From: Pseudomonadota bacterium
Lineage (GTDB): Bacteria; Pseudomonadota; Alphaproteobacteria; Dongiales; Dongiaceae
Assembly (NCBI GenBank): GCA_021792365.1
Contig: JAJYUT010000006.1
Location: 1-64,000 of the forward strand
Direction of reading: 5' to 3'
DNA length: 64,000 bases
In this document: positions 1 to 64,000 of the stretch, in pieces
Layout: every line of letters starts with the position of its first letter
Position numbering within the stretch: the stretch's first letter is position 1
Notes under the pieces: model-generated
Seen by the model: only the letters and a program-made list of their open reading frames with translations
Told to the model about the DNA's origin: nothing
Database searches by the model: none
Position numbers and translations under genes: made by a program

Positions 1-257
1 TCACGGGACCGCGCGGCGGGATCGTGCTCGTCCGGTCGATCCAGGATGCCTATGATTTCATCAACGACTACGCGCCGGAGCATCTGGAAGTCCTATCGAG
101 CGAGCCGTTCAAGCATTTGGCCGGCATTACCAACGCATCCGAGGTTCTGCTGGGTTCGAGGACGCCGGTCACCATCGCCAACTTCATGCTCGGGCCGAAC
201 GGCGTTCTTCCCACCGGCGGGTGGGCGCGAACCTTTGGGCCGTTGTCCGTCACGGAG
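1..257 (+). pseudogene. hisD-like dehydrogenase, C-terminal fragment
   Basis: The reading frame is open from the left edge and encodes the C-terminal part of a histidinol-dehydrogenase-family protein. The stretch APEHLEV, then NFMLGPNGVLPTGG and ARTFGPLSVT, is characteristic of the family. Enzymes of this family are NAD-dependent alcohol dehydrogenases; besides HisD the family includes sulfopropanediol dehydrogenases, and the fragment does not show which type this is. The frame runs without a stop into transposase sequence at about 255-260, so the normal last residues are replaced and the gene is probably inactive. The 5' part lies outside the window. Confidence 0.7.
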
Positions 258-862
258 CGATATGGGCCGTACACGACGGCCTACAATCGCTTCAATCGCT
301 GGGCCAAGCGCAGGGTATGGGGTGCGGTATTCAGTGAGCTGGCGCAGCGCTCGCCCGACAGTCTGCGCATGATCGACAGCACGGTGGTGCGCGCTCATCA
401 GCATGCCGCGGCACCCAAAAAAACGGCCAAGAAGCGATCGGGCGCTCGCGCGGCGGCCTGACCACCAAGATCCACGCTGTAGTCGATGGCCGCGGCCTGC
501 CGGTTGGACTGGCTCTGACGCCGGGACAGGCGCACGACCTCACGGCCGTACCCGCCCTGATCGATGTCCTTCCGGCCAACAGCCGTCTCATTGCCGATAG
601 GGCCTACGATGCCCACTGGCTCCGCGAGCTCTTGCGCGAGCGCTGCATTCGATCCTGCATTCCGCCCACCCGAAGTCGGCGCATGCCACGGTACTACAGC
701 AAAATCCTGTATCGCGAGCGCAACCTCATCGAGCGTTTCTTCAACAAGATCAAGCACGCCCGCCGGATCGCAACCCGCTTCGAAAAGCACGCCGTCAACT
801 TCCTTGCCGCCGTTCAAATCGCCGCTATCCTTATCTGGGTCAGATTTGAGTCCACGACCTAG
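255..862 (+). mobile_element. IS5-family (IS427-like) transposase, 5'-truncated, with frameshift site
   Basis: After the hisD junction the frame encodes the end of an OrfA (RYGPYTTAYNRFNRWAKR, then MIDSTVVRAHQH) and stops at 459-461. OrfB continues in the -1 frame (RGGLTTKIHAVVDGRG, then IADRAYDA, ending with YxxRNLIERFFNKIKHARRIA) to 862. OrfB carries the DDE-type catalytic elements typical of IS5 elements: the D of IADRAYDA and the E of the YRERNLIERF region. A run of seven A at 417-423 lies where the two frames overlap, matching the -1 programmed frameshift known for the IS427 group. The N-terminal third of OrfA and the left terminal repeat are missing, so this copy cannot move by itself. 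The right inverted repeat was not identified. Confidence 0.8.
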
Positions 863-939
863 CTCATCGAAATGGCCGGCTCGCCCCGAAAGCAGACCGA
901 GCGCAAGCTGCTGAACCTCCCAAACAGAGGAGGTATTCC

Positions 940-1606
940 ATGCAGCACTCATCAAACGACACTGATCCAGCGGCACCTAAGGTTCCGTGGAACAAGGGAA
1001 AATCGTCGGCGCCAGACCACCGCTGCAGACCAAGCACGTATGGTCGATCGGCACCAAACTGCAGATGGACGGCAAAAGGCGCGACCTGGCGATGTTCAAC
1101 CTTGCGATCGACAGCAAGCTGCGAGGGTGCGACGTCATCCACATCAAGGTCGAGGACATCGCTCCTCGCGGTCTAACGGCAGGACGAGCCTGCGTCCGCC
1201 AACGCAAAACCGGACATCCCGTGAAGTTCGAATTGACAGAACAGACCCGGAAAGCGGTTGACGCTTACCTTAAGGCCAAGCCGAAGCACCTCGGCGACTT
1301 TCTGTTTGAGAGCCGGAGCCGGCCAAACCGCTGCCTCTCGACACGGCAATACTCTCGATGGTCTCGGGCTGGATAGCCGGTATTGGCCTGGATCCACGGC
1401 TATTCGGAACGCACTCTCACCGTCGCACCAAAGCCACGTCGATTTGCCGGCGGACGGGGAACCTGCGAGCCGTTCAGCTTCTGCTGGGCCACACGAAGAT
1501 CGAAAGCACAGTTCGATATCTTGGGATCGAAGTCGACGACGCCCTCTCAATCGCTGAGCAGGTCGATGTCAAACTATCGGGGCAGAGCGGACTCGCTCTG
1601 CCCTAA
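940..1606 (+). pseudogene. small tyrosine recombinase, frameshifted copy 1
   Basis: A strong AGGAGGT Shine-Dalgarno precedes ATG at 940. The protein starts MQHSSNDTDPAAPKVPWNKGK, loses frame by one base near 1003, resumes as PPLQTKHVWSIGTKLQMDGK, and loses frame again near 1358. It then continues as VSGWIAGIGLDP and ends with AVQLLLGHTKIESTVRYLG, the LLGH...Y motif of tyrosine recombinases. Comparison with the copy at 20059 shows that each shift is a single-base loss in this copy. The expected HSLRRTKA box appears as HSHRRTKA. The normal stop after the VDV residues is also lost, so the frame runs on through the hairpin to 1606. It is probably inactive. Confidence 0.75.
1580..1603 (+). terminator. 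10-bp perfect hairpin behind recombinase copy 1
   Basis: GGGCAGAGCG and CGCTCTGCCC form a perfect 10-bp stem with a 4-base loop. The same stem lies directly behind the second recombinase copy (20553-20576). It follows the point where the ancestral gene ended, so it may be a terminator, though no clear U-run follows. A recombinase recognition site is the alternative. Confidence 0.5.
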
Positions 1607-2037
1607 CCCTATGGCAGAGTCGTGCCATCGGCGGACCCATACCTGCCCAATCACCTCTTCATCCTAACGCCCTATGTAAGGATGCACAGTTGATCGGGCG
1701 GGCAACTGCTCAGCGATACGTCGACGCTGAACGGCAGCTTTGCGCCTGATGAAGGCATCCGCTGGGACGGCGGGCGCGTCTCATTCGTGCTAGTAGCAGA
1801 CATAAGATCGCTGTGACCAGAGAGCCAGCGTACCCTGCCGAACGGCGACCCGCGTGTGATCCGGTCTTCCCGCTTCACACCGGTGACGGTGGAAGCGGAG
1901 GCCATCGCGTATTTCGGGGGCAACCATGCCATCGGCTTGGGGTCTTCGAACCGGAGTATTCGTACTTGGACTCTGAGGCCTGCAAGATTGCTGCGTGGTC
2001 GATCGGCCAAAATGGCGGCGGGGAATCTCTGTCGGCA
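1607..2037. other. gap with unrecognised coding-like remnant
   Basis: No complete gene is evident. On the plus strand a coding-like stretch at 1710-1813 (ending FVLVADIRSL) stops, and a shifted frame at 1817-2030 reads TLPNGDPRVIRSSRF, then AEAIAYFGGNHAIGLG. The even composition suggests a decayed gene, but I do not recognise the family. It lies between the recombinase remnant and the end of the minus-strand operon. Confidence 0.3.
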
Positions 2038-3273
2038 CTATACCGAGCCGAGCGGTGTCGCGGCCTTGGCCTTGCTTTCGATGACCTTGTACAACAGGTC
2101 GGCTCCAATCGCCGCGTCGGAGGGCTCCAGCCACTCATCTTGATGATGGCTGATCCCATCACGCGACGGCACGAAAATCATTGCGGCTGGAGCAATCGCT
2201 GCGATCGCGCAGGCGTCATGCATGGCGCCACTTGAGAGGCGCATGCCCTTGTCGCCGGCTAAAACTTCGACCTCGCGGACCAGATCCGCATCGAAACGCA
2301 CGGTCGGAACCAGATGGGTAGTCTGCAATCTGGAGCGTGTGCCTTCCCGCTGATCGACCTCTGAAAGAACATCCCGCAAGAGCGTTTCCGCAAGATTCAG
2401 GACCTGATCTTCAGGAAAGCGCATGTCGATGGTGAAGCTGGCTTGGCCTGGCACGGTGTTGGGTGCATTGGTGCCGAGTTCCATTCGCCCGATGGTGAAG
2501 CGAATATCCGGGTCCATCCCCAAAAGCTGCCGCCGGGATTCCACTGCGAATGCCGATGCCGCCATGAACGCATCCCGCCGTCGGTTGGCCGGTGTCGTTC
2601 CGGCATGACGTGTTTCGCCGGTCACAGCTACCTGGTACCAGCGTGCCGCCTGAGCGGACTCGACAATGCCGATGGTCTTGCCGGCCGCTTCGAGGACCGG
2701 ACCCTGTTCGATATGGGATTCCAGATAGCAGGCCAGCTGTTCTGGACGTGGCCCGCCATCGCCGGCATACCCAATCTGGTTCAACGCCTCGCCAAAACTC
2801 AACCCGTCGGTCGTGCGCAGCCGATAGGCTTCCTCGCGAGAGACTTGGCCGGCGAAACCTTTTGAGCCGGTCTGCGCCGCTGAGAATCGGGCGCCTTCTT
2901 CGTTGGTCCAATTCGCCACCACCACCGAGCGATCGGTTTGCAAGCCGAGATCATTCAGGGTCCGGACAACTTCCAGCCCGGCCAGCACCCCATAGATGCC
3001 GTCGAAGCGACCGCCAACTGGCTGCGTGTCGAGGTGGCTGCCGGTCATGACCAGGCGATCGGATTCGGCGATGCCCCTGCGGATCGCGAACATGTTGCCG
3101 AAGGCATCGACCTCGACCGTGCAGCCCGCCTCGCGGCACCAGCGGGCAAAGAGATCGCGGGCCGCGCCGTCTTCCGGGCTGAGCGACAGCCGGCGGCAGC
3201 CGCCGCCCGGAATCTTGCCGATCTCCGCGATCTCCATGATGGACGACCAGAGCCGCCCCGGATTGATCAGCAC
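2038..3273 (-). CDS. M20-family N-carbamoyl-amino-acid / ureido hydrolase
   Basis: A 411-residue Zn-dependent amidohydrolase of the HyuC / AllC / beta-ureidopropionase group, which releases CO2 and NH3 from N-carbamoyl amino acids, ureidopropionate or allantoate. The metal-site pattern is present: GSHLDTQ (H80), RFDG (D91), NEEG (E125/E126), and ESHIEQGPVLE further on. The dimerisation lid follows (GETRHAGTTPANRR), then the C-terminal metal region (SGAMHDA, ISHHQDE). The start is GTG (3271-3273). It is the last gene of the operon read from 9020 downward, 37 bp behind the DUF1989 gene. The exact substrate cannot be read from the sequence. In this context, with a CE4-type ring hydrolase, a ureide or cyclic amide route is the best guess. 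Confidence 0.85.
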   Translation of the reverse strand: MLINPGRLWSSIMEIAEIGKIPGGGCRRLSLSPEDGAARDLFARWCREAGCTVEVDAFGNMFAIRRGIAESDRLVMTGSHLDTQPVGGRFDGIYGVLAGLEVVRTLNDLGLQTDRSVVVANWTNEEGARFSAAQTGSKGFAGQVSREEAYRLRTTDGLSFGEALNQIGYAGDGGPRPEQLACYLESHIEQGPVLEAAGKTIGIVESAQAARWYQVAVTGETRHAGTTPANRRRDAFMAASAFAVESRRQLLGMDPDIRFTIGRMELGTNAPNTVPGQASFTIDMRFPEDQVLNLAETLLRDVLSEVDQREGTRSRLQTTHLVPTVRFDADLVREVEVLAGDKGMRLSSGAMHDACAIAAIAPAAMIFVPSRDGISHHQDEWLEPSDAAIGADLLYKVIESKAKAATPLGSV

Positions 3274-3310
3274 CGGTTCACCCCGAGCGGATTACCGAAG
3301 GCGCGGGAGC

Positions 3311-3922
3311 CTAACCGAACACCTCGACCTGCACCGGTGTGTTCTTGTCACCGCAGATGCGCGTGATGTCCTGAGGGCAGGCAGATATGGCAAAGATTGC
3401 GTCCATTTCCGCCCGGAACACGATATTGTCGCCCGGCTTGGTGTCCGGCGATTGCAGTTCGATCCGCATGTCCGACGTCCAGGGGAAATGCGTGAAGAGA
3501 TTCCAGGGCTGCGGTGAGAATGGCAGCTTCACGCCGAGAGCGGCGAGCGCCTCGTGCATGTTGTCCTGGCAGTTCCGATGATGCCCTTTGTGTCCCAGCG
3601 TCTCGAATCGGGTGGGGTCGCAAGCCGCCAGCAGCATGTCATGTTGACCCGGCGAGTTGTCTTCGATCATGGTGACGATCGGTCGTCGCTTGTTGGTCAC
3701 TGCGACCTGGCCGGGCCGGACCACCATGCTGAGGTTCCAGACCCGCGTGTGACAGACTGACAGATGCTCGTTGGCGTCCGCCTTGCAGAACCCCCAGAAA
3801 TCGATCGGCTGCTGCCCCTCCAGGTCGGTCAACCGGAACATCTGCCCTTTGCGCGCTTCGAACGCATAGCCATAAGTCGCCGGGCACACATGATGATGCG
3901 TGATCTTGGATTGTACCGTCAT
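3311..3922 (-). CDS. DUF1989 (urea-carboxylase-associated) family protein
   Basis: A 203-residue protein matching the DUF1989 family, found beside urea carboxylase/allophanate hydrolase and other amide-nitrogen genes. Visible features are YGYAFEARKGQMFRLTDLEG near the N-terminus, CHTRVWNLSM, the region around HKGHHRNCQDN, and PWNLFTHFPW. The biochemical role of the family is not firmly settled. The gene sits between the solute-binding protein and the N-carbamoyl hydrolase in one minus-strand operon, which supports a function in catabolism of a urea-like or carbamoylated nitrogen compound. Start ATG at 3922; no signal peptide, so cytoplasmic. Confidence 0.85.
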   Translation of the reverse strand: MTVQSKITHHHVCPATYGYAFEARKGQMFRLTDLEGQQPIDFWGFCKADANEHLSVCHTRVWNLSMVVRPGQVAVTNKRRPIVTMIEDNSPGQHDMLLAACDPTRFETLGHKGHHRNCQDNMHEALAALGVKLPFSPQPWNLFTHFPWTSDMRIELQSPDTKPGDNIVFRAEMDAIFAISACPQDITRICGDKNTPVQVEVFG

Positions 3923-3980
3923 GTCAAATCATCCTGTCGCTATGGACGGCGTGCGCCGCCGTGTCGTCATTGCGGGGAAC

Positions 3981-5150
3981 TCAGCGGGTCAGCTCTTCCT
4001 GCCAGATACGCAGGATGTCATCGATGTTCGGCGCGACCGTATAGGTGAGGCTGCGGTCGTAGTTGGTCCACATGTTGGCGACGTCGATGACTGCCTTCTG
4101 CTCTTCCGAGAGCAGGGCCTCGACACTTTTGCTGGGCACCGGACAGGCGCTCCATTCGGTCCAGGCCAGCGCAGTACCCGCCTCGGTGGATACCAGGTGC
4201 TTCAGCAGGTCCTCGGCCAGTTCGGGATCCGCCGGGTCCTTGACCACAGCGGTCGCTTCGAGCCAGATCACGCCCTGCTTCATGCCGTTGATCGGCTCTG
4301 GCACGAAGCTCACGATTTCCATGTTGCCGGCCTTGCGCATGCCGGACGCGATGTAGTTGCCGCCGGCGAGGAAGATGAGCGCCGAGCCGTCGAGCAAGGC
4401 GCGCTGCGCCTGGACCAAGTCGGCGGTGATCAGGCGGGTATTGTTGAACAATGCGCGGAAGACCTTGCGCACCTCGTCGAGCTGGTTCTGATCCAGCGGT
4501 TCGAACGGATTGATGCCGGCGTAAAGGATGACCTGAAAGGTCGCCCAGTCGCCGAAATCGAGGATGCCGATGCGGTCGCGGTTGGCCGGATCGAAGACTG
4601 GCGCATAGGAGTTCCAGTCCTCCGGCTTTGAATGCTTGGTGTTGATGTTAACGCCGACCCATCCCCAGCGAGTTGGCAGGCCGGTGATCCTGCCATCCCA
4701 CATGAGCGGTTCGAAGGGCTGAGCGAATTGCGGGTAGAAGGAATCGAAGGTCTCCCGGAACGTCGCGGCATCCAGAAAGTGGCAGATGTCGGCCGCTCCC
4801 ATGCGCTGGATCCATGGCACGTCGTTGGTGATGACGTCGTAGTCGCGGTAGCCGCCCGCCACCATCTTGGTGAAGGTGCCGCCCGAATCGGTGAGCGAGG
4901 TGAACTTGATGCGCGTGTCGTGTGCTTTCTCCCAGCTCCCCACCACTTCGGGTGCCTGGTAGCCGTCCCAGCCGACATAGTTCAACTCTCCAGCGGCGTG
5001 AGCTGGCCGCGGCGGGCCCGAGGCTCCGCCTACGGCCAACGCGGAGGCGCCGGCAGCTTCAAGAAAACGACGCCGGGTCAGGCCGGGCCCGGTGGCCGGA
5101 GCCTGGGCGGTTCCCTGGTGATGCAAGTCCACATAGCTTAGTCGCTTCAT
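3981..5150 (-). CDS. PotD-like ABC transporter substrate-binding protein (Tat signal)
   Basis: A 389-residue periplasmic binding protein of the spermidine/putrescine type. The N-terminus carries a twin-arginine signal (LTRRRFLEAAGASALAVGG, residues about 24-42) with an Ala-rich cleavage region. The mature part begins ELNYVGWDGY, the usual first beta strand of this class, and later has YDVITNDVPWIQRMGA and LDQNQLDEVRKVF. AGGGAGAG precedes the ATG at 5150. It lies 48 bp behind the deacetylase gene and belongs to the importer encoded upstream (ATPase 9020, permeases 7860 and 6988). The family handles polyamines, opine-like and other small amine compounds, so the ligand is open. Confidence 0.88.
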   Translation of the reverse strand: MKRLSYVDLHHQGTAQAPATGPGLTRRRFLEAAGASALAVGGASGPPRPAHAAGELNYVGWDGYQAPEVVGSWEKAHDTRIKFTSLTDSGGTFTKMVAGGYRDYDVITNDVPWIQRMGAADICHFLDAATFRETFDSFYPQFAQPFEPLMWDGRITGLPTRWGWVGVNINTKHSKPEDWNSYAPVFDPANRDRIGILDFGDWATFQVILYAGINPFEPLDQNQLDEVRKVFRALFNNTRLITADLVQAQRALLDGSALIFLAGGNYIASGMRKAGNMEIVSFVPEPINGMKQGVIWLEATAVVKDPADPELAEDLLKHLVSTEAGTALAWTEWSACPVPSKSVEALLSEEQKAVIDVANMWTNYDRSLTYTVAPNIDDILRIWQEELTR

Positions 5151-5198
5151 TGCGCTCTCCCTGTTTCTGTCGTTTTCGGTTTCTTGTCGACTGCGGCG

Positions 5199-6137
5199 CT
5201 ACTCCGCCGCCTTCTGGCGAAGCTCGGGCAACGGCTCCGCGTAGTATGGGAATGCGTGGCGCCGCGGCGCCCAGGCGCCGGTGGCGGCGCAGGCCGCGAC
5301 GTGCGCCGCGATGTCCTCGAGCGCGGCGATCCAGACGTCGCCTTGCGCGGTGATTTCGGCGAGCCAGTCGGCGAGGCGATCGACCCGCGACAGACGTCCG
5401 GTCACGAAAGGATGCCAGACGGTAATCACCATGCCGCCGTGACGCCGCGCCGCCTGCAGCTCGGCATCGTAGACCGCGAAGGCTTCATCCGGCGAACGGA
5501 TCGGCATGACATAGTTGAATTCGTGCGCATGAGTGAAATGCGCCCAGTCGTCCATCGCATGATGGGTGGGCAGGACCGTCAGTGGCCCCGCCGCGGTCTC
5601 CAGCACGTAGGGGACGTCGTCGCCCATCAACGTCGAATCGTAAAGGAAGCCGCGCTCCGCCAGCAGCCGGGGCGTGTGCTGCGAGGCCGAGTAGAGCGGC
5701 CCGCGCCAGCCGCGCGGCGCCTTGCCGGTCAGCCGCTTGATGACCTCGACCTGGCGGTCGAGCCAGTAGGCCTGCTCCTCCACCGGTTTGTCGTTGGCCG
5801 CCTCATGCAGGTAGCCGTGGGCGGCGATTTCGTGGCCGTCCTTCAGGATGGCCTCCACCAGATGCGGGTATTTCTCCATGCACCAGGCGGGATAGAAGAA
5901 GGTCTGCTTCAGTCCGTAATGGCGATAGAGCTCGAGCAGGCGCGGCACCGCCAGCTCGTCGTATTTGAGCCACGAGATCGAAGCGAGGAAATCAGGCGAC
6001 CGGTCCGGATAGGCGATGTGGATCAGGCTGTCGGTATCGACGTCGAAGGTGATCGCCAACGCCGCCTTGGCGCCGCCGGGCCACGGGACCGGGTTGTCGA
6101 TCCACCTGAACGGGTTGGCGGTGCTTTGTTTGCTCAT
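5199..6137 (-). CDS. polysaccharide-deacetylase family (HpPgdA/PuuE-like) amidohydrolase
   Basis: A 312-residue CE4-fold hydrolase. The first catalytic/metal motif is ALAITFDVDTDS (D32, D34) and the metal histidines are in IAAHGYLHEA (H107, H111). A WRGPLYSAS segment and YDSTLMGDDVPY follow. The FDVDTD form, without signal peptide or membrane anchor, resembles the HpPgdA / PuuE / cyclic-imidase branch more than secreted chitin deacetylases. Members of that branch open cyclic amides such as allantoin or imides, though peptidoglycan deacetylation is also known. The ATG at 6137 overlaps the stop of the permease gene (ATGA), so the two are translationally coupled. Its place between transporter genes and the ureido hydrolase favours a cytoplasmic ring-opening step. 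Confidence 0.82.
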   Translation of the reverse strand: MSKQSTANPFRWIDNPVPWPGGAKAALAITFDVDTDSLIHIAYPDRSPDFLASISWLKYDELAVPRLLELYRHYGLKQTFFYPAWCMEKYPHLVEAILKDGHEIAAHGYLHEAANDKPVEEQAYWLDRQVEVIKRLTGKAPRGWRGPLYSASQHTPRLLAERGFLYDSTLMGDDVPYVLETAAGPLTVLPTHHAMDDWAHFTHAHEFNYVMPIRSPDEAFAVYDAELQAARRHGGMVITVWHPFVTGRLSRVDRLADWLAEITAQGDVWIAALEDIAAHVAACAATGAWAPRRHAFPYYAEPLPELRQKAAE

Positions 6138-6988
6138 GTCGCCACCTCCGGAACAGCTGCAGCAATGCTGCCATGCGCCCGTGCGGCGCCGCGCCGCCGC
6201 ACCGCTTCGGCCGCGACGACGAGGATCGCCATCGGAATGAGAACAAGCGTCGCCAGCGCCGGGTAGAGGGGCGACGAGTTGTAGGACAGTCCGGCATAGA
6301 CGAAGGTCGGCAGGACGCTGCTGGTGCCGGCAAGGTTGAAGGAGATGTAGAAGTTCGACCAAGACAGCAGGAAGCTGAAGATCGCCGCGGAAAGAATGCC
6401 GGGCCACAGCAACGGCAGGGTGATGTCGCGATAGATCTCCCAGGCCGTGGCGCCGCAATCCGCTGCCGCCTCTTCCACCGAGCGGTCAAGGCCGGCCAGT
6501 TGCACCCCGACCACGACCGCCGCGAACGGCATCGTATACACGATGTGGCCGATCGCCGCCGACCACAGCCCGAGCGAGTAGTCGAAGAGATTGGCCCCCA
6601 TTGCGAACCACAGCAGAAGAATGACCCCGAGCAGGAGTTGCGGCATCGCAATGGGACTCAGCACGAAGACGCCGATTGCCGTCCTGCCGCGTAGGCGAAC
6701 GCGCTGCAGGCCGAGCGCCAGCAGCGTGCCCAGGGTTGTGCTGACCAGCATGGTGATGACCGCCAGCAGCAGGGAGTTGCGTGCCGCTTCAGGGAGGTCC
6801 GGATGCTCGAAGATGGCCGCATACCACTTCAGCGTCACGCCGTCGAAGGGCAGCACCAGGTAACGTCCTTCGCGCACGGAGAAGACGAGCAGGGTCACCA
6901 GCGGCAGGTAGAACAGCGCCAACGCGGCGGCGAGGCTGCCATAGAGAACGAGGCGGATGGCGGTAAGCTCCAGCTTCGACCAGGTCAT
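6134..6988 (-). CDS. PotC-like ABC transporter permease
   Basis: A 284-residue inner-membrane permease with about six helices, beginning MTWSKLELTAIRLVLYGS. The cytoplasmic EAA loop is visible as EEAAADCGATAWEIYRDITLPLLWPG, the contact site for the ATPase. I start it at ATG 6988, which overlaps the stop of the preceding permease as ATGA; a longer open frame to 7228 is only antisense overlap. Together with the 6985-7860 gene it forms the membrane channel of the PotABCD-type importer of this operon. Confidence 0.88.
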   Translation of the reverse strand: MTWSKLELTAIRLVLYGSLAAALALFYLPLVTLLVFSVREGRYLVLPFDGVTLKWYAAIFEHPDLPEAARNSLLLAVITMLVSTTLGTLLALGLQRVRLRGRTAIGVFVLSPIAMPQLLLGVILLLWFAMGANLFDYSLGLWSAAIGHIVYTMPFAAVVVGVQLAGLDRSVEEAAADCGATAWEIYRDITLPLLWPGILSAAIFSFLLSWSNFYISFNLAGTSSVLPTFVYAGLSYNSSPLYPALATLVLIPMAILVVAAEAVRRRGAARAHGSIAAAVPEVAT

Positions 6989-7860
6989 GTCCGGCCTCGC
7001 ATCCGCTTGATCTGCCATCCGGCGATCGCCATGGTGGCGATCGTCACGGTGAAGAGGACGACCGTGAGCGCCGCCCCAAGCGGCCAGTTGACGCGTGTTT
7101 CGAACGTCTGGCGGATGAGCGTCCCCATCATGGGGTCCTTGCCGCCGCCAAGGACGCGCTCCTCGACCAACGAACCCATGCTGAGGATGAAGACGAAAGC
7201 GCCACCCGCGAGCACGCCCGGCAAGCACAAAGGCAGCGTGATGTCGCGAAACGCCCGCAGGTGCGACGCGCCGGAATCATAGGCCGCGAGCAGAAGGTCG
7301 CGATCCACCGCCGAGAGCGAGAGATAAATGGTGAAGATCATGAAGGGCAGCAAATTCGCGGTGATGCCCAGCAGAGTGGCCGCCAGAGTAAAGACGAGGC
7401 CGGTGTCGTAGTCGGCGGGCACCACGGCCAAGGCCCGGAGAATCCAGTTCAGGATTCCCTCCTGGTCGAGGAACAGAACCCAGCCATAGGTCTTGAGCAC
7501 CATGTCGCTCAAAAACGCGAACAGGATGGCAAGCTTTATATGCGCGTCATAGGCGGAGAGCCGGGTCACCATCACATAGGCGACCGGGAAGGCCAGCGCA
7601 AAGCAACACAGCACCGCGAGCGCCGACATCGCCAGGGTGCGCAGCAGCGCGAGCCAGATATGCGGAGCGGAGAACACGCTGATCCAGGTATCCAGGGACC
7701 ACACCCAGGCAACCCGGAAATTCTCGCTGGCCTGGAAGGTGAGCAGCAGCAGGAGCACGATGGGCACGCCATAGAACGCGAGCTGCCACGACCCGGCAGG
7801 CGTCAGATAAAGCAGGAGCTGTCGAGGCACTTCCGCCCCCAGTGGCGTCATGCCGGTCAT
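6985..7860 (-). CDS. PotB-like ABC transporter permease
   Basis: A 291-residue permease of the spermidine/putrescine class. It opens MTGMTPLGAEVPRQLLLYL, followed by a first helix (FYGVPIVLLLLLTF), and contains the EAA-type loop YDSGASHLRAFRDITLPLCLPG. The ATG at 7860 overlaps the stop of the ATPase gene (ATGA). The next permease again overlaps at its end, so ATPase, two permeases and the amidohydrolase form a tightly coupled translation unit. Confidence 0.88.
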   Translation of the reverse strand: MTGMTPLGAEVPRQLLLYLTPAGSWQLAFYGVPIVLLLLLTFQASENFRVAWVWSLDTWISVFSAPHIWLALLRTLAMSALAVLCCFALAFPVAYVMVTRLSAYDAHIKLAILFAFLSDMVLKTYGWVLFLDQEGILNWILRALAVVPADYDTGLVFTLAATLLGITANLLPFMIFTIYLSLSAVDRDLLLAAYDSGASHLRAFRDITLPLCLPGVLAGGAFVFILSMGSLVEERVLGGGKDPMMGTLIRQTFETRVNWPLGAALTVVLFTVTIATMAIAGWQIKRMRGRT

Positions 7861-9020
7861 GACGGCTCGACCGCAGTGACGAAGGCAGCCCGCGCGTCCC
7901 ATTCCAGGGGCACGACTTCGCCGATGCGCGCCAGATCGCTGCGCGCGCCCTGCACCTCAAAGGAAACCGTCAGCCCCGAGGCCGTCGTCGCCCGGAACTG
8001 GGTGGTGGCGCCTTTCATGAATATCTCGGCGACGCGGGCCATGAGGCTGCCCTCGCCGCCGGCCCGAGACGACAGACAGACATGTTCCGGCCGCAGCATC
8101 AGGCAGGCCGGCTTGGCAAGGGCGCCGTCGACGATCAGGCCGGTGGCAAACTGCCCCGGATCCAGACTGATGCTGGCCTGCCCGCCCCACCTGAGCCTGC
8201 ACGCGAAGCCGCGATCGTTCCGCTCGATCGCCACGACGGGGATCAGGTTCGGCTCGCCGATGAAGGAGGCCACGAAGGCATTGGCCGGCCGGTAGTAGAT
8301 GTCGCCGGGCGTGGCGTATTGCAGGATCTCGCCGTCGCGCATCACGCAGATCCGGTCGGCGAGCACCATCGCCTCCTCGAGGTCGTGCGTCACATGGAGG
8401 AATGTCACACCCACCTTGCGATGCAGATCGCGGATCTCGGCCTGAAGGTTCTTCTTGAGCTTGGCATCCAGGGCGCTCAGCGGCTCGTCCAGCAGCAGGA
8501 TGCTGGGCGAGAGGGCGAGCGCGCGGGCCAACGCCACCCTCTGCTGCTCGCCGCCCGACAATTGGCGCGGCAGTCGCCCTGCATAGTGCTCCGGCAGGTG
8601 CATCAGCGCCATCAGTTCGCCGACCCGCGCCGCGACGGCGGGAGGCGGCAGACCCTTGAGCTTCAGCGGATAGCCGATATTGGCGCGCATCGACATGTGC
8701 GGAAACAGCGCCAAGCGCTGGAAGACCATGCCGGTCGGCCGCCGTGCCGGCGTCTCGCCAGTGACGTCGACGCCGTCGATGAGAATGCGCCCACGATCAG
8801 CGGTCTCGAAGCCGCCGATGATGCGCAGCAAGGTCGACTTGCCGGAACCCGAGGGACCGACCAGTGCGACGAACTCGCCGCGCCTGATGTCCAGATCGAT
8901 ATTCTTCAGGACAGGGAGGGCCGCAAAGGCTTTGCTCACCGAGGCGGCGCTGAGAATCGTGTCGGCGGCGGCCGCGGCGGCTCCGCGTAGGCCGAGATCG
9001 CGGCCCGGCCGCATCAGCAC
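7857..9020 (-). CDS. PotA-like ABC transporter ATP-binding protein
   Basis: A 387-residue ATPase with Walker A GPSGSGKST, Q-loop VFQRLALFPH, signature LSGGEQQRVALARAL, Walker B ILLLDEPLSALD and H-loop VTHDLEEA. A C-terminal TOBE-type regulatory domain (about residues 270-385, with MLRPEHVCLSS) is typical of PotA/FbpC. It energises the importer formed by the next two genes. GTG at 9018-9020 gives the full frame; ATG at 9012-9014 is an equally possible start, and no strong Shine-Dalgarno decides between them. It is the first gene of the minus-strand operon, divergent from the TetR gene at 9236. Confidence 0.88.
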   Translation of the reverse strand: MLMRPGRDLGLRGAAAAAADTILSAASVSKAFAALPVLKNIDLDIRRGEFVALVGPSGSGKSTLLRIIGGFETADRGRILIDGVDVTGETPARRPTGMVFQRLALFPHMSMRANIGYPLKLKGLPPPAVAARVGELMALMHLPEHYAGRLPRQLSGGEQQRVALARALALSPSILLLDEPLSALDAKLKKNLQAEIRDLHRKVGVTFLHVTHDLEEAMVLADRICVMRDGEILQYATPGDIYYRPANAFVASFIGEPNLIPVVAIERNDRGFACRLRWGGQASISLDPGQFATGLIVDGALAKPACLMLRPEHVCLSSRAGGEGSLMARVAEIFMKGATTQFRATTASGLTVSFEVQGARSDLARIGEVVPLEWDARAAFVTAVEPS

Positions 9021-9151
9021 TGCACACCCACTGCGACATCCGTGCCCGGTCCCCCGAGTCGCGGGCCGCCGCAGCTGAACATCCCTCCCGGATGCTGACT
9101 CGGCCTCATCGCAATCCTCAATCCTAGAGTAGGCTCGTTTCTTATAGTCAT

Positions 9152-9183
9152 CTCTAATTTAATTCCCCAATTTGAAATTAGAG
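9152..9183. promoter_or_regulatory. 32-bp palindrome, candidate TetR operator
   Basis: CTCTAATTT at 9152-9160 and AAATTAGAG at 9175-9183 are perfect inverted 9-mers separated by 14 AT-rich bases. The site lies in the 215-bp gap between the divergent importer operon and the TetR gene, 53 bp before the regulator start. Position, symmetry and AT content fit an operator controlling both directions. Confidence 0.55.
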
Positions 9184-9235
9184 TCAAGTGGCATAGATTG
9201 CAGGAAACCGTCGCGATGTTCGGGAACATGGGAGG

Positions 9236-9910
9236 GTGCCTGTTTTGGAGAACCGAAGGAGCTCGAGTCTGCGGGAGCGCCAGAAGCAACAGCGCAGCCA
9301 GCGCATGTTGGCTGCGGCTAGCAAGCTATTCAACGAGCGCGGCTATCCGGATGTGACGATCGAGGAGATCGCGGATCTCGCCGAGGTCTCGCCGGCCACG
9401 GTACACAATTATTACTCATCAAAGGACAAGCTACTGCTCTCCATTGTCGAGGAGGGCGATGCCGGTATCTTTGGCCGCCTGCTCGACTTGGCGCGGAGCT
9501 TCCGCGGCACGCCGAGCGCGGCCATGAACAAGGTCCTCACTGAGATTACGCTGCGCTCCCTCGATTACCTCAACCATAAGGTCTGGCGCCACGCGATCGC
9601 GGCGAGCATCACCAGTACCGATTCCGAGTACCGCGTGGGCTTCTCGGAGATCCACGAGCGGTTCGCCAAGATCGTCAACGAGACACTGGCATGGGTCCTT
9701 GCCCGGAACGGAGTGGAGCTGCCATCCGACCAGGCGCGCATCCTCGGCAGCGCGCTCTATAAGATTCAGCATACGCTGTTCATCGCGCTGATCATCGCCG
9801 CCAAGCCGGATATCGAGTGCTACAAGCGCGAGCAAGCCGAGCACGTAGCGCTGATCATGACCGTGGTCGATCACCTGGCAGCGACAGCGAAGCCCGTTCG
9901 AAAGCTTTGA
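9236..9910 (+). CDS. TetR/AcrR-family transcriptional regulator
   Basis: A 224-residue regulator. The N-terminal helix-turn-helix spans about residues 20-67: MLAAASKLFNERGY, VTIEEIADLAEVSPATVHNYY, then SSKDKLLLSIVEEG. The remainder is a helical ligand-binding and dimerisation domain without recognisable specificity. The start is GTG at 9236 with GGGAG just upstream. It is divergent from the PotABCD/amidohydrolase operon and probably represses it through the palindrome at 9152-9183, with a pathway compound as inducer (inference). Confidence 0.88.
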   Translation: MPVLENRRSSSLRERQKQQRSQRMLAAASKLFNERGYPDVTIEEIADLAEVSPATVHNYYSSKDKLLLSIVEEGDAGIFGRLLDLARSFRGTPSAAMNKVLTEITLRSLDYLNHKVWRHAIAASITSTDSEYRVGFSEIHERFAKIVNETLAWVLARNGVELPSDQARILGSALYKIQHTLFIALIIAAKPDIECYKREQAEHVALIMTVVDHLAATAKPVRKL

Positions 9911-10115
9911 GTTGACGCACGCGCTTGCTGTTCATCCTGCGGCGCCCGCGCAGCTCCTTGGCTACCGAGTGACTGCTCCGGAAACAATCGCCACGCCGAT
10001 CCGGTCGGGTTCCGCCGCATGTGGCGCAAACGACCATTAGAACAAGACTAGGGTCAAGACCCGTAAACTGAGCGAAAGACTCGGATGACGGCTTCGGGAC
10101 CAGAGCAGATCTTTG

Positions 10116-10420
10116 TCAGCCCGTCGATGCGGCGGTGAAAACCGCCAATTGAGCGCCGAAAGCACGCTTGTATGCGGACCGCGCTTCGCCGTTGGCGACA
10201 TAGGCGGAGAGGTTCGGATATTCGTCTAGTGTACCCGATCCTTTCAACCTGAGCAGCACCGCTACCATCAGAAGGTCACCGGGGCTGAACTCGCCGTCGA
10301 GCCAGTCGGCGTCGCGAAGGCGACCAGAATCTCGACGCACCAGCAAGGCGGTTCAGTGCCAGAAGCTGCCATTCGGTGAACTCGCAGCCGCACCCTTGGG
10401 GCACTCAATATTGCTTCGTC
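10116..10420 (-). pseudogene. glutathione S-transferase, C-terminal remnant
   Basis: The minus strand encodes DADWLDGEFSPGDLLMVAVL, then YPNLSAYVANGEARSAYKRAF, the C-terminal alpha-helical domain of a GST. Just upstream FTEWQLLALNRLA, a typical piece of the same domain, is in another frame, so at least one frameshift separates them. The thioredoxin-like N-terminal half is absent. This is a decayed gene between the TetR gene and the metZ remnant. Confidence 0.6.
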
Positions 10421-10514
10421 ACGTCAAATTCGAACCACTCCATCCATATGGCGTGAAGTGTTCCGTCCTGTCTCCCGGCTCCGTTGCGAGCGCGCTCGGC
10501 GTATACATCAGTGG

Positions 10515-10840
10515 CTGTCCGACGACTTCAGCGGGGCGCCCCCTGCTGTAGCGCTCGCTCGAGTTCGGTGCCGACATCGTGGTCTATTCCGCGACCAGGC
10601 ATATCGATGGCCAAGGCCGCCAGCTCAGCGGCGTCATTCTTGATACCGCCAAATGCAGCAACGAAGTGCTGCCGCCCTTCATCCGCCACCAGCCCCAGCC
10701 TCAGCCCTTGTCGACGCCTGGATCCTGCTGAGGGGCCCGGGAGACGCTTGAAGCTGGGCCTGCAGCGCTGGAGCGACAGCGCGCTCAAGGTCGCAACGGA
10801 GCTGCAGGGCCACAGCCTCATACTCGTCGCCCAAAGGCTT
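10515..10840 (+). pseudogene. O-succinylhomoserine sulfhydrylase (metZ-like) remnant
   Basis: One frame reads LEFGADIVVYSATRHIDGQG, the PLP-lysine region of Cys/Met-metabolism enzymes, followed by SGVIL and PPFIRHQPQPQPLS. The lysine of the normal SATKHIDG motif is replaced by Arg, so even an intact fold would lack the Schiff-base residue. After a stop, WILLRGPGD and then LKLGLQRWSDSALKVATELQ continue the family pattern in two other frames. The 5' and 3' parts are missing. Inactive debris. Confidence 0.6.
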
Positions 10841-11069
10841 AGCCTTGCGGTGACGAAAGACTGATGGTCGGCAATGGCGCGACGGCCGCGCGCATTATCA
10901 GGATTTCCTAGAGCGCGCGGATCGAGCGTATGATAGTCTGACTCTCGTTTTAGGGGAAGCGCTCGGTGAGGGCGACGAACGCTGGCGGCATGCGCCTCAG
11001 GCGACCTGCCCGCAAGTCGATTACTCGTCCTTCCTCGATTGAACGTGCAACTACGCCGGGGAGGGCGCC

Positions 11070-12851
11070 ATGAAACACGTATCGGCTCTCCAGCGCATGA
11101 CCGGCAGCGCCACCGGCGCGCGGCGTCCGTTTCTCCTGTTCTTGCCGCTGGTCGCGCTCTGTGTCATCGCAACAAGTCTGGCGCGCGCCGATGATCTTCC
11201 GAAGGACGTGCTGCGGCTGCTGCTGTGGCAGGCGCCAACAACCCTCAATCCGCACTTGTCTCCGGGCGTCAAGGACCAGACGGCAAGCCGGATCAGCTAC
11301 GAGCCGCTGGCGAGCTTCGATCAGAGCGGCACGTTGATTCCCTTCCTCGCCGCCGACATCCCGTCGCTCGACAATGGCGGGGTCGCACCCGACGGAAAGT
11401 CAGTGGTGTGGAAGCTGAAGCGCGATGTGAAATGGTCGGACGGCGCGCCCTTCACTGCCAAGGATGTCTTGTTCACCTATCAGTTCATCACCAATCCTGA
11501 TGTCGGCTCCTCCAGTGTCGCGAGCTACAAATCAGTTCAAGATGTCGAGGCGGTGGACGACTACACCATCAGAATCACCTTCAAGGACGTTACGCCGGCC
11601 TGGGCGCTGCCCTTCGTCGGCGTTCAGGGCATGATCATTCCGGAACACGTCTTTTCCCCATACAACAACGCCAATATGGCGGCGGCGCCTGCAAACCTCG
11701 CACCGGTCGGCACCGGACCCTACATCGCCAAGGAGTTCCGCACTGAGGACGTGCTGATGATCGGGGAGGATGTCGTCAATACCGTCAAGGTCATCTACGA
11801 GCCGAACCCTTTCTACCGCGATGCCGGCAAGCTCTCCTTCAAACTGGTCACGCTGCAGGGCGGCGGTGATGCGACCGTGGCCGCCAACGCCCTGCTGCGC
11901 GACGGCGTGGTCGACTATGCGTGGAACTTACAGGTCGACGACAAGACCTTGACCGAGATGGAGGCCAAAGGCGTCGGCAAGGTTGCGGTGTCCTTCGGCT
12001 CCTATATCGAGCGCGTCATGATCAACTTCACAGATCCGGACAGCGAGACTCCGGAAGGCGAGCGGTCGAGTACGCAGTTCCCTCACCCCTTCCTCAACGA
12101 CAAGGCAGTGCGTCAGGCGCTGGCACTGTCGATCGACCGGCAGAAGATCGCGGATCTCTATGGCCGCACCGGCCGGGTCACCAGCAACATCCTGGTCGCG
12201 CCGTCCGTCTTCAACTCGTCGAACACCAGCTACGCGTTCGACCTCGAGAAAGCCGCGGCGATCCTGGATCAGGCCAGTTGGGTCGACAGCGATGGGGACG
12301 GCGCGCGCGACAAGGATGGCGTCCGGCTCAGCGTCCTGTTCCAGGCGAGCGTCAATGCCGTGCGCCAGCAGACGCAGGAGATCATCAAGCACGATCTCGA
12401 ATCGATCGGCATCCTGGTCGAGAACAAGATGATCGATTCAAGCATCTTCAACGGCCAGGCCAACGACAACACCAACACGCGGCGTCACTTCTACGCGGAC
12501 ATCGAGGAGTTCGCCTACGGCAGCAAGAGTCCGGATCCGGGTGGGTACATGCGCGGCTGGACGTGCGCGGAAGCGGCGCAGATGGCGAACGCCTGGGCTG
12601 GCCTCAACAACAGCCGATACTGCAATCCCGACTTTGACGCGCTCTACGAGGCCTCGACGACAGAAATGGATGCCGACAAGCGGCGGGAACTGTTTATCCA
12701 GATGAACGATCTGCTGATCGAGGATGTCGCCGTCGTGCCGATGGTCCACTGGGCGGACGTCTCGGGGCTTCGCGCGGACATCGAAGGATTCGATCCGACC
12801 CCGTGGGATTCGGAGACCTGGAACATAGCCGACTGGCATCGAAAGCCATGA
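11070..12851 (+). CDS. family-5 (peptide/oligopeptide-type) solute-binding protein, no permease nearby
   Basis: A 593-residue periplasmic binding protein of the DppA/OppA class. It has an N-terminal signal ([20 protein letters not shown]) and GGGAGG just before the ATG. Class features are [58 protein letters not shown], and [21 protein letters not shown] near residue 350. The usual permease and ATPase genes are absent here. Instead the gene is followed after 16 bp by a giant hybrid histidine kinase with a large periplasmic loop. That arrangement suggests that the binding protein presents its ligand to the kinase, or to a transport system encoded elsewhere (inference). Confidence 0.88.
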
Positions 12852-12867
12852 CGATCCGGCCGCAGCA

Positions 12868-18006
<5,139 letters not shown>

Positions 18007-18009
18007 GCG

Positions 18010-18378
18010 ATGGCGATTGCACGCAACGCGCTTGACAAGCTTCTTGAGCTGATTGGAGGAGATCACGCCTCGCTCGCCGAACTGATCGAGAGTTTCCTGA
18101 ACGAATCGCCCTTGTTGCTTGCCCAGCTGCAACAGGCGGCAGGCGCCGGCGACCGCACGAGCCTGGGCCGGGCAGCTCACACGCTGAAATCGAGCGCCCG
18201 TGACTTCGGTGCCAGCGAGCTGGCTGCCTCTTGCGAAGTCCTGGAGAAACAATGCCGCGAGGGCATGCCAGGCGAGGCTCAGGCTAAGGTGGAAACGATC
18301 ATCGCCGAGTGCACGTCGGCACAGAAGGAACTTGGTATGCACTTGGCTGCATTGAACCGGGGGGACTGGTCAAAATGA
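18010..18378 (+). CDS. HPt-domain phosphotransfer protein
   Basis: A 122-residue single-domain histidine phosphotransfer protein. The active site is H57 in AAHTLKSSARDFGA, and the whole chain fits the four-helix HPt bundle. It begins 3 bp after the hybrid kinase stop, and its own stop overlaps the next start (ATGA). It is therefore the intermediate between the kinase receivers and the receiver of the REC-EamA protein. Confidence 0.92.
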   Translation: MAIARNALDKLLELIGGDHASLAELIESFLNESPLLLAQLQQAAGAGDRTSLGRAAHTLKSSARDFGASELAASCEVLEKQCREGMPGEAQAKVETIIAECTSAQKELGMHLAALNRGDWSK

Positions 18379-19934
18379 ATGTCACGGTGGCAGAAGCATT
18401 GCAGGGCGATCCCGCGCGTCCAGGTGCACGTATTCTTATTGTCGACGATTCGAGCGTGGTGCGTCTGAAGCTCAGGAAAGCGATCGAAGCGCTCGGCCAT
18501 GAGGCGGTCGCCGTCGAGAGCGGCAAGCTGGCGCTCGAGCAGGCCGGCAATTCGTTCGATCTCGTCCTTCTCGATATCGTCATGCCTGAAATGGATGGGT
18601 TCGATGTGCTGAGGGCACTCAAGGGTTCCCGTGCCACACGAGATCTGCCGGTGATCGTCATCTCGGCTCTCGATGAGGAAATGAGCAGCGTGGTAAAGGC
18701 GATCGAATTCGGCGCAGAAGATTTCCTGCCGAAGGACTTCGAACCCGCACTACTGGAAGCGCGTGTCTCGACCTGCATAGAAAAGAAGCGACTCCGGGAT
18801 ATTGAAAAGGAATACCTTGGGCAGGTTGCCAAGCTGACACGAGCCGCCACCGCCCTCGAATCCGGTAAGTTCAATCCGTCCAAGCTCGGCCTTCAGGATG
18901 TTACCGGCAGATCCGACGGTCTGGGAAAGCTCGCCAAGGTCTTCACGGCTATGGCGCAGCAGGTGTATGAGCGCGAACGAAAACTGCGGCAATATGTTCG
19001 CACCTTCCGAGGCGGCCTGCTTCTCCTGGCGTGCGGTGCGCTGTGGGGTCTGATGGTGCCCCTCTCAAAGATGGCAGCCGGCATTGCCACACATCCCGTT
19101 GGTCTGGCGCTGCTTGTGGATGTGCTCGGGGCAGCATTTTGCATAGGCTATTCGGCCAAGCGAAGAACACTGCCTCGCCTGAGCAGTCTGACTCGAAAGC
19201 ACTGGGCCTATATAGGAGGGTTGGCTTTCCTAAGCGCCGTCATCAACCAGGTGCTGGTCTATTGGATGACGAGCAAGCTCCCGGCCTTCATGGTGTCGAT
19301 TGTGATTGTTCTTGAAGGATTCGCGGTCTTTCTTTTCGCCGCGGTCATGCGAATTGAGTCGCCTCGCGTGAAGCGTTTTGTCGGCCTGGCCCTGGGGCTG
19401 GCCGGCGTCGGCATTATCGTTGTTTACGGCGAGGCCGCCGGCAGAGAGGGGAATTGGCTATGGATGGCGCTTGCGCTGTTGATTCCTGCAACCTATGCAG
19501 CGGAGGACCTCTACATATCCGAGCGACGGCCATCCGACATCGATAGTATCGCCGTTCTTGGCCTCTCACTCATTGGCGCATGCTTCATGCTCTTGCCTCT
19601 CGCGGTCGCCCTCGATGACTTCATTCCACTTGAGCTGCTCACTGGCAAGCTTGGCATCATCGTCGTTCTCATTGCAGTCGCATCAACACTAGCAATGATC
19701 TTCTTCATCTATGTCATAGCGACTACAGGCGCGGTCTTCGCCAGCCAGAGCGCTTACGTGACAACAGCAGCTGGTATCGGATGGAGTATTGTTCTACTAG
19801 GTGAATATATCCCCCTGTGGACTTGGGCGGCCCTTGGCTTGATCATCGTAGGGTTGCTCATGGTTGAGCCTAAGCAGGAAGCGGAGGAGGAGCCGCCGCT
19901 ACTCGATGGAGCTATCGAGGACCTGCCCATATGA
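18375..19934 (+). CDS. response-regulator receiver fused to a 10-TM EamA/DMT transporter
   Basis: A 519-residue fusion. Residues 18-140 are a receiver domain with the acidic pair D24/D25, phospho-acceptor D67 (LVLLDIVMPEMDG) and conserved FLPKDF lysine. Residues about 140-210 form a helical linker (LTRAATALESGKF, then GLGKLAKVFTAMAQQVYERE) like the coiled linkers that join signalling domains to their output. Residues about 213-505 show ten hydrophobic helices in two five-helix halves, the EamA (drug/metabolite transporter) pattern, for example GGLLLLACGALWGLMVPL and LWTWAALGLIIVGLLMVE. I chose ATG 18375, overlapping the HPt stop. The frame is continuous from receiver to membrane part, so this is one chain unless an assembly error joined two genes. 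Phosphorylation may gate or tune transport (inference); the substrate is unknown. Confidence 0.85.
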   Translation: MNVTVAEALQGDPARPGARILIVDDSSVVRLKLRKAIEALGHEAVAVESGKLALEQAGNSFDLVLLDIVMPEMDGFDVLRALKGSRATRDLPVIVISALDEEMSSVVKAIEFGAEDFLPKDFEPALLEARVSTCIEKKRLRDIEKEYLGQVAKLTRAATALESGKFNPSKLGLQDVTGRSDGLGKLAKVFTAMAQQVYERERKLRQYVRTFRGGLLLLACGALWGLMVPLSKMAAGIATHPVGLALLVDVLGAAFCIGYSAKRRTLPRLSSLTRKHWAYIGGLAFLSAVINQVLVYWMTSKLPAFMVSIVIVLEGFAVFLFAAVMRIESPRVKRFVGLALGLAGVGIIVVYGEAAGREGNWLWMALALLIPATYAAEDLYISERRPSDIDSIAVLGLSLIGACFMLLPLAVALDDFIPLELLTGKLGIIVVLIAVASTLAMIFFIYVIATTGAVFASQSAYVTTAAGIGWSIVLLGEYIPLWTWAALGLIIVGLLMVEPKQEAEEEPPLLDGAIEDLPI

Positions 19935-20058
19935 AGTGAATGTCGGCGTCGGGCCAAAGGGCACCCTAGTCTTTGCGACTTCGCCATTGGAGTGGCGGCT
20001 TCGGCCCGATGCCGGACAGAGCGCATGCTGCTGGACCTCCCAACATAGGAGGTATGCC

Positions 20059-20545
20059 ATGCAGCATCCATCAAACGATACCCAATCCACGGCGGCTAAG
20101 GTTCCGTGGAACAAGGGAAAGATGATCGGCGCCAGGCCGCCGTTACAGACCAGGCACGTATGGTCGATCCGCACCAAGCTTCAGATGGACGGCAAGAAGC
20201 GCGATCTCGCCCTGTTCAATCTCGCGATCGACAGCAAATTGAGAGGGTGTGACGTTGTCCGCCTGAAGGTCGAGGACGTTGCACCTCGCGGGCTGACCGC
20301 TGATCGAGTCAGAGTCCGACAGCGCAAAACCGGACATCCTGTGAAGTTCGAGCTGACAGAGCAGACGCGCGACGCGGTGGATGCCTATATCAAGGCCAAA
20401 CAGAAGCACCTCGGCGACTGCTTGTTTGAGAGCCGAGGTCGACCAGATCGCTGTATATCGACTCGGCAGTATTCGCGCCTGGTCTCGAGCTGGATAAGCG
20501 GAATTGGCCGACGCCCTAACCATCGCGGAACAGGTCGACGTCTGA
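20059..20545 (+). pseudogene. small tyrosine recombinase, copy 2 with catalytic deletion
   Basis: An AGGAGGT ribosome site precedes ATG 20059. The product begins MQHPSNDTQSTAAKVPWNKGK and matches copy 1 at 940 along VWSIRTKLQMDGKKRDLA, TGHPVKFELTEQTRDAVDAY and STRQYSRLVSSWISGIG. Directly after GIG the sequence jumps, out of frame, to the very end of the gene (DALTIAEQVDV, stop at 20543-20545). About 140 bp holding the H-R and LLGH...Y catalytic motifs are therefore missing. The surviving frame runs on to 20763 without meaning. Inactive. Confidence 0.72.
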
Positions 20546-20552
20546 ACTACCT

Positions 20553-20576
20553 GGGCAGAGCGGACACGCTCTGCCC
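20553..20576 (+). terminator. 10-bp perfect hairpin behind recombinase copy 2
   Basis: GGGCAGAGCG and CGCTCTGCCC pair over 10 bp around the loop GACA, 7 bp after the recombinase stop. It is the same stem as at 1580-1603, with a slightly different loop. Terminator or recombination-related structure; the sequence does not decide. Confidence 0.5.
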
Positions 20577-20644
20577 ACCCCTCTTTGGCAGCCTCGTGCC
20601 AGAAGCCGACCTGGCGAGGATCTACCGTCGCCCCAAGCTGGCTT

Positions 20645-22537
20645 CTATAGCTCCAGCTCGCTCGCGGACCTCAATTCCCGCTTCTGGGCCGCAATGCGGA
20701 AGGAAGCATTCGGCGCGCCGTATCCGCGGTAGGGACCACGCCGCTCGACAATCTCGAAGATGAAGCCCTCTCCATATGTCGGGCAGTATTGCTGGAAATA
20801 CTCGCCCTGCTGGTCGCGGTCATAGAGGATGTTCTCGGCCCTCAGGCGGCCGGTGAGCTCCCCGTCCAGCCCGAACCGCGCCTCGATATCGTCATAGTAG
20901 TTCTGCGACATCTTCAGCGCGCGGAAGCCGTTTGCCCTGAGCACCGATGCCGTCGCGAAGATGTCGTTGGTGGCGAAAGCGAGATGCTGGACGCTTGCAC
21001 CAAAGCTCTCCGCGATGAAATGGCCGGCCAGAGTGCGGTGGTTCTCCGCACCATTCAGCGTCAGCCGCATCGCAGCATCATCCGTCTCGATGGCCTGACT
21101 GCGGACCACACCCCCCGGATCGATGACGTCCACCATGGGGGTCTTGTGCGTGCGGAAGATTGAGACGTAGAAGAGCAGCCAGGTCAGCATCTCCTCGTAG
21201 TTCATCGTCTGGCCAAGGTGATCGATCCGTTTCAGCCCTGCGTCGAACGGTGGGTCGGCATCCTCCACCGGCACGAACTCGAGATCCCAGACCCGCGCGA
21301 GCGGCGGCTTCTGGTCGATGAAATATATGACGCCGCCGCCGACACCGCGGATCGCCGGAATCGTCAACTCTCCCGGCCCTACCGCTTGCTCGAAAGGCTC
21401 AGCACCCAGCGCCTTGGCGCGGGCGACTGTCGCCTTCGCGTCCTCGACCTTCAGGCCCATGGCGCAGGCCGATGTGCCATGCACCAGATACGAGGAGTGC
21501 GCAAAGCCTTCCCGCTCGGTATTGATGACGAGATTGATGTCGCCCTGCCGGAATAGCGTTACGTCTTTGGAGACGTGCCGTCCCGCCCGCCGGAACCCCA
21601 GTGTGTGGAAGAGAGAAGCAAGCTCGGCCGCTTCGGCCTCGTTGGCGGCGAACTCGACAAACTCGATTCCGGAGACGCCAATGCGATCGGGAATGTCGGC
21701 CGGCTTGCTCGCGAGAGCGGGCGCTTCGCGCGCAATCTGGTCAGCCAGATAGATCAGCGACCGTCGCCCATCGAGCGCGATCGATTTTGGCGAGCCGCCG
21801 CGAAACTGGTCATTGAAGATCTCCAGCGACAGAAAGCCGTCATAGCCGGTGGCCGCCACCGCGCTCATGAAGTCCTTGACCGGAAGATCGCCCTGCCCCG
21901 GCATGCAGCGGAAGTGCCGGCTCCAATAGAGATAGTCCATGTCGATGAGCGGCGCGTCGGCAAGCTGCACGATGAAGATCTTGTCGCGCGGGATCGCCCG
22001 GATCGACTCGACGTTGATCCTGCGGGCCAAGGTGTGGAACGAGTCGAGGATCAGGCCCACGTTCGGGTGATCGGCGCGACGGACGATCTCCCAGGCATCG
22101 CGATGATCGTGAATGTGCTTGCCCCAGGCTAGTGCCTCGTAGCCGACCCTCAGGCCCCGCTTGGCAGCGCGTTCGCCCAATTCATGGAAATCGTTCGCCG
22201 CGCGATCGATTCCCCCCAGCGCGACCGGCGACACGTTGGAGCAGATGAGCATGAGGTCGGTGCCGAGCTCCTGCATCACGTCGAACTTGCGTTCGGCGCG
22301 ATCGAAGGCCCGGGAGCGCTGCGGCTCCGGCAGGCCTTCGAAATCGCGGAAGGGCTGAAACAGCGTGATCGTCAGGCCGGAGTCCCTGACCATTCGCCCA
22401 ACGTCCCGCGGGGAACCATCGAAGGCGAGGAAATCGTTCTCGAATATCTCGATGCCGTTGAAGCCTGCGGCCGCTATGGCCGAGAGCTTTTCGACGAAAT
22501 CGCCGCTGATCGAAACCGTCGCGATGGAGGTCTTCAT
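20645..22537 (-). CDS. quiC: 3-dehydroshikimate dehydratase, two-domain (QuiC-like)
   Basis: A 630-residue bifunctional-type protein. Residues 1 to about 280 form a xylose-isomerase-like TIM barrel (MKTSIATVSISGDFVEKLSAIA, GLILDSFHTLAR, GYDGFLSLEIFNDQF) that converts 3-dehydroshikimate to protocatechuate. Residues about 290-610 resemble 4-hydroxyphenylpyruvate dioxygenase (VOC fold: RIDHLGQTMNYEEMLTWLLFYVSIF, VQHLAFATNDIF, FQQYCPTYGEGFIFEIVERRG). This two-domain arrangement is known for proteobacterial dehydroshikimate dehydratases. It supplies protocatechuate to the pca genes at 27981-31649. An operator/promoter element lies at 22590-22603. Confidence 0.9.
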   Translation of the reverse strand: MKTSIATVSISGDFVEKLSAIAAAGFNGIEIFENDFLAFDGSPRDVGRMVRDSGLTITLFQPFRDFEGLPEPQRSRAFDRAERKFDVMQELGTDLMLICSNVSPVALGGIDRAANDFHELGERAAKRGLRVGYEALAWGKHIHDHRDAWEIVRRADHPNVGLILDSFHTLARRINVESIRAIPRDKIFIVQLADAPLIDMDYLYWSRHFRCMPGQGDLPVKDFMSAVAATGYDGFLSLEIFNDQFRGGSPKSIALDGRRSLIYLADQIAREAPALASKPADIPDRIGVSGIEFVEFAANEAEAAELASLFHTLGFRRAGRHVSKDVTLFRQGDINLVINTEREGFAHSSYLVHGTSACAMGLKVEDAKATVARAKALGAEPFEQAVGPGELTIPAIRGVGGGVIYFIDQKPPLARVWDLEFVPVEDADPPFDAGLKRIDHLGQTMNYEEMLTWLLFYVSIFRTHKTPMVDVIDPGGVVRSQAIETDDAAMRLTLNGAENHRTLAGHFIAESFGASVQHLAFATNDIFATASVLRANGFRALKMSQNYYDDIEARFGLDGELTGRLRAENILYDRDQQGEYFQQYCPTYGEGFIFEIVERRGPYRGYGAPNASFRIAAQKRELRSASELEL

Positions 22538-22586
22538 ATGGCCCTCTCTCGTCCGCCAAACCTTGCGTCATGCGGAAACTCGCGAA

Positions 22587-22604
22587 TGTACGAACTGGTT
22601 CGTT
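22587..22604 (-). promoter_or_regulatory. operator overlapping the quiC promoter
   Basis: Read toward quiC, the sequence is ACGAACCAGTTCGT (22603-22590), a 6+2+6 perfect palindrome, followed at once by the -10-like hexamer TACATT. The same element occurs before aroE (23376) and dctP (24455) in the matching orientation. It lies 52 bp before the quiC start and is a likely binding site of the TetR protein encoded at 22656-23336. Confidence 0.65.
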
Positions 22605-22655
22605 TATAGCACTTCGCGAAGAACGATCAAGGCAGGAGATCGTAAAGGCGCGTGT

Positions 22656-23336
22656 TCAGGTGGCAGGCAGCTTGTCCGCACGAACGACGTAGCGCACGAC
22701 CATGTCGACAACATTCTTGCGCAGGGAGGCCTGTGCTTCCGGCGCGCCGAAGTCTCGGCCGAAGATCTTGGAGAAGGTCGCGCGGTTCGAGACGTTGAAG
22801 AAGCAGAGTGCGCTGATCTGCCAGTGCAGTTCGATTGGATCAAGATTGCGACGGAACAGCCCGTCTTTGACACCTTTGGCGTACAGCTTTTTGATATGGT
22901 CGATCGCGGTCACATTGAGCTGGCGAATGCTCTTCGACCGGTCCAGGTACTCGCCGTGATGAATGTTCTCGATCATCACCATCCTGATGAACGATTCATG
23001 CTGCCGGTGATGGTCGAAGGTGAATTCGACCAGCCGCGTCAGCGCCTCCAACGGCGGAAGGTGCTCGATATCGAGCTGCCCCTCCCCCTGTCGGACCATC
23101 TGATAGGCATTCTCGAGGGCGCTCACATAGAGACCCTCCTTGTCGCCGAAGTAGTAATAGATCATCCGCTTGCTGGCGCGGGTGCGGGCCGCGATTTCAT
23201 CGATCCGGGCACCGGACAGGCCGTTGAGCGCGAACTCTTCCGAAGCAATCTCGATGATATTCTTGCGCGTCCCCTCCGGGTCCTGCGTGCGAGTTCCCTC
23301 GGCCTTTGCCCGCCGTTTGACCTTTTTAGCGCTCAT
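22656..23336 (-). CDS. TetR-family regulator of the quinate/protocatechuate genes
   Basis: A 226-residue regulator. After a basic N-terminal tail (MSAKKVKRRAKAEG) the HTH lies at about residues 25-72 (IIEIASEEFALNGLSGARI, IAARTRASKRMIYYYFGDKEGLY). The C-terminal domain (FDHHRQHESFIRMVMIEN) resembles the TetR_C class found with aromatic-acid genes. I chose ATG 23336, which has GGGGTGG upstream, over a longer frame starting at 23417 that would run through the operator. The gene lies between quiC and aroE, beside two of three shared palindromes, so it most likely autoregulates and represses the cluster until an inducer is present (inference). Confidence 0.87.
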   Translation of the reverse strand: MSAKKVKRRAKAEGTRTQDPEGTRKNIIEIASEEFALNGLSGARIDEIAARTRASKRMIYYYFGDKEGLYVSALENAYQMVRQGEGQLDIEHLPPLEALTRLVEFTFDHHRQHESFIRMVMIENIHHGEYLDRSKSIRQLNVTAIDHIKKLYAKGVKDGLFRRNLDPIELHWQISALCFFNVSNRATFSKIFGRDFGAPEAQASLRKNVVDMVVRYVVRADKLPAT

Positions 23337-23370
23337 TGCCACCCCTATGCGTCGGCCCTGGCCCGGCTTG

Positions 23371-23394
23371 ATTATACTAACCAGTTCGTACATT
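23371..23394. promoter_or_regulatory. operator in the divergent tetR-aroE promoter
   Basis: ACTAACCAGTTCGT (23376-23389) is the second copy of the cluster palindrome, with one mismatch between the arms. On the plus strand it is followed by TACATT, giving a promoter toward aroE. On the minus strand TATAAT (23376-23371) directly follows, giving a promoter toward tetR. One bound repressor dimer would cover both. Confidence 0.6.
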
Positions 23395-23491
23395 GTTGCC
23401 AGGCGCGGCTGGAACATTTACGGGCTGGAGACGGTCGAGCACAAGATCATGTGCGCCGCGCACCATGCTGCCGCTCGCCCTGGAGTAGTCC

Positions 23492-24409
23492 TTGCTCGGC
23501 ATATCGAACGAACCTGTCGCGTTATTGTCGGCCCTAATTCCCGCCAGCCCGCCCGGTAAGGACGCCGGGCGATCCGTCTTGATCGGCCTTGTCGGCAGAG
23601 GGATCGGGGCGTCGCGCTCTCCCATCATGCATCAGCGGGAAGGGACGCGGCTCGGCATGGATTACGTTTACCGGCTGATCGATTTTGACCAGCTTGGCCT
23701 GGAGGACGCCGCTCTCGACGACATCATGGCGTCGGCCGAGGAACTCGGCTTCTCCGGTCTTAACGTGACGCATCCGTTCAAGCAGAGCGTCATTCCATTC
23801 CTGACCGACCTGTCACCGGAAGCTTCGGCCATTGGCGCGGTCAACACAGTGGTATTCCGCCATGGCCGCCGCATTGGTCACAACACCGATAGCTGGGGCT
23901 TCGCGGAGAGTTTTCGCGAGAGCATGGACGACTGCAGCCTGGATAATGTCCTGCAGTTCGGCGCTGGGGGTGCCGGCGCGGCGGTCGCCTATGCGCTCCT
24001 AGAAATGGGCGTGGAAGACTTGGTACTGTTCGACAAGGTTCCGGCCCGCGGAGCCCAACTGGCGGAAAGACTGAATCTCAAGTTCGGGCCGAAGGTTACC
24101 GTTCAAGCCGATCTCAAAGCCGCCTTTGCCGGCGCGGCGGGCGTGGTGAACACGACGCCCATTGGCATGGAGAAGTATCCCGGCCTGCCTTTCGCCGCCG
24201 ATCTGCTGACGCCGCGGCATTGGGTGGCCGAGATCATCTATTTTCCAGCGGAAACGGAGCTGCTGCGGCATGGCCGCCAGCTTGGCTGTCGGACTCTGTC
24301 TGGTCTGGGAATGGCGGTCAACCAAGCGGTTCGCGCGTTCGAGCTGTTTACGGGCGTGAAACCGGACAAAGTGGCAATGGAACGGCATTTCGAGGAGAGA
24401 AAGGCCTAA
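23492..24409 (+). CDS. aroE: shikimate/quinate dehydrogenase (AroE family)
   Basis: A 305-residue member of the AroE family, catalysing the reversible NAD(P)-dependent oxidation of shikimate (and in catabolic members quinate). Substrate residues are visible in GASRSPIMH, NVTHPFKQS (catalytic Lys) and HNTDSWGF (catalytic Asp). The dinucleotide loop is GAGGAGAAVAYAL, and NTTPIGM and GLGMAVNQAVRAFELF complete the pattern. TTG 23492 with TGGAG upstream is the likely start. Its place in a dehydroshikimate/protocatechuate cluster, behind the shared operator, argues for a catabolic role rather than aromatic biosynthesis. It may be a quinate/shikimate dehydrogenase of the QuiA/QuiB type by function. 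Confidence 0.88.
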   Translation: MLGISNEPVALLSALIPASPPGKDAGRSVLIGLVGRGIGASRSPIMHQREGTRLGMDYVYRLIDFDQLGLEDAALDDIMASAEELGFSGLNVTHPFKQSVIPFLTDLSPEASAIGAVNTVVFRHGRRIGHNTDSWGFAESFRESMDDCSLDNVLQFGAGGAGAAVAYALLEMGVEDLVLFDKVPARGAQLAERLNLKFGPKVTVQADLKAAFAGAAGVVNTTPIGMEKYPGLPFAADLLTPRHWVAEIIYFPAETELLRHGRQLGCRTLSGLGMAVNQAVRAFELFTGVKPDKVAMERHFEERKA

Positions 24410-24445
24410 ACCTACGTGTCATCCATCGGCCGATTCCAACGGCCG

Positions 24446-24473
24446 TTGACTTGAACGAACCATTTCGTACATT
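24446..24473 (+). promoter_or_regulatory. promoter with embedded operator before the TRAP genes
   Basis: TTGACT (24446-24451) and TACATT (24468-24473) are spaced 16 bp, a plausible sigma-70 promoter. The spacer is filled by ACGAACCATTTCGT (24455-24468), the third copy of the cluster palindrome. It lies 60 bp before the dctP start. Repressor binding would block RNA polymerase directly. Confidence 0.65.
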
Positions 24474-24532
24474 TTGGCTTTCAAGAAACCGGACGCTCGG
24501 AAAAAGGGCGCCGATCCCCACGGGAGGAGACC

Positions 24533-25519
24533 ATGGACATGCAAGCGACGCGGCGCGATTTCCTGATCGGCACCGGCCTGATTGCCGCTGCCGCACCCTT
24601 CCCCGCTTTCGCGCAGGACAAGCCGAAGCTGCGATTCTCAGCCGTCTTTTCCGAGCAGGACATTCGCGCGGAAATGATGAAGATGTTCGCGGACGAGATC
24701 AAAGCCGACTTCGACTTCGAAGGTTATTACGGCGGCACCTTATTCAAGCAGGGAACCGAACTGGTCGCCTTGCAGCGCGGCAATCTGGAGATGGGCAACA
24801 TCGCCCCGCAGGACATCTCCAAGCAGGTTCCGGCCTGGTCGGTCGTAACCTCTGCCTATTTGTTCCGGGACGCGGCGCACCTCGCGAAGTTCTTCACCAG
24901 CGAACCCGGCATGGAGTTGAAGAAGATGGCCGAGGATCAGCTCGGCATCCATATCCTTGGCCCGACCTATTTCGGCACGCGGCAAGTCGGCTTGAAGCCG
25001 ACCAAGAAGATCAACACGCCGGCGGACATGGCAGGCATCAAGCTCCGCATGCCGAATGGCGATGCCTGGCAGTTCCTCGGCACCGCGCTCGGCGCCAACC
25101 CGGTCCCGATGGCCTATGCCGAGGTCTATACCGGCCTGCAGACCGGTGCTATCGACGGCCAGGACAACCCGCTCCCGAATATCGAGAACATGAAGTTCTA
25201 CGAGGTCATGTCGCAGATCGTGCTGACATCGCACCTCATCGGCTTCGACATCCTGACGGTCTCCAGCAAGGTGTGGAACGAGATGTCGCCCGAGCAGCAC
25301 GCCAAGTTCCAGGCTGCCGCAGACAAGGCGATCAATTTCAGCACCGAAAAGCACTTGGCCCGGGAAAAGGAACTCGTCGACCTGTTCAAGAGCAAGGGCC
25401 TCGACATCTATATGCCCGATGTCGCCGCCTTCCGCAAATACGCCCAGGAAAAATATCTGGCCTCCGATCTTGCCAAGGACTGGCCGGAAGGCATGGTCGA
25501 CAGGATCAACGCGCTTTGA
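24533..25519 (+). CDS. dctP: TRAP transporter substrate-binding protein (DctP family)
   Basis: A 328-residue periplasmic receptor. The signal has the twin-Arg form ATRRDFLIGTG followed by LIAAAAPFPAFAQ. The family core is present: GYYGGTLFKQGTELVALQRG, LRMPNGDAWQFLGTALGANP and the signature AEVYTGLQTGAIDGQDNP. GGGAGGA precedes the ATG. With the two membrane genes that follow it forms a Na+-driven importer, in this cluster probably for quinate, shikimate or a related carboxylic acid (inference). Confidence 0.9.
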   Translation: MDMQATRRDFLIGTGLIAAAAPFPAFAQDKPKLRFSAVFSEQDIRAEMMKMFADEIKADFDFEGYYGGTLFKQGTELVALQRGNLEMGNIAPQDISKQVPAWSVVTSAYLFRDAAHLAKFFTSEPGMELKKMAEDQLGIHILGPTYFGTRQVGLKPTKKINTPADMAGIKLRMPNGDAWQFLGTALGANPVPMAYAEVYTGLQTGAIDGQDNPLPNIENMKFYEVMSQIVLTSHLIGFDILTVSSKVWNEMSPEQHAKFQAAADKAINFSTEKHLAREKELVDLFKSKGLDIYMPDVAAFRKYAQEKYLASDLAKDWPEGMVDRINAL

Positions 25520-25627
25520 TGCGCAAGCGCTGTATGCTATCGGCGAGCTGATGCCCGCCGATACCGCGGTGCCAGCATGGCACAGGCCATTCATCGACTG
25601 AGGCGGGTTCCACGAGGGAGAAGCGCA

Positions 25628-26146
25628 GTGACTCCAGCGCTCCACGCACTGGGTGCATGGTGCTACCGCCGCGCCGAGAATCTGTTAGCGGCGATGCTGG
25701 CGACCATGTTCGTTGCCTTCATCATCCAGATCGTCTTCCGCTACTTGATAAACCTCCCCATCGGCTGGACTCAGGAACTGACCGTGATCATGTGGATCTG
25801 GCTGGTGCTGTGGGGCGCCGCCTTCGTCGTGCGGGAGACTGAAGAGGTGCGCTTCGACATTCTCTACGCGACGGCCAGGGCGAATAGGCGGCGCGTGATG
25901 TGCGTCGTGACGGCGGCCGCGCTTGTGGCCCTCTATAGCATCTCGCTGCCTGCGGTTGTCGATTACGTGACCTTCATGAAGGTAGAGAGCAGCGCGTACC
26001 TGAAGATCCGCTTCGATCTCCTGTTCTCCATTTATGTGGTCTTCGCCATTGCGGCGATCGCGCGCTACATCTGGCTGTGCTGGCAGGCCGTATGGGGCAG
26101 AGCGCCAACCGCCTTCGACCCGACCAAGGCTGGATCTGGTGTATGA
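25628..26146 (+). CDS. dctQ: TRAP transporter small membrane subunit (DctQ family)
   Basis: A 172-residue four-helix protein. Family landmarks are FRYLINLPIGWTQELTVIMWIWLVLWGAA (read in part as GWTQELTVIMWIWLV) and VRETEEVRFDILYA. I chose GTG 25628 with GAGGG upstream; a longer frame from 25577 lacks a good ribosome site. The stop overlaps the ATG of dctM (ATGA). It links the binding protein to the large permease. Confidence 0.85.
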   Translation: MTPALHALGAWCYRRAENLLAAMLATMFVAFIIQIVFRYLINLPIGWTQELTVIMWIWLVLWGAAFVVRETEEVRFDILYATARANRRRVMCVVTAAALVALYSISLPAVVDYVTFMKVESSAYLKIRFDLLFSIYVVFAIAAIARYIWLCWQAVWGRAPTAFDPTKAGSGV

Positions 26147-27444
26147 GTCTCGCCAGCCCCTTCTCAATCTCCATCGTCGTCATCACAGCGCTCTCACTCC
26201 TCGGGCTGCCGATCGGGCATGCGATGATCGCCGGCTCGGTGCTCTACCTCCTGCTCGCCGGCCAGGACATGGGGACGGTCGCGGAGCAGCTCCTCAACGG
26301 CATGTACACGAACTACATCATCCTCTCCGTGCCGCTGTTCATCCTGGCGGCAGAGTTGATGAATGTCGGCTCCATGACGGACCGCCTGCTGCGGTTCTGC
26401 AACGCAGTCGTCGGCCGGTTCCGCGGCGGGCTCGCCCACGTGAACATCCTTCAGAGCATCATCTTCGCCGGCATGTCGGGCTCGGCGATCGCCGATGCCG
26501 CCGGCACCGGCAAGATGATGCAGGCCATGATGACCAAGGACGGCAAATATCCGGCCAGCTTCGCTGCCGCGCTCACCGCGGTCACGGCAGTCGTCGGGCC
26601 GATCATACCACCCTCCATCCCGATGGTTCTCTATGCGCTCGTCTCGGACGCCTCCATCGGCTACCTCTTTCTCGGCGGTATCGTTCCAGGCCTGTTGATG
26701 GCCTTCGCCCAGATGGCTCTGGTCGTCGGCAATGCCAGGCGCCGCAACTTTCCCGTCGAACCGGCCATGCCTTTGCGCGAGCTGCCGCGTGTCACCTGGG
26801 AGGCTTTTCCGGCGCTAATGATGCCGGTCGTGCTGCTTGGCGGCATCTATAGCGGCGTCATGACGCCGACCGAGGCCGCAGCCGTGGCAGCAGGCTACGC
26901 CCTGTTCATCTCCGCGGCTGCCTACCGCAGCGTCACCTGGAAGACCGTCTATGGCTCGCTGCTGTCGAGTGCCCGCACCTCGGCATCGATCGGCATGCTG
27001 ATCGGCGGTGCGCTAGTCTTCAACTATGTCGTCACGATCGAGAATATCCCGGACAGCCTGCGCAGCGTCTTGACGAGCCATCAACTCTCGCCGATCGCGT
27101 TTCTCATCCTCGTCAACGTCATATTGCTTGTGCTCGGCTGCGTGCTCGAGGGAACCGCCATCCTGTTGATCGTCGTGCCGGTTTTCATACCGACCGCCCA
27201 GGCGTTGGGCGTTGACATGGTCCATTTCGGAGTGATGGTGGTCGTGAACATCATGCTTGGCCTGGTCACCCCGCCCTATGGCCTGCTGCTCTTCGTAATG
27301 ACGAGCATAACCGGCGTGCCACTGCGCGATCTCGTGCGCGATGTCCTGCCGTTCCTGGCGGCCATGATTACGGCGCTCGCCATCATCACGTTCGTGCCGG
27401 AGATAGTTCTCTGGCTCCCTCGCCTGCTCGGCTACGAAGGCTGA
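26143..27444 (+). CDS. dctM: TRAP transporter large permease (DctM family)
   Basis: A 433-residue permease with about 12 helices. It begins MSLASPFSISIVVITALSL and contains NGMYTNYIILSVPLFILAAE, FAGMSGSAIADAAG, GPIIPPSIPMVLYAL and VTPPYGLLLFV, all typical of DctM. Start ATG 26143 overlaps the dctQ stop. It carries out the ion-coupled transport step for the solute delivered by the 24533 product. Confidence 0.9.
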   Translation: MSLASPFSISIVVITALSLLGLPIGHAMIAGSVLYLLLAGQDMGTVAEQLLNGMYTNYIILSVPLFILAAELMNVGSMTDRLLRFCNAVVGRFRGGLAHVNILQSIIFAGMSGSAIADAAGTGKMMQAMMTKDGKYPASFAAALTAVTAVVGPIIPPSIPMVLYALVSDASIGYLFLGGIVPGLLMAFAQMALVVGNARRRNFPVEPAMPLRELPRVTWEAFPALMMPVVLLGGIYSGVMTPTEAAAVAAGYALFISAAAYRSVTWKTVYGSLLSSARTSASIGMLIGGALVFNYVVTIENIPDSLRSVLTSHQLSPIAFLILVNVILLVLGCVLEGTAILLIVVPVFIPTAQALGVDMVHFGVMVVVNIMLGLVTPPYGLLLFVMTSITGVPLRDLVRDVLPFLAAMITALAIITFVPEIVLWLPRLLGYEG

Positions 27445-27470
27445 TCTGCGATCGATTTTAGGAGCTTGCC

Positions 27471-27932
27471 ATGGAGAAACCGATCTTCGTGCTGAACGGC
27501 CCAAACCTCAACCGTCTTGGTACGCGCGAGCCGCAGATCTACGGAACGACCACGCTCGCAGAGATCGAGCAGATGTGCAGAAATGCCGTCGGGGCCCATC
27601 CGCTTCGCTTCCACCAATCCAATGCCGAGCACGAGATCATCGGATGGATCAATGAGGCAATCGATGGAGGAGCCGGCATCATCATCAATGCCGCCGCGTA
27701 CACATTCACGTCCTTGGCCATCCTTGATGCGTTGAAGATGTTCCAGGGCCCGATCATCGAACTGCACATTTCCAATATTCATCGGCGCGAGGTGCACTAC
27801 CAGAATTCCTTCATTTCCAAGGTGGCGACAGGGGTGATCGTGGGCCTGGGCGCCGGAGGCTATCCCCTCGCGGTCACGGCGATGCTGGAATTCTTGCGAG
27901 GCGGATACGGCACAAATCGTCATTCTACATAA
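27471..27932 (+). CDS. aroQ: type II 3-dehydroquinate dehydratase
   Basis: A 153-residue type II dehydroquinase, interconverting 3-dehydroquinate and 3-dehydroshikimate. It shows LNGPNLNRLGTREPQIYG (catalytic Arg and Tyr), HQSNAEHEIIGWI, NAAAYTFTSLAI and ELHISNIHRRE, at the usual family length. AGGAGC precedes ATG 27471, 26 bp behind dctM. Together with aroE and quiC it forms the quinate-to-protocatechuate route, feeding 3-dehydroshikimate to QuiC. Confidence 0.93.
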   Translation: MEKPIFVLNGPNLNRLGTREPQIYGTTTLAEIEQMCRNAVGAHPLRFHQSNAEHEIIGWINEAIDGGAGIIINAAAYTFTSLAILDALKMFQGPIIELHISNIHRREVHYQNSFISKVATGVIVGLGAGGYPLAVTAMLEFLRGGYGTNRHST

Positions 27933-27980
27933 CCGAAACGGGCGTCCAGAAGTCACATCCGGGAGCTTTGGAGACCTTGC

Positions 27981-28775
27981 ATGCCCTTCGAGCGGTTCAA
28001 CGATCTGGTCCTGCATTTCGAGCACGTTGGCCCCATCAACGGCCCGTCCGTCGTGTTCGTAAATTCCCTCGGCACGGATTTGCGCATCTGGGACGAGGTC
28101 TTGGCGCGGCTTGGCGCCGGGCTGCGTATCCTGCGCTATGAATTGCGCGGGCACGGGCTGTCGGATGCGCCAGCGGCCCCATACGCGCTCGACGACCATG
28201 TCACCGACCTCGCGGCACTCATGGACGGCCGGGGCGTCAAGGACGCACTGGTCGTTGGACTCTCCGTCGGCGGGATGATCGCGATGGCCCTTGCCAATCG
28301 ACGCGCGGACCTGACCCGGGCCCTGGTGCTGAGCGACACGGCGCACAAGATCGGCTCGCGCGAGATGTGGAACGCTCGTATTGCCAGCATCCGGGAAGGC
28401 GGCATTGCTTCCATTGCAGAGGCGGTGCTGCAGCGCTGGTTTGCAGCAGAGTTTCGAGCGACGCGGCCGGCCGATCTCGCGGGTTATCGCAACATGCTGA
28501 CCCGCACCACGGTCGAGGGCTATGCTGGCACCTGCGCGACGGTGCGCGATGCGGATCTGACGGAGATCGCGGGCAAGCTCGCTCTGCCGGCCCTTTGCCT
28601 GGCCGGAGCTGAGGATGGCGCCACGCCACCCGATCTGGTGCAGTCCTTGGCGTCTCTTTTGCCGAACGGGCGCTTTGAAGTGATCCCGCGTGCGGGCCAT
28701 TTGCCCTGCGTCGAGCAGCCCGAATTGATGGCGCGACATATATTGACCTTTGCCAGGGAGACTGCCTTTGCCTGA
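27981..28775 (+). CDS. pcaD: 3-oxoadipate enol-lactonase
   Basis: A 264-residue alpha/beta hydrolase converting beta-ketoadipate enol-lactone to beta-ketoadipate. The oxyanion/early motif (VVFVNSLGTDLRIWDEVL), nucleophile elbow VGLSVGGMIAM, Asp region GAEDGATPPDLV and His region RAGHLPCVEQPE are all present. The end overlaps the start of pcaC. It is the last enzymatic step of the pca genes present here; the CoA-transferase and thiolase that follow are not in this window. Confidence 0.9.
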   Translation: MPFERFNDLVLHFEHVGPINGPSVVFVNSLGTDLRIWDEVLARLGAGLRILRYELRGHGLSDAPAAPYALDDHVTDLAALMDGRGVKDALVVGLSVGGMIAMALANRRADLTRALVLSDTAHKIGSREMWNARIASIREGGIASIAEAVLQRWFAAEFRATRPADLAGYRNMLTRTTVEGYAGTCATVRDADLTEIAGKLALPALCLAGAEDGATPPDLVQSLASLLPNGRFEVIPRAGHLPCVEQPELMARHILTFARETAFA

Positions 28776-29193
28776 TAAGACCAAGCTACGGGACCTGTTC
28801 GCACAAGGCATGGAGACACGACGCGCCGTCCTGGGCGATGCGCATGTCGACGGCGCCGAGGCGAGCCAGACCGAATTCGATGCACCGTTCCAGGCAATGA
28901 TCACCGAAAGCGCCTGGGGATCGGTCTGGTCAAGGCCATACTGGGAAAAGCGGGAGCGCTCGATCGTCACCATCGCGCTGCTCGCCGCGCTCGGCCATGA
29001 CGAGGAGTTGGCGATGCACGTGCGCGCGACGCGCAAAACGGGCGCGACCAGGGAGGACGTGCGCGAAGCCATGATGCATGTAGCGATCTATGCCGGCGTC
29101 CCGGCCGCCAACCGTGCCATCAAGATCATCAAGCAGACCTATGCCGACATGGAACGGCAGCCAACGACGGATGATCGGGGCGCAGGACGATGA
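28768..29193 (+). CDS. pcaC: 4-carboxymuconolactone decarboxylase
   Basis: A 141-residue AhpD-fold protein of the PcaC family. Family features are WGSVWSRPYWEKRERSIVTIALLAALG, the HVRATRKTGATREDVREAMMH helix pair and YAGVPAANRAIKI. I chose TTG 28768 with AGGGAG upstream, which makes an 8-base overlap with pcaD. The next gene starts in its stop (ATGA). It decarboxylates gamma-carboxymuconolactone to the enol-lactone used by PcaD. Confidence 0.9.
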   Translation: MPDKTKLRDLFAQGMETRRAVLGDAHVDGAEASQTEFDAPFQAMITESAWGSVWSRPYWEKRERSIVTIALLAALGHDEELAMHVRATRKTGATREDVREAMMHVAIYAGVPAANRAIKIIKQTYADMERQPTTDDRGAGR

Positions 29194-29909
29194 ACGAGCT
29201 CGCTGAGTTCATTCGGCGCGATCGCGCCTGGCATCCGCCGGCCGATACGCCGGGCTACAAATCCACGACGCTCAGGGCCCCGCGCCGCGCGCTCGTTTCC
29301 CTGCCGCAATCCATCGGCGAGCTGAGCGGTCCGGTATTCGGCCATGATGCGCTGGGCCCGCTCGACAACGACCTGATCCGCAATTATGCGACCGATGGTG
29401 AGGCGATCGGCGAGCGCATCCTGGTTCATGGCAAGGTGCTCGACGAGAATGCGCGGCCGGTGTCCGGCGCGCTGATCGAGATCTGGCAGGCGAATGCCGG
29501 CGGCAAATACCGGCATGTGAACGACCAGTACAGGGCGGCACTCGACCCGAACTTCGGCGGCTGCGGCCGAACCATCACGGATGCTGACGGCAATTATGCG
29601 TTCCGCACCATCCGGCCCGGTCCCTATCCATTTCCCAACGGCGACTGTGCCTGGCGGCCGGCGCATATCCACTTCTCCATCGTCGGCGCGACCTTCGTCC
29701 AGCGCCTCGTGACCCAGATGTATTTCGAGGGCGACCCGCTGATCCCGCTCTGCCCGATCGTCAACACCATCCGCGATTCAAAGGCCATCGCCGGCCTAGT
29801 CGCGCGGCTCGATATGGATGCGATGCAGCCGTTCGACCTGCTGGCATATCGCTTCGACATTGTGCTGCGAGGCCGCGACGCCACCTACTTCGAAAGCGGC
29901 GGGCACTGA
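29190..29909 (+). CDS. pcaH: protocatechuate 3,4-dioxygenase beta subunit
   Basis: A 239-residue iron-bearing subunit of the intradiol dioxygenase that cleaves protocatechuate to beta-carboxy-cis,cis-muconate. The intradiol signature is LIEIWQANAGGKYRH, supplying a tyrosine ligand, and the histidine pair is in WRPAHIHFSI. The N-terminal PcaH region (YKSTTLRAPRRALVSLPQS) is intact. ATG 29190 overlaps the pcaC stop. Confidence 0.94.
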   Translation: MNELAEFIRRDRAWHPPADTPGYKSTTLRAPRRALVSLPQSIGELSGPVFGHDALGPLDNDLIRNYATDGEAIGERILVHGKVLDENARPVSGALIEIWQANAGGKYRHVNDQYRAALDPNFGGCGRTITDADGNYAFRTIRPGPYPFPNGDCAWRPAHIHFSIVGATFVQRLVTQMYFEGDPLIPLCPIVNTIRDSKAIAGLVARLDMDAMQPFDLLAYRFDIVLRGRDATYFESGGH

Positions 29910-29910
29910 A

Positions 29911-30495
29911 ATGGCGAAGCTGAAGGAAACGCCGTCTCAGACTGCTGGACCGTTCCTGCATATCGGCACCCTGCCCACGGTCGCCGGTCTCCGCGTCAGC
30001 CAGCCGGAGCGGCAGAACGTCCTGGCCGGCAGCAGGACACTTGGGGGGCCTATCCGCATCGAGGGTCAGATTTTTGACGGCGCCGGCGCCCTGGTGAAGG
30101 ACGCCATGGTGGAGATCTGGCAGGCCAACGCCAACGGCCAGTACGGCAGCAACGAGTTGCGCAGCTGGGGCCGTGCCGCAACCGATTTCGAGACCGGGCT
30201 GTTCTGGTTCGAGACGATCAAGCCTGGCAGCGTTTCCTTCCGCGACGGACGCCCGCAGGCGCCGCATGTCTCCTTCTCGATCTTTGCCCGCGGCATCAAC
30301 ATCCATCTGCAGACCCGCATGTATTTCCCGGACGAGGCGGCTGCCAATGCTGTGGATCCGGCGCTCAAAGCAGTGGCTGATCCCCGGCTGATCGAAACTC
30401 TGATCGCCCGCAAAGAGACCCGAGGCGCGGATACGGTCTATCGCTTCGATATCCGCCTGCAGGGTGAGCGGGAAACCGTCTTCTTCGATTTCTGA
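29911..30495 (+). CDS. pcaG: protocatechuate 3,4-dioxygenase alpha subunit
   Basis: A 194-residue partner of PcaH with the same beta-sandwich but without the iron ligands. SQTAGPFLHIGTL near the N-terminus and DAMVEIWQANANGQYG are typical of the alpha subunit. The gene starts 1 bp after the pcaH stop, as expected for subunits made in equal amounts. Confidence 0.93.
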   Translation: MAKLKETPSQTAGPFLHIGTLPTVAGLRVSQPERQNVLAGSRTLGGPIRIEGQIFDGAGALVKDAMVEIWQANANGQYGSNELRSWGRAATDFETGLFWFETIKPGSVSFRDGRPQAPHVSFSIFARGINIHLQTRMYFPDEAAANAVDPALKAVADPRLIETLIARKETRGADTVYRFDIRLQGERETVFFDF

Positions 30496-30563
30496 CGGGC
30501 GAGCCGATGCAGCGGAATTGCGCGGGCATCGCGATTATACAGGAAACCGTGTAGATTGGACGC

Positions 30564-31649
30564 ATGAGCATTTCCGTGTTCGAGCATCCGTGGCTGTCGG
30601 CCCTGCTGGGCGACGAAGAGATTGCCCGCCATTTCACCGGCGAGGCGGAGCTGCAGGCCATGCTGAGATTCGAGGTCGCTCTGGCCAAGGCCGAGGCCGA
30701 TCTCGGCCTTATTCCTGCTGCGGCAGTCGGTGCCATCACCGCCGCTGCGCGGTCCTTTCGTCCGGAGATGAAGGCACTGGCAGAAGGGACGGCGCGCGAT
30801 GGCGTCGTGGTGCCGGAATGGGTGAGCCAGCTTCGCAAGGCGATCGGTGCGCCGTATGATCGCCACCTGCATTTCGCCAGCACCAGCCAGGATGTGATCG
30901 ACACCGCGCTGATCCTGCGGCTGAAGGAATGCGTGGCCATATTGGAGAACCGTCTCGACGCACTGCTAGATCGCCTGGATGCGCGCGTGCAGGACATCGG
31001 CAGCAAGCCTTTGATGGCGCACACACGGCTGCAACGTGCGTTGCCGATTACCTGGACGGACAAGATTCAAGCTTGGCGCGCACCGCTGACGCGGCATCAG
31101 GAACGCCTCAGGGAACTGAAGCCGCGCTTGCTGGTCATCCAGCTCGGCGGGCCGACAGGCACGCTTGGCGACCTCGGCACCCATGGCTCGGCTGTTGTAA
31201 CCGCACTGGCACGGGAACTCGGCCTTGGCGTGCCTACGGGCTCGTGGCATACAGCGCGAGACAGTCTGGCAGAGTTCGCTGGCTGGCTCTCCTTGGTGAC
31301 CGGGAGCCTTGGCAAGATCGGCCAGGACATCGGGCTGCTGGCGCAGAGCGAGGTCGGCGTAGTCAGATTGGCAAGCAGCGGACGCTCGTCCGCCATGGCA
31401 CACAAGTCCAATCCGGTTTCGGCCGAGATCCTGGTGACGCTTGCGCGTTTCAATGCGGCGCAGCTTGCCGCAATGCATGATGCTCTCGTGCACGAGCAGG
31501 AGCGATCTGGTGCCACTTGGACCCTGGAGTGGATGATCCTGCCGCAGATGACGGCCGCGACGGGCGCGGCGCTGGCCCGCTGCACAACTGTGATCGACGA
31601 GATGCAGATCGACCAATCCAGCGGTAACGCGACGGCTTTGTCGGAATAG
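30564..31649 (+). CDS. pcaB: 3-carboxy-cis,cis-muconate cycloisomerase, short form
   Basis: A 361-residue fumarase/aspartase-superfamily enzyme converting beta-carboxymuconate to gamma-carboxymuconolactone. The superfamily signature is GRSSAMAHKSNPVSAEI. FASTSQDVIDTAL and MAHTRLQRALPITW are further active-site blocks. It is about 90 residues shorter than the classical approximately 450-residue enzymes; short forms are known in rhizobia. Last gene of the pca operon, 68 bp behind pcaG. Confidence 0.9.
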   Translation: MSISVFEHPWLSALLGDEEIARHFTGEAELQAMLRFEVALAKAEADLGLIPAAAVGAITAAARSFRPEMKALAEGTARDGVVVPEWVSQLRKAIGAPYDRHLHFASTSQDVIDTALILRLKECVAILENRLDALLDRLDARVQDIGSKPLMAHTRLQRALPITWTDKIQAWRAPLTRHQERLRELKPRLLVIQLGGPTGTLGDLGTHGSAVVTALARELGLGVPTGSWHTARDSLAEFAGWLSLVTGSLGKIGQDIGLLAQSEVGVVRLASSGRSSAMAHKSNPVSAEILVTLARFNAAQLAAMHDALVHEQERSGATWTLEWMILPQMTAATGAALARCTTVIDEMQIDQSSGNATALSE

Positions 31650-31666
31650 CCGCTTTTCCATTCCGA
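31641..31666 (+). terminator. weak hairpin at the end of pcaB
   Basis: TCGGAAT (31641-31647) and ATTCCGA (31660-31666) pair over 7 bp around a 12-base loop, followed by TTTCC. It overlaps the pcaB stop. It may end the pca transcript, but the T-run is poor. Confidence 0.3.
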
Positions 31667-32051
31667 TTTCCGTGCTGGATGCGTGGCCGAACGGGCACGC
31701 CAGCACCCAATGTCTCGAGGATTGGGGGCTACAAAGGCTCTTATTGACGGAAGGATCGGGATGGTCTGCTTGGGGTCAAACGCGGACGCAGCACAGCCGC
31801 CGCAGGGAGTCCCGTTTTCCCGCGAGATCGGACATCCGCTGGGACAACCGCCAAAGTTTCATTCGTGCCAAGCTCGCCCCCAGCGGCGGCATGCCTGTAG
31901 TCCGCTCTTCCTGTGAACGGAGGCGTCCGCTAACGCCTCAGCACGCTCTACCTCGAAGTGGCGAACGCCCGAGACTTCGAGCTTTGTAGTGTAAGTGTCG
32001 TTGGTCGTCGAAGCGGCTTGAGCTGGTTGGCAACCGTGCTTTGCCGTCCTA
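31667..32051. other. gap without recognisable gene
   Basis: No frame shows a known family. Short frames (for example MVCLGSNADAAQPPQG from 31761) lack ribosome sites and family resemblance. Probably decayed DNA between the pca operon and the next remnant. Confidence 0.4.
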
Positions 32052-32476
32052 ATGAGTGCGTGCCTAACCTGGATCTTCATCGCGCATCTAATGAGCGGCA
32101 ACAAATTCGTCGCGATGCCATCTCAGGCAGTCGATGACTTGTGGCATGAGTTCATACTCTATACCCACGAATACCAGCAGTTCTTCGTCCAGGCGTTCGG
32201 CCGCTTCATGCACCACACGCCTGCCGTGGCCATGGGGCGGTCAGCCGCCCGCAGAATCAGGGACGGGTTGCGCCGCGCATGGTTTGCAAGGACGAGGGTA
32301 TCGATCCGAAGCACACGACCCGTCTGTCGCTGCTGTTCGCGCTCGACGGCCAGCTACAGGTTCCGAACGGATTCCGTTACGATCTGGACTACCACGCGAT
32401 GCACACGAACGGCGTCACCAACGTTCACTGCACCAACGATCTCTTCGTTGAAAATCCCAGCTGCAGTGGCGACTGA
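32052..32476 (+). pseudogene. frameshifted hypothetical gene
   Basis: The first frame reads MPSQAVDDLWHEFILYTHEY, then FGRFMHHTPAVAMG, and loses sense near 32280. A second frame continues CKDEGIDPKHTTRLSLLFAL, then QLQVPNGFRYDLDY, ending CSGD at 32476. The two pieces look like one small uncharacterised protein broken by a frameshift. The WHEFIL segment resembles small glycine-rich-domain-like hypothetical proteins, but I cannot name the family. A further short frame (SIDLTRSELEHWQNTSEIIRN, in part) follows up to 32615. Confidence 0.45.
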
Positions 32477-32658
32477 GACTCAGGTTGTCGCGCGGACGAA
32501 AGAAAGGTGCTGATTGGAGGCACGGGACTGAGTATCGATCTAACCAGAAGTGAGTTGGAACACTGGCAGAACACGAGCGAGATCATCCGCAACGTGACCG
32601 CGCTGCTTCAATAAGCGACTGCTCCGATGCAGTTTGCCGAAGCCTGTCTATTTCACAG

Positions 32659-35600
32659 TCATGGCTGGCTGGTGTTGTTAGATTGCGTCACCTTACGGAT
32701 GTCCACGACGGCGAGCTTGCCCGTGAAGTAGGATATCGCAACCGTGAACTGGCCGTTGGTTGGCGCTTGCGGAGCGGTGAAATGCTCGAGCATGGCCTCA
32801 CTAATGCCTGTGCTGATGACCAGCCTTTTCCTTGCCTCCAGGAATGCCCTTGTTCGGTTTGTTTCGTTGATAACAAAGACCTTCGTGACGCGCTCCGCCT
32901 GCACCCTCACCTGGATCGTGCCGGTCGTGGGCATGTCGATCTTGACAGGTTTCGAAAAGGAGACTTTGGGTGGACCGGTATTGATCGTTGGCGTGGTGCC
33001 AACGATCGGGACGAACTTCACGCCCGTCGTCACGACGTACTCAAATGTCTGGTCATTCCACAGCGGTGGAGATGTCACCTCACTTAACGCTGGAGGATCA
33101 ATGTTTCCTGCAAGCGTGAAGAAGAACGGTCGGCCCCATGCATGGTGGCCGCCGCTGCTGGCAATATCGACCATCTTGTCGGCCCGCGCCATTGGGACGA
33201 CCTGGCCATCAACCAGAAACTCGAACGCGACCTTGATCCGAACGACACTTTCCGATGGCGGCGGACCTCCGCTGTTCGATCGGGGGGCTATGTAGATGTT
33301 AGCTGGGGGTGAACTGGAGCCGCTCGTGCTGCCGCTTCCGCTTGATGCGAACTGGTGACGAAAAGCCGCCACGCGGAATTTCTGACCGGCCGAGGGTTGT
33401 GAACCCCCGCCGCTCTGCCCAGCAACTGCTCCGTCGGGGCCTATCCCTGCCGCTGCGGTGCTTTGATCGATTTGGTTACCGATTTCCTGGGCTGCGTTGA
33501 GTTCGCCGCCGCGTTCCGAGACGGTGCCTTTGCCTGGTGGCTGTTGTCCGCCGCCCCCGCCGAGGGTGGGCATTCCTCCGGCGGCAGCAACCAGCTGGGC
33601 CGCGATGCGCATGCGTTCGGTGTTGTTGGCCATGACGGTCGCCAGCGTGTTGGCCGCCTGCTGGCCGGCGGCGGTAGCGCCTTGTGCCGAGGCCTGCACG
33701 CCGGCCTGGGCAAGTGCCGCGGTCTGCGCGAGGCCACTCATGTCGCGGAACATATTGCCCTGCTGGATGGCACTGAGGATCGCTGCGACGCCGGTCGGAT
33801 CGGGCAGCGCCGTCGGGTTCTGGATGGTCACCACCGGCGCCGACAGCTGGCCAGGCCGGATCTCGTCTGACTGCGCCCGGCTGCCCGCCTGGACCGGCGC
33901 GATCTCCGGCGCGGTAATGGGAATGGGTGAATCCTGCCAGTTCCAGAACCGGGTCAGGTCGATCTTCTCCGCCGCGTTGAAGCGCCCGAGCACCGCTTCC
34001 GCGAACACGCCACCCGAGGGCAGCGGGATGATCTCGCTCTTGGGCGCCGGCCGATCGAGCCCATGACGGGCGAGCCAGGCGCGCCATTCCGCCTGCTCCG
34101 CATGCCAGCGCTCGTCCTCGGCATCGCCTTCGGTGCTCACGTTCATTCGGAACACTAGGTAGTTGGCGGTCGAGGCCACTGGTTGAGCGTCCACCAGCTG
34201 GCTGACCGGCAGCCCGCGATAGGTGAAGCCCGCCAGCACGCCGCCCAAAGTCGCCGCATCGAGCGAGCGGAACACCGCCTGGCTGTAATAAAGCCGGTTG
34301 GCTTCCAGATGGTCCATCAGCTCCTGCGCCGCCCCCACAGCGCCGAACTTGATGACATCCTGCAGAGCGCTGGATGGCCCCCCCGCCTTCAGGGCGATCG
34401 GCACGTCCAGCGGCATTGCGGTGCCCGCCACGCTCAACTGCAGCACCAGCAGGGTTCTCAAGTCGCGATCGCCGGCATTCTGGATTGCGATCGACGCCAA
34501 GTCCTTGAGCGCTGTCGGCTGACCCAGCGCAAAGGCGCTCGCGGAACCGTCCGAGGGGGCAATCTCGCTGCCGTCGCGTTTACGCACCGAGAAGCGCAAG
34601 GCCTGCCCGTCGCGCAGTGCGAAGCCCAGCAGCAAGGCATCATCAGAGACGAACACCGTATCCATGCCCGGCCGACCCATGACCCGCCCAGAGGCGAATC
34701 CGACCGCGTTCAGCTGATCGATGTTCCAGCCCTTCTCCGCAAGGATCGCTGCCGCGCTGGTCAACGGCGCACGCCGATAATCGAGCGGCGCGGCTGGCGA
34801 TGGCGCTGCGGGGGCTGCAGGAGCCTCCGGCGTCCCTGGCTCACCGCTTGCCGGGGGTGCCGAAGCTGCTGCCTCGCTCAAGACAGTCTCTCCTGCTGCA
34901 CGGGCCAGCATGGCCCGGCGGACGGGCGTGGCGGTCAGCACATTTGAGAACACACCCGACACAATGATCCGGCCCGGTGTCACCCGCGGCGTCTGCGGGA
35001 TCACCTCCACCACCCCATACTCGACCGTCAGCTGACGCTGTACTCGAGCATTCAAGGCGGCCCGCGCCAGAACCTCGCGCCACCGCTCCAGGACAGTGAT
35101 GTCCTTGAAGTCCAGCAGCTTCAGCGGCACGAACAGGCAGCGCTCCGATTGCTCAAGCAGCGTCGTCACTCGGAACGCCTGCACGACCTCGTAATACTGC
35201 ACCGTCAGCGCATGCATGTGGTTGTAGTTCGTCACCACCCGCGTGCTGATCTGTTCGTGCTCCTCTTGGCTCACCTCGCGAACAATCGAGGCCCGCCGGT
35301 TGCGCACGCTCGAAGCATTCTGCTGGCTACGGTCGTTGATGTTCTGCGCATAGCTCGCCGCCAGATCGCGAGAACCGAAGGATGACGAGGCGCTCATCGC
35401 CTCCGTGGTCGTAGTCGAGCCTGAGGCCGAGCCGCCAAAGGCAACCGGACCAAGCTCGAACCCCAGGGCAGCACCGCCCTGCTCCGTCGTCGAAGTCACC
35501 GAGCTGGTCGATTGCCCGGATTGGAACTCCTTCGCCGTCGCCCGTGTCACCTCTGAGATCGAACGGCTGTGCATCTGAGTATTCGACAGCTGCTCCGCTT

Positions 35601-36402
35601 CTGCGATCGTCTCGCTCGCACTGGCGGAGCTGCGTCGCGACCAATCGATCATGGCGATTCGCGTGCTCTCACCCGGCGCCAGCGAGGTCGAATGCAGCAG
35701 CTGGCCCAGGGTCAGCCCTTGTGCAAACCAGGACTGGCTGAACGTCAGAAGCGCACCGGTCGCCAGCCGCCGAAAGCCGCCCGCCGTCGTGGCCAACGCG
35801 GCCGTCAAATCGATCGCATCTGCCGTCTCCAGCGCCTGCGCTCCGTCCGCTTCTCCGACTGCATCGAACACCAGCTTGCGATAGAATACCCGCTCCGTCG
35901 GATAGACCCCCGAGCGCGGCAATAGATCGTCCGGTGATTCCGGGTCGTAGCCTTGCGCTTCTTCCGGGAAGTAAGCCGCCGCCAGGATGGCCTTGGCTGC
36001 CAGATAGCCAGGCCACTGCGCCAGTTCCCGCACCGTCGACACATCCAGCGCCGCCCCCAGGGCCGCCGCGTCCGGAATCCCCTTCAAGATCGAGATCGGC
36101 TCGTCCGCCAGCTCGTCCACCGGCACGCCGGCGGGCATCGCGACCGCATCCGCCGCAACAATGCCGAGCCGGGCTTCGGCCCGCCGCGAATCCCGTGACA
36201 CTTCAACCAGCAGCTTGGCCGTCGCAAAGACCCGCGAGGCTGCCAAATCGAAAATGCTCTCGATACCAAGCGCCTTCAGCGCCGTCGCTTCATCAGCCGA
36301 AACACCTACAAGCGACCCAACCCCCAGCCGCAACGCCTCGTCCGCCGTCACAGACAAATGCACAGAGCGAAGAGCATCCGCGAAGTTCGGGGCGCTCCTC
36401 AT
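32659..36402 (-). CDS. giant uncharacterised protein A (tandem paralogue)
   Basis: A 1247-residue protein of unknown function. Residues about 15-130 contain two helix-hairpin-helix-like units (DEATALKALGIESIFDLAA; ISILKGIPDAAALGAAL). Residues about 225-430 hold LTLGQLLHSTSLAPGESTRI, a Ser/Thr-rich stretch, then RVVTNYNHMHALTVQYYEVVQ. A Pro/Ala linker lies near 520-560. Residues about 900-1000 are Ala/Gln/Gly-rich with a polyglycine patch. Residues about 11-1000 appear identical to protein B; the first ten and last 246 differ. The tail is beta-rich (VRIKVAFEFLVDGQVV, GTIQVRVQAERVTKVFV) and looks distantly related to the tail of B. No signal peptide or membrane helix. ATG 36402 follows the small gene by 9 bp, making a three-gene operon. 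Confidence 0.8.
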   Translation of the reverse strand: MRSAPNFADALRSVHLSVTADEALRLGVGSLVGVSADEATALKALGIESIFDLAASRVFATAKLLVEVSRDSRRAEARLGIVAADAVAMPAGVPVDELADEPISILKGIPDAAALGAALDVSTVRELAQWPGYLAAKAILAAAYFPEEAQGYDPESPDDLLPRSGVYPTERVFYRKLVFDAVGEADGAQALETADAIDLTAALATTAGGFRRLATGALLTFSQSWFAQGLTLGQLLHSTSLAPGESTRIAMIDWSRRSSASASETIAEAEQLSNTQMHSRSISEVTRATAKEFQSGQSTSSVTSTTEQGGAALGFELGPVAFGGSASGSTTTTEAMSASSSFGSRDLAASYAQNINDRSQQNASSVRNRRASIVREVSQEEHEQISTRVVTNYNHMHALTVQYYEVVQAFRVTTLLEQSERCLFVPLKLLDFKDITVLERWREVLARAALNARVQRQLTVEYGVVEVIPQTPRVTPGRIIVSGVFSNVLTATPVRRAMLARAAGETVLSEAAASAPPASGEPGTPEAPAAPAAPSPAAPLDYRRAPLTSAAAILAEKGWNIDQLNAVGFASGRVMGRPGMDTVFVSDDALLLGFALRDGQALRFSVRKRDGSEIAPSDGSASAFALGQPTALKDLASIAIQNAGDRDLRTLLVLQLSVAGTAMPLDVPIALKAGGPSSALQDVIKFGAVGAAQELMDHLEANRLYYSQAVFRSLDAATLGGVLAGFTYRGLPVSQLVDAQPVASTANYLVFRMNVSTEGDAEDERWHAEQAEWRAWLARHGLDRPAPKSEIIPLPSGGVFAEAVLGRFNAAEKIDLTRFWNWQDSPIPITAPEIAPVQAGSRAQSDEIRPGQLSAPVVTIQNPTALPDPTGVAAILSAIQQGNMFRDMSGLAQTAALAQAGVQASAQGATAAGQQAANTLATVMANNTERMRIAAQLVAAAGGMPTLGGGGGQQPPGKGTVSERGGELNAAQEIGNQIDQSTAAAGIGPDGAVAGQSGGGSQPSAGQKFRVAAFRHQFASSGSGSTSGSSSPPANIYIAPRSNSGGPPPSESVVRIKVAFEFLVDGQVVPMARADKMVDIASSGGHHAWGRPFFFTLAGNIDPPALSEVTSPPLWNDQTFEYVVTTGVKFVPIVGTTPTINTGPPKVSFSKPVKIDMPTTGTIQVRVQAERVTKVFVINETNRTRAFLEARKRLVISTGISEAMLEHFTAPQAPTNGQFTVAISYFTGKLAVVDIRKVTQSNNTSQP
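33404..36373. repeat. 2,970-bp direct repeat, copy 1
   Basis: The segment matches 37633-40602 at a constant offset of 4,229 bp. I found no base difference in the stretches I compared, and all translated frames inside it agree. The edges are sharp: at both ends the sequences diverge at once. It encodes 990 codons of protein A. Confidence 0.92.
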
Positions 36403-36411
36403 AGAGGTTCC

Positions 36412-36843
36412 TTACGGTTCGAGCTTGATATAGGCGCTTAGTCCTTCGATTTCGGGAATCGGAATGGCATCCGACGGCGCCTCTTCAGCCGATATGATTC
36501 CAATTTCCATCCTCTCGATCGGCTCTGTACGGTTTGCATCAGTATGCAAATAGATTTCAGCAATCGCGTTAGCGACAGGCGACGCTATTCTGAGTGACGC
36601 TTCCACCCCAACGACAGATACAGCCACAGGTCTATCCTCATCGAAGGCATAGCTCTCCCCTGCGGACAAAGAGAGTTCTGTGGCACGTCTTATATGCCGA
36701 GATCCGCTTTCGTCGTGCAGCGCGAGGATACCACCCAAAAGCTCGGCACCGCTCTCTTGCGCGGCGGTGTTGACAATTGAAATGTAAAGCCCGCCATCGA
36801 GTAGTGCATTGAGCGCTTCCGCGTCGATCCAGGAGATGGCCAT
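36412..36843 (-). CDS. uncharacterised 143-residue protein between the paralogues
   Basis: A small protein starting MAISWIDAEALNALLDGGLY, acidic overall, ending IEGLSAYIKLEP. Its ATG overlaps the stop of protein B as TGATG, and its end lies 9 bp before protein A. It is thus translated with both. Alternating hydrophobic residues (RPVAVSVVGVEASLRIA, AIAEIYLHTDA) suggest a beta-rich fold. I recognise no family. The context suggests a partner, chaperone or structural component working with the large proteins; an immunity protein would be another idea without direct support. A longer frame from 36903 would overlap protein B deeply and is not needed. Confidence 0.7.
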   Translation of the reverse strand: MAISWIDAEALNALLDGGLYISIVNTAAQESGAELLGGILALHDESGSRHIRRATELSLSAGESYAFDEDRPVAVSVVGVEASLRIASPVANAIAEIYLHTDANRTEPIERMEIGIISAEEAPSDAIPIPEIEGLSAYIKLEP

Positions 36844-39800
36844 CAGTAAATCTCCCCAATCGATGCTGGTGTCCGCACCAGTAGTCGTTGAGTCCAAACC
36901 CATGTAGTTACTTCAAATTTTCCAGGAGCTATCTGTTTACCGTTCCCCCGCGCATGGCTATGCCTCACGTCCGCGGGGAGTGACGCAAAGACTTTGTCGA
37001 ATGCGGCATCGAGATTGGGAGCCTCCACTGTCCAGTCCCGCGGGACGCTTTCCACATCCGCAACCACTCGCAAGGTACCGTCATATGGAACGTCGTACAC
37101 CTTCGCCGTTCCAAAAAAGAGAATGGGTATCTCAGGGGCAATGTCGTTGTCGGCTTTGAACATTCGCACCCGCATCTCGACCGTGACGGTATCTTTCGCG
37201 ATGCTGAGCTTCGGTGACTTGATCTCATTGCTTTGCAACATAGGCACATATGGGTCCGCCTTGGTTCCAGTGCGCCAAAGCATGCTCTCTCCACGACCTG
37301 CGAAGACGCGCACAATTACCTCATGTCCGCGGAATGGCTTACTGATCTCAGTCATGAAACGTACAGTCACCTGGATGCTTCGCGCCTTCGCCCTCCTGCC
37401 GCCTCGACCACGGCCCGCGGGCGCCGGCAAACCGCCTGATGCAGCAATCACCGATCCTTCATCAAGTCCGGTATTATCCAAAAGTGTCTGCACGAACCGT
37501 TCGGTAGTTGGCGAGGTAACACCTCCACCTGCAGCGCCAAATTGCTGACGGAACGTGTCAGCGACGAGCTGGGTCCCTGGGGAAGGCGATCCGCTAGGAG
37601 AGCCGACATCGATCGAATCAACACTGGTACTACCCCCGCCGCTCTGCCCAGCAACTGCTCCGTCGGGGCCTATCCCTGCCGCTGCGGTGCTTTGATCGAT
37701 TTGGTTACCGATTTCCTGGGCTGCGTTGAGTTCGCCGCCGCGTTCCGAGACGGTGCCTTTGCCTGGTGGCTGTTGTCCGCCGCCCCCGCCGAGGGTGGGC
37801 ATTCCTCCGGCGGCAGCAACCAGCTGGGCCGCGATGCGCATGCGTTCGGTGTTGTTGGCCATGACGGTCGCCAGCGTGTTGGCCGCCTGCTGGCCGGCGG
37901 CGGTAGCGCCTTGTGCCGAGGCCTGCACGCCGGCCTGGGCAAGTGCCGCGGTCTGCGCGAGGCCACTCATGTCGCGGAACATATTGCCCTGCTGGATGGC
38001 ACTGAGGATCGCTGCGACGCCGGTCGGATCGGGCAGCGCCGTCGGGTTCTGGATGGTCACCACCGGCGCCGACAGCTGGCCAGGCCGGATCTCGTCTGAC
38101 TGCGCCCGGCTGCCCGCCTGGACCGGCGCGATCTCCGGCGCGGTAATGGGAATGGGTGAATCCTGCCAGTTCCAGAACCGGGTCAGGTCGATCTTCTCCG
38201 CCGCGTTGAAGCGCCCGAGCACCGCTTCCGCGAACACGCCACCCGAGGGCAGCGGGATGATCTCGCTCTTGGGCGCCGGCCGATCGAGCCCATGACGGGC
38301 GAGCCAGGCGCGCCATTCCGCCTGCTCCGCATGCCAGCGCTCGTCCTCGGCATCGCCTTCGGTGCTCACGTTCATTCGGAACACTAGGTAGTTGGCGGTC
38401 GAGGCCACTGGTTGAGCGTCCACCAGCTGGCTGACCGGCAGCCCGCGATAGGTGAAGCCCGCCAGCACGCCGCCCAAAGTCGCCGCATCGAGCGAGCGGA
38501 ACACCGCCTGGCTGTAATAAAGCCGGTTGGCTTCCAGATGGTCCATCAGCTCCTGCGCCGCCCCCACAGCGCCGAACTTGATGACATCCTGCAGAGCGCT
38601 GGATGGCCCCCCCGCCTTCAGGGCGATCGGCACGTCCAGCGGCATTGCGGTGCCCGCCACGCTCAACTGCAGCACCAGCAGGGTTCTCAAGTCGCGATCG
38701 CCGGCATTCTGGATTGCGATCGACGCCAAGTCCTTGAGCGCTGTCGGCTGACCCAGCGCAAAGGCGCTCGCGGAACCGTCCGAGGGGGCAATCTCGCTGC
38801 CGTCGCGTTTACGCACCGAGAAGCGCAAGGCCTGCCCGTCGCGCAGTGCGAAGCCCAGCAGCAAGGCATCATCAGAGACGAACACCGTATCCATGCCCGG
38901 CCGACCCATGACCCGCCCAGAGGCGAATCCGACCGCGTTCAGCTGATCGATGTTCCAGCCCTTCTCCGCAAGGATCGCTGCCGCGCTGGTCAACGGCGCA
39001 CGCCGATAATCGAGCGGCGCGGCTGGCGATGGCGCTGCGGGGGCTGCAGGAGCCTCCGGCGTCCCTGGCTCACCGCTTGCCGGGGGTGCCGAAGCTGCTG
39101 CCTCGCTCAAGACAGTCTCTCCTGCTGCACGGGCCAGCATGGCCCGGCGGACGGGCGTGGCGGTCAGCACATTTGAGAACACACCCGACACAATGATCCG
39201 GCCCGGTGTCACCCGCGGCGTCTGCGGGATCACCTCCACCACCCCATACTCGACCGTCAGCTGACGCTGTACTCGAGCATTCAAGGCGGCCCGCGCCAGA
39301 ACCTCGCGCCACCGCTCCAGGACAGTGATGTCCTTGAAGTCCAGCAGCTTCAGCGGCACGAACAGGCAGCGCTCCGATTGCTCAAGCAGCGTCGTCACTC
39401 GGAACGCCTGCACGACCTCGTAATACTGCACCGTCAGCGCATGCATGTGGTTGTAGTTCGTCACCACCCGCGTGCTGATCTGTTCGTGCTCCTCTTGGCT
39501 CACCTCGCGAACAATCGAGGCCCGCCGGTTGCGCACGCTCGAAGCATTCTGCTGGCTACGGTCGTTGATGTTCTGCGCATAGCTCGCCGCCAGATCGCGA
39601 GAACCGAAGGATGACGAGGCGCTCATCGCCTCCGTGGTCGTAGTCGAGCCTGAGGCCGAGCCGCCAAAGGCAACCGGACCAAGCTCGAACCCCAGGGCAG
39701 CACCGCCCTGCTCCGTCGTCGAAGTCACCGAGCTGGTCGATTGCCCGGATTGGAACTCCTTCGCCGTCGCCCGTGTCACCTCTGAGATCGAACGGCTGTG

Positions 39801-40631
39801 CATCTGAGTATTCGACAGCTGCTCCGCTTCTGCGATCGTCTCGCTCGCACTGGCGGAGCTGCGTCGCGACCAATCGATCATGGCGATTCGCGTGCTCTCA
39901 CCCGGCGCCAGCGAGGTCGAATGCAGCAGCTGGCCCAGGGTCAGCCCTTGTGCAAACCAGGACTGGCTGAACGTCAGAAGCGCACCGGTCGCCAGCCGCC
40001 GAAAGCCGCCCGCCGTCGTGGCCAACGCGGCCGTCAAATCGATCGCATCTGCCGTCTCCAGCGCCTGCGCTCCGTCCGCTTCTCCGACTGCATCGAACAC
40101 CAGCTTGCGATAGAATACCCGCTCCGTCGGATAGACCCCCGAGCGCGGCAATAGATCGTCCGGTGATTCCGGGTCGTAGCCTTGCGCTTCTTCCGGGAAG
40201 TAAGCCGCCGCCAGGATGGCCTTGGCTGCCAGATAGCCAGGCCACTGCGCCAGTTCCCGCACCGTCGACACATCCAGCGCCGCCCCCAGGGCCGCCGCGT
40301 CCGGAATCCCCTTCAAGATCGAGATCGGCTCGTCCGCCAGCTCGTCCACCGGCACGCCGGCGGGCATCGCGACCGCATCCGCCGCAACAATGCCGAGCCG
40401 GGCTTCGGCCCGCCGCGAATCCCGTGACACTTCAACCAGCAGCTTGGCCGTCGCAAAGACCCGCGAGGCTGCCAAATCGAAAATGCTCTCGATACCAAGC
40501 GCCTTCAGCGCCGTCGCTTCATCAGCCGAAACACCTACAAGCGACCCAACCCCCAGCCGCAACGCCTCGTCCGCCGTCACAGACAAATGCACAGAGCGAA
40601 GAAAACGCAAAAATCCAAGATCAGCTGGCAT
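36843..40631 (-). CDS. giant uncharacterised protein B (tandem paralogue)
   Basis: A protein of 1262 residues, first gene of the three-gene minus-strand operon. After MPADLGFLRF it follows protein A from LRSVHLSVTADEALRLG to about residue 1000. Its own tail contains LVADTFRQQFGAAGGG, a basic patch (RGRGGRRAKARS), IQVTVRFMTEIS, VEMRVRMF and GKFEVTTWVWTQRLLV. Several tail blocks line up with A (FRHQFAS/FRQQFGA; GTIQVRV/GTLRVVA; GQFTVAISYFTGKLAV/GKFEVTTWVWTQRLLV), so the tails are probably old homologues while the cores were recently made identical. I chose ATG 40631 with GGGGGG upstream; the frame is open to 40838. Cytoplasmic by sequence; function unknown. Confidence 0.8.
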   Translation of the reverse strand: MPADLGFLRFLRSVHLSVTADEALRLGVGSLVGVSADEATALKALGIESIFDLAASRVFATAKLLVEVSRDSRRAEARLGIVAADAVAMPAGVPVDELADEPISILKGIPDAAALGAALDVSTVRELAQWPGYLAAKAILAAAYFPEEAQGYDPESPDDLLPRSGVYPTERVFYRKLVFDAVGEADGAQALETADAIDLTAALATTAGGFRRLATGALLTFSQSWFAQGLTLGQLLHSTSLAPGESTRIAMIDWSRRSSASASETIAEAEQLSNTQMHSRSISEVTRATAKEFQSGQSTSSVTSTTEQGGAALGFELGPVAFGGSASGSTTTTEAMSASSSFGSRDLAASYAQNINDRSQQNASSVRNRRASIVREVSQEEHEQISTRVVTNYNHMHALTVQYYEVVQAFRVTTLLEQSERCLFVPLKLLDFKDITVLERWREVLARAALNARVQRQLTVEYGVVEVIPQTPRVTPGRIIVSGVFSNVLTATPVRRAMLARAAGETVLSEAAASAPPASGEPGTPEAPAAPAAPSPAAPLDYRRAPLTSAAAILAEKGWNIDQLNAVGFASGRVMGRPGMDTVFVSDDALLLGFALRDGQALRFSVRKRDGSEIAPSDGSASAFALGQPTALKDLASIAIQNAGDRDLRTLLVLQLSVAGTAMPLDVPIALKAGGPSSALQDVIKFGAVGAAQELMDHLEANRLYYSQAVFRSLDAATLGGVLAGFTYRGLPVSQLVDAQPVASTANYLVFRMNVSTEGDAEDERWHAEQAEWRAWLARHGLDRPAPKSEIIPLPSGGVFAEAVLGRFNAAEKIDLTRFWNWQDSPIPITAPEIAPVQAGSRAQSDEIRPGQLSAPVVTIQNPTALPDPTGVAAILSAIQQGNMFRDMSGLAQTAALAQAGVQASAQGATAAGQQAANTLATVMANNTERMRIAAQLVAAAGGMPTLGGGGGQQPPGKGTVSERGGELNAAQEIGNQIDQSTAAAGIGPDGAVAGQSGGGSTSVDSIDVGSPSGSPSPGTQLVADTFRQQFGAAGGGVTSPTTERFVQTLLDNTGLDEGSVIAASGGLPAPAGRGRGGRRAKARSIQVTVRFMTEISKPFRGHEVIVRVFAGRGESMLWRTGTKADPYVPMLQSNEIKSPKLSIAKDTVTVEMRVRMFKADNDIAPEIPILFFGTAKVYDVPYDGTLRVVADVESVPRDWTVEAPNLDAAFDKVFASLPADVRHSHARGNGKQIAPGKFEVTTWVWTQRLLVRTPASIGEIY
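37633..40602. repeat. 2,970-bp direct repeat, copy 2
   Basis: Partner of 33404-36373. It encodes the core of protein B. The conserved block starts and ends at the same residue numbers in both proteins (about 11 and 1000), so head and tail are exchanged around a fixed core. Confidence 0.92.
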
Positions 40632-41059
40632 GCGCCCCCCGATTCCGCACCACCGAAAGGTCTGATGGGCTTCTTGCTTCAAAGTATGGGAAAGAACGGG
40701 GCACACGAATCCGGGCTTATCCACCCGTGCGTGGCTAAGTGAATTTCCCCTGACGACTTTCCCTGCACGCAAACTGCCGACGCGTCGATCGGCAAGCGCC
40801 TCGACGCGCCTCAACCTACTGCGCGATGTTGCACGCAATCTGTGAGGATCACAAATTCTTGCTAGATCATCCCACGCAAAGCAAGACGATCTCGTTCATG
40901 TCACAGAAAGATTCGAAAGGAGTCGAGACAATGTTCCAAACCGCATTGGCGGTGTATATGTCCGACGACCCCGTGGACTGTCTATACCGTTCACTGAACT
41001 CGGGCTTTTTCGGCACGCTGACTGGAAGATCGATCCTCGCCACGGGCACAACGCGCCGC
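40632..41059. other. upstream region of the giant-protein operon, no gene recognised
   Basis: This gap must contain the promoter of the minus-strand operon starting at 40631. No convincing -35/-10 pair or operator stands out. A plus-strand frame from 40826 shows no family and is probably part of the decayed methylase region that follows. Confidence 0.4.
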
Positions 41060-41411
41060 CTAAGTTACCCGTCCAGCCCGGCGGGACCACGTCATGCCGC
41101 AGCTCCGTCGCTATGGCGCTCGCTCCCGTCCTTCACCGAGGCCTTCTCAAGCCATGGCCTGAGGATCAGGACACGGTCGTGGGCCTGTACGATGCCGTGC
41201 TCGCGGTGTTTAATGGGCCGCGCGTGTTATTTCCCGATGGCTTCTCAAAAGAGGAGCAAAACATCCGCGCCGTCTACTACGATTACCTGCGACCTTCACC
41301 CACAGCATCGGCGTTATCGCTGGCAAGCAAACCGATGCCAAGCTCCTCCAGTTCGTCGCGGTTTATCTGCGCTCCAGTCTGGCTCGCTATTTCCTGATGA
41401 TGCGGGGCTGA
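41060..41411 (+). pseudogene. DNA methylase/restriction-type C-terminal remnant
   Basis: One frame reads LKPWPEDQDTVVGLYDAVLA, then FNGPRVLFPDGFSKEEQNIRA. After a frameshift near 41292 a second frame reads FTHSIGVIAGKQTDAKLLQF and VAVYLRSSLARYFLMMRG, ending at TGA 41409-41411. The order resembles the target-recognition/C-terminal part of N-6 DNA methylases of type I/IIG restriction systems, where a stretch on the number of retained strands (YLRSSLARYFL) is usual. The catalytic NPPY domain is absent. A dead fragment; the family assignment is moderately sure. Confidence 0.45.
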
Positions 41412-41486
41412 AAAATGCTCTGCGAGCGAAAGGTACTCACTCTCTTCATCACGTGACTATGGTTACTAGAGCGGGATGATTTTAGG

Positions 41487-41780
41487 TTAAGCGATATCCC
41501 GAGTTCTGGAAGTAGTTTGCGCATTCTTCAGCTGTGAAGGCATCCAGCGCGCGGCCGATGGCTTCGCAGACGACATCGGGTGTGCGTGCTGCGGCCTTGC
41601 GGAGCAAATGCTTGAGCTTGGCGAACACCTGTTCGATCGGGTTGAGGTCGGGGCGTATTTCGGCAGCAAGATGAGTTTGGCGCCGATGGCGCGAATGGCC
41701 CGGCGCACGGCGTTGCCCTTATGGCTGCCGAGATTATCCATGATCACGATGTCGCCAGGCTCGAGGGTCGGGGCCAGCAC
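41487..41780 (-). mobile_element. IS630-family transposase remnant, frameshifted
   Basis: The minus strand encodes LAPTLEPGDIVIMDNLGSHK and GAKLILLPKYAP, part of the DDE domain of IS630 transposases (MDNLGSHK holds the second Asp). One base is missing after KYAP; the -1 frame continues DLNPIEQVFAKLKHLLRKAA, which holds the catalytic Glu. The frame then reaches SGYRLT near 41487. The N-terminal two thirds are missing, cut at about 41780. Confidence 0.75.
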
Positions 41781-42006
41781 CCGCTAAAGAGCGGGAGCGG
41801 CACTAGGCTCGTTCTGCGACGGACCAGGGCCAGCCGCCGGCCGGGAACGCGCCGGCGGCCGTTCCATAAGCGCGCGATTGTCGGCTGGTCGTCCTCAGCA
41901 CCTGGAATGTCGGCTTTCGGCCGCTTAGCGGACTGCCGCCGAGTGCAGCACACTTCCGAGTAGTGCCACGAACAGACCTCGACAAGGCGACCGGCGCCCC
42001 CTCTCG

Positions 42007-43239
42007 CTATCGTATGAACACTTGAGCAAGAACCAAAGCCAGGTTTGCGAGCGCCGCGAACGGTGGAACAAACCTTGGCACGCGAAAACCGGCGGTGCGT
42101 GGGCGGGACTGATGCAGTTTCCACAACGCGAGGTTCACCCCGGCGAAGACTAGCAGTGTGATTGTACTCGTCACTGAAACCAACGAGATGAATGGCAGTG
42201 CCACCGTAAGAACGAAAGCGATGGCTCCGCCTAGCAACGTGGCGCGGACGGGCGTGCGCAGGCGCGGGCTGACCGCTCCCAAGCCGCTCGGCAGCCACTC
42301 CCGTCGCGCCATGCCGTAGAGGAGACGCCCTAGCATGATGAGTTCGAGTAGGACGCCGTTTGCCACTGCAAGAAGAGCAATACCGGCAAACACTTTCGAA
42401 GAAAACCATGGCGCCTGAGCTGCAACGGCCAGCAGTGGTGCTGAGAGAGACGAGACGTCGTCAATCGGTAGCGCCAGGACCACGACCGCCGTGACCACCA
42501 AATAGAGCAACGTGCTAAGCCCGAGGCTGATCAGAATGGCCCTTGGCAGGGTTCGTTCGGCAGTCCGGGCCTCCTCAGCCATGTTGGCGAGGTTCTCAAA
42601 ACCGATGAAAGCAAAGAATGCGAGAAATCCGCCAACAAGAATGCTTGTCCACGCCTCGATGTCTAACGGCAACAACTCGCCAAGCTTATCCGAACCGGAT
42701 GACAGCGCTGGCAAGCCGGCGACGATGACCAGGAGCAGCCCGCCGATTTCGACCGCCGTCATAATGGCTGCTATCCCGACGCTATCTCGCACTCTCAGGC
42801 AAGCAACGCCCGTGAACAACGCCACCACCCCGCCTGCGATCACCGAGTCTGGCAATTGAGCGAACGCCTGGAGATACCCAGCACTGCCCCGAGCGATCGA
42901 CGCTGTGCTCACGACGACCACTGCGGCGACCGCCAGGCCCATCAACCTGGAAAGCGTGTCGGATCCGAACGCCTCCTTAATGTATGCGGCGGCGCCTGCT
43001 GCCTCGGGAAAGCGCACTGACAGCTCAGCATAGGACAGCCCCGTCAAGGCCGCGAGAATGCCAGCTAGAGCGAACGACCATGGTGCCGCGCCACCTGCCG
43101 TCGCCACGATGGTTCCGACCAGCACATAAATGCCGGCTCCGATAATGACACCCAGCCCGTAGAGGACCAGCATCGGCGTGCCGAGCACGCGTCGCAAACC
43201 CGGTCGCGTCAACTCGATGTCTGCCTCACACTTGATCAT
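42007..43239 (-). CDS. APC-family amino acid permease
   Basis: A 410-residue membrane transporter with about 12 helices. Signature regions: LGVIIGAGIYVLVG in TM1 (the G-[AS]-G-I unwound segment), LSYAELSVRFPEAAGAAAYI after TM3 and FFAFIGFENLANMAEEAR near the middle. It resembles YfnA/cationic amino acid transporter-type permeases, exchanging or importing amino acids with H+. It lies alone between remnants; a start at ATG 43239 gives a normal length. Confidence 0.87.
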   Translation of the reverse strand: MIKCEADIELTRPGLRRVLGTPMLVLYGLGVIIGAGIYVLVGTIVATAGGAAPWSFALAGILAALTGLSYAELSVRFPEAAGAAAYIKEAFGSDTLSRLMGLAVAAVVVVSTASIARGSAGYLQAFAQLPDSVIAGGVVALFTGVACLRVRDSVGIAAIMTAVEIGGLLLVIVAGLPALSSGSDKLGELLPLDIEAWTSILVGGFLAFFAFIGFENLANMAEEARTAERTLPRAILISLGLSTLLYLVVTAVVVLALPIDDVSSLSAPLLAVAAQAPWFSSKVFAGIALLAVANGVLLELIMLGRLLYGMARREWLPSGLGAVSPRLRTPVRATLLGGAIAFVLTVALPFISLVSVTSTITLLVFAGVNLALWKLHQSRPRTAGFRVPRFVPPFAALANLALVLAQVFIR

Positions 43240-43391
43240 TGCTTTTGACGCACCTCATTGCGCATCCGCTCGAACGGAGGCGCAGCGGTCGTAGCATATC
43301 AGCCAGCCAATGTTCCGTGCCGTATCCGAATGATCATGGGGGTGATGGTGTTATGAGTCGAGAAGCAACCCTCATGTGAGAGGAGACCCCT

Positions 43392-44464
43392 ATGGCCAAG
43401 ATGAAAGCTGCGATCTTCGTTGATCCCGGACGCATCGTCCTTGATGCGAAGCCTATTCCCGATGTCGGACCACTGGATGCCCTGCTGCGCATTACAAGGA
43501 CTACGATCTGTGGAACCGACGTGCACATCCTGAAAGGCGAGTACCCTGTCCGGAAGGGGTTGACGGTGGGGCACGAACCGGTAGGGGTCATCGAAAAGCT
43601 TGGATCGGCTGTCAAGGGCTATGAGGAAGGCCAGCGAGTGATCGCCGGCGCAATCACGCCATGCGGCCATAGCCATGCGTCGCTGTCCGGCTGCCACGCC
43701 CAGGACGGGGCTGACACGCCGCATGGCTGAAAGCCGATTGGAGGCTGGAAGTTCGGGAATACGATCGACGGATGCCAGGCAGACTACGTCCTGGCTCCAG
43801 ATGCCATGGCGAACTTGGCGCCAGTGCCGGATGGCCTGACCGACGAGCAGGTTCTGATGTGTCCCGACATCATGTCCACCGGGTTCAGCGGTGCCGAGAG
43901 CGGAAAGGTGCGGATCGGAGACGTTGTGGCGGTCTTCGCGCAAGGACCGATCGGGCTCTGCGCTACGGCCGGAGCGCGGCTATCCGGTGCGACTACCATC
44001 ATCGGCGTAGATACCGTGGCGGAAAGGTTGACCGCCTCGCGCAAGCTTGGCGCCGATCACAGGGTTGATTTCCGGAAAGCGGACCCTGTCGAGGAGATTC
44101 TGCGCATTACGAACGGCCGCGGTGTCGACGTCGCCATCGAGGCGCTCGGGACCCAGAGCACGTTTGAAGCCTGCCTACGTGTCCTTCAGCCCGGCGGCAC
44201 CTTGTCGAGTCTCGGCGTCTATTCGACCGATCTCAAATCCCGCTGAATGCATTCGCCGCAGGTCTAGGCGACCATAGGATCGTGACGACGCTCTGTCCTG
44301 GCGGCAAGGAACGCATGCGCCGCCTCATGGAGGTCATTGCATCTGATCGAGTCGATCTCAAACCATTGGTCACCCACCGCTTCAAGCTCGATCAGATCGA
44401 GGCGGCCTACGAGCTATTCGCAAACCAGCGTGATGGAGTGCTGAAGGTCGCCATAACACCCTAG
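43392..44464 (+). pseudogene. zinc-dependent alcohol dehydrogenase, multiple frameshifts
   Basis: Three frames together encode one medium-chain dehydrogenase. Piece 1 (43392-43730) has ICGTDVHILKGEYP, then LTVGHEPVGVI (Zn ligand His-Glu). Piece 2 (43806-44246) has DIMSTGFSGAE, VAVFAQGPIGLCATAGARL (cofactor loop) and ALGTQSTFEACLRVL. Piece 3 (44282-44464) ends LVTHRFKLDQIEAAYELF. The frame breaks lie near 43670-43760 and 44245. The family covers NAD(P)-dependent secondary alcohol/isopropanol dehydrogenases. Inactive unless sequencing errors explain the breaks. Confidence 0.8.
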
Positions 44465-44766
44465 GCAGCGTTAGGACTGCACCTGCTAAGGTTTGCCGCG
44501 GGCGCAGCACAAGGGTGCATGGCGACTGGTCCTGCGTTTGCCAGCGACATCCCTGGGTACAGCCGCTCGTGTCAGAGTCATGTGCGCGGCGGTCTTGCGC
44601 AGGTCTGGTCCTACACCAGCGGCGGACCTCTCTTGGCGAACACCGATCGTCTGAGAAGTGCCAAAAGCGGACCAATGCACTTCTCCTATGGGGAGGAACA
44701 TTCCCTCTAAAGCGGGTGCCTTAAGTGAGAGTACTTTCTGGACCGCCATTGGCATGCGAACCTGCT
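44465..44766. other. gap without recognisable gene
   Basis: No frame resembles a known family; short frames on both strands lack ribosome sites. It separates the dead dehydrogenase from the end of the minus-strand TetR gene. Confidence 0.4.
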
Positions 44767-45408
44767 TCACAGCTTGTTTGCACGCTTGAGGAAGCCTTGG
44801 AACAGCTCTATGTCTTCGGCTCCAGGTTCCTTGCCGGTAAAGCTCCTCAAGTACGCCTCCACATGTGAGAAGCGCACGGCCATCGGCTCCCGCACCTCCA
44901 GCGTATAATAGCCGATCTGCATGTAGTACAGCACGCGCGCGCGGATGAACGCGTCTTCCGCGCCGTAGCCGTGGCGAAGGAACATGTCGCGGATCGCCGT
45001 GAGACGCGCGTCGTCTGCCATGTCGACGCTCCTGCGCACCGACTTCGAGTGCCTGGCCCATGATCGGATGGCAAAGTCGAGTTGCGGATCGAACAATCGC
45101 TCGTCGGCCCAGCACTCGAACACGTTCAAGACCGCGCGGACGATCGTGGGAGCGGGGCGTTGGGCGCGCTCGACGATGGCCTCAGTATTGGTGACGCGCC
45201 AGTGGTCCAGCAGCTGCTCCAGCAGGTCTTTCCGGCTAGTGAAATACCAATAGAAGCTCGAGCGGGAAACCTCGAGGCGCTGCGCAAGCGGCAGGATCCG
45301 CACGCCATCCACGCCTTGCGTGATCAGTGTTCTCAGAGCCAGGTCAAGCCATTGCGTCTTGGTGACCTTGGTGTTTCCACCCCCTGTGCGCTGCGGCTGG
45401 GCTTTCAT
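44767..45408 (-). CDS. TetR-family transcriptional regulator
   Basis: A 213-residue regulator beginning MKAQPQRTGGGNTKV. The HTH spans about residues 20-65 (LALRTLITQGVDGVRI, AQRLEVSRSSFYWYFTSRKDLLEQLL). The C-terminal domain (FAIRSWARHSKSVRRSVDMAD, YYMQIGYYTLEV) is typical of TetR regulators near methylamine and betaine-type genes. Longer frames to 45834 would run through the divergent promoter and gene, so ATG 45408 is preferred. It is divergent from the oxidoreductase/methyltransferase/importer genes and probably controls them. Confidence 0.82.
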   Translation of the reverse strand: MKAQPQRTGGGNTKVTKTQWLDLALRTLITQGVDGVRILPLAQRLEVSRSSFYWYFTSRKDLLEQLLDHWRVTNTEAIVERAQRPAPTIVRAVLNVFECWADERLFDPQLDFAIRSWARHSKSVRRSVDMADDARLTAIRDMFLRHGYGAEDAFIRARVLYYMQIGYYTLEVREPMAVRFSHVEAYLRSFTGKEPGAEDIELFQGFLKRANKL

Positions 45409-45447
45409 GGCGGCATCGATGGCATGAAATGCCGGTCCGGACAAGCT

Positions 45448-45465
45448 CTGGACATAAGTGTCTAG
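45448..45465. promoter_or_regulatory. candidate operator between tetR and the FAD/GcvT gene
   Basis: CTGGACATAAGTGTCTAG is an 18-bp near-palindrome (7-base arms, one mismatch, 4-base centre) in the 96-bp divergent gap. Its position 39 bp before the plus-strand start suits a TetR operator. Only symmetry and place support it. Confidence 0.35.
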
Positions 45466-45504
45466 TAGCGGTAGCCTGACCGGAATGCCAGTTGGACGAG
45501 ACGC

Positions 45505-47919
45505 ATGAAGACGCACTACAGGGCGGTGGTGATTGGCGGCGGCGTGGTCGGGGCATCGGTCCTCTACCATCTCGCCAAGTTCGGCTGGACGGACATCGCG
45601 TTGATCGAGCGCGCCGAGCTGACGGCGGGATCGACCTGGCACGCCGCAGCGGGCTTCCACGCCTTGAACGCCGATCCCAACATCGCGGCGCTGCAGAACT
45701 ACACCATCAAGCTGTACCGCGAGATCGAGGCCGAATCCGGCCAAGCCATCGGCCTGCACATGACCGGCGGCGTCAACATCGCGAGCGATCCGAACCGGTG
45801 GGAGTGGCTCAAATCGGCATGGGCGATCTTCCAATCGATCGGCATCGAGACCGCACGGCTGGTCACACCGGACGAGATCAAAGCTATCTGCCCGATCATC
45901 GACATGACGGGTGTTCTGGGCGGTCTCTATGACTCAGCTGAGGGTCACCTCGATCCCTATGGCGCGACCCACGCGTATGCCACGGCCGCCAAGAAGCGCG
46001 GCGCCGACATCATCCTGCGCAATCGTGTCGTTGAGCTCAATCGCCGCGCTGGCGGCGGATGGGACGTGGTCACGGAACACGGTACGCTCGTCGCCGACCA
46101 CGTCGTGAATGCCGCGGGCCTGTGGGCCAAGCGGGTCGGGCTGATGGCTGGCGTCGACCTGCCGGTCACGCCGATGGAGCACCACTACCTAGTGACCGAG
46201 GAGATTCCGGAGATCGCCGCGCTGAAGCGCGAGATGGGCGTGGCGGTCGATCTCGAAGGCTTCACCTATCTGCGACAGGAACGGAGCGGCGTCCTGCTCG
46301 GTGTCTATGAGCGCAACCCCAGGCACTGGAACATGGATGGCGCGCCGTGGGATTACGGCACGGAACTGATTCCCGAGGACGTCGACCGCATCAGTCCCGA
46401 GCTGGCCAAGGGGTTCGAGCGGTTCCCTTGCCTGCGTAACGCCGGCATCAAGAAATGGGTGAACGGCGCCTTCACCTTCACGCCCGACGGCAATCCGCTG
46501 GTCGGGCCGGTGCCAGGCGTTCCAGGTTATTGGCTTGCGTGCGGTGTGATGGCGGGCTTCAGCCAGGGCGGCGGCGTCGGCAAGTCACTGGCCGAATGGA
46601 TGATCCACGGCGAGACGGAATCCGACGTATTCGGCATGGACGTGGCGCGCTATGGACCGTTCGCAGCCAACCGCGAATATCTGAAACAGACCACGCGGCA
46701 ATTCTATGCGCGCCGCTTTGTGATGACCTATCCCAACGAGCGCCTGCCTGCGGGCCGGCCGCTGAAGCGCGCCCCTGCTCATGACGCGATGAGCGCCGCC
46801 GGCGCCCAATGGACAGCATCCTGGGGCCTGGAGGTGCCGGTCTATTTCGCGCCATCCGGGTTCGCAGAGAAGCCGACGCTGCGGCGCTCCAATGCCTTCG
46901 CTCTCGTGGCGCAGGAATGCCGCACGCTGCGCTCATCCGCCGGCCTGATCGATACGTCGGGCTTCGCACGCTATGAAGTTTCCGGGCAGCAGGCAGCTAC
47001 CTGGCTGGACCGGCTGCTGGCGTGCCGGCTGCCGCAGCCGCATCGTGCGCGGCTCGCTCCGATGCTCGGCCTTGACGGCCGCCTGAAGGGCGACTTGACA
47101 GTCTTCAATTGGAGCGACGGCACCTATTGGCTCATGGGCTCGTACTATTTGCGCCAATGGCATATGCGCTGGTTCAATGACCACTCGGCCGAAGGAGTCG
47201 CCGTGCGCGACATCTCCGACGCCACAATCGGCTTCCTGCTGACGGGACCGCGGGCGCGCGATATCCTTGCCTGCACCGCGCACCGGGACGTCTCCCGCTC
47301 AGCCCTGCCCTTCATGGCGTGCGGCGACCTGCAGGTCGGCATGGTCGATACCAAGGTGGCGCGGTTGTCGATCGCCGGCGAACTGGGATTCGAGCTGAAC
47401 TGTGCTGCCGTCGATCATTGCACGCTTCGCGAAACCCTGTTGGCGGCGGGTCGCGACCTCGGCCTGGTAGAAGTCGGATTCTACGCGCTGAATTCACTCC
47501 GGCTGGAGAAGAGCTTCGGCATATGGTCGGCAGAATTCCGCCAGAGCTATACACCCGCCATGACCGGCCTCGATCGCTGGATCGACTTTGACAAGCCAAT
47601 CTTCAACGGCCGCGCTGCGGCGCTCCGTGCACGCGACGGCGACAAGCCCACCGCAGTGCTCGCCACCTTGGAAGTCGACGCGCTGGATGCGGACGCTTCC
47701 GGCTTTGAGCCGGTCTGGCGCGAAGGCAAGCGCGTCGGCTTTGTCACGTCCGGCGGCTATGGCCACACGATCGGCAAGAGCCTGGCGCTGGCTCTGATCG
47801 ACCCAGCCCAGAGTGCCGTCGGCACGGACGTGACGGTTCATGTCGTGGGCGTCGAGCGGTCAGCCCGAGTCATCGCCTCTTCCCCGTATGATCCGACGGG
47901 GCGGGCCATGCGTGGTTAG
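45505..47919 (+). CDS. FAD-dependent oxidoreductase / GcvT fusion (dimethylglycine/sarcosine dehydrogenase type)
   Basis: An 804-residue two-part enzyme. The N-terminal half is a DAO-type FAD domain: VVIGGGVVGASVLYHLAK (Rossmann loop, G11-G16), then GSTWHAAAGFH with H46 at the place of the covalently linked FAD histidine in dimethylglycine dehydrogenases. A link of the FAD_oxidored_C kind follows. The C-terminal half (from about residue 440) is an aminomethyltransferase (GcvT) fold (LRSSAGLIDTSGFARYEVSG, LGFELNCAAVDH, GLVEVGFYALNSLRLEKSFG) that in such fusions passes the released one-carbon unit to tetrahydrofolate. It probably demethylates an N-methyl amino compound; which one is unknown. 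The next gene starts 13 bp downstream. Confidence 0.87.
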   Translation: MKTHYRAVVIGGGVVGASVLYHLAKFGWTDIALIERAELTAGSTWHAAAGFHALNADPNIAALQNYTIKLYREIEAESGQAIGLHMTGGVNIASDPNRWEWLKSAWAIFQSIGIETARLVTPDEIKAICPIIDMTGVLGGLYDSAEGHLDPYGATHAYATAAKKRGADIILRNRVVELNRRAGGGWDVVTEHGTLVADHVVNAAGLWAKRVGLMAGVDLPVTPMEHHYLVTEEIPEIAALKREMGVAVDLEGFTYLRQERSGVLLGVYERNPRHWNMDGAPWDYGTELIPEDVDRISPELAKGFERFPCLRNAGIKKWVNGAFTFTPDGNPLVGPVPGVPGYWLACGVMAGFSQGGGVGKSLAEWMIHGETESDVFGMDVARYGPFAANREYLKQTTRQFYARRFVMTYPNERLPAGRPLKRAPAHDAMSAAGAQWTASWGLEVPVYFAPSGFAEKPTLRRSNAFALVAQECRTLRSSAGLIDTSGFARYEVSGQQAATWLDRLLACRLPQPHRARLAPMLGLDGRLKGDLTVFNWSDGTYWLMGSYYLRQWHMRWFNDHSAEGVAVRDISDATIGFLLTGPRARDILACTAHRDVSRSALPFMACGDLQVGMVDTKVARLSIAGELGFELNCAAVDHCTLRETLLAAGRDLGLVEVGFYALNSLRLEKSFGIWSAEFRQSYTPAMTGLDRWIDFDKPIFNGRAAALRARDGDKPTAVLATLEVDALDADASGFEPVWREGKRVGFVTSGGYGHTIGKSLALALIDPAQSAVGTDVTVHVVGVERSARVIASSPYDPTGRAMRG

Positions 47920-47932
47920 AGGAGCGTAATCG

Positions 47933-49483
47933 ATGGTCGATCGGCAGGCACAGGAGCTGCGCCGGGATCGCCGTCGCGGGCGTATTGGCGGAATGGGCGA
48001 CGAGACCCGCCGCCCCAATTACCGCACGCTCCGCAATCCCTTCCGCCCGCAACCGGTCTTCACCGACGACCAGGTCGTGCGCATCCACGATACCGCGTTG
48101 CGCGTGCTGGAGGAGCTCGGCATCAGGATACTGCTGCCGGAAGCGCGCGCCATCCTGCGAACAGCCGGCGCGCTGGTCGACGAAGACAGCCAGATGGTGC
48201 GCATCGGACGCGACATTGTTGCCTATGCGCTGAGTGCCGCGCCACGCTCCTTCGTGGCGCGCGCCGGCGATCGCAGCCGCGATGTCATGCTTGAGCTCGG
48301 CGGCCTGACATTTCTCGCCGGCTGCGGCTGCCCGAACGTCACGGATCTGGAACGCGGCCGCCGCGCCGGCACCTTGCGCGACTTTGAGGACTTGACCCGG
48401 TTGGTTCAGAGCTTTGATGTGCTGCACATCCAAGGCCCTTATGTCGAGCCGCAGGATGTCGATCCGCGATTTCGGCATCTTGCCTTCAACCGCGCGCAGC
48501 TCACCCTGTCGGACAAGCTGCCATTCGTGTATGCGCGCGGGACAGCGCAGGTGCTCGACAGTTTCGAGATGATTCGGCTGGCGCGGGGCCTGTCCGAGGA
48601 CGCATTTCGCGCCGAAGCGCACTGCTACACAGTTATCAACACCAATTCGCCGCGCCAACTTGATGTCCCAATGGCGCAAGGCATCATCGACTTCGCCCGT
48701 TGGTGTCAGCCATCCATCATCACGCCCTTCTGCCTGGCGGGTGCGATGGCGCCCATCACGGTGGCAGGCGCGCTCACCTTGCAGCACGCGGAAGCGCTGG
48801 CCGGCATTGCGCTCGCGCAATTGACCCAAGCCGGCGCGCCGGTGGTCTATGGCAGTTTCTCGTCCAATGTCGACATGAAGTCGGGCGCACCGGCCTTTGG
48901 CACACCCGAACATGTCAAGGCGACGCTCGGCGCCGGGCAGCTCGCCTCGTTCCTCGGCCTCCCCTGGCGCGCCGGCGGCGGCAGCGCGGCCAACGTGTCC
49001 GATGCCCAGGCCGCCCATGAGAGCCAGTTTGGCGTCTGGGGCTCTGTCCTGGCCGGCGCCACGGTGCTGATCCATGCCGCCGGCTGGCAGGAGGGCGGCC
49101 TCTGCTTTTCGCTCGAGAAGATGATCACGGATGTCGAGATGCTGCAGGCAATAGCCGAGCTATGCAGCACCACGCCCGGCGACGATGAATCAATCGGCTT
49201 CGCGGCGATCGCAGAGGTCCAGCCGGGCGGGCATTTCTTCGCGGCCCAGCACACCATGGCCCGGTATCGCACGGCGTTCTATGAGCCCTTGGTCGCCGAT
49301 TGGTCCAACTATGGCAACTGGACCGAGGCCGGCGCAAAGAACGCCACCGAGCGCGCCCTGGGCGTGTGGAAGCGCGCGTTGCACGACTTCACGGCGCCGG
49401 TTGCCGCCGCTACGTGCGGCGAGCGGATCGAGGGGTTCATCGCACGGCGCACAGAGGCCGGCGGCGCGCCGCCAATCTCGTAG
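47933..49483 (+). CDS. MttB-family (trimethylamine methyltransferase-like) protein, no pyrrolysine
   Basis: A 516-residue member of the MttB superfamily. It starts MVDRQAQELRRDRRRGRIGG after GAGGAG, with IHDTALRVLEELGIRILLPE, then FLAGCGCPNVTDLERGRRAG, TPFCLAGAMAPITVAGAL and YGSFSSNVDMKSGAPAFGTP. The frame is open with no internal amber codon, so it belongs to the non-pyrrolysine branch, which includes glycine betaine and other quaternary-amine demethylases. A corrinoid partner protein is not encoded beside it. With the preceding dehydrogenase/GcvT fusion it suggests stepwise removal of methyl groups from a quaternary or tertiary amine (inference). Confidence 0.87.
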   Translation: MVDRQAQELRRDRRRGRIGGMGDETRRPNYRTLRNPFRPQPVFTDDQVVRIHDTALRVLEELGIRILLPEARAILRTAGALVDEDSQMVRIGRDIVAYALSAAPRSFVARAGDRSRDVMLELGGLTFLAGCGCPNVTDLERGRRAGTLRDFEDLTRLVQSFDVLHIQGPYVEPQDVDPRFRHLAFNRAQLTLSDKLPFVYARGTAQVLDSFEMIRLARGLSEDAFRAEAHCYTVINTNSPRQLDVPMAQGIIDFARWCQPSIITPFCLAGAMAPITVAGALTLQHAEALAGIALAQLTQAGAPVVYGSFSSNVDMKSGAPAFGTPEHVKATLGAGQLASFLGLPWRAGGGSAANVSDAQAAHESQFGVWGSVLAGATVLIHAAGWQEGGLCFSLEKMITDVEMLQAIAELCSTTPGDDESIGFAAIAEVQPGGHFFAAQHTMARYRTAFYEPLVADWSNYGNWTEAGAKNATERALGVWKRALHDFTAPVAAATCGERIEGFIARRTEAGGAPPIS

Positions 49484-49553
49484 AGCCGCTCGGCTCATGT
49501 GGAGAAAGCCCGAAAATGGGCTCGGATAGCAGACACAATCCAACGGGGACAAC

Positions 49554-51584
49554 ATGAAGCAGGGCAGCGCGATTAAGAAAAAGGTCGAGATTGTCGAACT
49601 CGCCTGGATCCCGGTGAGCGGTAATCGCAAGCTGGCGGCACGCCTGTTCTTGCCGCGCGACGCGGTGCAGAAACCGGTTCCCTGCATTCTCGAATACCTG
49701 CCCTACCGCCGTCGCGACGGAACGCGCGCGCGCGACGATACCAAGCATATCTGGTTCGCTGCCAACGGCTATGCCGCGGCACGCGTCGATATCGCCGGAA
49801 CCGGCGATTCCGAAGGCCTGGTCGAAGACGAGTATGTGGAGCGCGAACAGGATGACGCACTGGAGGTCATCGCCTGGCTATCGCGACAGCCCTGGTGCAG
49901 CGGCAATGTCGGTATGATCGGCATCTCCTGGGGCGGCTTCAACGGATTGCAGATCGCCGCGCGCCGGCCGCCACAGCTCAAGGCTATCGTCACCAGCTGC
50001 TCCACCGATGACCGCTATGCATGCGATGCCCACTACATGGGCGGCTGCCTGATCAATGACAACTTCGCCTGGGGCGGTGCCTTCTTCAATTATGGTGGAT
50101 TGCCGCCGGATCCCGCGATGGTCGGCGAGGATCGCTGGAAGGAGATGTGGAAGCACCGCATCGACAACCTGCCGGTCTTTCCCGCGGAATGGCTGAAACA
50201 CCAGCGGCGCGACGCGTTTTGGAAGCACGGCTCGGTGTGCGAGGACTACGACGCGATCGAGTGCGCGGTGCTGGCGGTCGGTGGCTGGCTCGATGGCTAC
50301 ACGCCGACCATTCTCAATCTCGTCGAGCGGCTGAAGGCGCCGTGCAAAGGATTGATCGGCCCGTGGGGTCACAAGGAGCCACACGAGGGCGTGCCGGCGC
50401 CGGCGATCGATTTCCTGACCGAATGCAAGCGCTGGTGGGACAGGTGGCTGAAAGGGATCGAGACCGGCGTCGAGAAGGATCCCGACATCCGGCTCTACAT
50501 CATGGATTATGCCAAGCCGGTGCCGCACTTCCGGGAACGCAAGGGGCACTGGCTGGGCTTCAAGGAATGGCCTTCGAAGAAGATCAGGCGCAAACCCATG
50601 TATCTCGCTGGATCAAACCTAGTGGAACGCAAGCCGCGCGCCAAGTCGGAGCGTCTATCCATCTGCTCGCCGCTCACCGTCGGCATCCGGGGCCAGGAAT
50701 GGTGCCCCTACGGCCAGGGCCGTGTCGCTGCAGAGGGAGCCACGGACCAGCGCGAGGATGACGGCGGCTCGCTCTGCTTCGACACGGCACCCTTGAGGGC
50801 GCCGCTGCATCTGGTCGGCAATTCCTTCGTGCGCCTGCGCGTCGCCGCGGACAAGCCGCAGGCCCTGGTGGCCGTACGCCTGAACGACGTGGCGCCGGAC
50901 GGCACGTCCGCGATGGTTACCTTCGGCATCCTCAACCTGTCGCATCGCGAGAGCCACGAGTTCCCGACACCGCTGAAGCCGGGCAAGTTCTACGACGTGG
51001 TGGTGCCGTTCAAGTCGATCGCTCAGACCTTGCCCAAGGGGCATCGGTTGCGGCTCGCCATCTCCTCCAGCTACTGGCCGACTGCCTGGCCCTCACCGGA
51101 CGCCGCCACTCTGACGGTGGATGCCGCGCGCTCCGCGGTGGATCTGTCGACGCTGCCGGGCTTCACCGGCCTTGGCGGGGTAAAGTTTGGGCCGGCCCAG
51201 GGCGCCCCGGACGCGCCGATGACCGAGATCGTTCCGGACAGGGAGACGCGCACGCTCCACTACGCTGTCGAGACCCAGACCACGACGTTCAACATCAAGA
51301 GCGACGACGGCCGCTACATCCTGGACGAGATCGGGACCGAGCAGACTTCGACCCGTACCAAAACCTATTCGATCCAGCGCGAAGACCCTACGAGCGCCCG
51401 CAGCGTGGTCACCGTGACCCAGACCTACAAGCGCGGCGACTGGGATGCGGGCTTCGATAGCGAGGTCGCCGTCAGCTGCGACGCCAAGTTCTTCTATCTC
51501 ACCGCGTGGGTCAAAGCCTACGACCACGGCAGGCTCTTCGCGAGCCGCGACTATAAGGAGAAGATCAAGCGAGATTGCATGTAG
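49554..51584 (+). CDS. CocE/NonD-family (S15-type) hydrolase
   Basis: A 676-residue serine hydrolase of the X-Pro dipeptidyl-peptidase/cocaine esterase class. The alpha/beta hydrolase part begins near residue 30 (RDAVQKPVPCILEYLPYRRR) with nucleophile S125 in IGISWGGFNG; GPWGHKEPHEGV carries the catalytic His. The C-terminal jelly-roll (from about residue 380, FDTAPLRAPLHLVGNSFV) is complete. It has no signal peptide and is probably cytoplasmic. The family hydrolyses amide or ester bonds of acylated or Pro-containing substrates. Beside a dipeptide-type importer it may split an imported conjugate (inference). Confidence 0.87.
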   Translation: MKQGSAIKKKVEIVELAWIPVSGNRKLAARLFLPRDAVQKPVPCILEYLPYRRRDGTRARDDTKHIWFAANGYAAARVDIAGTGDSEGLVEDEYVEREQDDALEVIAWLSRQPWCSGNVGMIGISWGGFNGLQIAARRPPQLKAIVTSCSTDDRYACDAHYMGGCLINDNFAWGGAFFNYGGLPPDPAMVGEDRWKEMWKHRIDNLPVFPAEWLKHQRRDAFWKHGSVCEDYDAIECAVLAVGGWLDGYTPTILNLVERLKAPCKGLIGPWGHKEPHEGVPAPAIDFLTECKRWWDRWLKGIETGVEKDPDIRLYIMDYAKPVPHFRERKGHWLGFKEWPSKKIRRKPMYLAGSNLVERKPRAKSERLSICSPLTVGIRGQEWCPYGQGRVAAEGATDQREDDGGSLCFDTAPLRAPLHLVGNSFVRLRVAADKPQALVAVRLNDVAPDGTSAMVTFGILNLSHRESHEFPTPLKPGKFYDVVVPFKSIAQTLPKGHRLRLAISSSYWPTAWPSPDAATLTVDAARSAVDLSTLPGFTGLGGVKFGPAQGAPDAPMTEIVPDRETRTLHYAVETQTTTFNIKSDDGRYILDEIGTEQTSTRTKTYSIQREDPTSARSVVTVTQTYKRGDWDAGFDSEVAVSCDAKFFYLTAWVKAYDHGRLFASRDYKEKIKRDCM

Positions 51585-51668
51585 TGTCCAATCAAGCAAG
51601 ACTCGGTTGGAGCATGCTTGCGCACCGTATAACAACGACCCCCATACAGATGAGACAGGGAGACCATC

Positions 51669-53207
51669 ATGGCCACGGACTTTAGTCGGCGTACTCTCAT
51701 GCAGGCGGCAGCCGCATTGCCCCTGCTCGGCATGGCCTCGCAGATCGCCTTCGGCGCAGAAGGCGAAGTGATCGCGCGCATCGAAACCGACCTGAAGAAC
51801 CTCGATCCTGCGAATCGTGTCGGCTCGATTGAGGACAATATTCTCCAGGCAACGACCCAGACGCTTGCGCGGTTCAAGCCGAACTCCCTGGAATGGGAGC
51901 CGGACGCAGCCAAGACCATCAGCCAGGTGAGCGAGACTGAGATCGACTTCGAGCTCAACCCCGGCCAGATGTTCAGCGACGGCTATGGCGAGTTGACCGC
52001 GGACGATGTGAAATTCTCGCTCGAGCGCTTCCTGCCCGATGCCCAGGGCAACAAGCCGGCCTATGCCGACGATTGGGGCGCGCTCGACTATGTCGAGGTG
52101 ACCGGCAAATACACCGGCAAGATCATCCTGAAGAATCCGGCTCCGGCCTTGTGGGTGATCGGCATCTGCGACAGCTCCGGCACGATTCTGTCCAAGAAGG
52201 CGACCACCGAGCTGGGCGGCAAGATCTCGACCAAGGTCGTGGGATCGGGCCCGTATGTACTCAAGGAGTGGAAGCCGAACGAGCATGTGATCCTCGAAGC
52301 CAATCCCGACTACAAGGGAAACGCACCGGCGCAGCTGAAGCGGATCATCCTGAAGCCGATCTCGGAGTGGCAGACCGCCCTGCTCGCCTTCCAGGCCAAG
52401 GAGGTCACTTTCACCGAGGTCGAGCCGACTGCGGTGACCGAGGTCGAGCAGGATCCGAATTCCGCCGTGATCAAGATCGACGGCATCGACTACGAATGGA
52501 TCGGCGTCAATGTGGAGAAGGCGCCGCTCGACGATTCGAAGGTGCGTCAGGCGATCCGCTACGGCATCGACGTCGATGCCATTATTGCCGGGGCTTGGTC
52601 CGGCACCGTCTCGCGTGCCAAGACCCTGCTCGCCCCTCAGTTGCTCGGACATTGGGCAGATGCACCGGTCTATCAGTATGATCCGGAGAAGGCGAAGGCG
52701 TTGCTCGCGGAGGCTGGCGTTTCCGACCTGAAAGTGACGCTCACCTGCCTGAACGACGCACGCACGCAGGCAGAGGCGCAGATCGTTCAAGCCAATCTGG
52801 CGGAGGCCGGCGTCACTGTCACCATCAACGCGTTGGATGGCGGCGCCTACTGGGGCATGGGCGAGGGCGACAAGAGCAAGGACCTCGAACTCACCATCAT
52901 CCCCTACTCCTCGAAGTTCGATCCGAGCTTCCAGACACAGTGGTTCGTCTCCTCGCAAGTCGGCGTGTGGAACTGGCAGCGATGGAAGAACGCGGAGTTC
53001 GACAAGCTGCATTCTGAGGCAGCCTCGATCACCGATGAAGATGAGCGCGCCAGGAAGTATGTCCGCATGCAGCAACTGCTCGACGAATCTGCCTCCTGTA
53101 TCTGGATCACCCATGGCGTGCACAATTTCGCTCATGCCAAATCGGTGACCCCTGCCCTGCTGCCCAATGGCGTCAACTGGCAGCTCCGCTACTTCAAGTC
53201 GGCGTGA
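51669..53207 (+). CDS. family-5 (dipeptide-type) ABC substrate-binding protein
   Basis: A 512-residue periplasmic binding protein. A short twin-Arg-like signal (FSRRTLMQAAAALPLLGMAS) ends near FGAEGE. Class motifs are RIETDLKNLDPANRVGSIED, FELNPGQMFSDGYGELTADDVKFS, GSGPYVLKEWKPNEHVILE and DSKVRQAIRYGIDVDAII. GAGACAGGGAG precedes the ATG. It is followed by two permeases and two ATPases and delivers the substrate to them. Confidence 0.92.
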   Translation: MATDFSRRTLMQAAAALPLLGMASQIAFGAEGEVIARIETDLKNLDPANRVGSIEDNILQATTQTLARFKPNSLEWEPDAAKTISQVSETEIDFELNPGQMFSDGYGELTADDVKFSLERFLPDAQGNKPAYADDWGALDYVEVTGKYTGKIILKNPAPALWVIGICDSSGTILSKKATTELGGKISTKVVGSGPYVLKEWKPNEHVILEANPDYKGNAPAQLKRIILKPISEWQTALLAFQAKEVTFTEVEPTAVTEVEQDPNSAVIKIDGIDYEWIGVNVEKAPLDDSKVRQAIRYGIDVDAIIAGAWSGTVSRAKTLLAPQLLGHWADAPVYQYDPEKAKALLAEAGVSDLKVTLTCLNDARTQAEAQIVQANLAEAGVTVTINALDGGAYWGMGEGDKSKDLELTIIPYSSKFDPSFQTQWFVSSQVGVWNWQRWKNAEFDKLHSEAASITDEDERARKYVRMQQLLDESASCIWITHGVHNFAHAKSVTPALLPNGVNWQLRYFKSA

Positions 53208-53234
53208 CGGTTTCGCTACCGCACACTGCGCTAT

Positions 53235-53265
53235 GCCGCCCTTTTCCGTGCCGGAGGAGGGCGGC
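53235..53265 (+). repeat. stem-loop between binding protein and permease
   Basis: GCCGCCCT (53235-53242) and AGGGCGGC (53258-53265) form a perfect 8-bp stem with a 15-base loop in the 85-bp gap. Such hairpins between an abundant binding protein and its permease often stabilise the upstream mRNA or attenuate read-through. Confidence 0.5.
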
Positions 53266-53292
53266 AATGACTCGCGTCGTTGATTCCGCCTC

Positions 53293-54258
53293 ATGCCCGC
53301 CATAGTCCAGTTTATCGTCCAACGCTTGGCTGCCGCGCTGCTCACACTGGTGGGCGCGATCCTGTTGCTGTTCGTGATCATCCAGTTCGTACCGGGCGAT
53401 CTGGCCAGCATCCTGCTGGGACCGCGCGCGACCCCGGAGCTACGTGCGCAGTTCGCCGAGCGTATGGGCCTCGACCGTTCCATCCCGGAGCAGATTTTTT
53501 TGTTCTTCCGGCGGGCAGTGAGCGGCGATCTCGGGACCGACGTCGTCACCGGCCGGGATATCCTGAGCATCATCCTGGACGTGCTGCCGAACACGTTGCA
53601 GCTGGCCGGCGCCGGCCTGCTGATATCCCTCGCTTTCGGAATTGCGCTTGGGTGCATTGCTGCGCTGAAGCCGGGTTCGCTGATCGATACGGTGCTCGGC
53701 GTCGCCTCCGTCGCGTTCATCACCACACCAGCCTTCGTGGTCGCCATTTTCCTGCTGTTGATCTTTTCCCTGAAGCTACACTGGTTGCCGGTGACTGGCG
53801 CCGGCGCCCCCGGCGACCCGCTCGACCGCCTGTCGCACCTGATTCTGCCGGCGACGGCCTTGTCCATCGGCTGGATCGGCTATTTGGCGCGGCTGGTGCG
53901 CGCCTCCCTGTTGGAAGTGCTGTCGGAGCAGCATGTCCGCATGATGCGCGCCTATGGCGTGCCGGAGGGGCGAATCGTGCGCCACTTTGCCCTGCGGCTG
54001 GCGCTGGTGCCGATGGTGGCCGTAATGGGCATCGGTGTCGGCGACATGATCAGCAACGCTGTGTTTGTCGAGATCATCTTTGCCCGGCCGGGCATCGGCA
54101 CCTTGATCTATAACGCCATCCTGAACCGCAACTTCCCGATTGTGCAGGCCGGCATTCTGTTCACCGTGCTGACTTATGTCACCTGCAACCTGCTGGTCGA
54201 TGTGATCAATGCGCTGCTGGATCCGCGCATTGCGCGCAGCCTGAATAAGCCCGCCTGA
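53293..54258 (+). CDS. dipeptide-type ABC permease (DppB-like)
   Basis: A 321-residue permease. It begins MPAIVQFIVQRLAAALLTLVGAILLLFVII, seen here as the usual RL...L..L.G...L.F start of DppB. ERMGLDRSIPEQIFLFF lies in the periplasmic loop and AYGVPEGRIVRHFALRLALVP is the EAA region. The stop overlaps the next start (TGATG). Confidence 0.92.
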   Translation: MPAIVQFIVQRLAAALLTLVGAILLLFVIIQFVPGDLASILLGPRATPELRAQFAERMGLDRSIPEQIFLFFRRAVSGDLGTDVVTGRDILSIILDVLPNTLQLAGAGLLISLAFGIALGCIAALKPGSLIDTVLGVASVAFITTPAFVVAIFLLLIFSLKLHWLPVTGAGAPGDPLDRLSHLILPATALSIGWIGYLARLVRASLLEVLSEQHVRMMRAYGVPEGRIVRHFALRLALVPMVAVMGIGVGDMISNAVFVEIIFARPGIGTLIYNAILNRNFPIVQAGILFTVLTYVTCNLLVDVINALLDPRIARSLNKPA

Positions 54259-55103
54259 TGGACGTCTATCTCCCCATCCTCCGCGACATCTGGCGCAGCC
54301 CGACCGGTCGGATCGGGCTTGTGCTGGTCATCCTGATTCTGCTGTTCGCCATCCTCGGACCAGTCTTCTCCGTCGCTCCCAACAAGATCGCCGTGCAGGA
54401 TCGATTCCAGGGGCCAAGTTTGCAGCACCTGCTCGGCACCGATAATCTGGGCCGCGATCTGTTTTCCCGCACGGCGCAAGGCACCCGTGCCGCGTTGGCC
54501 ATCTCGCTCATCGTGGTTGCCCTGTCGCTGCTGATCGGCGCCATCATCGGCGTCGCTGCCGGCATGGCGGGGGGCTGGATCGATCGCGGAGTGATCGTCT
54601 TATTCGACATCATCAGCGCCTATCCTGCAGTGATCCTGGCCATGGGACTGATTGCACTCTATGGCGTTGGCTTCACCAACTTGCTTCTGGTCGTCACGCT
54701 GCTGTTCATTCCGCAATTCGGCCGCATGGCGCGGGCGCAGACCTTGTCGCTGCGCCATCAGCCTTTCATCGACGCCGAACGCGTGCTGGGCCTGCCGATG
54801 GCGAAACTGGTCTGGCGCCACTTCCTGCCGAATGTGCTAGGTCCGCTGATCGTGCTGGCCAGCATGAATGTGCCGGTCGTCATCACCATCGAGGCCGGCC
54901 TGTCTTTCATCGGTCTCGGCGTGCAGCCGCCGCAGGCCAGCCTCGGCAGCCTGATCCGCGACGGCTATGTCTTCCTGAACCAGTCCTGGTGGCCGACCAT
55001 CGGATCGGCCATCACCCTGGCACTGGCCACGCTGGGCTCCACCTTGTTCGGCGAGGCGCTGCGCGACGCCGCCGACCCGAAACTGCGAGGCCGTCACAAG
55101 TGA
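54258..55103 (+). CDS. dipeptide-type ABC permease (DppC-like)
   Basis: A 281-residue permease, partner of the previous one. Typical features are the N-terminal helix (IGLVLVILILLFAILGPVF), HLLGTDNLGRDLFSRTAQGT and the EAA loop ERVLGLPMAKLVWRHFLPNVLGP. The stop overlaps the GTG start of the ATPase gene (GTGA). Confidence 0.92.
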   Translation: MDVYLPILRDIWRSPTGRIGLVLVILILLFAILGPVFSVAPNKIAVQDRFQGPSLQHLLGTDNLGRDLFSRTAQGTRAALAISLIVVALSLLIGAIIGVAAGMAGGWIDRGVIVLFDIISAYPAVILAMGLIALYGVGFTNLLLVVTLLFIPQFGRMARAQTLSLRHQPFIDAERVLGLPMAKLVWRHFLPNVLGPLIVLASMNVPVVITIEAGLSFIGLGVQPPQASLGSLIRDGYVFLNQSWWPTIGSAITLALATLGSTLFGEALRDAADPKLRGRHK

Positions 55104-56092
55104 GCGGCGCCGCAATCAGCCATCTCAGCGTCGACTTCGCGACCAAGGGCGGCATCCATCATGCCGTGCGCGATATCAGCCTGGCCGCCGGCCCTGGCCG
55201 CATCCTGGGGCTGGTTGGCGAATCCGGTAGCGGCAAGTCGACCGTCGCCCTGGCGCTCATGGGATTGCTTGCCGGCAATGCTGAGGTGACCTCCGGGGCG
55301 CTGCAGCTCGGCAGTGAGTCCTATGACCTCGCCAGAGCGCAGGCGACCGCCGCGCTGCGCGGCATTCGCATGGCCATGATCTTCCAGGACCCGTTTGCTT
55401 CGCTCAATCCGGTGTTCTCCATCCGCGCGCACCTCACTGAGGTGCTAAGCCGCCGATCCCCGGAGCTGGATGGCGAGGCGCGTAACCGGGCAGCGATGGA
55501 AGCGCTGGCGGCCGTCGGTATCGATCGGCCGGAGATCCGCCTCGCCCAGTATCCGCACGAGCTCAGCGGCGGCATGCGCCAGCGCGTGGCCATCGCCATG
55601 GCGCTGCTGGTACGTCCCGATCTGCTGATCGCCGACGAGCCGACAACGGCGCTCGATGCCACTGTAGAGGCACAGGTGATGCAGCAGATCTGCGGCCTGC
55701 GCGACCGCATCGGCTGCTCCATTCTGCTCATCACCCATTCGCTCGGACTTGTGGCGCAGTATTGCGATGACATCGCCGTGATGTATGCGGGTGAGCTGGT
55801 TGAGCAAGGCAGCGTTGCCGCGGTCGCTGCTAAGCCCGGACACCCCTACGCGCGGGCGCTGCTGGCGTGCGAAGTGACGATCGACGCGCCTCGCGGGGCC
55901 GACGCGAGGGCGAGCCGCTTTCGCATCATCCCGGGCGATCTGCCGGACCCACTGCACCTGCCGTCGGGCTGCATCTTCCGCACACGGTGCGACATGGCCA
56001 TCGCCGACTGCGCGCGCATCGTGCCGCCGCCGGTTACGGTCAATGGCGAGCCCGGCCATGTCGCTCGCTGCATCCGGGTGAACGAGAAATGA
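55100..56092 (+). CDS. dipeptide-type ABC ATPase (DppD-like)
   Basis: A 330-residue ATPase with Walker A GESGSGKST, Q-loop IFQDPFASLNPV, signature LSGGMRQRVAIAMAL, Walker B LLIADEPTTALD and H-loop ITHSLGLVAQ. The C-terminal oligopeptide-type domain carries the four-Cys FeS-like pattern around SGCIFRTRCDMAIADCAR. I start it at GTG 55100 overlapping the DppC stop rather than in the longer frame from 54989. Confidence 0.92.
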   Translation: MSGAAISHLSVDFATKGGIHHAVRDISLAAGPGRILGLVGESGSGKSTVALALMGLLAGNAEVTSGALQLGSESYDLARAQATAALRGIRMAMIFQDPFASLNPVFSIRAHLTEVLSRRSPELDGEARNRAAMEALAAVGIDRPEIRLAQYPHELSGGMRQRVAIAMALLVRPDLLIADEPTTALDATVEAQVMQQICGLRDRIGCSILLITHSLGLVAQYCDDIAVMYAGELVEQGSVAAVAAKPGHPYARALLACEVTIDAPRGADARASRFRIIPGDLPDPLHLPSGCIFRTRCDMAIADCARIVPPPVTVNGEPGHVARCIRVNEK

Positions 56093-56865
56093 CAGCCGCG
56101 ATCTCGATCCGCGACGCCAAGCTACGATTCGGCCACACGCAGGCACTGGACAGCGTGACGCTCGATGTCGCCCCGCGCGACTGTTTCGGCCTGGTTGGAG
56201 AGAGCGGCTCCGGAAAGACCACATTGATGCGCGTCATCCTGGGGCTGGAGCGCCTGCAATCCGGCTCCATCCGGCTGTTCGATGCGCCGCTCAAGTCAGG
56301 CAGCGCGGGCATTGCCCAGAGAACTCGCCTGGTGCAGGCGATCTTTCAGGATCCCGCCGCCTCTCTCTCGCCGCGCCGGCGCATCGGGCAACTGCTCGAC
56401 GAGGTCGGCGAGGTGCTCGGTGAGGCCCGCGATTCCATCCGCGCGCGCCAAGCCGCCCTTTTTCAGCGCCTTGGCCTGCCGCCCGGTACGGTCGACAAGT
56501 ATCCGTATCAGATCAGCGGTGGCCAGGCGCGCCGCGTCGCCGTCGCAAGGGCCTTGCTGATGAACCCGCGCATCCTGATCGCCGACGAGCCGACCGCGGG
56601 CCTCGACGTCTCGGTTCAGGGCGACTTGCTGAACCTGCTCCAGGAACTGCGGGCCGACCGCGACCTGACCCTGGTGGTGGTGAGCCACAATCTCGCTGTG
56701 GTTCGCCTCATCGCAGATGCCGCCGCCGTCATGCATCGCGGCCGGATCGTCGAGCAGGGACCCGCGGCGCAGGTATTTGACGGACCGGCTGCCGATTATA
56801 CAAAGCGGCTGCTTGCCTCCTGGCCACGCCTGCGCTGGCACGCCTTGGGTTCAAACCTCGAATGA
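56089..56865 (+). CDS. dipeptide-type ABC ATPase (DppF-like), short
   Basis: A 258-residue ATPase starting MTAAISIRDAKLRFGHTQAL at ATG 56089, overlapping the DppD stop. It has Walker A GESGSGKTT, FQDPAASLSPRRR, signature ISGGQARRVAVARAL and Walker B LIADEPTAGLD; the signature has Ala in place of the usual Gln after GGQ. It is about 60 residues shorter than most DppF proteins because the C-terminal cysteine domain is absent. Last gene of the importer operon. Confidence 0.9.
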   Translation: MTAAISIRDAKLRFGHTQALDSVTLDVAPRDCFGLVGESGSGKTTLMRVILGLERLQSGSIRLFDAPLKSGSAGIAQRTRLVQAIFQDPAASLSPRRRIGQLLDEVGEVLGEARDSIRARQAALFQRLGLPPGTVDKYPYQISGGQARRVAVARALLMNPRILIADEPTAGLDVSVQGDLLNLLQELRADRDLTLVVVSHNLAVVRLIADAAAVMHRGRIVEQGPAAQVFDGPAADYTKRLLASWPRLRWHALGSNLE

Positions 56866-57173
56866 CCGCTATGGGTCATTAGCAGCCTAGCCGATCAATC
56901 TTGGACGCGTCCGCCCTTGCGCCGATAGCGGACATCTCCCGCGAGACGCCGTTCGTCTCGAAGGGTGCCGATAGGCGGCATGCATGCTAGACGCCTGTGA
57001 TCAGCCGGCTAACCAGGATGCGTAGTCGTTGACTGCGACGGCTGGATAGAAACGCCGGCCGCGTAGCCAATGTATGTAGTCGCGCCCGCTCCTCCAAATG
57101 TCGTAGGAGGCCGCGTCGATTCTTGGCGCCGCCGCGGCGGTTTGATAATGCGAGTTTCGCAGCACCCCTACAA
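56866..57173. other. gap between convergent genes with a hairpin
   Basis: No gene recognised. CGAGACG (56942-56948) and CGTCTCG (56954-56960) form a perfect 7-bp stem with a 5-base loop between the convergent importer and ggt genes, a possible two-way terminator without clear T-runs. A minus-strand coding-like piece (GRRFYPAVAVNDYASWLAG, then stop near 57005) is present but not recognised. Confidence 0.35.
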
Positions 57174-58790
57174 TCAGTTCACTGATATCACCATTCCGTC
57201 CGCGCCGGGGTCAGCTCCGCCATCGATCGTGTCGCCCATGATTCGGATACCATGAACACAAGCGACGCCAAAGCTTTGAGGCGCTCGAACGACCTCATAG
57301 CCTTCGGCCTGGAGCTTGCGAGTTTCGCTACGTAAAATCCGATTCGTAACGTCAATGATGTTACTCGTGGCTGAGAAGCGCGGGGCGGCGACCGCGTCGC
57401 TCATCTTCATGTCGAAATCGATTACATTGAGGATGGACTGGAGTACGCCCATGGCGATCTGTGTCGCACCTGGTGCTCCCACCACGATGTATGGCTTGCC
57501 ACCTTTGAAAACAATACTCGGACAGATGGAGCTAAAGCGGGCTTTGCCTGGCGCAATCGAACCCGCGCGCGCGGGACGGGGATCAAAGACAGCCATGCAG
57601 CCATTGTAGATAAAACCCAGCCCTTCCGTCACAACGCCCGACGGCATGCCGAGCGAATGAGTCATGGATACGCAGTTCCCTTCGCGATCGACGATGCTGA
57701 CGTGCGTCGTGTCCTTCGACGGCAGACCAGAATTAAAGCGGGGAACGGTGGCCCTTTCACCCCGGAAGATGGCAGCAGCAAGCTCCCGGGCGTAGTCCTT
57801 GGACGCGAGCCTTTCCACGGGGACATCGACAAACTTCGGGTCGCCGATGTATCGATCTTTATCGGCCGTCGCATACTTCATCGCTTCGCACACTGTCCGA
57901 ATATATTCGGCGGAGTTGTGTGCCATCGATCTCAGGTCGAAGCTCTCGAGCACGTTGAGCATCTCGATTAGCATCAGGCCGCCCCCGGGTGGGCGGTTGG
58001 TGGACACGCCGTGGCCACGGTAGCTCGACCAGAGCGGGGGCAGAATTTCCGCTTCATAGGCCGCCAGATCATCCGCTGACACAAGTCCGCCATTGGACTT
58101 CATGTCACGGTCGATACACGCCGCAATGTCTCCCCTATAGAAGGCGTCCGCCCCATTTCGGGCGATCTCTTCGAGAGTTGCCGCCAGATCGGGATTTACG
58201 ACGAGGTCGCCGACAACCTTCGGAGTGCCGTCTTGGCGGCAATAGAGCAGCCTCGACGCCTTCGTATATTTCAGCCGCTCGTAACCTGCTACCCGGCCCA
58301 TGTCTTCTCCTTCAGACCAGAACGCATGGACGTCGGGCCGCACCGTCCACCCGGATCTCGCCCATTCGATCGCCTGGGCGACGATGTCGAACCAGGGCAG
58401 CCTTCCGTGACGTCTATGTGCAACCTCATATGCTCGAAGCGACGCTGGGACACAGATCGACTGGTAGCCGACGTCGTTGACGCGGCCCTTGAGCACGAAA
58501 CCAAAGCCATCGCGGGTCTCGCCTTCGATGAGATCCGCCCACATGTCCTCTCGCGCGGCCTTTGGCGCTGGTGCATGAAAGTCGATGTACTCGTGAACTT
58601 TCTTGGAGGGCATGAAGACACACATGCTGCCGAAGCCTGCTAATCCGCAGTTCATCGGGTCAATGACGCCCTGTACGAATGCACAGGCCACGGCAGCATC
58701 TACGGCGTTGCCGCCATTCTGAAGAATGACGGCTGCTGCTTCCGCGGCTTCCGGCTGAGGGGCCACAACCATTGCAGCTGATATCGTCAT
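57174..58790 (-). CDS. ggt: gamma-glutamyltransferase / glutathione hydrolase
   Basis: A 538-residue Ntn-hydrolase. The large-subunit region has GGNAVDAAVACAFVQGVIDP and NCGLAGFGSMCVF. The small subunit should begin at catalytic T361 (KDTTHVSIVDREGN), with GGGLMLIEMLN before it and GAPGATQIAMGVLQ later. No signal peptide is evident, so it may act in the cytoplasm, unlike the periplasmic E. coli enzyme. The ATG overlaps the stop of a peptide-ABC ATPase fragment (ATGA), so it once formed the end of a peptide-import operon. It cleaves gamma-glutamyl bonds; the physiological substrate is unknown. Confidence 0.92.
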   Translation of the reverse strand: MTISAAMVVAPQPEAAEAAAVILQNGGNAVDAAVACAFVQGVIDPMNCGLAGFGSMCVFMPSKKVHEYIDFHAPAPKAAREDMWADLIEGETRDGFGFVLKGRVNDVGYQSICVPASLRAYEVAHRRHGRLPWFDIVAQAIEWARSGWTVRPDVHAFWSEGEDMGRVAGYERLKYTKASRLLYCRQDGTPKVVGDLVVNPDLAATLEEIARNGADAFYRGDIAACIDRDMKSNGGLVSADDLAAYEAEILPPLWSSYRGHGVSTNRPPGGGLMLIEMLNVLESFDLRSMAHNSAEYIRTVCEAMKYATADKDRYIGDPKFVDVPVERLASKDYARELAAAIFRGERATVPRFNSGLPSKDTTHVSIVDREGNCVSMTHSLGMPSGVVTEGLGFIYNGCMAVFDPRPARAGSIAPGKARFSSICPSIVFKGGKPYIVVGAPGATQIAMGVLQSILNVIDFDMKMSDAVAAPRFSATSNIIDVTNRILRSETRKLQAEGYEVVRAPQSFGVACVHGIRIMGDTIDGGADPGADGMVISVN

Positions 58791-59030
58791 TCCTCATTCT
58801 CCCGAATCCAGTCCCCATTGGTCGCGTTGGCGTGCAGGTGACACTCCACGAAGTCTTCAGCCGTGCCGATCGGTAACGGGTCGCGTTGCCGGCAAATAGC
58901 CATTGATTTCACGCACCTCGGATTGAAGGCGCAGCCCGCAGGAACGTCCAACGGACTCGGGAAAGCGCTGCCTAGCTCGGGCTCGGGGACACCCAGGTCC
59001 GGATCCGGCGTTAACACTGATGCAAGCACG
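58787..59030 (-). pseudogene. peptide-ABC ATPase, C-terminal fragment
   Basis: The minus strand encodes LASVLTPDPDLGVPEPELG, then FPSPLDVPAGCAFNPRCVKS and IGTAEDFVECHLH, the Cys-containing C-terminal domain of OppF/DppF ATPases. All nucleotide-binding motifs are missing: homology ends at about 59030, where the plus-strand permease fragment begins. The gene overlaps ggt by ATGA, so it was the preceding gene in an intact peptide operon. Without an N-terminus it cannot work as an ATPase. Confidence 0.75.
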
Positions 59031-59307
59031 GGTGCGAGCGTGGCAACTCGTCGTGCTTCCGCAAGCGTTCCGGATTGCATTCCCAGCCATCGGCAGCACG
59101 CTGGTAGGGATGCTGAAGGCGACGAGCATTCTTTCCATCCTGACGGTGCCGGAACTGATGCGCACAACAGTCCGGATCAGCGATTACACGGCGAAGCCGC
59201 TGGTGTTCTATTCGGTCTCGGCCGTCATCTACACGATGTTGTGTGCGGCCTTGGCTTTGTCGCTGAGCAGGATTGAGCGGAGATTTCTTGAGAAAAGCCG
59301 CGCCTGA
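59020..59307 (+). pseudogene. amino-acid ABC permease, N-terminally truncated
   Basis: The plus strand encodes RVRAWQLVVLPQAFRIAFPA, then GSTLVGMLKATSILSILTVPEL, the second half of a HisM/HisQ-type permease starting inside the EAA loop. The first half (helices 1-3) is missing, cut at about 59020-59030 in the same place where the minus-strand ATPase fragment ends. ATG 59020 could start a 95-residue product, but it would lack the pore. The stop overlaps the start of the next, intact permease (TGATG). Confidence 0.75.
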
Positions 59308-59972
59308 TGTGGGACACATCCTTGATGCTACGTGCGCTGCCCGACTTGGCATCAGGGCTCCTGACAACGCTGGCGATTACGCTGGCGGCGTTCGTCCTGG
59401 CGACCGGACTGGGTCTCGTACTCGCCGCTTGCTCCCGCTCCACCGTGAGCGCGCTTCGCCGTGGGGCGGCTGGCTTTTCAATTTTCGCCCGGTCGGTTCC
59501 AGAACTGATCGCGATCTTCTGGGTTTATTACTGCTTTCCCGTGCTTTTCGATCTACGGATATCCGGCGTGGTTGGCGGAACGTTGGCTCTCGGCCTCATT
59601 GGAGCAGGCTATATGAGCGAAATCATACGAGCGGGCATTGCCGCCGTTCCGGATGGTCAGTGGCAGGCGGCACGTGCGCTGGCGCTGCCGCGCTTCATTC
59701 TGTGGCGTGACATCGTTCTGCCCCAAGCGACGCGTAAGATGCTGCCTGCCATTCTCAATCAATTTACCGATGTCCTGAAGAACTCCACGCTGCTGGCTGG
59801 CGTCGGTGTTGCCGAGATTGCTTATGCAGCGTATCTCGCCGGTTCTGAAAGCTATCGCTATCTCGAACCGCTAACCGGGGTCGCGCTTCTGTTCTTCATC
59901 GTGATTTTTCCGCTGAGCATGATCGCCCGGCGGCTCTCCCCGCGCGACAGCATCGTCACCAATAGCCTTTGA
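59307..59972 (+). CDS. amino-acid ABC transporter permease (HisM/HisQ family)
   Basis: A 221-residue permease of the polar amino acid class. It begins MWDTSLMLRALPDLASGLLT with the usual GLLTTL motif before TM1. SVPELIAIFWVYY matches the RGTPLL region, and the EAA loop reads ARALALPRFILWRDIVLPQATR. It is intact and overlaps the truncated partner gene upstream. Alone it lacks an intact second permease, an ATPase and a binding protein in this window. Confidence 0.88.
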   Translation: MWDTSLMLRALPDLASGLLTTLAITLAAFVLATGLGLVLAACSRSTVSALRRGAAGFSIFARSVPELIAIFWVYYCFPVLFDLRISGVVGGTLALGLIGAGYMSEIIRAGIAAVPDGQWQAARALALPRFILWRDIVLPQATRKMLPAILNQFTDVLKNSTLLAGVGVAEIAYAAYLAGSESYRYLEPLTGVALLFFIVIFPLSMIARRLSPRDSIVTNSL

Positions 59973-59979
59973 GGATTCC

Positions 59980-61071
59980 ATGCACACGCAACGCACCTAC
60001 GTTCCATTCCAATCGATATGGAAGATGGGCATCGATCACCCATACTCACTGTGGGTCGCCGACGGTGCCGTCGCGTGGTCTTGCGGTCAATGCCCAATCG
60101 ATTCCAATGGCGCGATTATCGCCCCCTGGGATCTCGTCGCGCAGAGGCGTTTCGTTGCCGGATTGATCAAGAGAACATTGGAGACAGGGGCGATTGCGCC
60201 AACACATGTCTGCAAGCTCATCGTCTACTATGTGCCGGAGGCGGATGCGAATGCGTCAGGCATGATTGATGAAATGAGAAGTCAGTTCGGCTCCAACGTT
60301 GTAGTCGTGCCTGTTGCGGTTCCGCACTTCTATTATGAAGGCATGTTGATTGAGGTGGATGTGTTTGCATCAACCAATCGACCGCGCTACTGGACCGCCG
60401 AGGACGAGCACGGACGCGTTTGGGTCCAGTTCGTCGATAGCGGGGAGCTGATCCATGCCAAAGTCACGTGCGATGCGCTGGGCGGTGGATGGGAGACGGT
60501 CAGAGCCTGGCTCGAAAAGGGGATGCAACTGAGCGGTCTATCCCGCGAACACTGGCTCGCAGACTACTGGTTCGTTAGCTCTGACGAGGCTTCCGGACTC
60601 TTGCACGGAGCCGCAAAGGACGGTTTTTGTAGCGATCCTGGCGCCGCCGCTTTGTGCGATTGGGGTGACGAGACGAGGGTGGTCGCAGATATCATATTCG
60701 TGCCCGGCGGCGGCGCGGTGGCAGACCTCGTCTTAGAAAGCGAAGGGTTACGATTTCGTCGCCGCGGCCGATTCTTCCACATATCTGCGCGCCGGGCCGA
60801 ACCGACTTCGTTGATTCAACAAACAGCAGGCAACATGGGAGCGGTGCGACGGGCGTTGCGCGCGGAAGGACTTGGGTTCGACAACGTTTCCAAAGCGACG
60901 ACGCTTTATGCTGGCGGCAGTAAGCCCGCCGAGCTGCATGACAACATGAGTGTACGCAACAGCCATTACGAGCAGCCGGGGCCGGCGTCCACAGGCCTTC
61001 CGGTATTGCGCTTTCCATTTTCCAGCAGCTTGATCACCGTGGACGTGATCGGCACTGTTCCAATGTCTTGA
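59980..61071 (+). CDS. tandem RidA/YjgF-like protein
   Basis: A 363-residue protein with two RidA-like folds. The first (about residues 1-130) has LWVADGAVAWSCGQCPIDSNG, a loading Q-C-P-ID pattern, and the strand YEGMLIEVDVFAS. The second (about residues 240-360) has VAWSCGQCP-like spacing replaced by RGRFFHISARRAEPTSLIQQ and ends FSSSLITVDVIG. RidA proteins deaminate reactive enamine/imine intermediates; the Arg that stabilises substrate in RidA is not obvious in domain 1, so it may belong to a non-deaminase subgroup. The gene starts 7 bp after an amino-acid permease, so it is probably tied to amino-acid catabolism. Confidence 0.75.
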   Translation: MHTQRTYVPFQSIWKMGIDHPYSLWVADGAVAWSCGQCPIDSNGAIIAPWDLVAQRRFVAGLIKRTLETGAIAPTHVCKLIVYYVPEADANASGMIDEMRSQFGSNVVVVPVAVPHFYYEGMLIEVDVFASTNRPRYWTAEDEHGRVWVQFVDSGELIHAKVTCDALGGGWETVRAWLEKGMQLSGLSREHWLADYWFVSSDEASGLLHGAAKDGFCSDPGAAALCDWGDETRVVADIIFVPGGGAVADLVLESEGLRFRRRGRFFHISARRAEPTSLIQQTAGNMGAVRRALRAEGLGFDNVSKATTLYAGGSKPAELHDNMSVRNSHYEQPGPASTGLPVLRFPFSSSLITVDVIGTVPMS

Positions 61072-61114
61072 TATAATCGACTTGTTGGCAACGCTCGCGC
61101 GGCCGCGGCCAATG

Positions 61115-61183
61115 AGAATTGCCTGCCACGAGGAGCTGCTGTCGCGCCCATTCCTGCCGCGACACGATCGGAGGTGTCTTCAT
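61115..61183 (-). pseudogene. DUF899 protein, N-terminal remnant
   Basis: From ATG 61183 the minus strand reads MKTPPIVSRQEWARQQLLVA, which looks like the N-terminus of DUF899 (thioredoxin-like) proteins, and then loses resemblance. Short, low-confidence debris. Confidence 0.35.
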
Positions 61184-61237
61184 TTCGGGGTGTCCTTTGC
61201 GTTGTTGATGTTTCTTCCAGTCCGGCCGCCCAAGCCA

Positions 61238-61546
61238 TCATGCGTAGGACCGGGCCCGTGGATTCCGCTTTCGCCGGCTGGCGATGAGCTTCTGCCAAGG
61301 CGGCAAATGGAAGGCGCTCATCAGCCAGTACATCGTGGTCATGCCGCTCAACGGCGACGCATGTTCCGCGGTCAAGCAGAGGATGTCCGGCCGGCTATCG
61401 GCAGGAACGGCCGTCAGCATCGCCATGGCTGCGAAGATCGGCGCCGCAGCGAGATACAGCCAGTCGGCGGCACCCCGGGCGGTTGCATGTCCACCGTCGG
61501 AACCGATTGCGCCGCCAGCGCACTCCCTCAGATGAACCGCGCTCAC
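61238..61546 (-). CDS. small two-helix membrane protein
   Basis: A 102-residue hypothetical protein with start GTG 61546 and a strong AGGAGG 8 bp upstream. It has hydrophobic segments ADWLYLAAAPIFAAMAMLTAV and TTMYWLMSAFHLPPWQKLIA. The HASPLSGMTTMYWLMSAFH block resembles small membrane proteins found beside DUF899 genes in related bacteria. Function unknown. It lies between two DUF899 remnants, which supports the same family context. Confidence 0.5.
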   Translation of the reverse strand: MSAVHLRECAGGAIGSDGGHATARGAADWLYLAAAPIFAAMAMLTAVPADSRPDILCLTAEHASPLSGMTTMYWLMSAFHLPPWQKLIASRRKRNPRARSYA

Positions 61547-61569
61547 GTCATTCCTCCTGCGGCAGGGCG

Positions 61570-61905
61570 TCAGTGGCAGCAGACTTTCGTGAAGGTGTCG
61601 AACAGCCCTTCGACCGAAACGGCCGACCGCGCTGCCCTCGCAACCGGCGTCGGCTCATGCCAGTCGTGGTGGCGCACCCATTCCATCTTGTACTCGACGT
61701 CTCTCTCGTTGCGGCCCTTGGGCATGAGGTCGAGCATGTTGTAGGTGCCCATCATCACCTCCACACCGCGTCCAATGGTCGAGTAGGTGTGGAAACCTCG
61801 TTCGCATCGTTCGTGATGAAAGCGCTGATGCCCGGCCACTCCAGGTTCTGTGGTCCGAGGCTGACCGGGGCGAAGCTCATGTTCTGCAACAGAGGGCTCA
61901 TTTGA
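61570..61905 (-). pseudogene. DUF899 protein, frameshifted C-terminal part
   Basis: The minus strand first reads MSPLLQNMSFAPVSLGPQNL, then WPGISAFITNDANEV. One base is missing near 61790 and the next frame continues FHTYSTIGRGVEVMMGTYNM and PKGRNERDVEYKMEWVRHHD to 61570. The order is that of the C-terminal half of DUF899 proteins. The N-terminal half is missing here. Inactive. Confidence 0.65.
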
Positions 61906-62112
61906 CTTGCCAGTCATGCGGCAAGTCCGACAGAAGTTACCTGCTCCAGCCGCAGACGGAAAGAAATTCGAACGATGCCCTTACTCGGATGATGTCCACG
62001 AAGGGCATCCGGGAAACGCCCAACCAGTCTAGCGTGACGGCCAAAACGCGGCCCTTCAGCGCTCGCCTACCTCCACCGTGTTTCAGCCGGCCGGAACGGA
62101 CAGGCGCCGGCA

Positions 62113-62676
62113 TCAATCCTCCGGATAGGCACGCGGCGGCCGCCCCAGCACCTTCCATAGCACCGGCTCGAACTCGGCCAAAGCAAGCGTATCGTAATCC
62201 GGATCAAAGGACGCCTGATCCCAGCGCTCGCAGAAATTCAGCGCTGCGTCGTAAAAAGGCGAGCCACGCAAGCGATCCCGACGATTGGGATTCTGGCCCA
62301 AGTGGTGGACATAATAGTGCTCCTGAATGATCGGATGGTTTCTCACCGACCACACGATCTCATCCGAGACATAGGGCCGCAAGATCGCGGCGGCAAACTC
62401 GCCGTGAGAGTGAGCAGCCAGACTATCGCCGATATCGTGCAGCAGGGCGGCGACAACCCACTCGTCGCTGGCCCCGTCGCGCAAGGCGCGTGTGGCCGTC
62501 TGCAGGGTATGCTGAAGCCGATCGATCTTGTAGCCCGTGAATGAGTTCGCTTGCTGCCGCAGCAGGTCGATGATGCGCGCCGGCTGGTCGGCGACAAACT
62601 CCTTGTCGCGTTCCTGGAGGAAAAAATAGTCCTCTGCCGTTCCGGCCATCATCTCGGTAAAGGAAACGGTCTTCAT
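62113..62676 (-). CDS. HD-domain protein, PhnZ/TmpB-like diiron oxygenase candidate
   Basis: A 187-residue HD-fold protein. Metal positions: H56 (DRLQHTLQTA), H80-D81 (AALLHDIGD), H89/H91 (LAAHSHGEF), H114 (VRNHPIIQEH), and a C-terminal Asp in FCERWDQASFDPDYD. This set and length resemble the HD-type mixed-valent diiron oxygenases PhnZ/TmpB, which cleave bonds of an alpha-hydroxylated phosphonate, rather than nucleotide phosphohydrolases. The ATG overlaps the stop of the Rieske gene (ATGA), so they are made together. A two-step route, hydroxylation by the Rieske enzyme then cleavage by this protein, is my inference. Confidence 0.75.
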   Translation of the reverse strand: MKTVSFTEMMAGTAEDYFFLQERDKEFVADQPARIIDLLRQQANSFTGYKIDRLQHTLQTATRALRDGASDEWVVAALLHDIGDSLAAHSHGEFAAAILRPYVSDEIVWSVRNHPIIQEHYYVHHLGQNPNRRDRLRGSPFYDAALNFCERWDQASFDPDYDTLALAEFEPVLWKVLGRPPRAYPED

Positions 62677-63842
62677 GACTGACCCATCCTTTCGGGCATG
62701 TCGATCGTGTGACGAACCACCCAGTTCGCGAACATGCTGACGACCGGCTCCAGGTGGGAATAGCGGCCAGGCGTGAATTGGCCTGATTCCATCCCCTGCT
62801 GCTGCAGTTCGAGGACCGCAACGTCTTCGCCCATGGAAACTGCCCATCTGGTTTCGTAGGCGGCGAACTTCTCCACAAAGTCCGGCCGCGCAACCGTCGA
62901 CCGCGGAAAGCACATATTCATCGCGACTTGAGTGCGCGACGGCCCAAGCGGATAGATCTCGAAGAACCACATGCAGTCGATGGTGCTGGCGAAGGCGAAG
63001 GTCGGATAGAACAGGAAATACCGTGTTCCCAGGGCCGCCTTGCCAACCAAGCCCTCGATCGGCGGCAAGGCGAGATGCTGCTCGCCCGACAACAGCGCAC
63101 TGGTCCCCTTGTGCGGATTGAAGACCGTGGCGAAATCGCTGTTAACTCGTTCAACTGGCTCGGGCGCCGTATAGGTTCCCGCAATCGACTTCGAATGCAC
63201 CGCCCTGACGTGGTAGTCCTCCATGAAGACGTCAAGAAACAGCTTCCAGTTGCAGGCGACGGTGAAGGTCTTACGCTTGGCGCAGACCATGTCGTCGAAA
63301 TTGTGCGAGGCGACCAAGCCGTCCATGTCGCCCATGGTCACTTCCAGAGAGGGACCGCCGCGCTCCAGGCGGGTGAAAATAAAACCCCGCCAGATTGTTA
63401 CTTCGCGGCTCTGCAGGCCGAATTCTGCCTTTGTGAAACCGTCGGTCAGTTCCATCGTCGGCGCGCCACGCAGGCTGCCATCCAGGTTGTACGACCAGCT
63501 GTGAAAGGGGCAGAGGATCAGCTTTACGGAGCCTTCGCCCTTGAGCAGCGGCGTGCCGCGATGCCGGCAGATATTGTCCAGCACGCCGATCTGCCCGTCC
63601 CGGCGACGCAGCACGACGAGCTTTCTTCCGCAGAGCTCGAATGCACGGTAGTCACCAGGCTCGGGGAGCATGTCCGTCCGCCCGACGCAGATCCAGCCAC
63701 GCAGGAAGATCTGCTCGATCTCGCGCTGATGGAACTCGGCGCTGGTGTAGCACCAGGACGGCAACGACTCGGCTTGTTGGGACGGCAGCATGACGCTGCG
63801 GTAGTGTTGCGGATCAAGAATTGAGGTCGCTCTTTGGCTCAT
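62673..63842 (-). CDS. Rieske-type oxygenase alpha subunit
   Basis: A 389-residue ring-hydroxylating-type oxygenase. The Rieske cluster ligands are C92 and H94 (CRHRG) and C111 and H114 (CPFHSWSY). The mononuclear iron site is in MEDYHVRAVH (H211, H216, with E208/D209 as bridge). The length and the YTSAEFHQREIEQIFLRGW start fit the branch that includes glycine betaine and carnitine oxygenases as well as aromatic-ring enzymes. No reductase or ferredoxin gene is visible nearby. Overlap with the HD gene indicates a shared pathway. Confidence 0.88.
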   Translation of the reverse strand: MSQRATSILDPQHYRSVMLPSQQAESLPSWCYTSAEFHQREIEQIFLRGWICVGRTDMLPEPGDYRAFELCGRKLVVLRRRDGQIGVLDNICRHRGTPLLKGEGSVKLILCPFHSWSYNLDGSLRGAPTMELTDGFTKAEFGLQSREVTIWRGFIFTRLERGGPSLEVTMGDMDGLVASHNFDDMVCAKRKTFTVACNWKLFLDVFMEDYHVRAVHSKSIAGTYTAPEPVERVNSDFATVFNPHKGTSALLSGEQHLALPPIEGLVGKAALGTRYFLFYPTFAFASTIDCMWFFEIYPLGPSRTQVAMNMCFPRSTVARPDFVEKFAAYETRWAVSMGEDVAVLELQQQGMESGQFTPGRYSHLEPVVSMFANWVVRHTIDMPERMGQS

Positions 63843-63896
63843 GCTGCCTCTCCATAGGACAATGGGCGCCCGCTGCAGGCCTGTCGTTGCCTATCG

Positions 63897-64000
63897 TCAA
63901 GTAGCGAAGATATGGGTATCGGCGGAATGCCATCGGGCATAAGCGTCCACGCCCGAGTTCAACGGGACATCCTGCGACTTGCCGGTAATTTCGCGGATCG
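63897..64000 (-). CDS. C-terminal end of an unidentified protein (edge)
   Basis: The minus strand is open from the right edge and ends IREITGKSQDVPLNSGVDAY, then RWHSADTHIFAT, stop at 63897-63899. The pattern REITG...GVDA is faintly like the C-terminus of M20 deacylases (ArgE/DapE type). It would be the gene before the Rieske oxygenase, 54 bp away and on the same strand. Identification is uncertain. Confidence 0.35.
   Translation of the reverse strand, partial: IREITGKSQDVPLNSGVDAYARWHSADTHIFAT

Follow-up and report, generated by a model that had tools for sequence, protein, structure and literature searches.

The window, meaning the whole stretch of 64,000 nucleotides that was analysed, carries on its plus strand a run of genes in which a solute-binding protein, a hybrid histidine kinase and an Hpt phosphotransfer protein are followed by a single gene joining a receiver domain to a membrane carrier.

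11070-12851, plus strand: periplasmic solute-binding protein of family 5 (SBP_bac_5), 593 aa, 203.7 bits
12868-18006, plus strand: hybrid histidine kinase, 1712 aa (Pfam, transmembrane scan)
18010-18378, plus strand: Hpt phosphotransfer protein, 122 aa, motif AAHTLKSSARD (Hpt, 59.9 bits)
18375-19934, plus strand: fused response regulator-transporter, REC-HAMP-like-EamA, 519 aa in a single open frame
18426-18788, plus strand: receiver domain, residues 18-138 (Response_reg, 83.8 bits; Z about 22 to receivers)
18573-18575, plus strand: codon of the acceptor D67, within the receiver domain
18795-19001, plus strand: HAMP-like linker, residues 141-209, helix, connector (GKFNPSKL) and helix continuing into TM1
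19002-19874, plus strand: EamA/DMT carrier with ten membrane helices (5+5), residues 210-500

Relay genes and their solute-binding proteins

The SBP_bac_5 gene ends 16 bp before the kinase, the Hpt gene starts 3 bp after it, and the start of the fused gene overlaps the end of the Hpt gene by 4 bp. The kinase consists of a transmembrane helix, CHASE3-like periplasmic helices, a second transmembrane helix, HAMP, four GAF domains, HisKA (H1176), HATPase and two receivers, REC1 (D1476) and REC2 (D1623). CHASE3 scored 39.1 bits when the periplasmic part was scanned alone, and the TorS sensor domain gave no match in this kinase, its place being taken by CHASE3.

The earlier note had proposed to look for the fusion together with kinase and Hpt in other genomes, and according to our analysis both genes adjoin it in every complete locus, always in the order hybrid kinase (HisKA-HATPase-REC-REC), Hpt and, as the last gene, REC-HAMP-EamA. 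In this module the start and stop codons of neighbouring genes often overlap. The phospho-His of the kinase and the D-D-D-K residues of REC1 and REC2 are kept in 15/15 aligned kinases, one REC1 Lys position being Arg in one sequence, and the Hpt His is invariant in 13 aligned Hpts (the Hpts of L122 and L123 were read by eye). Kinase, Hpt and fusion are essentially the only window genes, among those searched, that recur in the first nine loci, and therefore the module stands alone.

The sensor half of the kinase varies: in Devosia, on the Mesorhizobium plasmids and at L022 it is built of GAF domains without membrane helices, in the Roseibium group of CHASE5-PAS, and at L124, L126 and L127 it is of the TorS type, at L127 just below the cut-off. 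In all loci whose kinase has a periplasmic sensor (15/15), a gene for a solute-binding protein (SBP) adjoins the module, several unrelated SBP types being represented, and near the modules with a cytosolic kinase no such gene was found (0/3; L018, L022 and L098/L099). This tally is phylogenetically non-independent and covers five or six different pairings of SBP and sensor; the loci being related, 15/15 does not stand for 15 independent events. The rule was fixed beforehand and then applied to three new loci, of which L139 and L140 obeyed both parts and L141, which ends at a contig end, obeyed the first.

In Rhizobium setariae and Mesorhizobium soli an SBP_bac_3 gene lies between kinase and Hpt, DctP adjoins the module at L124 and L127 and SBP_bac_3 at L126, and at L123 an SBP_bac_3 gene follows the module closely, on the opposite strand. 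In the Roseibium group the gene of a 251-aa protein overlaps or abuts the kinase start; this protein has no Pfam match of its own and shares 29% identity with the SBP_bac_3 protein encoded at L123. At the R. setariae locus (L016) a single module is surrounded by three SBP_bac_3 copies that have diverged (4803-5651, minus strand; 8744-9592 and 11677-12498, plus strand).

No permease gene adjoins the SBP_bac_5 gene of the window, upstream of which lies TetR; the opposite strand carries an ABC operon, at 3981-9020, that has its own SBP. The SBP_bac_5 protein is an orphan and likely a sensory partner of the kinase. Permease genes were not found beside the SBPs at the other loci checked either, and these proteins are therefore most simply taken as subunits of the sensor, by analogy with TorT, the binding protein with which TorS works.

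Receiver, linker and carrier in the fused protein

The gene at 18375-19934 had been read in the earlier note as one uninterrupted frame for a complete receiver, a coiled linker and a ten-helix EamA/DMT transporter, and this reading held in everything but the nature of the linker. The frame has 519 codons and no stop. Response_reg matches residues 20-131 with 83.8 bits (Pfam cut-off 30.2) and EamA matches in two stretches, the best of them at 213-349, with 69.3 bits (cut-off 28.2); EamA is the effector attached to the receiver, and no further effector domain was found in the protein. NCBIfam holds no model of the fusion, its matches covering the receiver alone and lying far below the cut-offs. 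In the AF2 model (pLDDT 74.5) the receiver is followed by two helices of the linker and ten that span the membrane.

The receiver part of this model reaches Z of about 22 to solved receivers (VIA-align), PleD receivers being the best solved match. D24, D25, D67, S97 and K120 are all in place in the window protein and are kept in every relative whose receiver is intact, so that what is expected of a response regulator, namely receiver fold, acidic pair, acceptor Asp, Thr/Ser and Lys, is present. Arrival of phosphate at D67 is inferred, and the inference would rest on the adjacency of kinase and Hpt and on the conserved residues only.

With two EamA repeats, ten transmembrane helices and the DMT fold, the membrane part satisfies the structural definition of an EamA/DMT transporter. 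It aligns by VIA-align to 5y78, a triose-phosphate/phosphate translocator (Z 24.6, 289 residues, 3.2 A), to 7paf, the LicB choline importer (Z 22.8), and to SLC35B1 and PfCRT (Z about 21-22). Residues E328, R334, G337, G341, G452, Q458, W470 and E477, conserved in stand-alone relatives, are kept in the fused clade, and their retention together with a full DMT fold makes it unlikely that EamA is a mere anchor. At 315-323 the fused clade has a signature of its own, GFxVFxxAA, where stand-alone relatives mostly have Thr-Tyr at 318-319; it may mark substrate or coupling. Solute transport by the EamA part is a putative function, inferred from signature residues and purifying selection only. The gene neighbours gave no clue to the substrate, nothing being common to the loci beyond module and SBP and no metabolic genes being shared, and the binding proteins, which differ between loci, give no common pointer.

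The linker, described in the earlier note as coiled, is more than a coil, being HAMP-like. Its consensus is AAxxLExGRFNPSxLGLxDVAxRxDGLGRLAxVFxxMAQxVYERE. Pfam HAMP gives it 13.6 bits (E-value 0.089) in the window, 19.0 bits (E-value 0.0018) at L019 and 23.8 bits (E-value 5.6e-5) at L021, the last being the best score and still under the cut-off of 25 bits. Comparison of the linker profile with kinase HAMPs by hhalign was weak (probability 31%) and aligned the DExG helix alone, and membership in the HAMP family is therefore not proven. It also counts against the HAMP reading that HAMP normally comes after a membrane helix, whereas in the fused regulator the HAMP-like unit comes before one. According to the AF2 model, the receiver ends in a helix that extends as helix 124-163, followed by the connector and by helix 182-237, which is the second linker helix and TM1 at once. 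The linker resembles a HAMP unit, below the Pfam cut-off, whose final helix is predicted to run straight into TM1, and this geometry of receiver, linker and TM1 is what passing a receiver signal into the carrier would want.

Recurrence, spread and selection

The same fusion occurs in at least 17 further loci, 42-73% identical, from Rhizobium, Mesorhizobium (chromosome and plasmids), Devosia, Roseibium and others. As a single frame it is found in Rhizobium setariae and Mesorhizobium soli (73% identity to the window protein in each), Devosia sp. 66-14 (67%), two Roseibium (43-45%) and a Rhodothermales MAG (44%), as well as on the Mesorhizobium plasmids pML2037 and MesoLj131c3 (69%), where its RefSeq name is just 'response regulator'; genomes of two more sampled families have further fusions. 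Homologues occurring always as two separate genes would have refuted the earlier claim, and this is not the case: they are fused, with the exceptions of a frame break inside EamA in an alphaproteobacterial MAG (L022) and of a cut receiver in genome G967. In G967 a repeated ORF lies between the kinase and the fused regulator, and the N-terminal part of the receiver is missing from the latter; this 388-aa ORF, with the same start sequence in both copies (L121, 8759-9925, minus strand, and 15514-16680, plus strand), is probably an IS element.

The distribution is rare and patchy, with the fusion in 7/395, 5/395, 2/87 and 3/349 genomes of four samples; these counts include the centre genomes and are lower bounds in the larger samples, where few candidates were scored per genome. 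Two genomes have two or three copies each. Among the relatives searched, no second fused copy was found in the genus and family of the window, and relatives from the genus have EamA as a stand-alone protein only, at about 30% identity. Vertical inheritance within the family was rejected, the relatives searched having no other fusion and those of the genus stand-alone EamA only. Plasmid location in Mesorhizobium suggests horizontal spread. The block 18001-20000 has the lowest G+C among the 2-kb blocks of the window (58% versus 62%), in keeping with horizontal acquisition.

In a FastTree phylogeny of the EamA parts all fused domains sampled form one clade with a support of 0.989, apart from stand-alone relatives, and by HMM full fused copies score 1e-75 or better and stand-alone proteins 1e-54 or worse. 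For the close pair R. setariae and M. soli dN/dS is 0.085 in REC, 0.075 in EamA and 0.024, the lowest of the three, in the linker; every part of the fusion is therefore under purifying selection. A chance read-through of two genes is ruled out by the fused clade and by the purifying selection across the junction.

Several loci contain variants of the arrangement. At L125 (genome G942) two different REC-EamA genes lie side by side, at 6498-8318 and 8473-9966, and a third, partial copy follows the Hpt at about 14570-15025. The gene at 8473-9966 is of the same distant subtype, about 31-33% in EamA, as a second REC-EamA gene of L122 (10129-11664, minus strand), which stands tail-to-tail with the first one. 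In a Granulosicoccaceae MAG (L023, 9992-10648, plus strand) the same receiver and linker are followed by a single transmembrane helix and a stop, without EamA, which makes a membrane-anchored regulator or a remnant possible. In a Gemmatimonadales MAG (L024, 1061-3004, plus strand) a receiver and a very similar HAMP-like linker precede a Ser/Thr kinase domain, recognised by motifs. Going by this sequence, the REC-linker unit seems to be exchanged among outputs.

The carrier as a putative output of the relay

We consider it reasonably probable that the module is a phosphorelay with a membrane carrier as its output, in which phosphate at D67, gating, dimerisation, sign, substrate and direction are all inferred. 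Most likely an external solute controls the carrier through the relay without transcription, phosphorylation, gating and substrate being again a matter of inference. The periplasmic SBP would report the external solute to the hybrid kinase, while at loci with a cytosolic GAF kinase an internal signal would be reported instead, and phosphate would go from the His of the kinase to one of its receivers, further to Hpt and finally to D67 of the fused regulator. Phosphorylation of D67 may then move the alpha4-beta5-alpha5 face of the receiver, whose alpha5 is predicted to continue into the HAMP-like two-helix unit, with the second helix of this unit continuous with TM1. Altered helix packing, probably in a dimer, would bias the EamA conformations and turn transport up or down.

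The wider proposal is that a signal runs from an external solute over a periplasmic protein and a multi-step phosphorelay to a DMT-fold carrier, that the HAMP-like unit works here in reverse, from cytosol to membrane, into TM1, and that a module swapping SBP and sensor and keeping relay and carrier makes a new class of two-component output; for this whole we see an even chance. Module, gene order, conserved residues, fold, fused clade and SBP association were established from sequence, and our best explanation rests on no biochemical data. The interpretation given in the earlier note is supported, none of its refuting conditions that were checked having come true. A change of transport by phosphate on D67 remains an inference, and neither a membrane-anchored phosphate sink nor a carrier acting as sensor is excluded. 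At L126 (431-2278, minus strand) a LuxR-type (GerE) gene overlaps the end of the REC-EamA gene; transcription may therefore also be an output at this locus, which counts against a transporter-only output.

The main rival, which we regard as possible and rather unlikely, makes EamA the input: the carrier would sense or count its substrate, modulate the lifetime of receiver phosphorylation and feed back on the kinase via reversible Hpt. Back-transfer from receiver to Hpt does occur in phosphorelays, and the fused regulator is without any other output domain. Carrier domains are also known on the input side of two-component systems (CbrA, SSS family, PMC7918813). However, the module already has a sensor, be it SBP with kinase or a GAF kinase, the order REC-HAMP-TM places the receiver as the controlling domain, and at most loci there is no other regulator, so that such a feedback would control nothing.

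It is still less probable that EamA serves only as a membrane anchor that keeps a phosphate sink or localised regulator close to the kinase, with transport irrelevant or lost. A hint of it may be seen in the L023 relative, ending in one transmembrane helix after the same receiver and linker, and in the departure of the fused clade from stand-alone relatives around 315-323, but a ten-helix carrier with dN/dS of 0.075 and retained signature residues goes far beyond the needs of an anchor, and no decayed fused EamA was seen except the frame break in the L022 MAG and the partial third copy in G942. Very little speaks for a receiver and a carrier that are fused yet independent and only co-localised. 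CbrA, whose transport has been shown, transports without kinase activity (PMC7918813), and fusion alone is therefore no proof of coupling, but of the three parts the linker is under the strongest constraint (dN/dS 0.024), it is HAMP-like and shares a continuous helix with TM1, and the fusion is always accompanied by kinase and Hpt. An assembly or frame artefact, for which there is nothing beyond the caution of the earlier note about an assembly join, is refuted by the recurrence of the same fusion: independent assemblies contain at least 17 other loci with it, annotated plasmids among them.

The fused protein has a receiver of the same kind as PleD, REC-adenylate cyclase, REC-PP2C and REC-protein kinase regulators; its close REC relatives have cyclase, phosphatase-like and Ser/Thr-kinase outputs (by motifs), with a very similar linker at L024. 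If the carrier is the output, as we prefer, it would differ from these enzymatic-output regulators by acting through an integral membrane carrier instead of an enzyme or DNA-binding domain. Systems of the TorT-TorS type share with the module a periplasmic binding protein beside a hybrid kinase HisKA-HATPase-REC and an Hpt step in the relay, whereas the REC-EamA module has two receivers and a separate Hpt, and its final receiver carries a carrier in place of TorR-like DNA-binding; the window kinase differs from TorS also by a CHASE3-like sensor with GAFs and no TorS domain. To the EamA/DMT superfamily (TPT, LicB and SLC35B1 folds) the protein is linked by Pfam EamA and Z of 21-25 to solved carriers, but its closest module-less relatives stand alone and the fusion adds N-terminal REC and HAMP-like units. 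CbrA/MxtR kinases with an SSS (SLC5) domain likewise combine a carrier and a two-component domain in one chain, the SSS carrier being on the kinase, i.e. on the input, and the DMT carrier on the response regulator, on the output.

Outputs of response regulators are classed as DNA/RNA binding, making or breaking of second messengers, and protein binding. In the open literature searched we found no description of REC-EamA, transporter or transmembrane response regulators, though the main output-domain censuses were not covered and an earlier mention is not excluded. New would be the type of output that this phosphorelay response regulator has, carrier domains on kinases being already known. A conserved, mobile module with a transporter output would add direct post-translational His-Asp control of membrane transport, and if so, cells may switch a carrier on or off directly by what is sensed outside. 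Switch and carrier are one protein here, which bacteria far apart from one another keep together with its kinase, its phosphate shuttle and mostly also a solute-sensing protein, and this protein offers an EamA carrier with a built-in switch. Since relay and carrier are kept and SBPs exchanged, the module is a natural test set for a HAMP-like unit driving, not reading, a membrane domain.

Elsewhere in the window two neighbouring giant ORFs on the minus strand, 32659-36402 and 36843-40838 (1247 and 1331 aa), have no Pfam match and are 97% identical over about 1020 residues. Judged by this identity, a gene for a large protein of unknown kind was recently duplicated in tandem.
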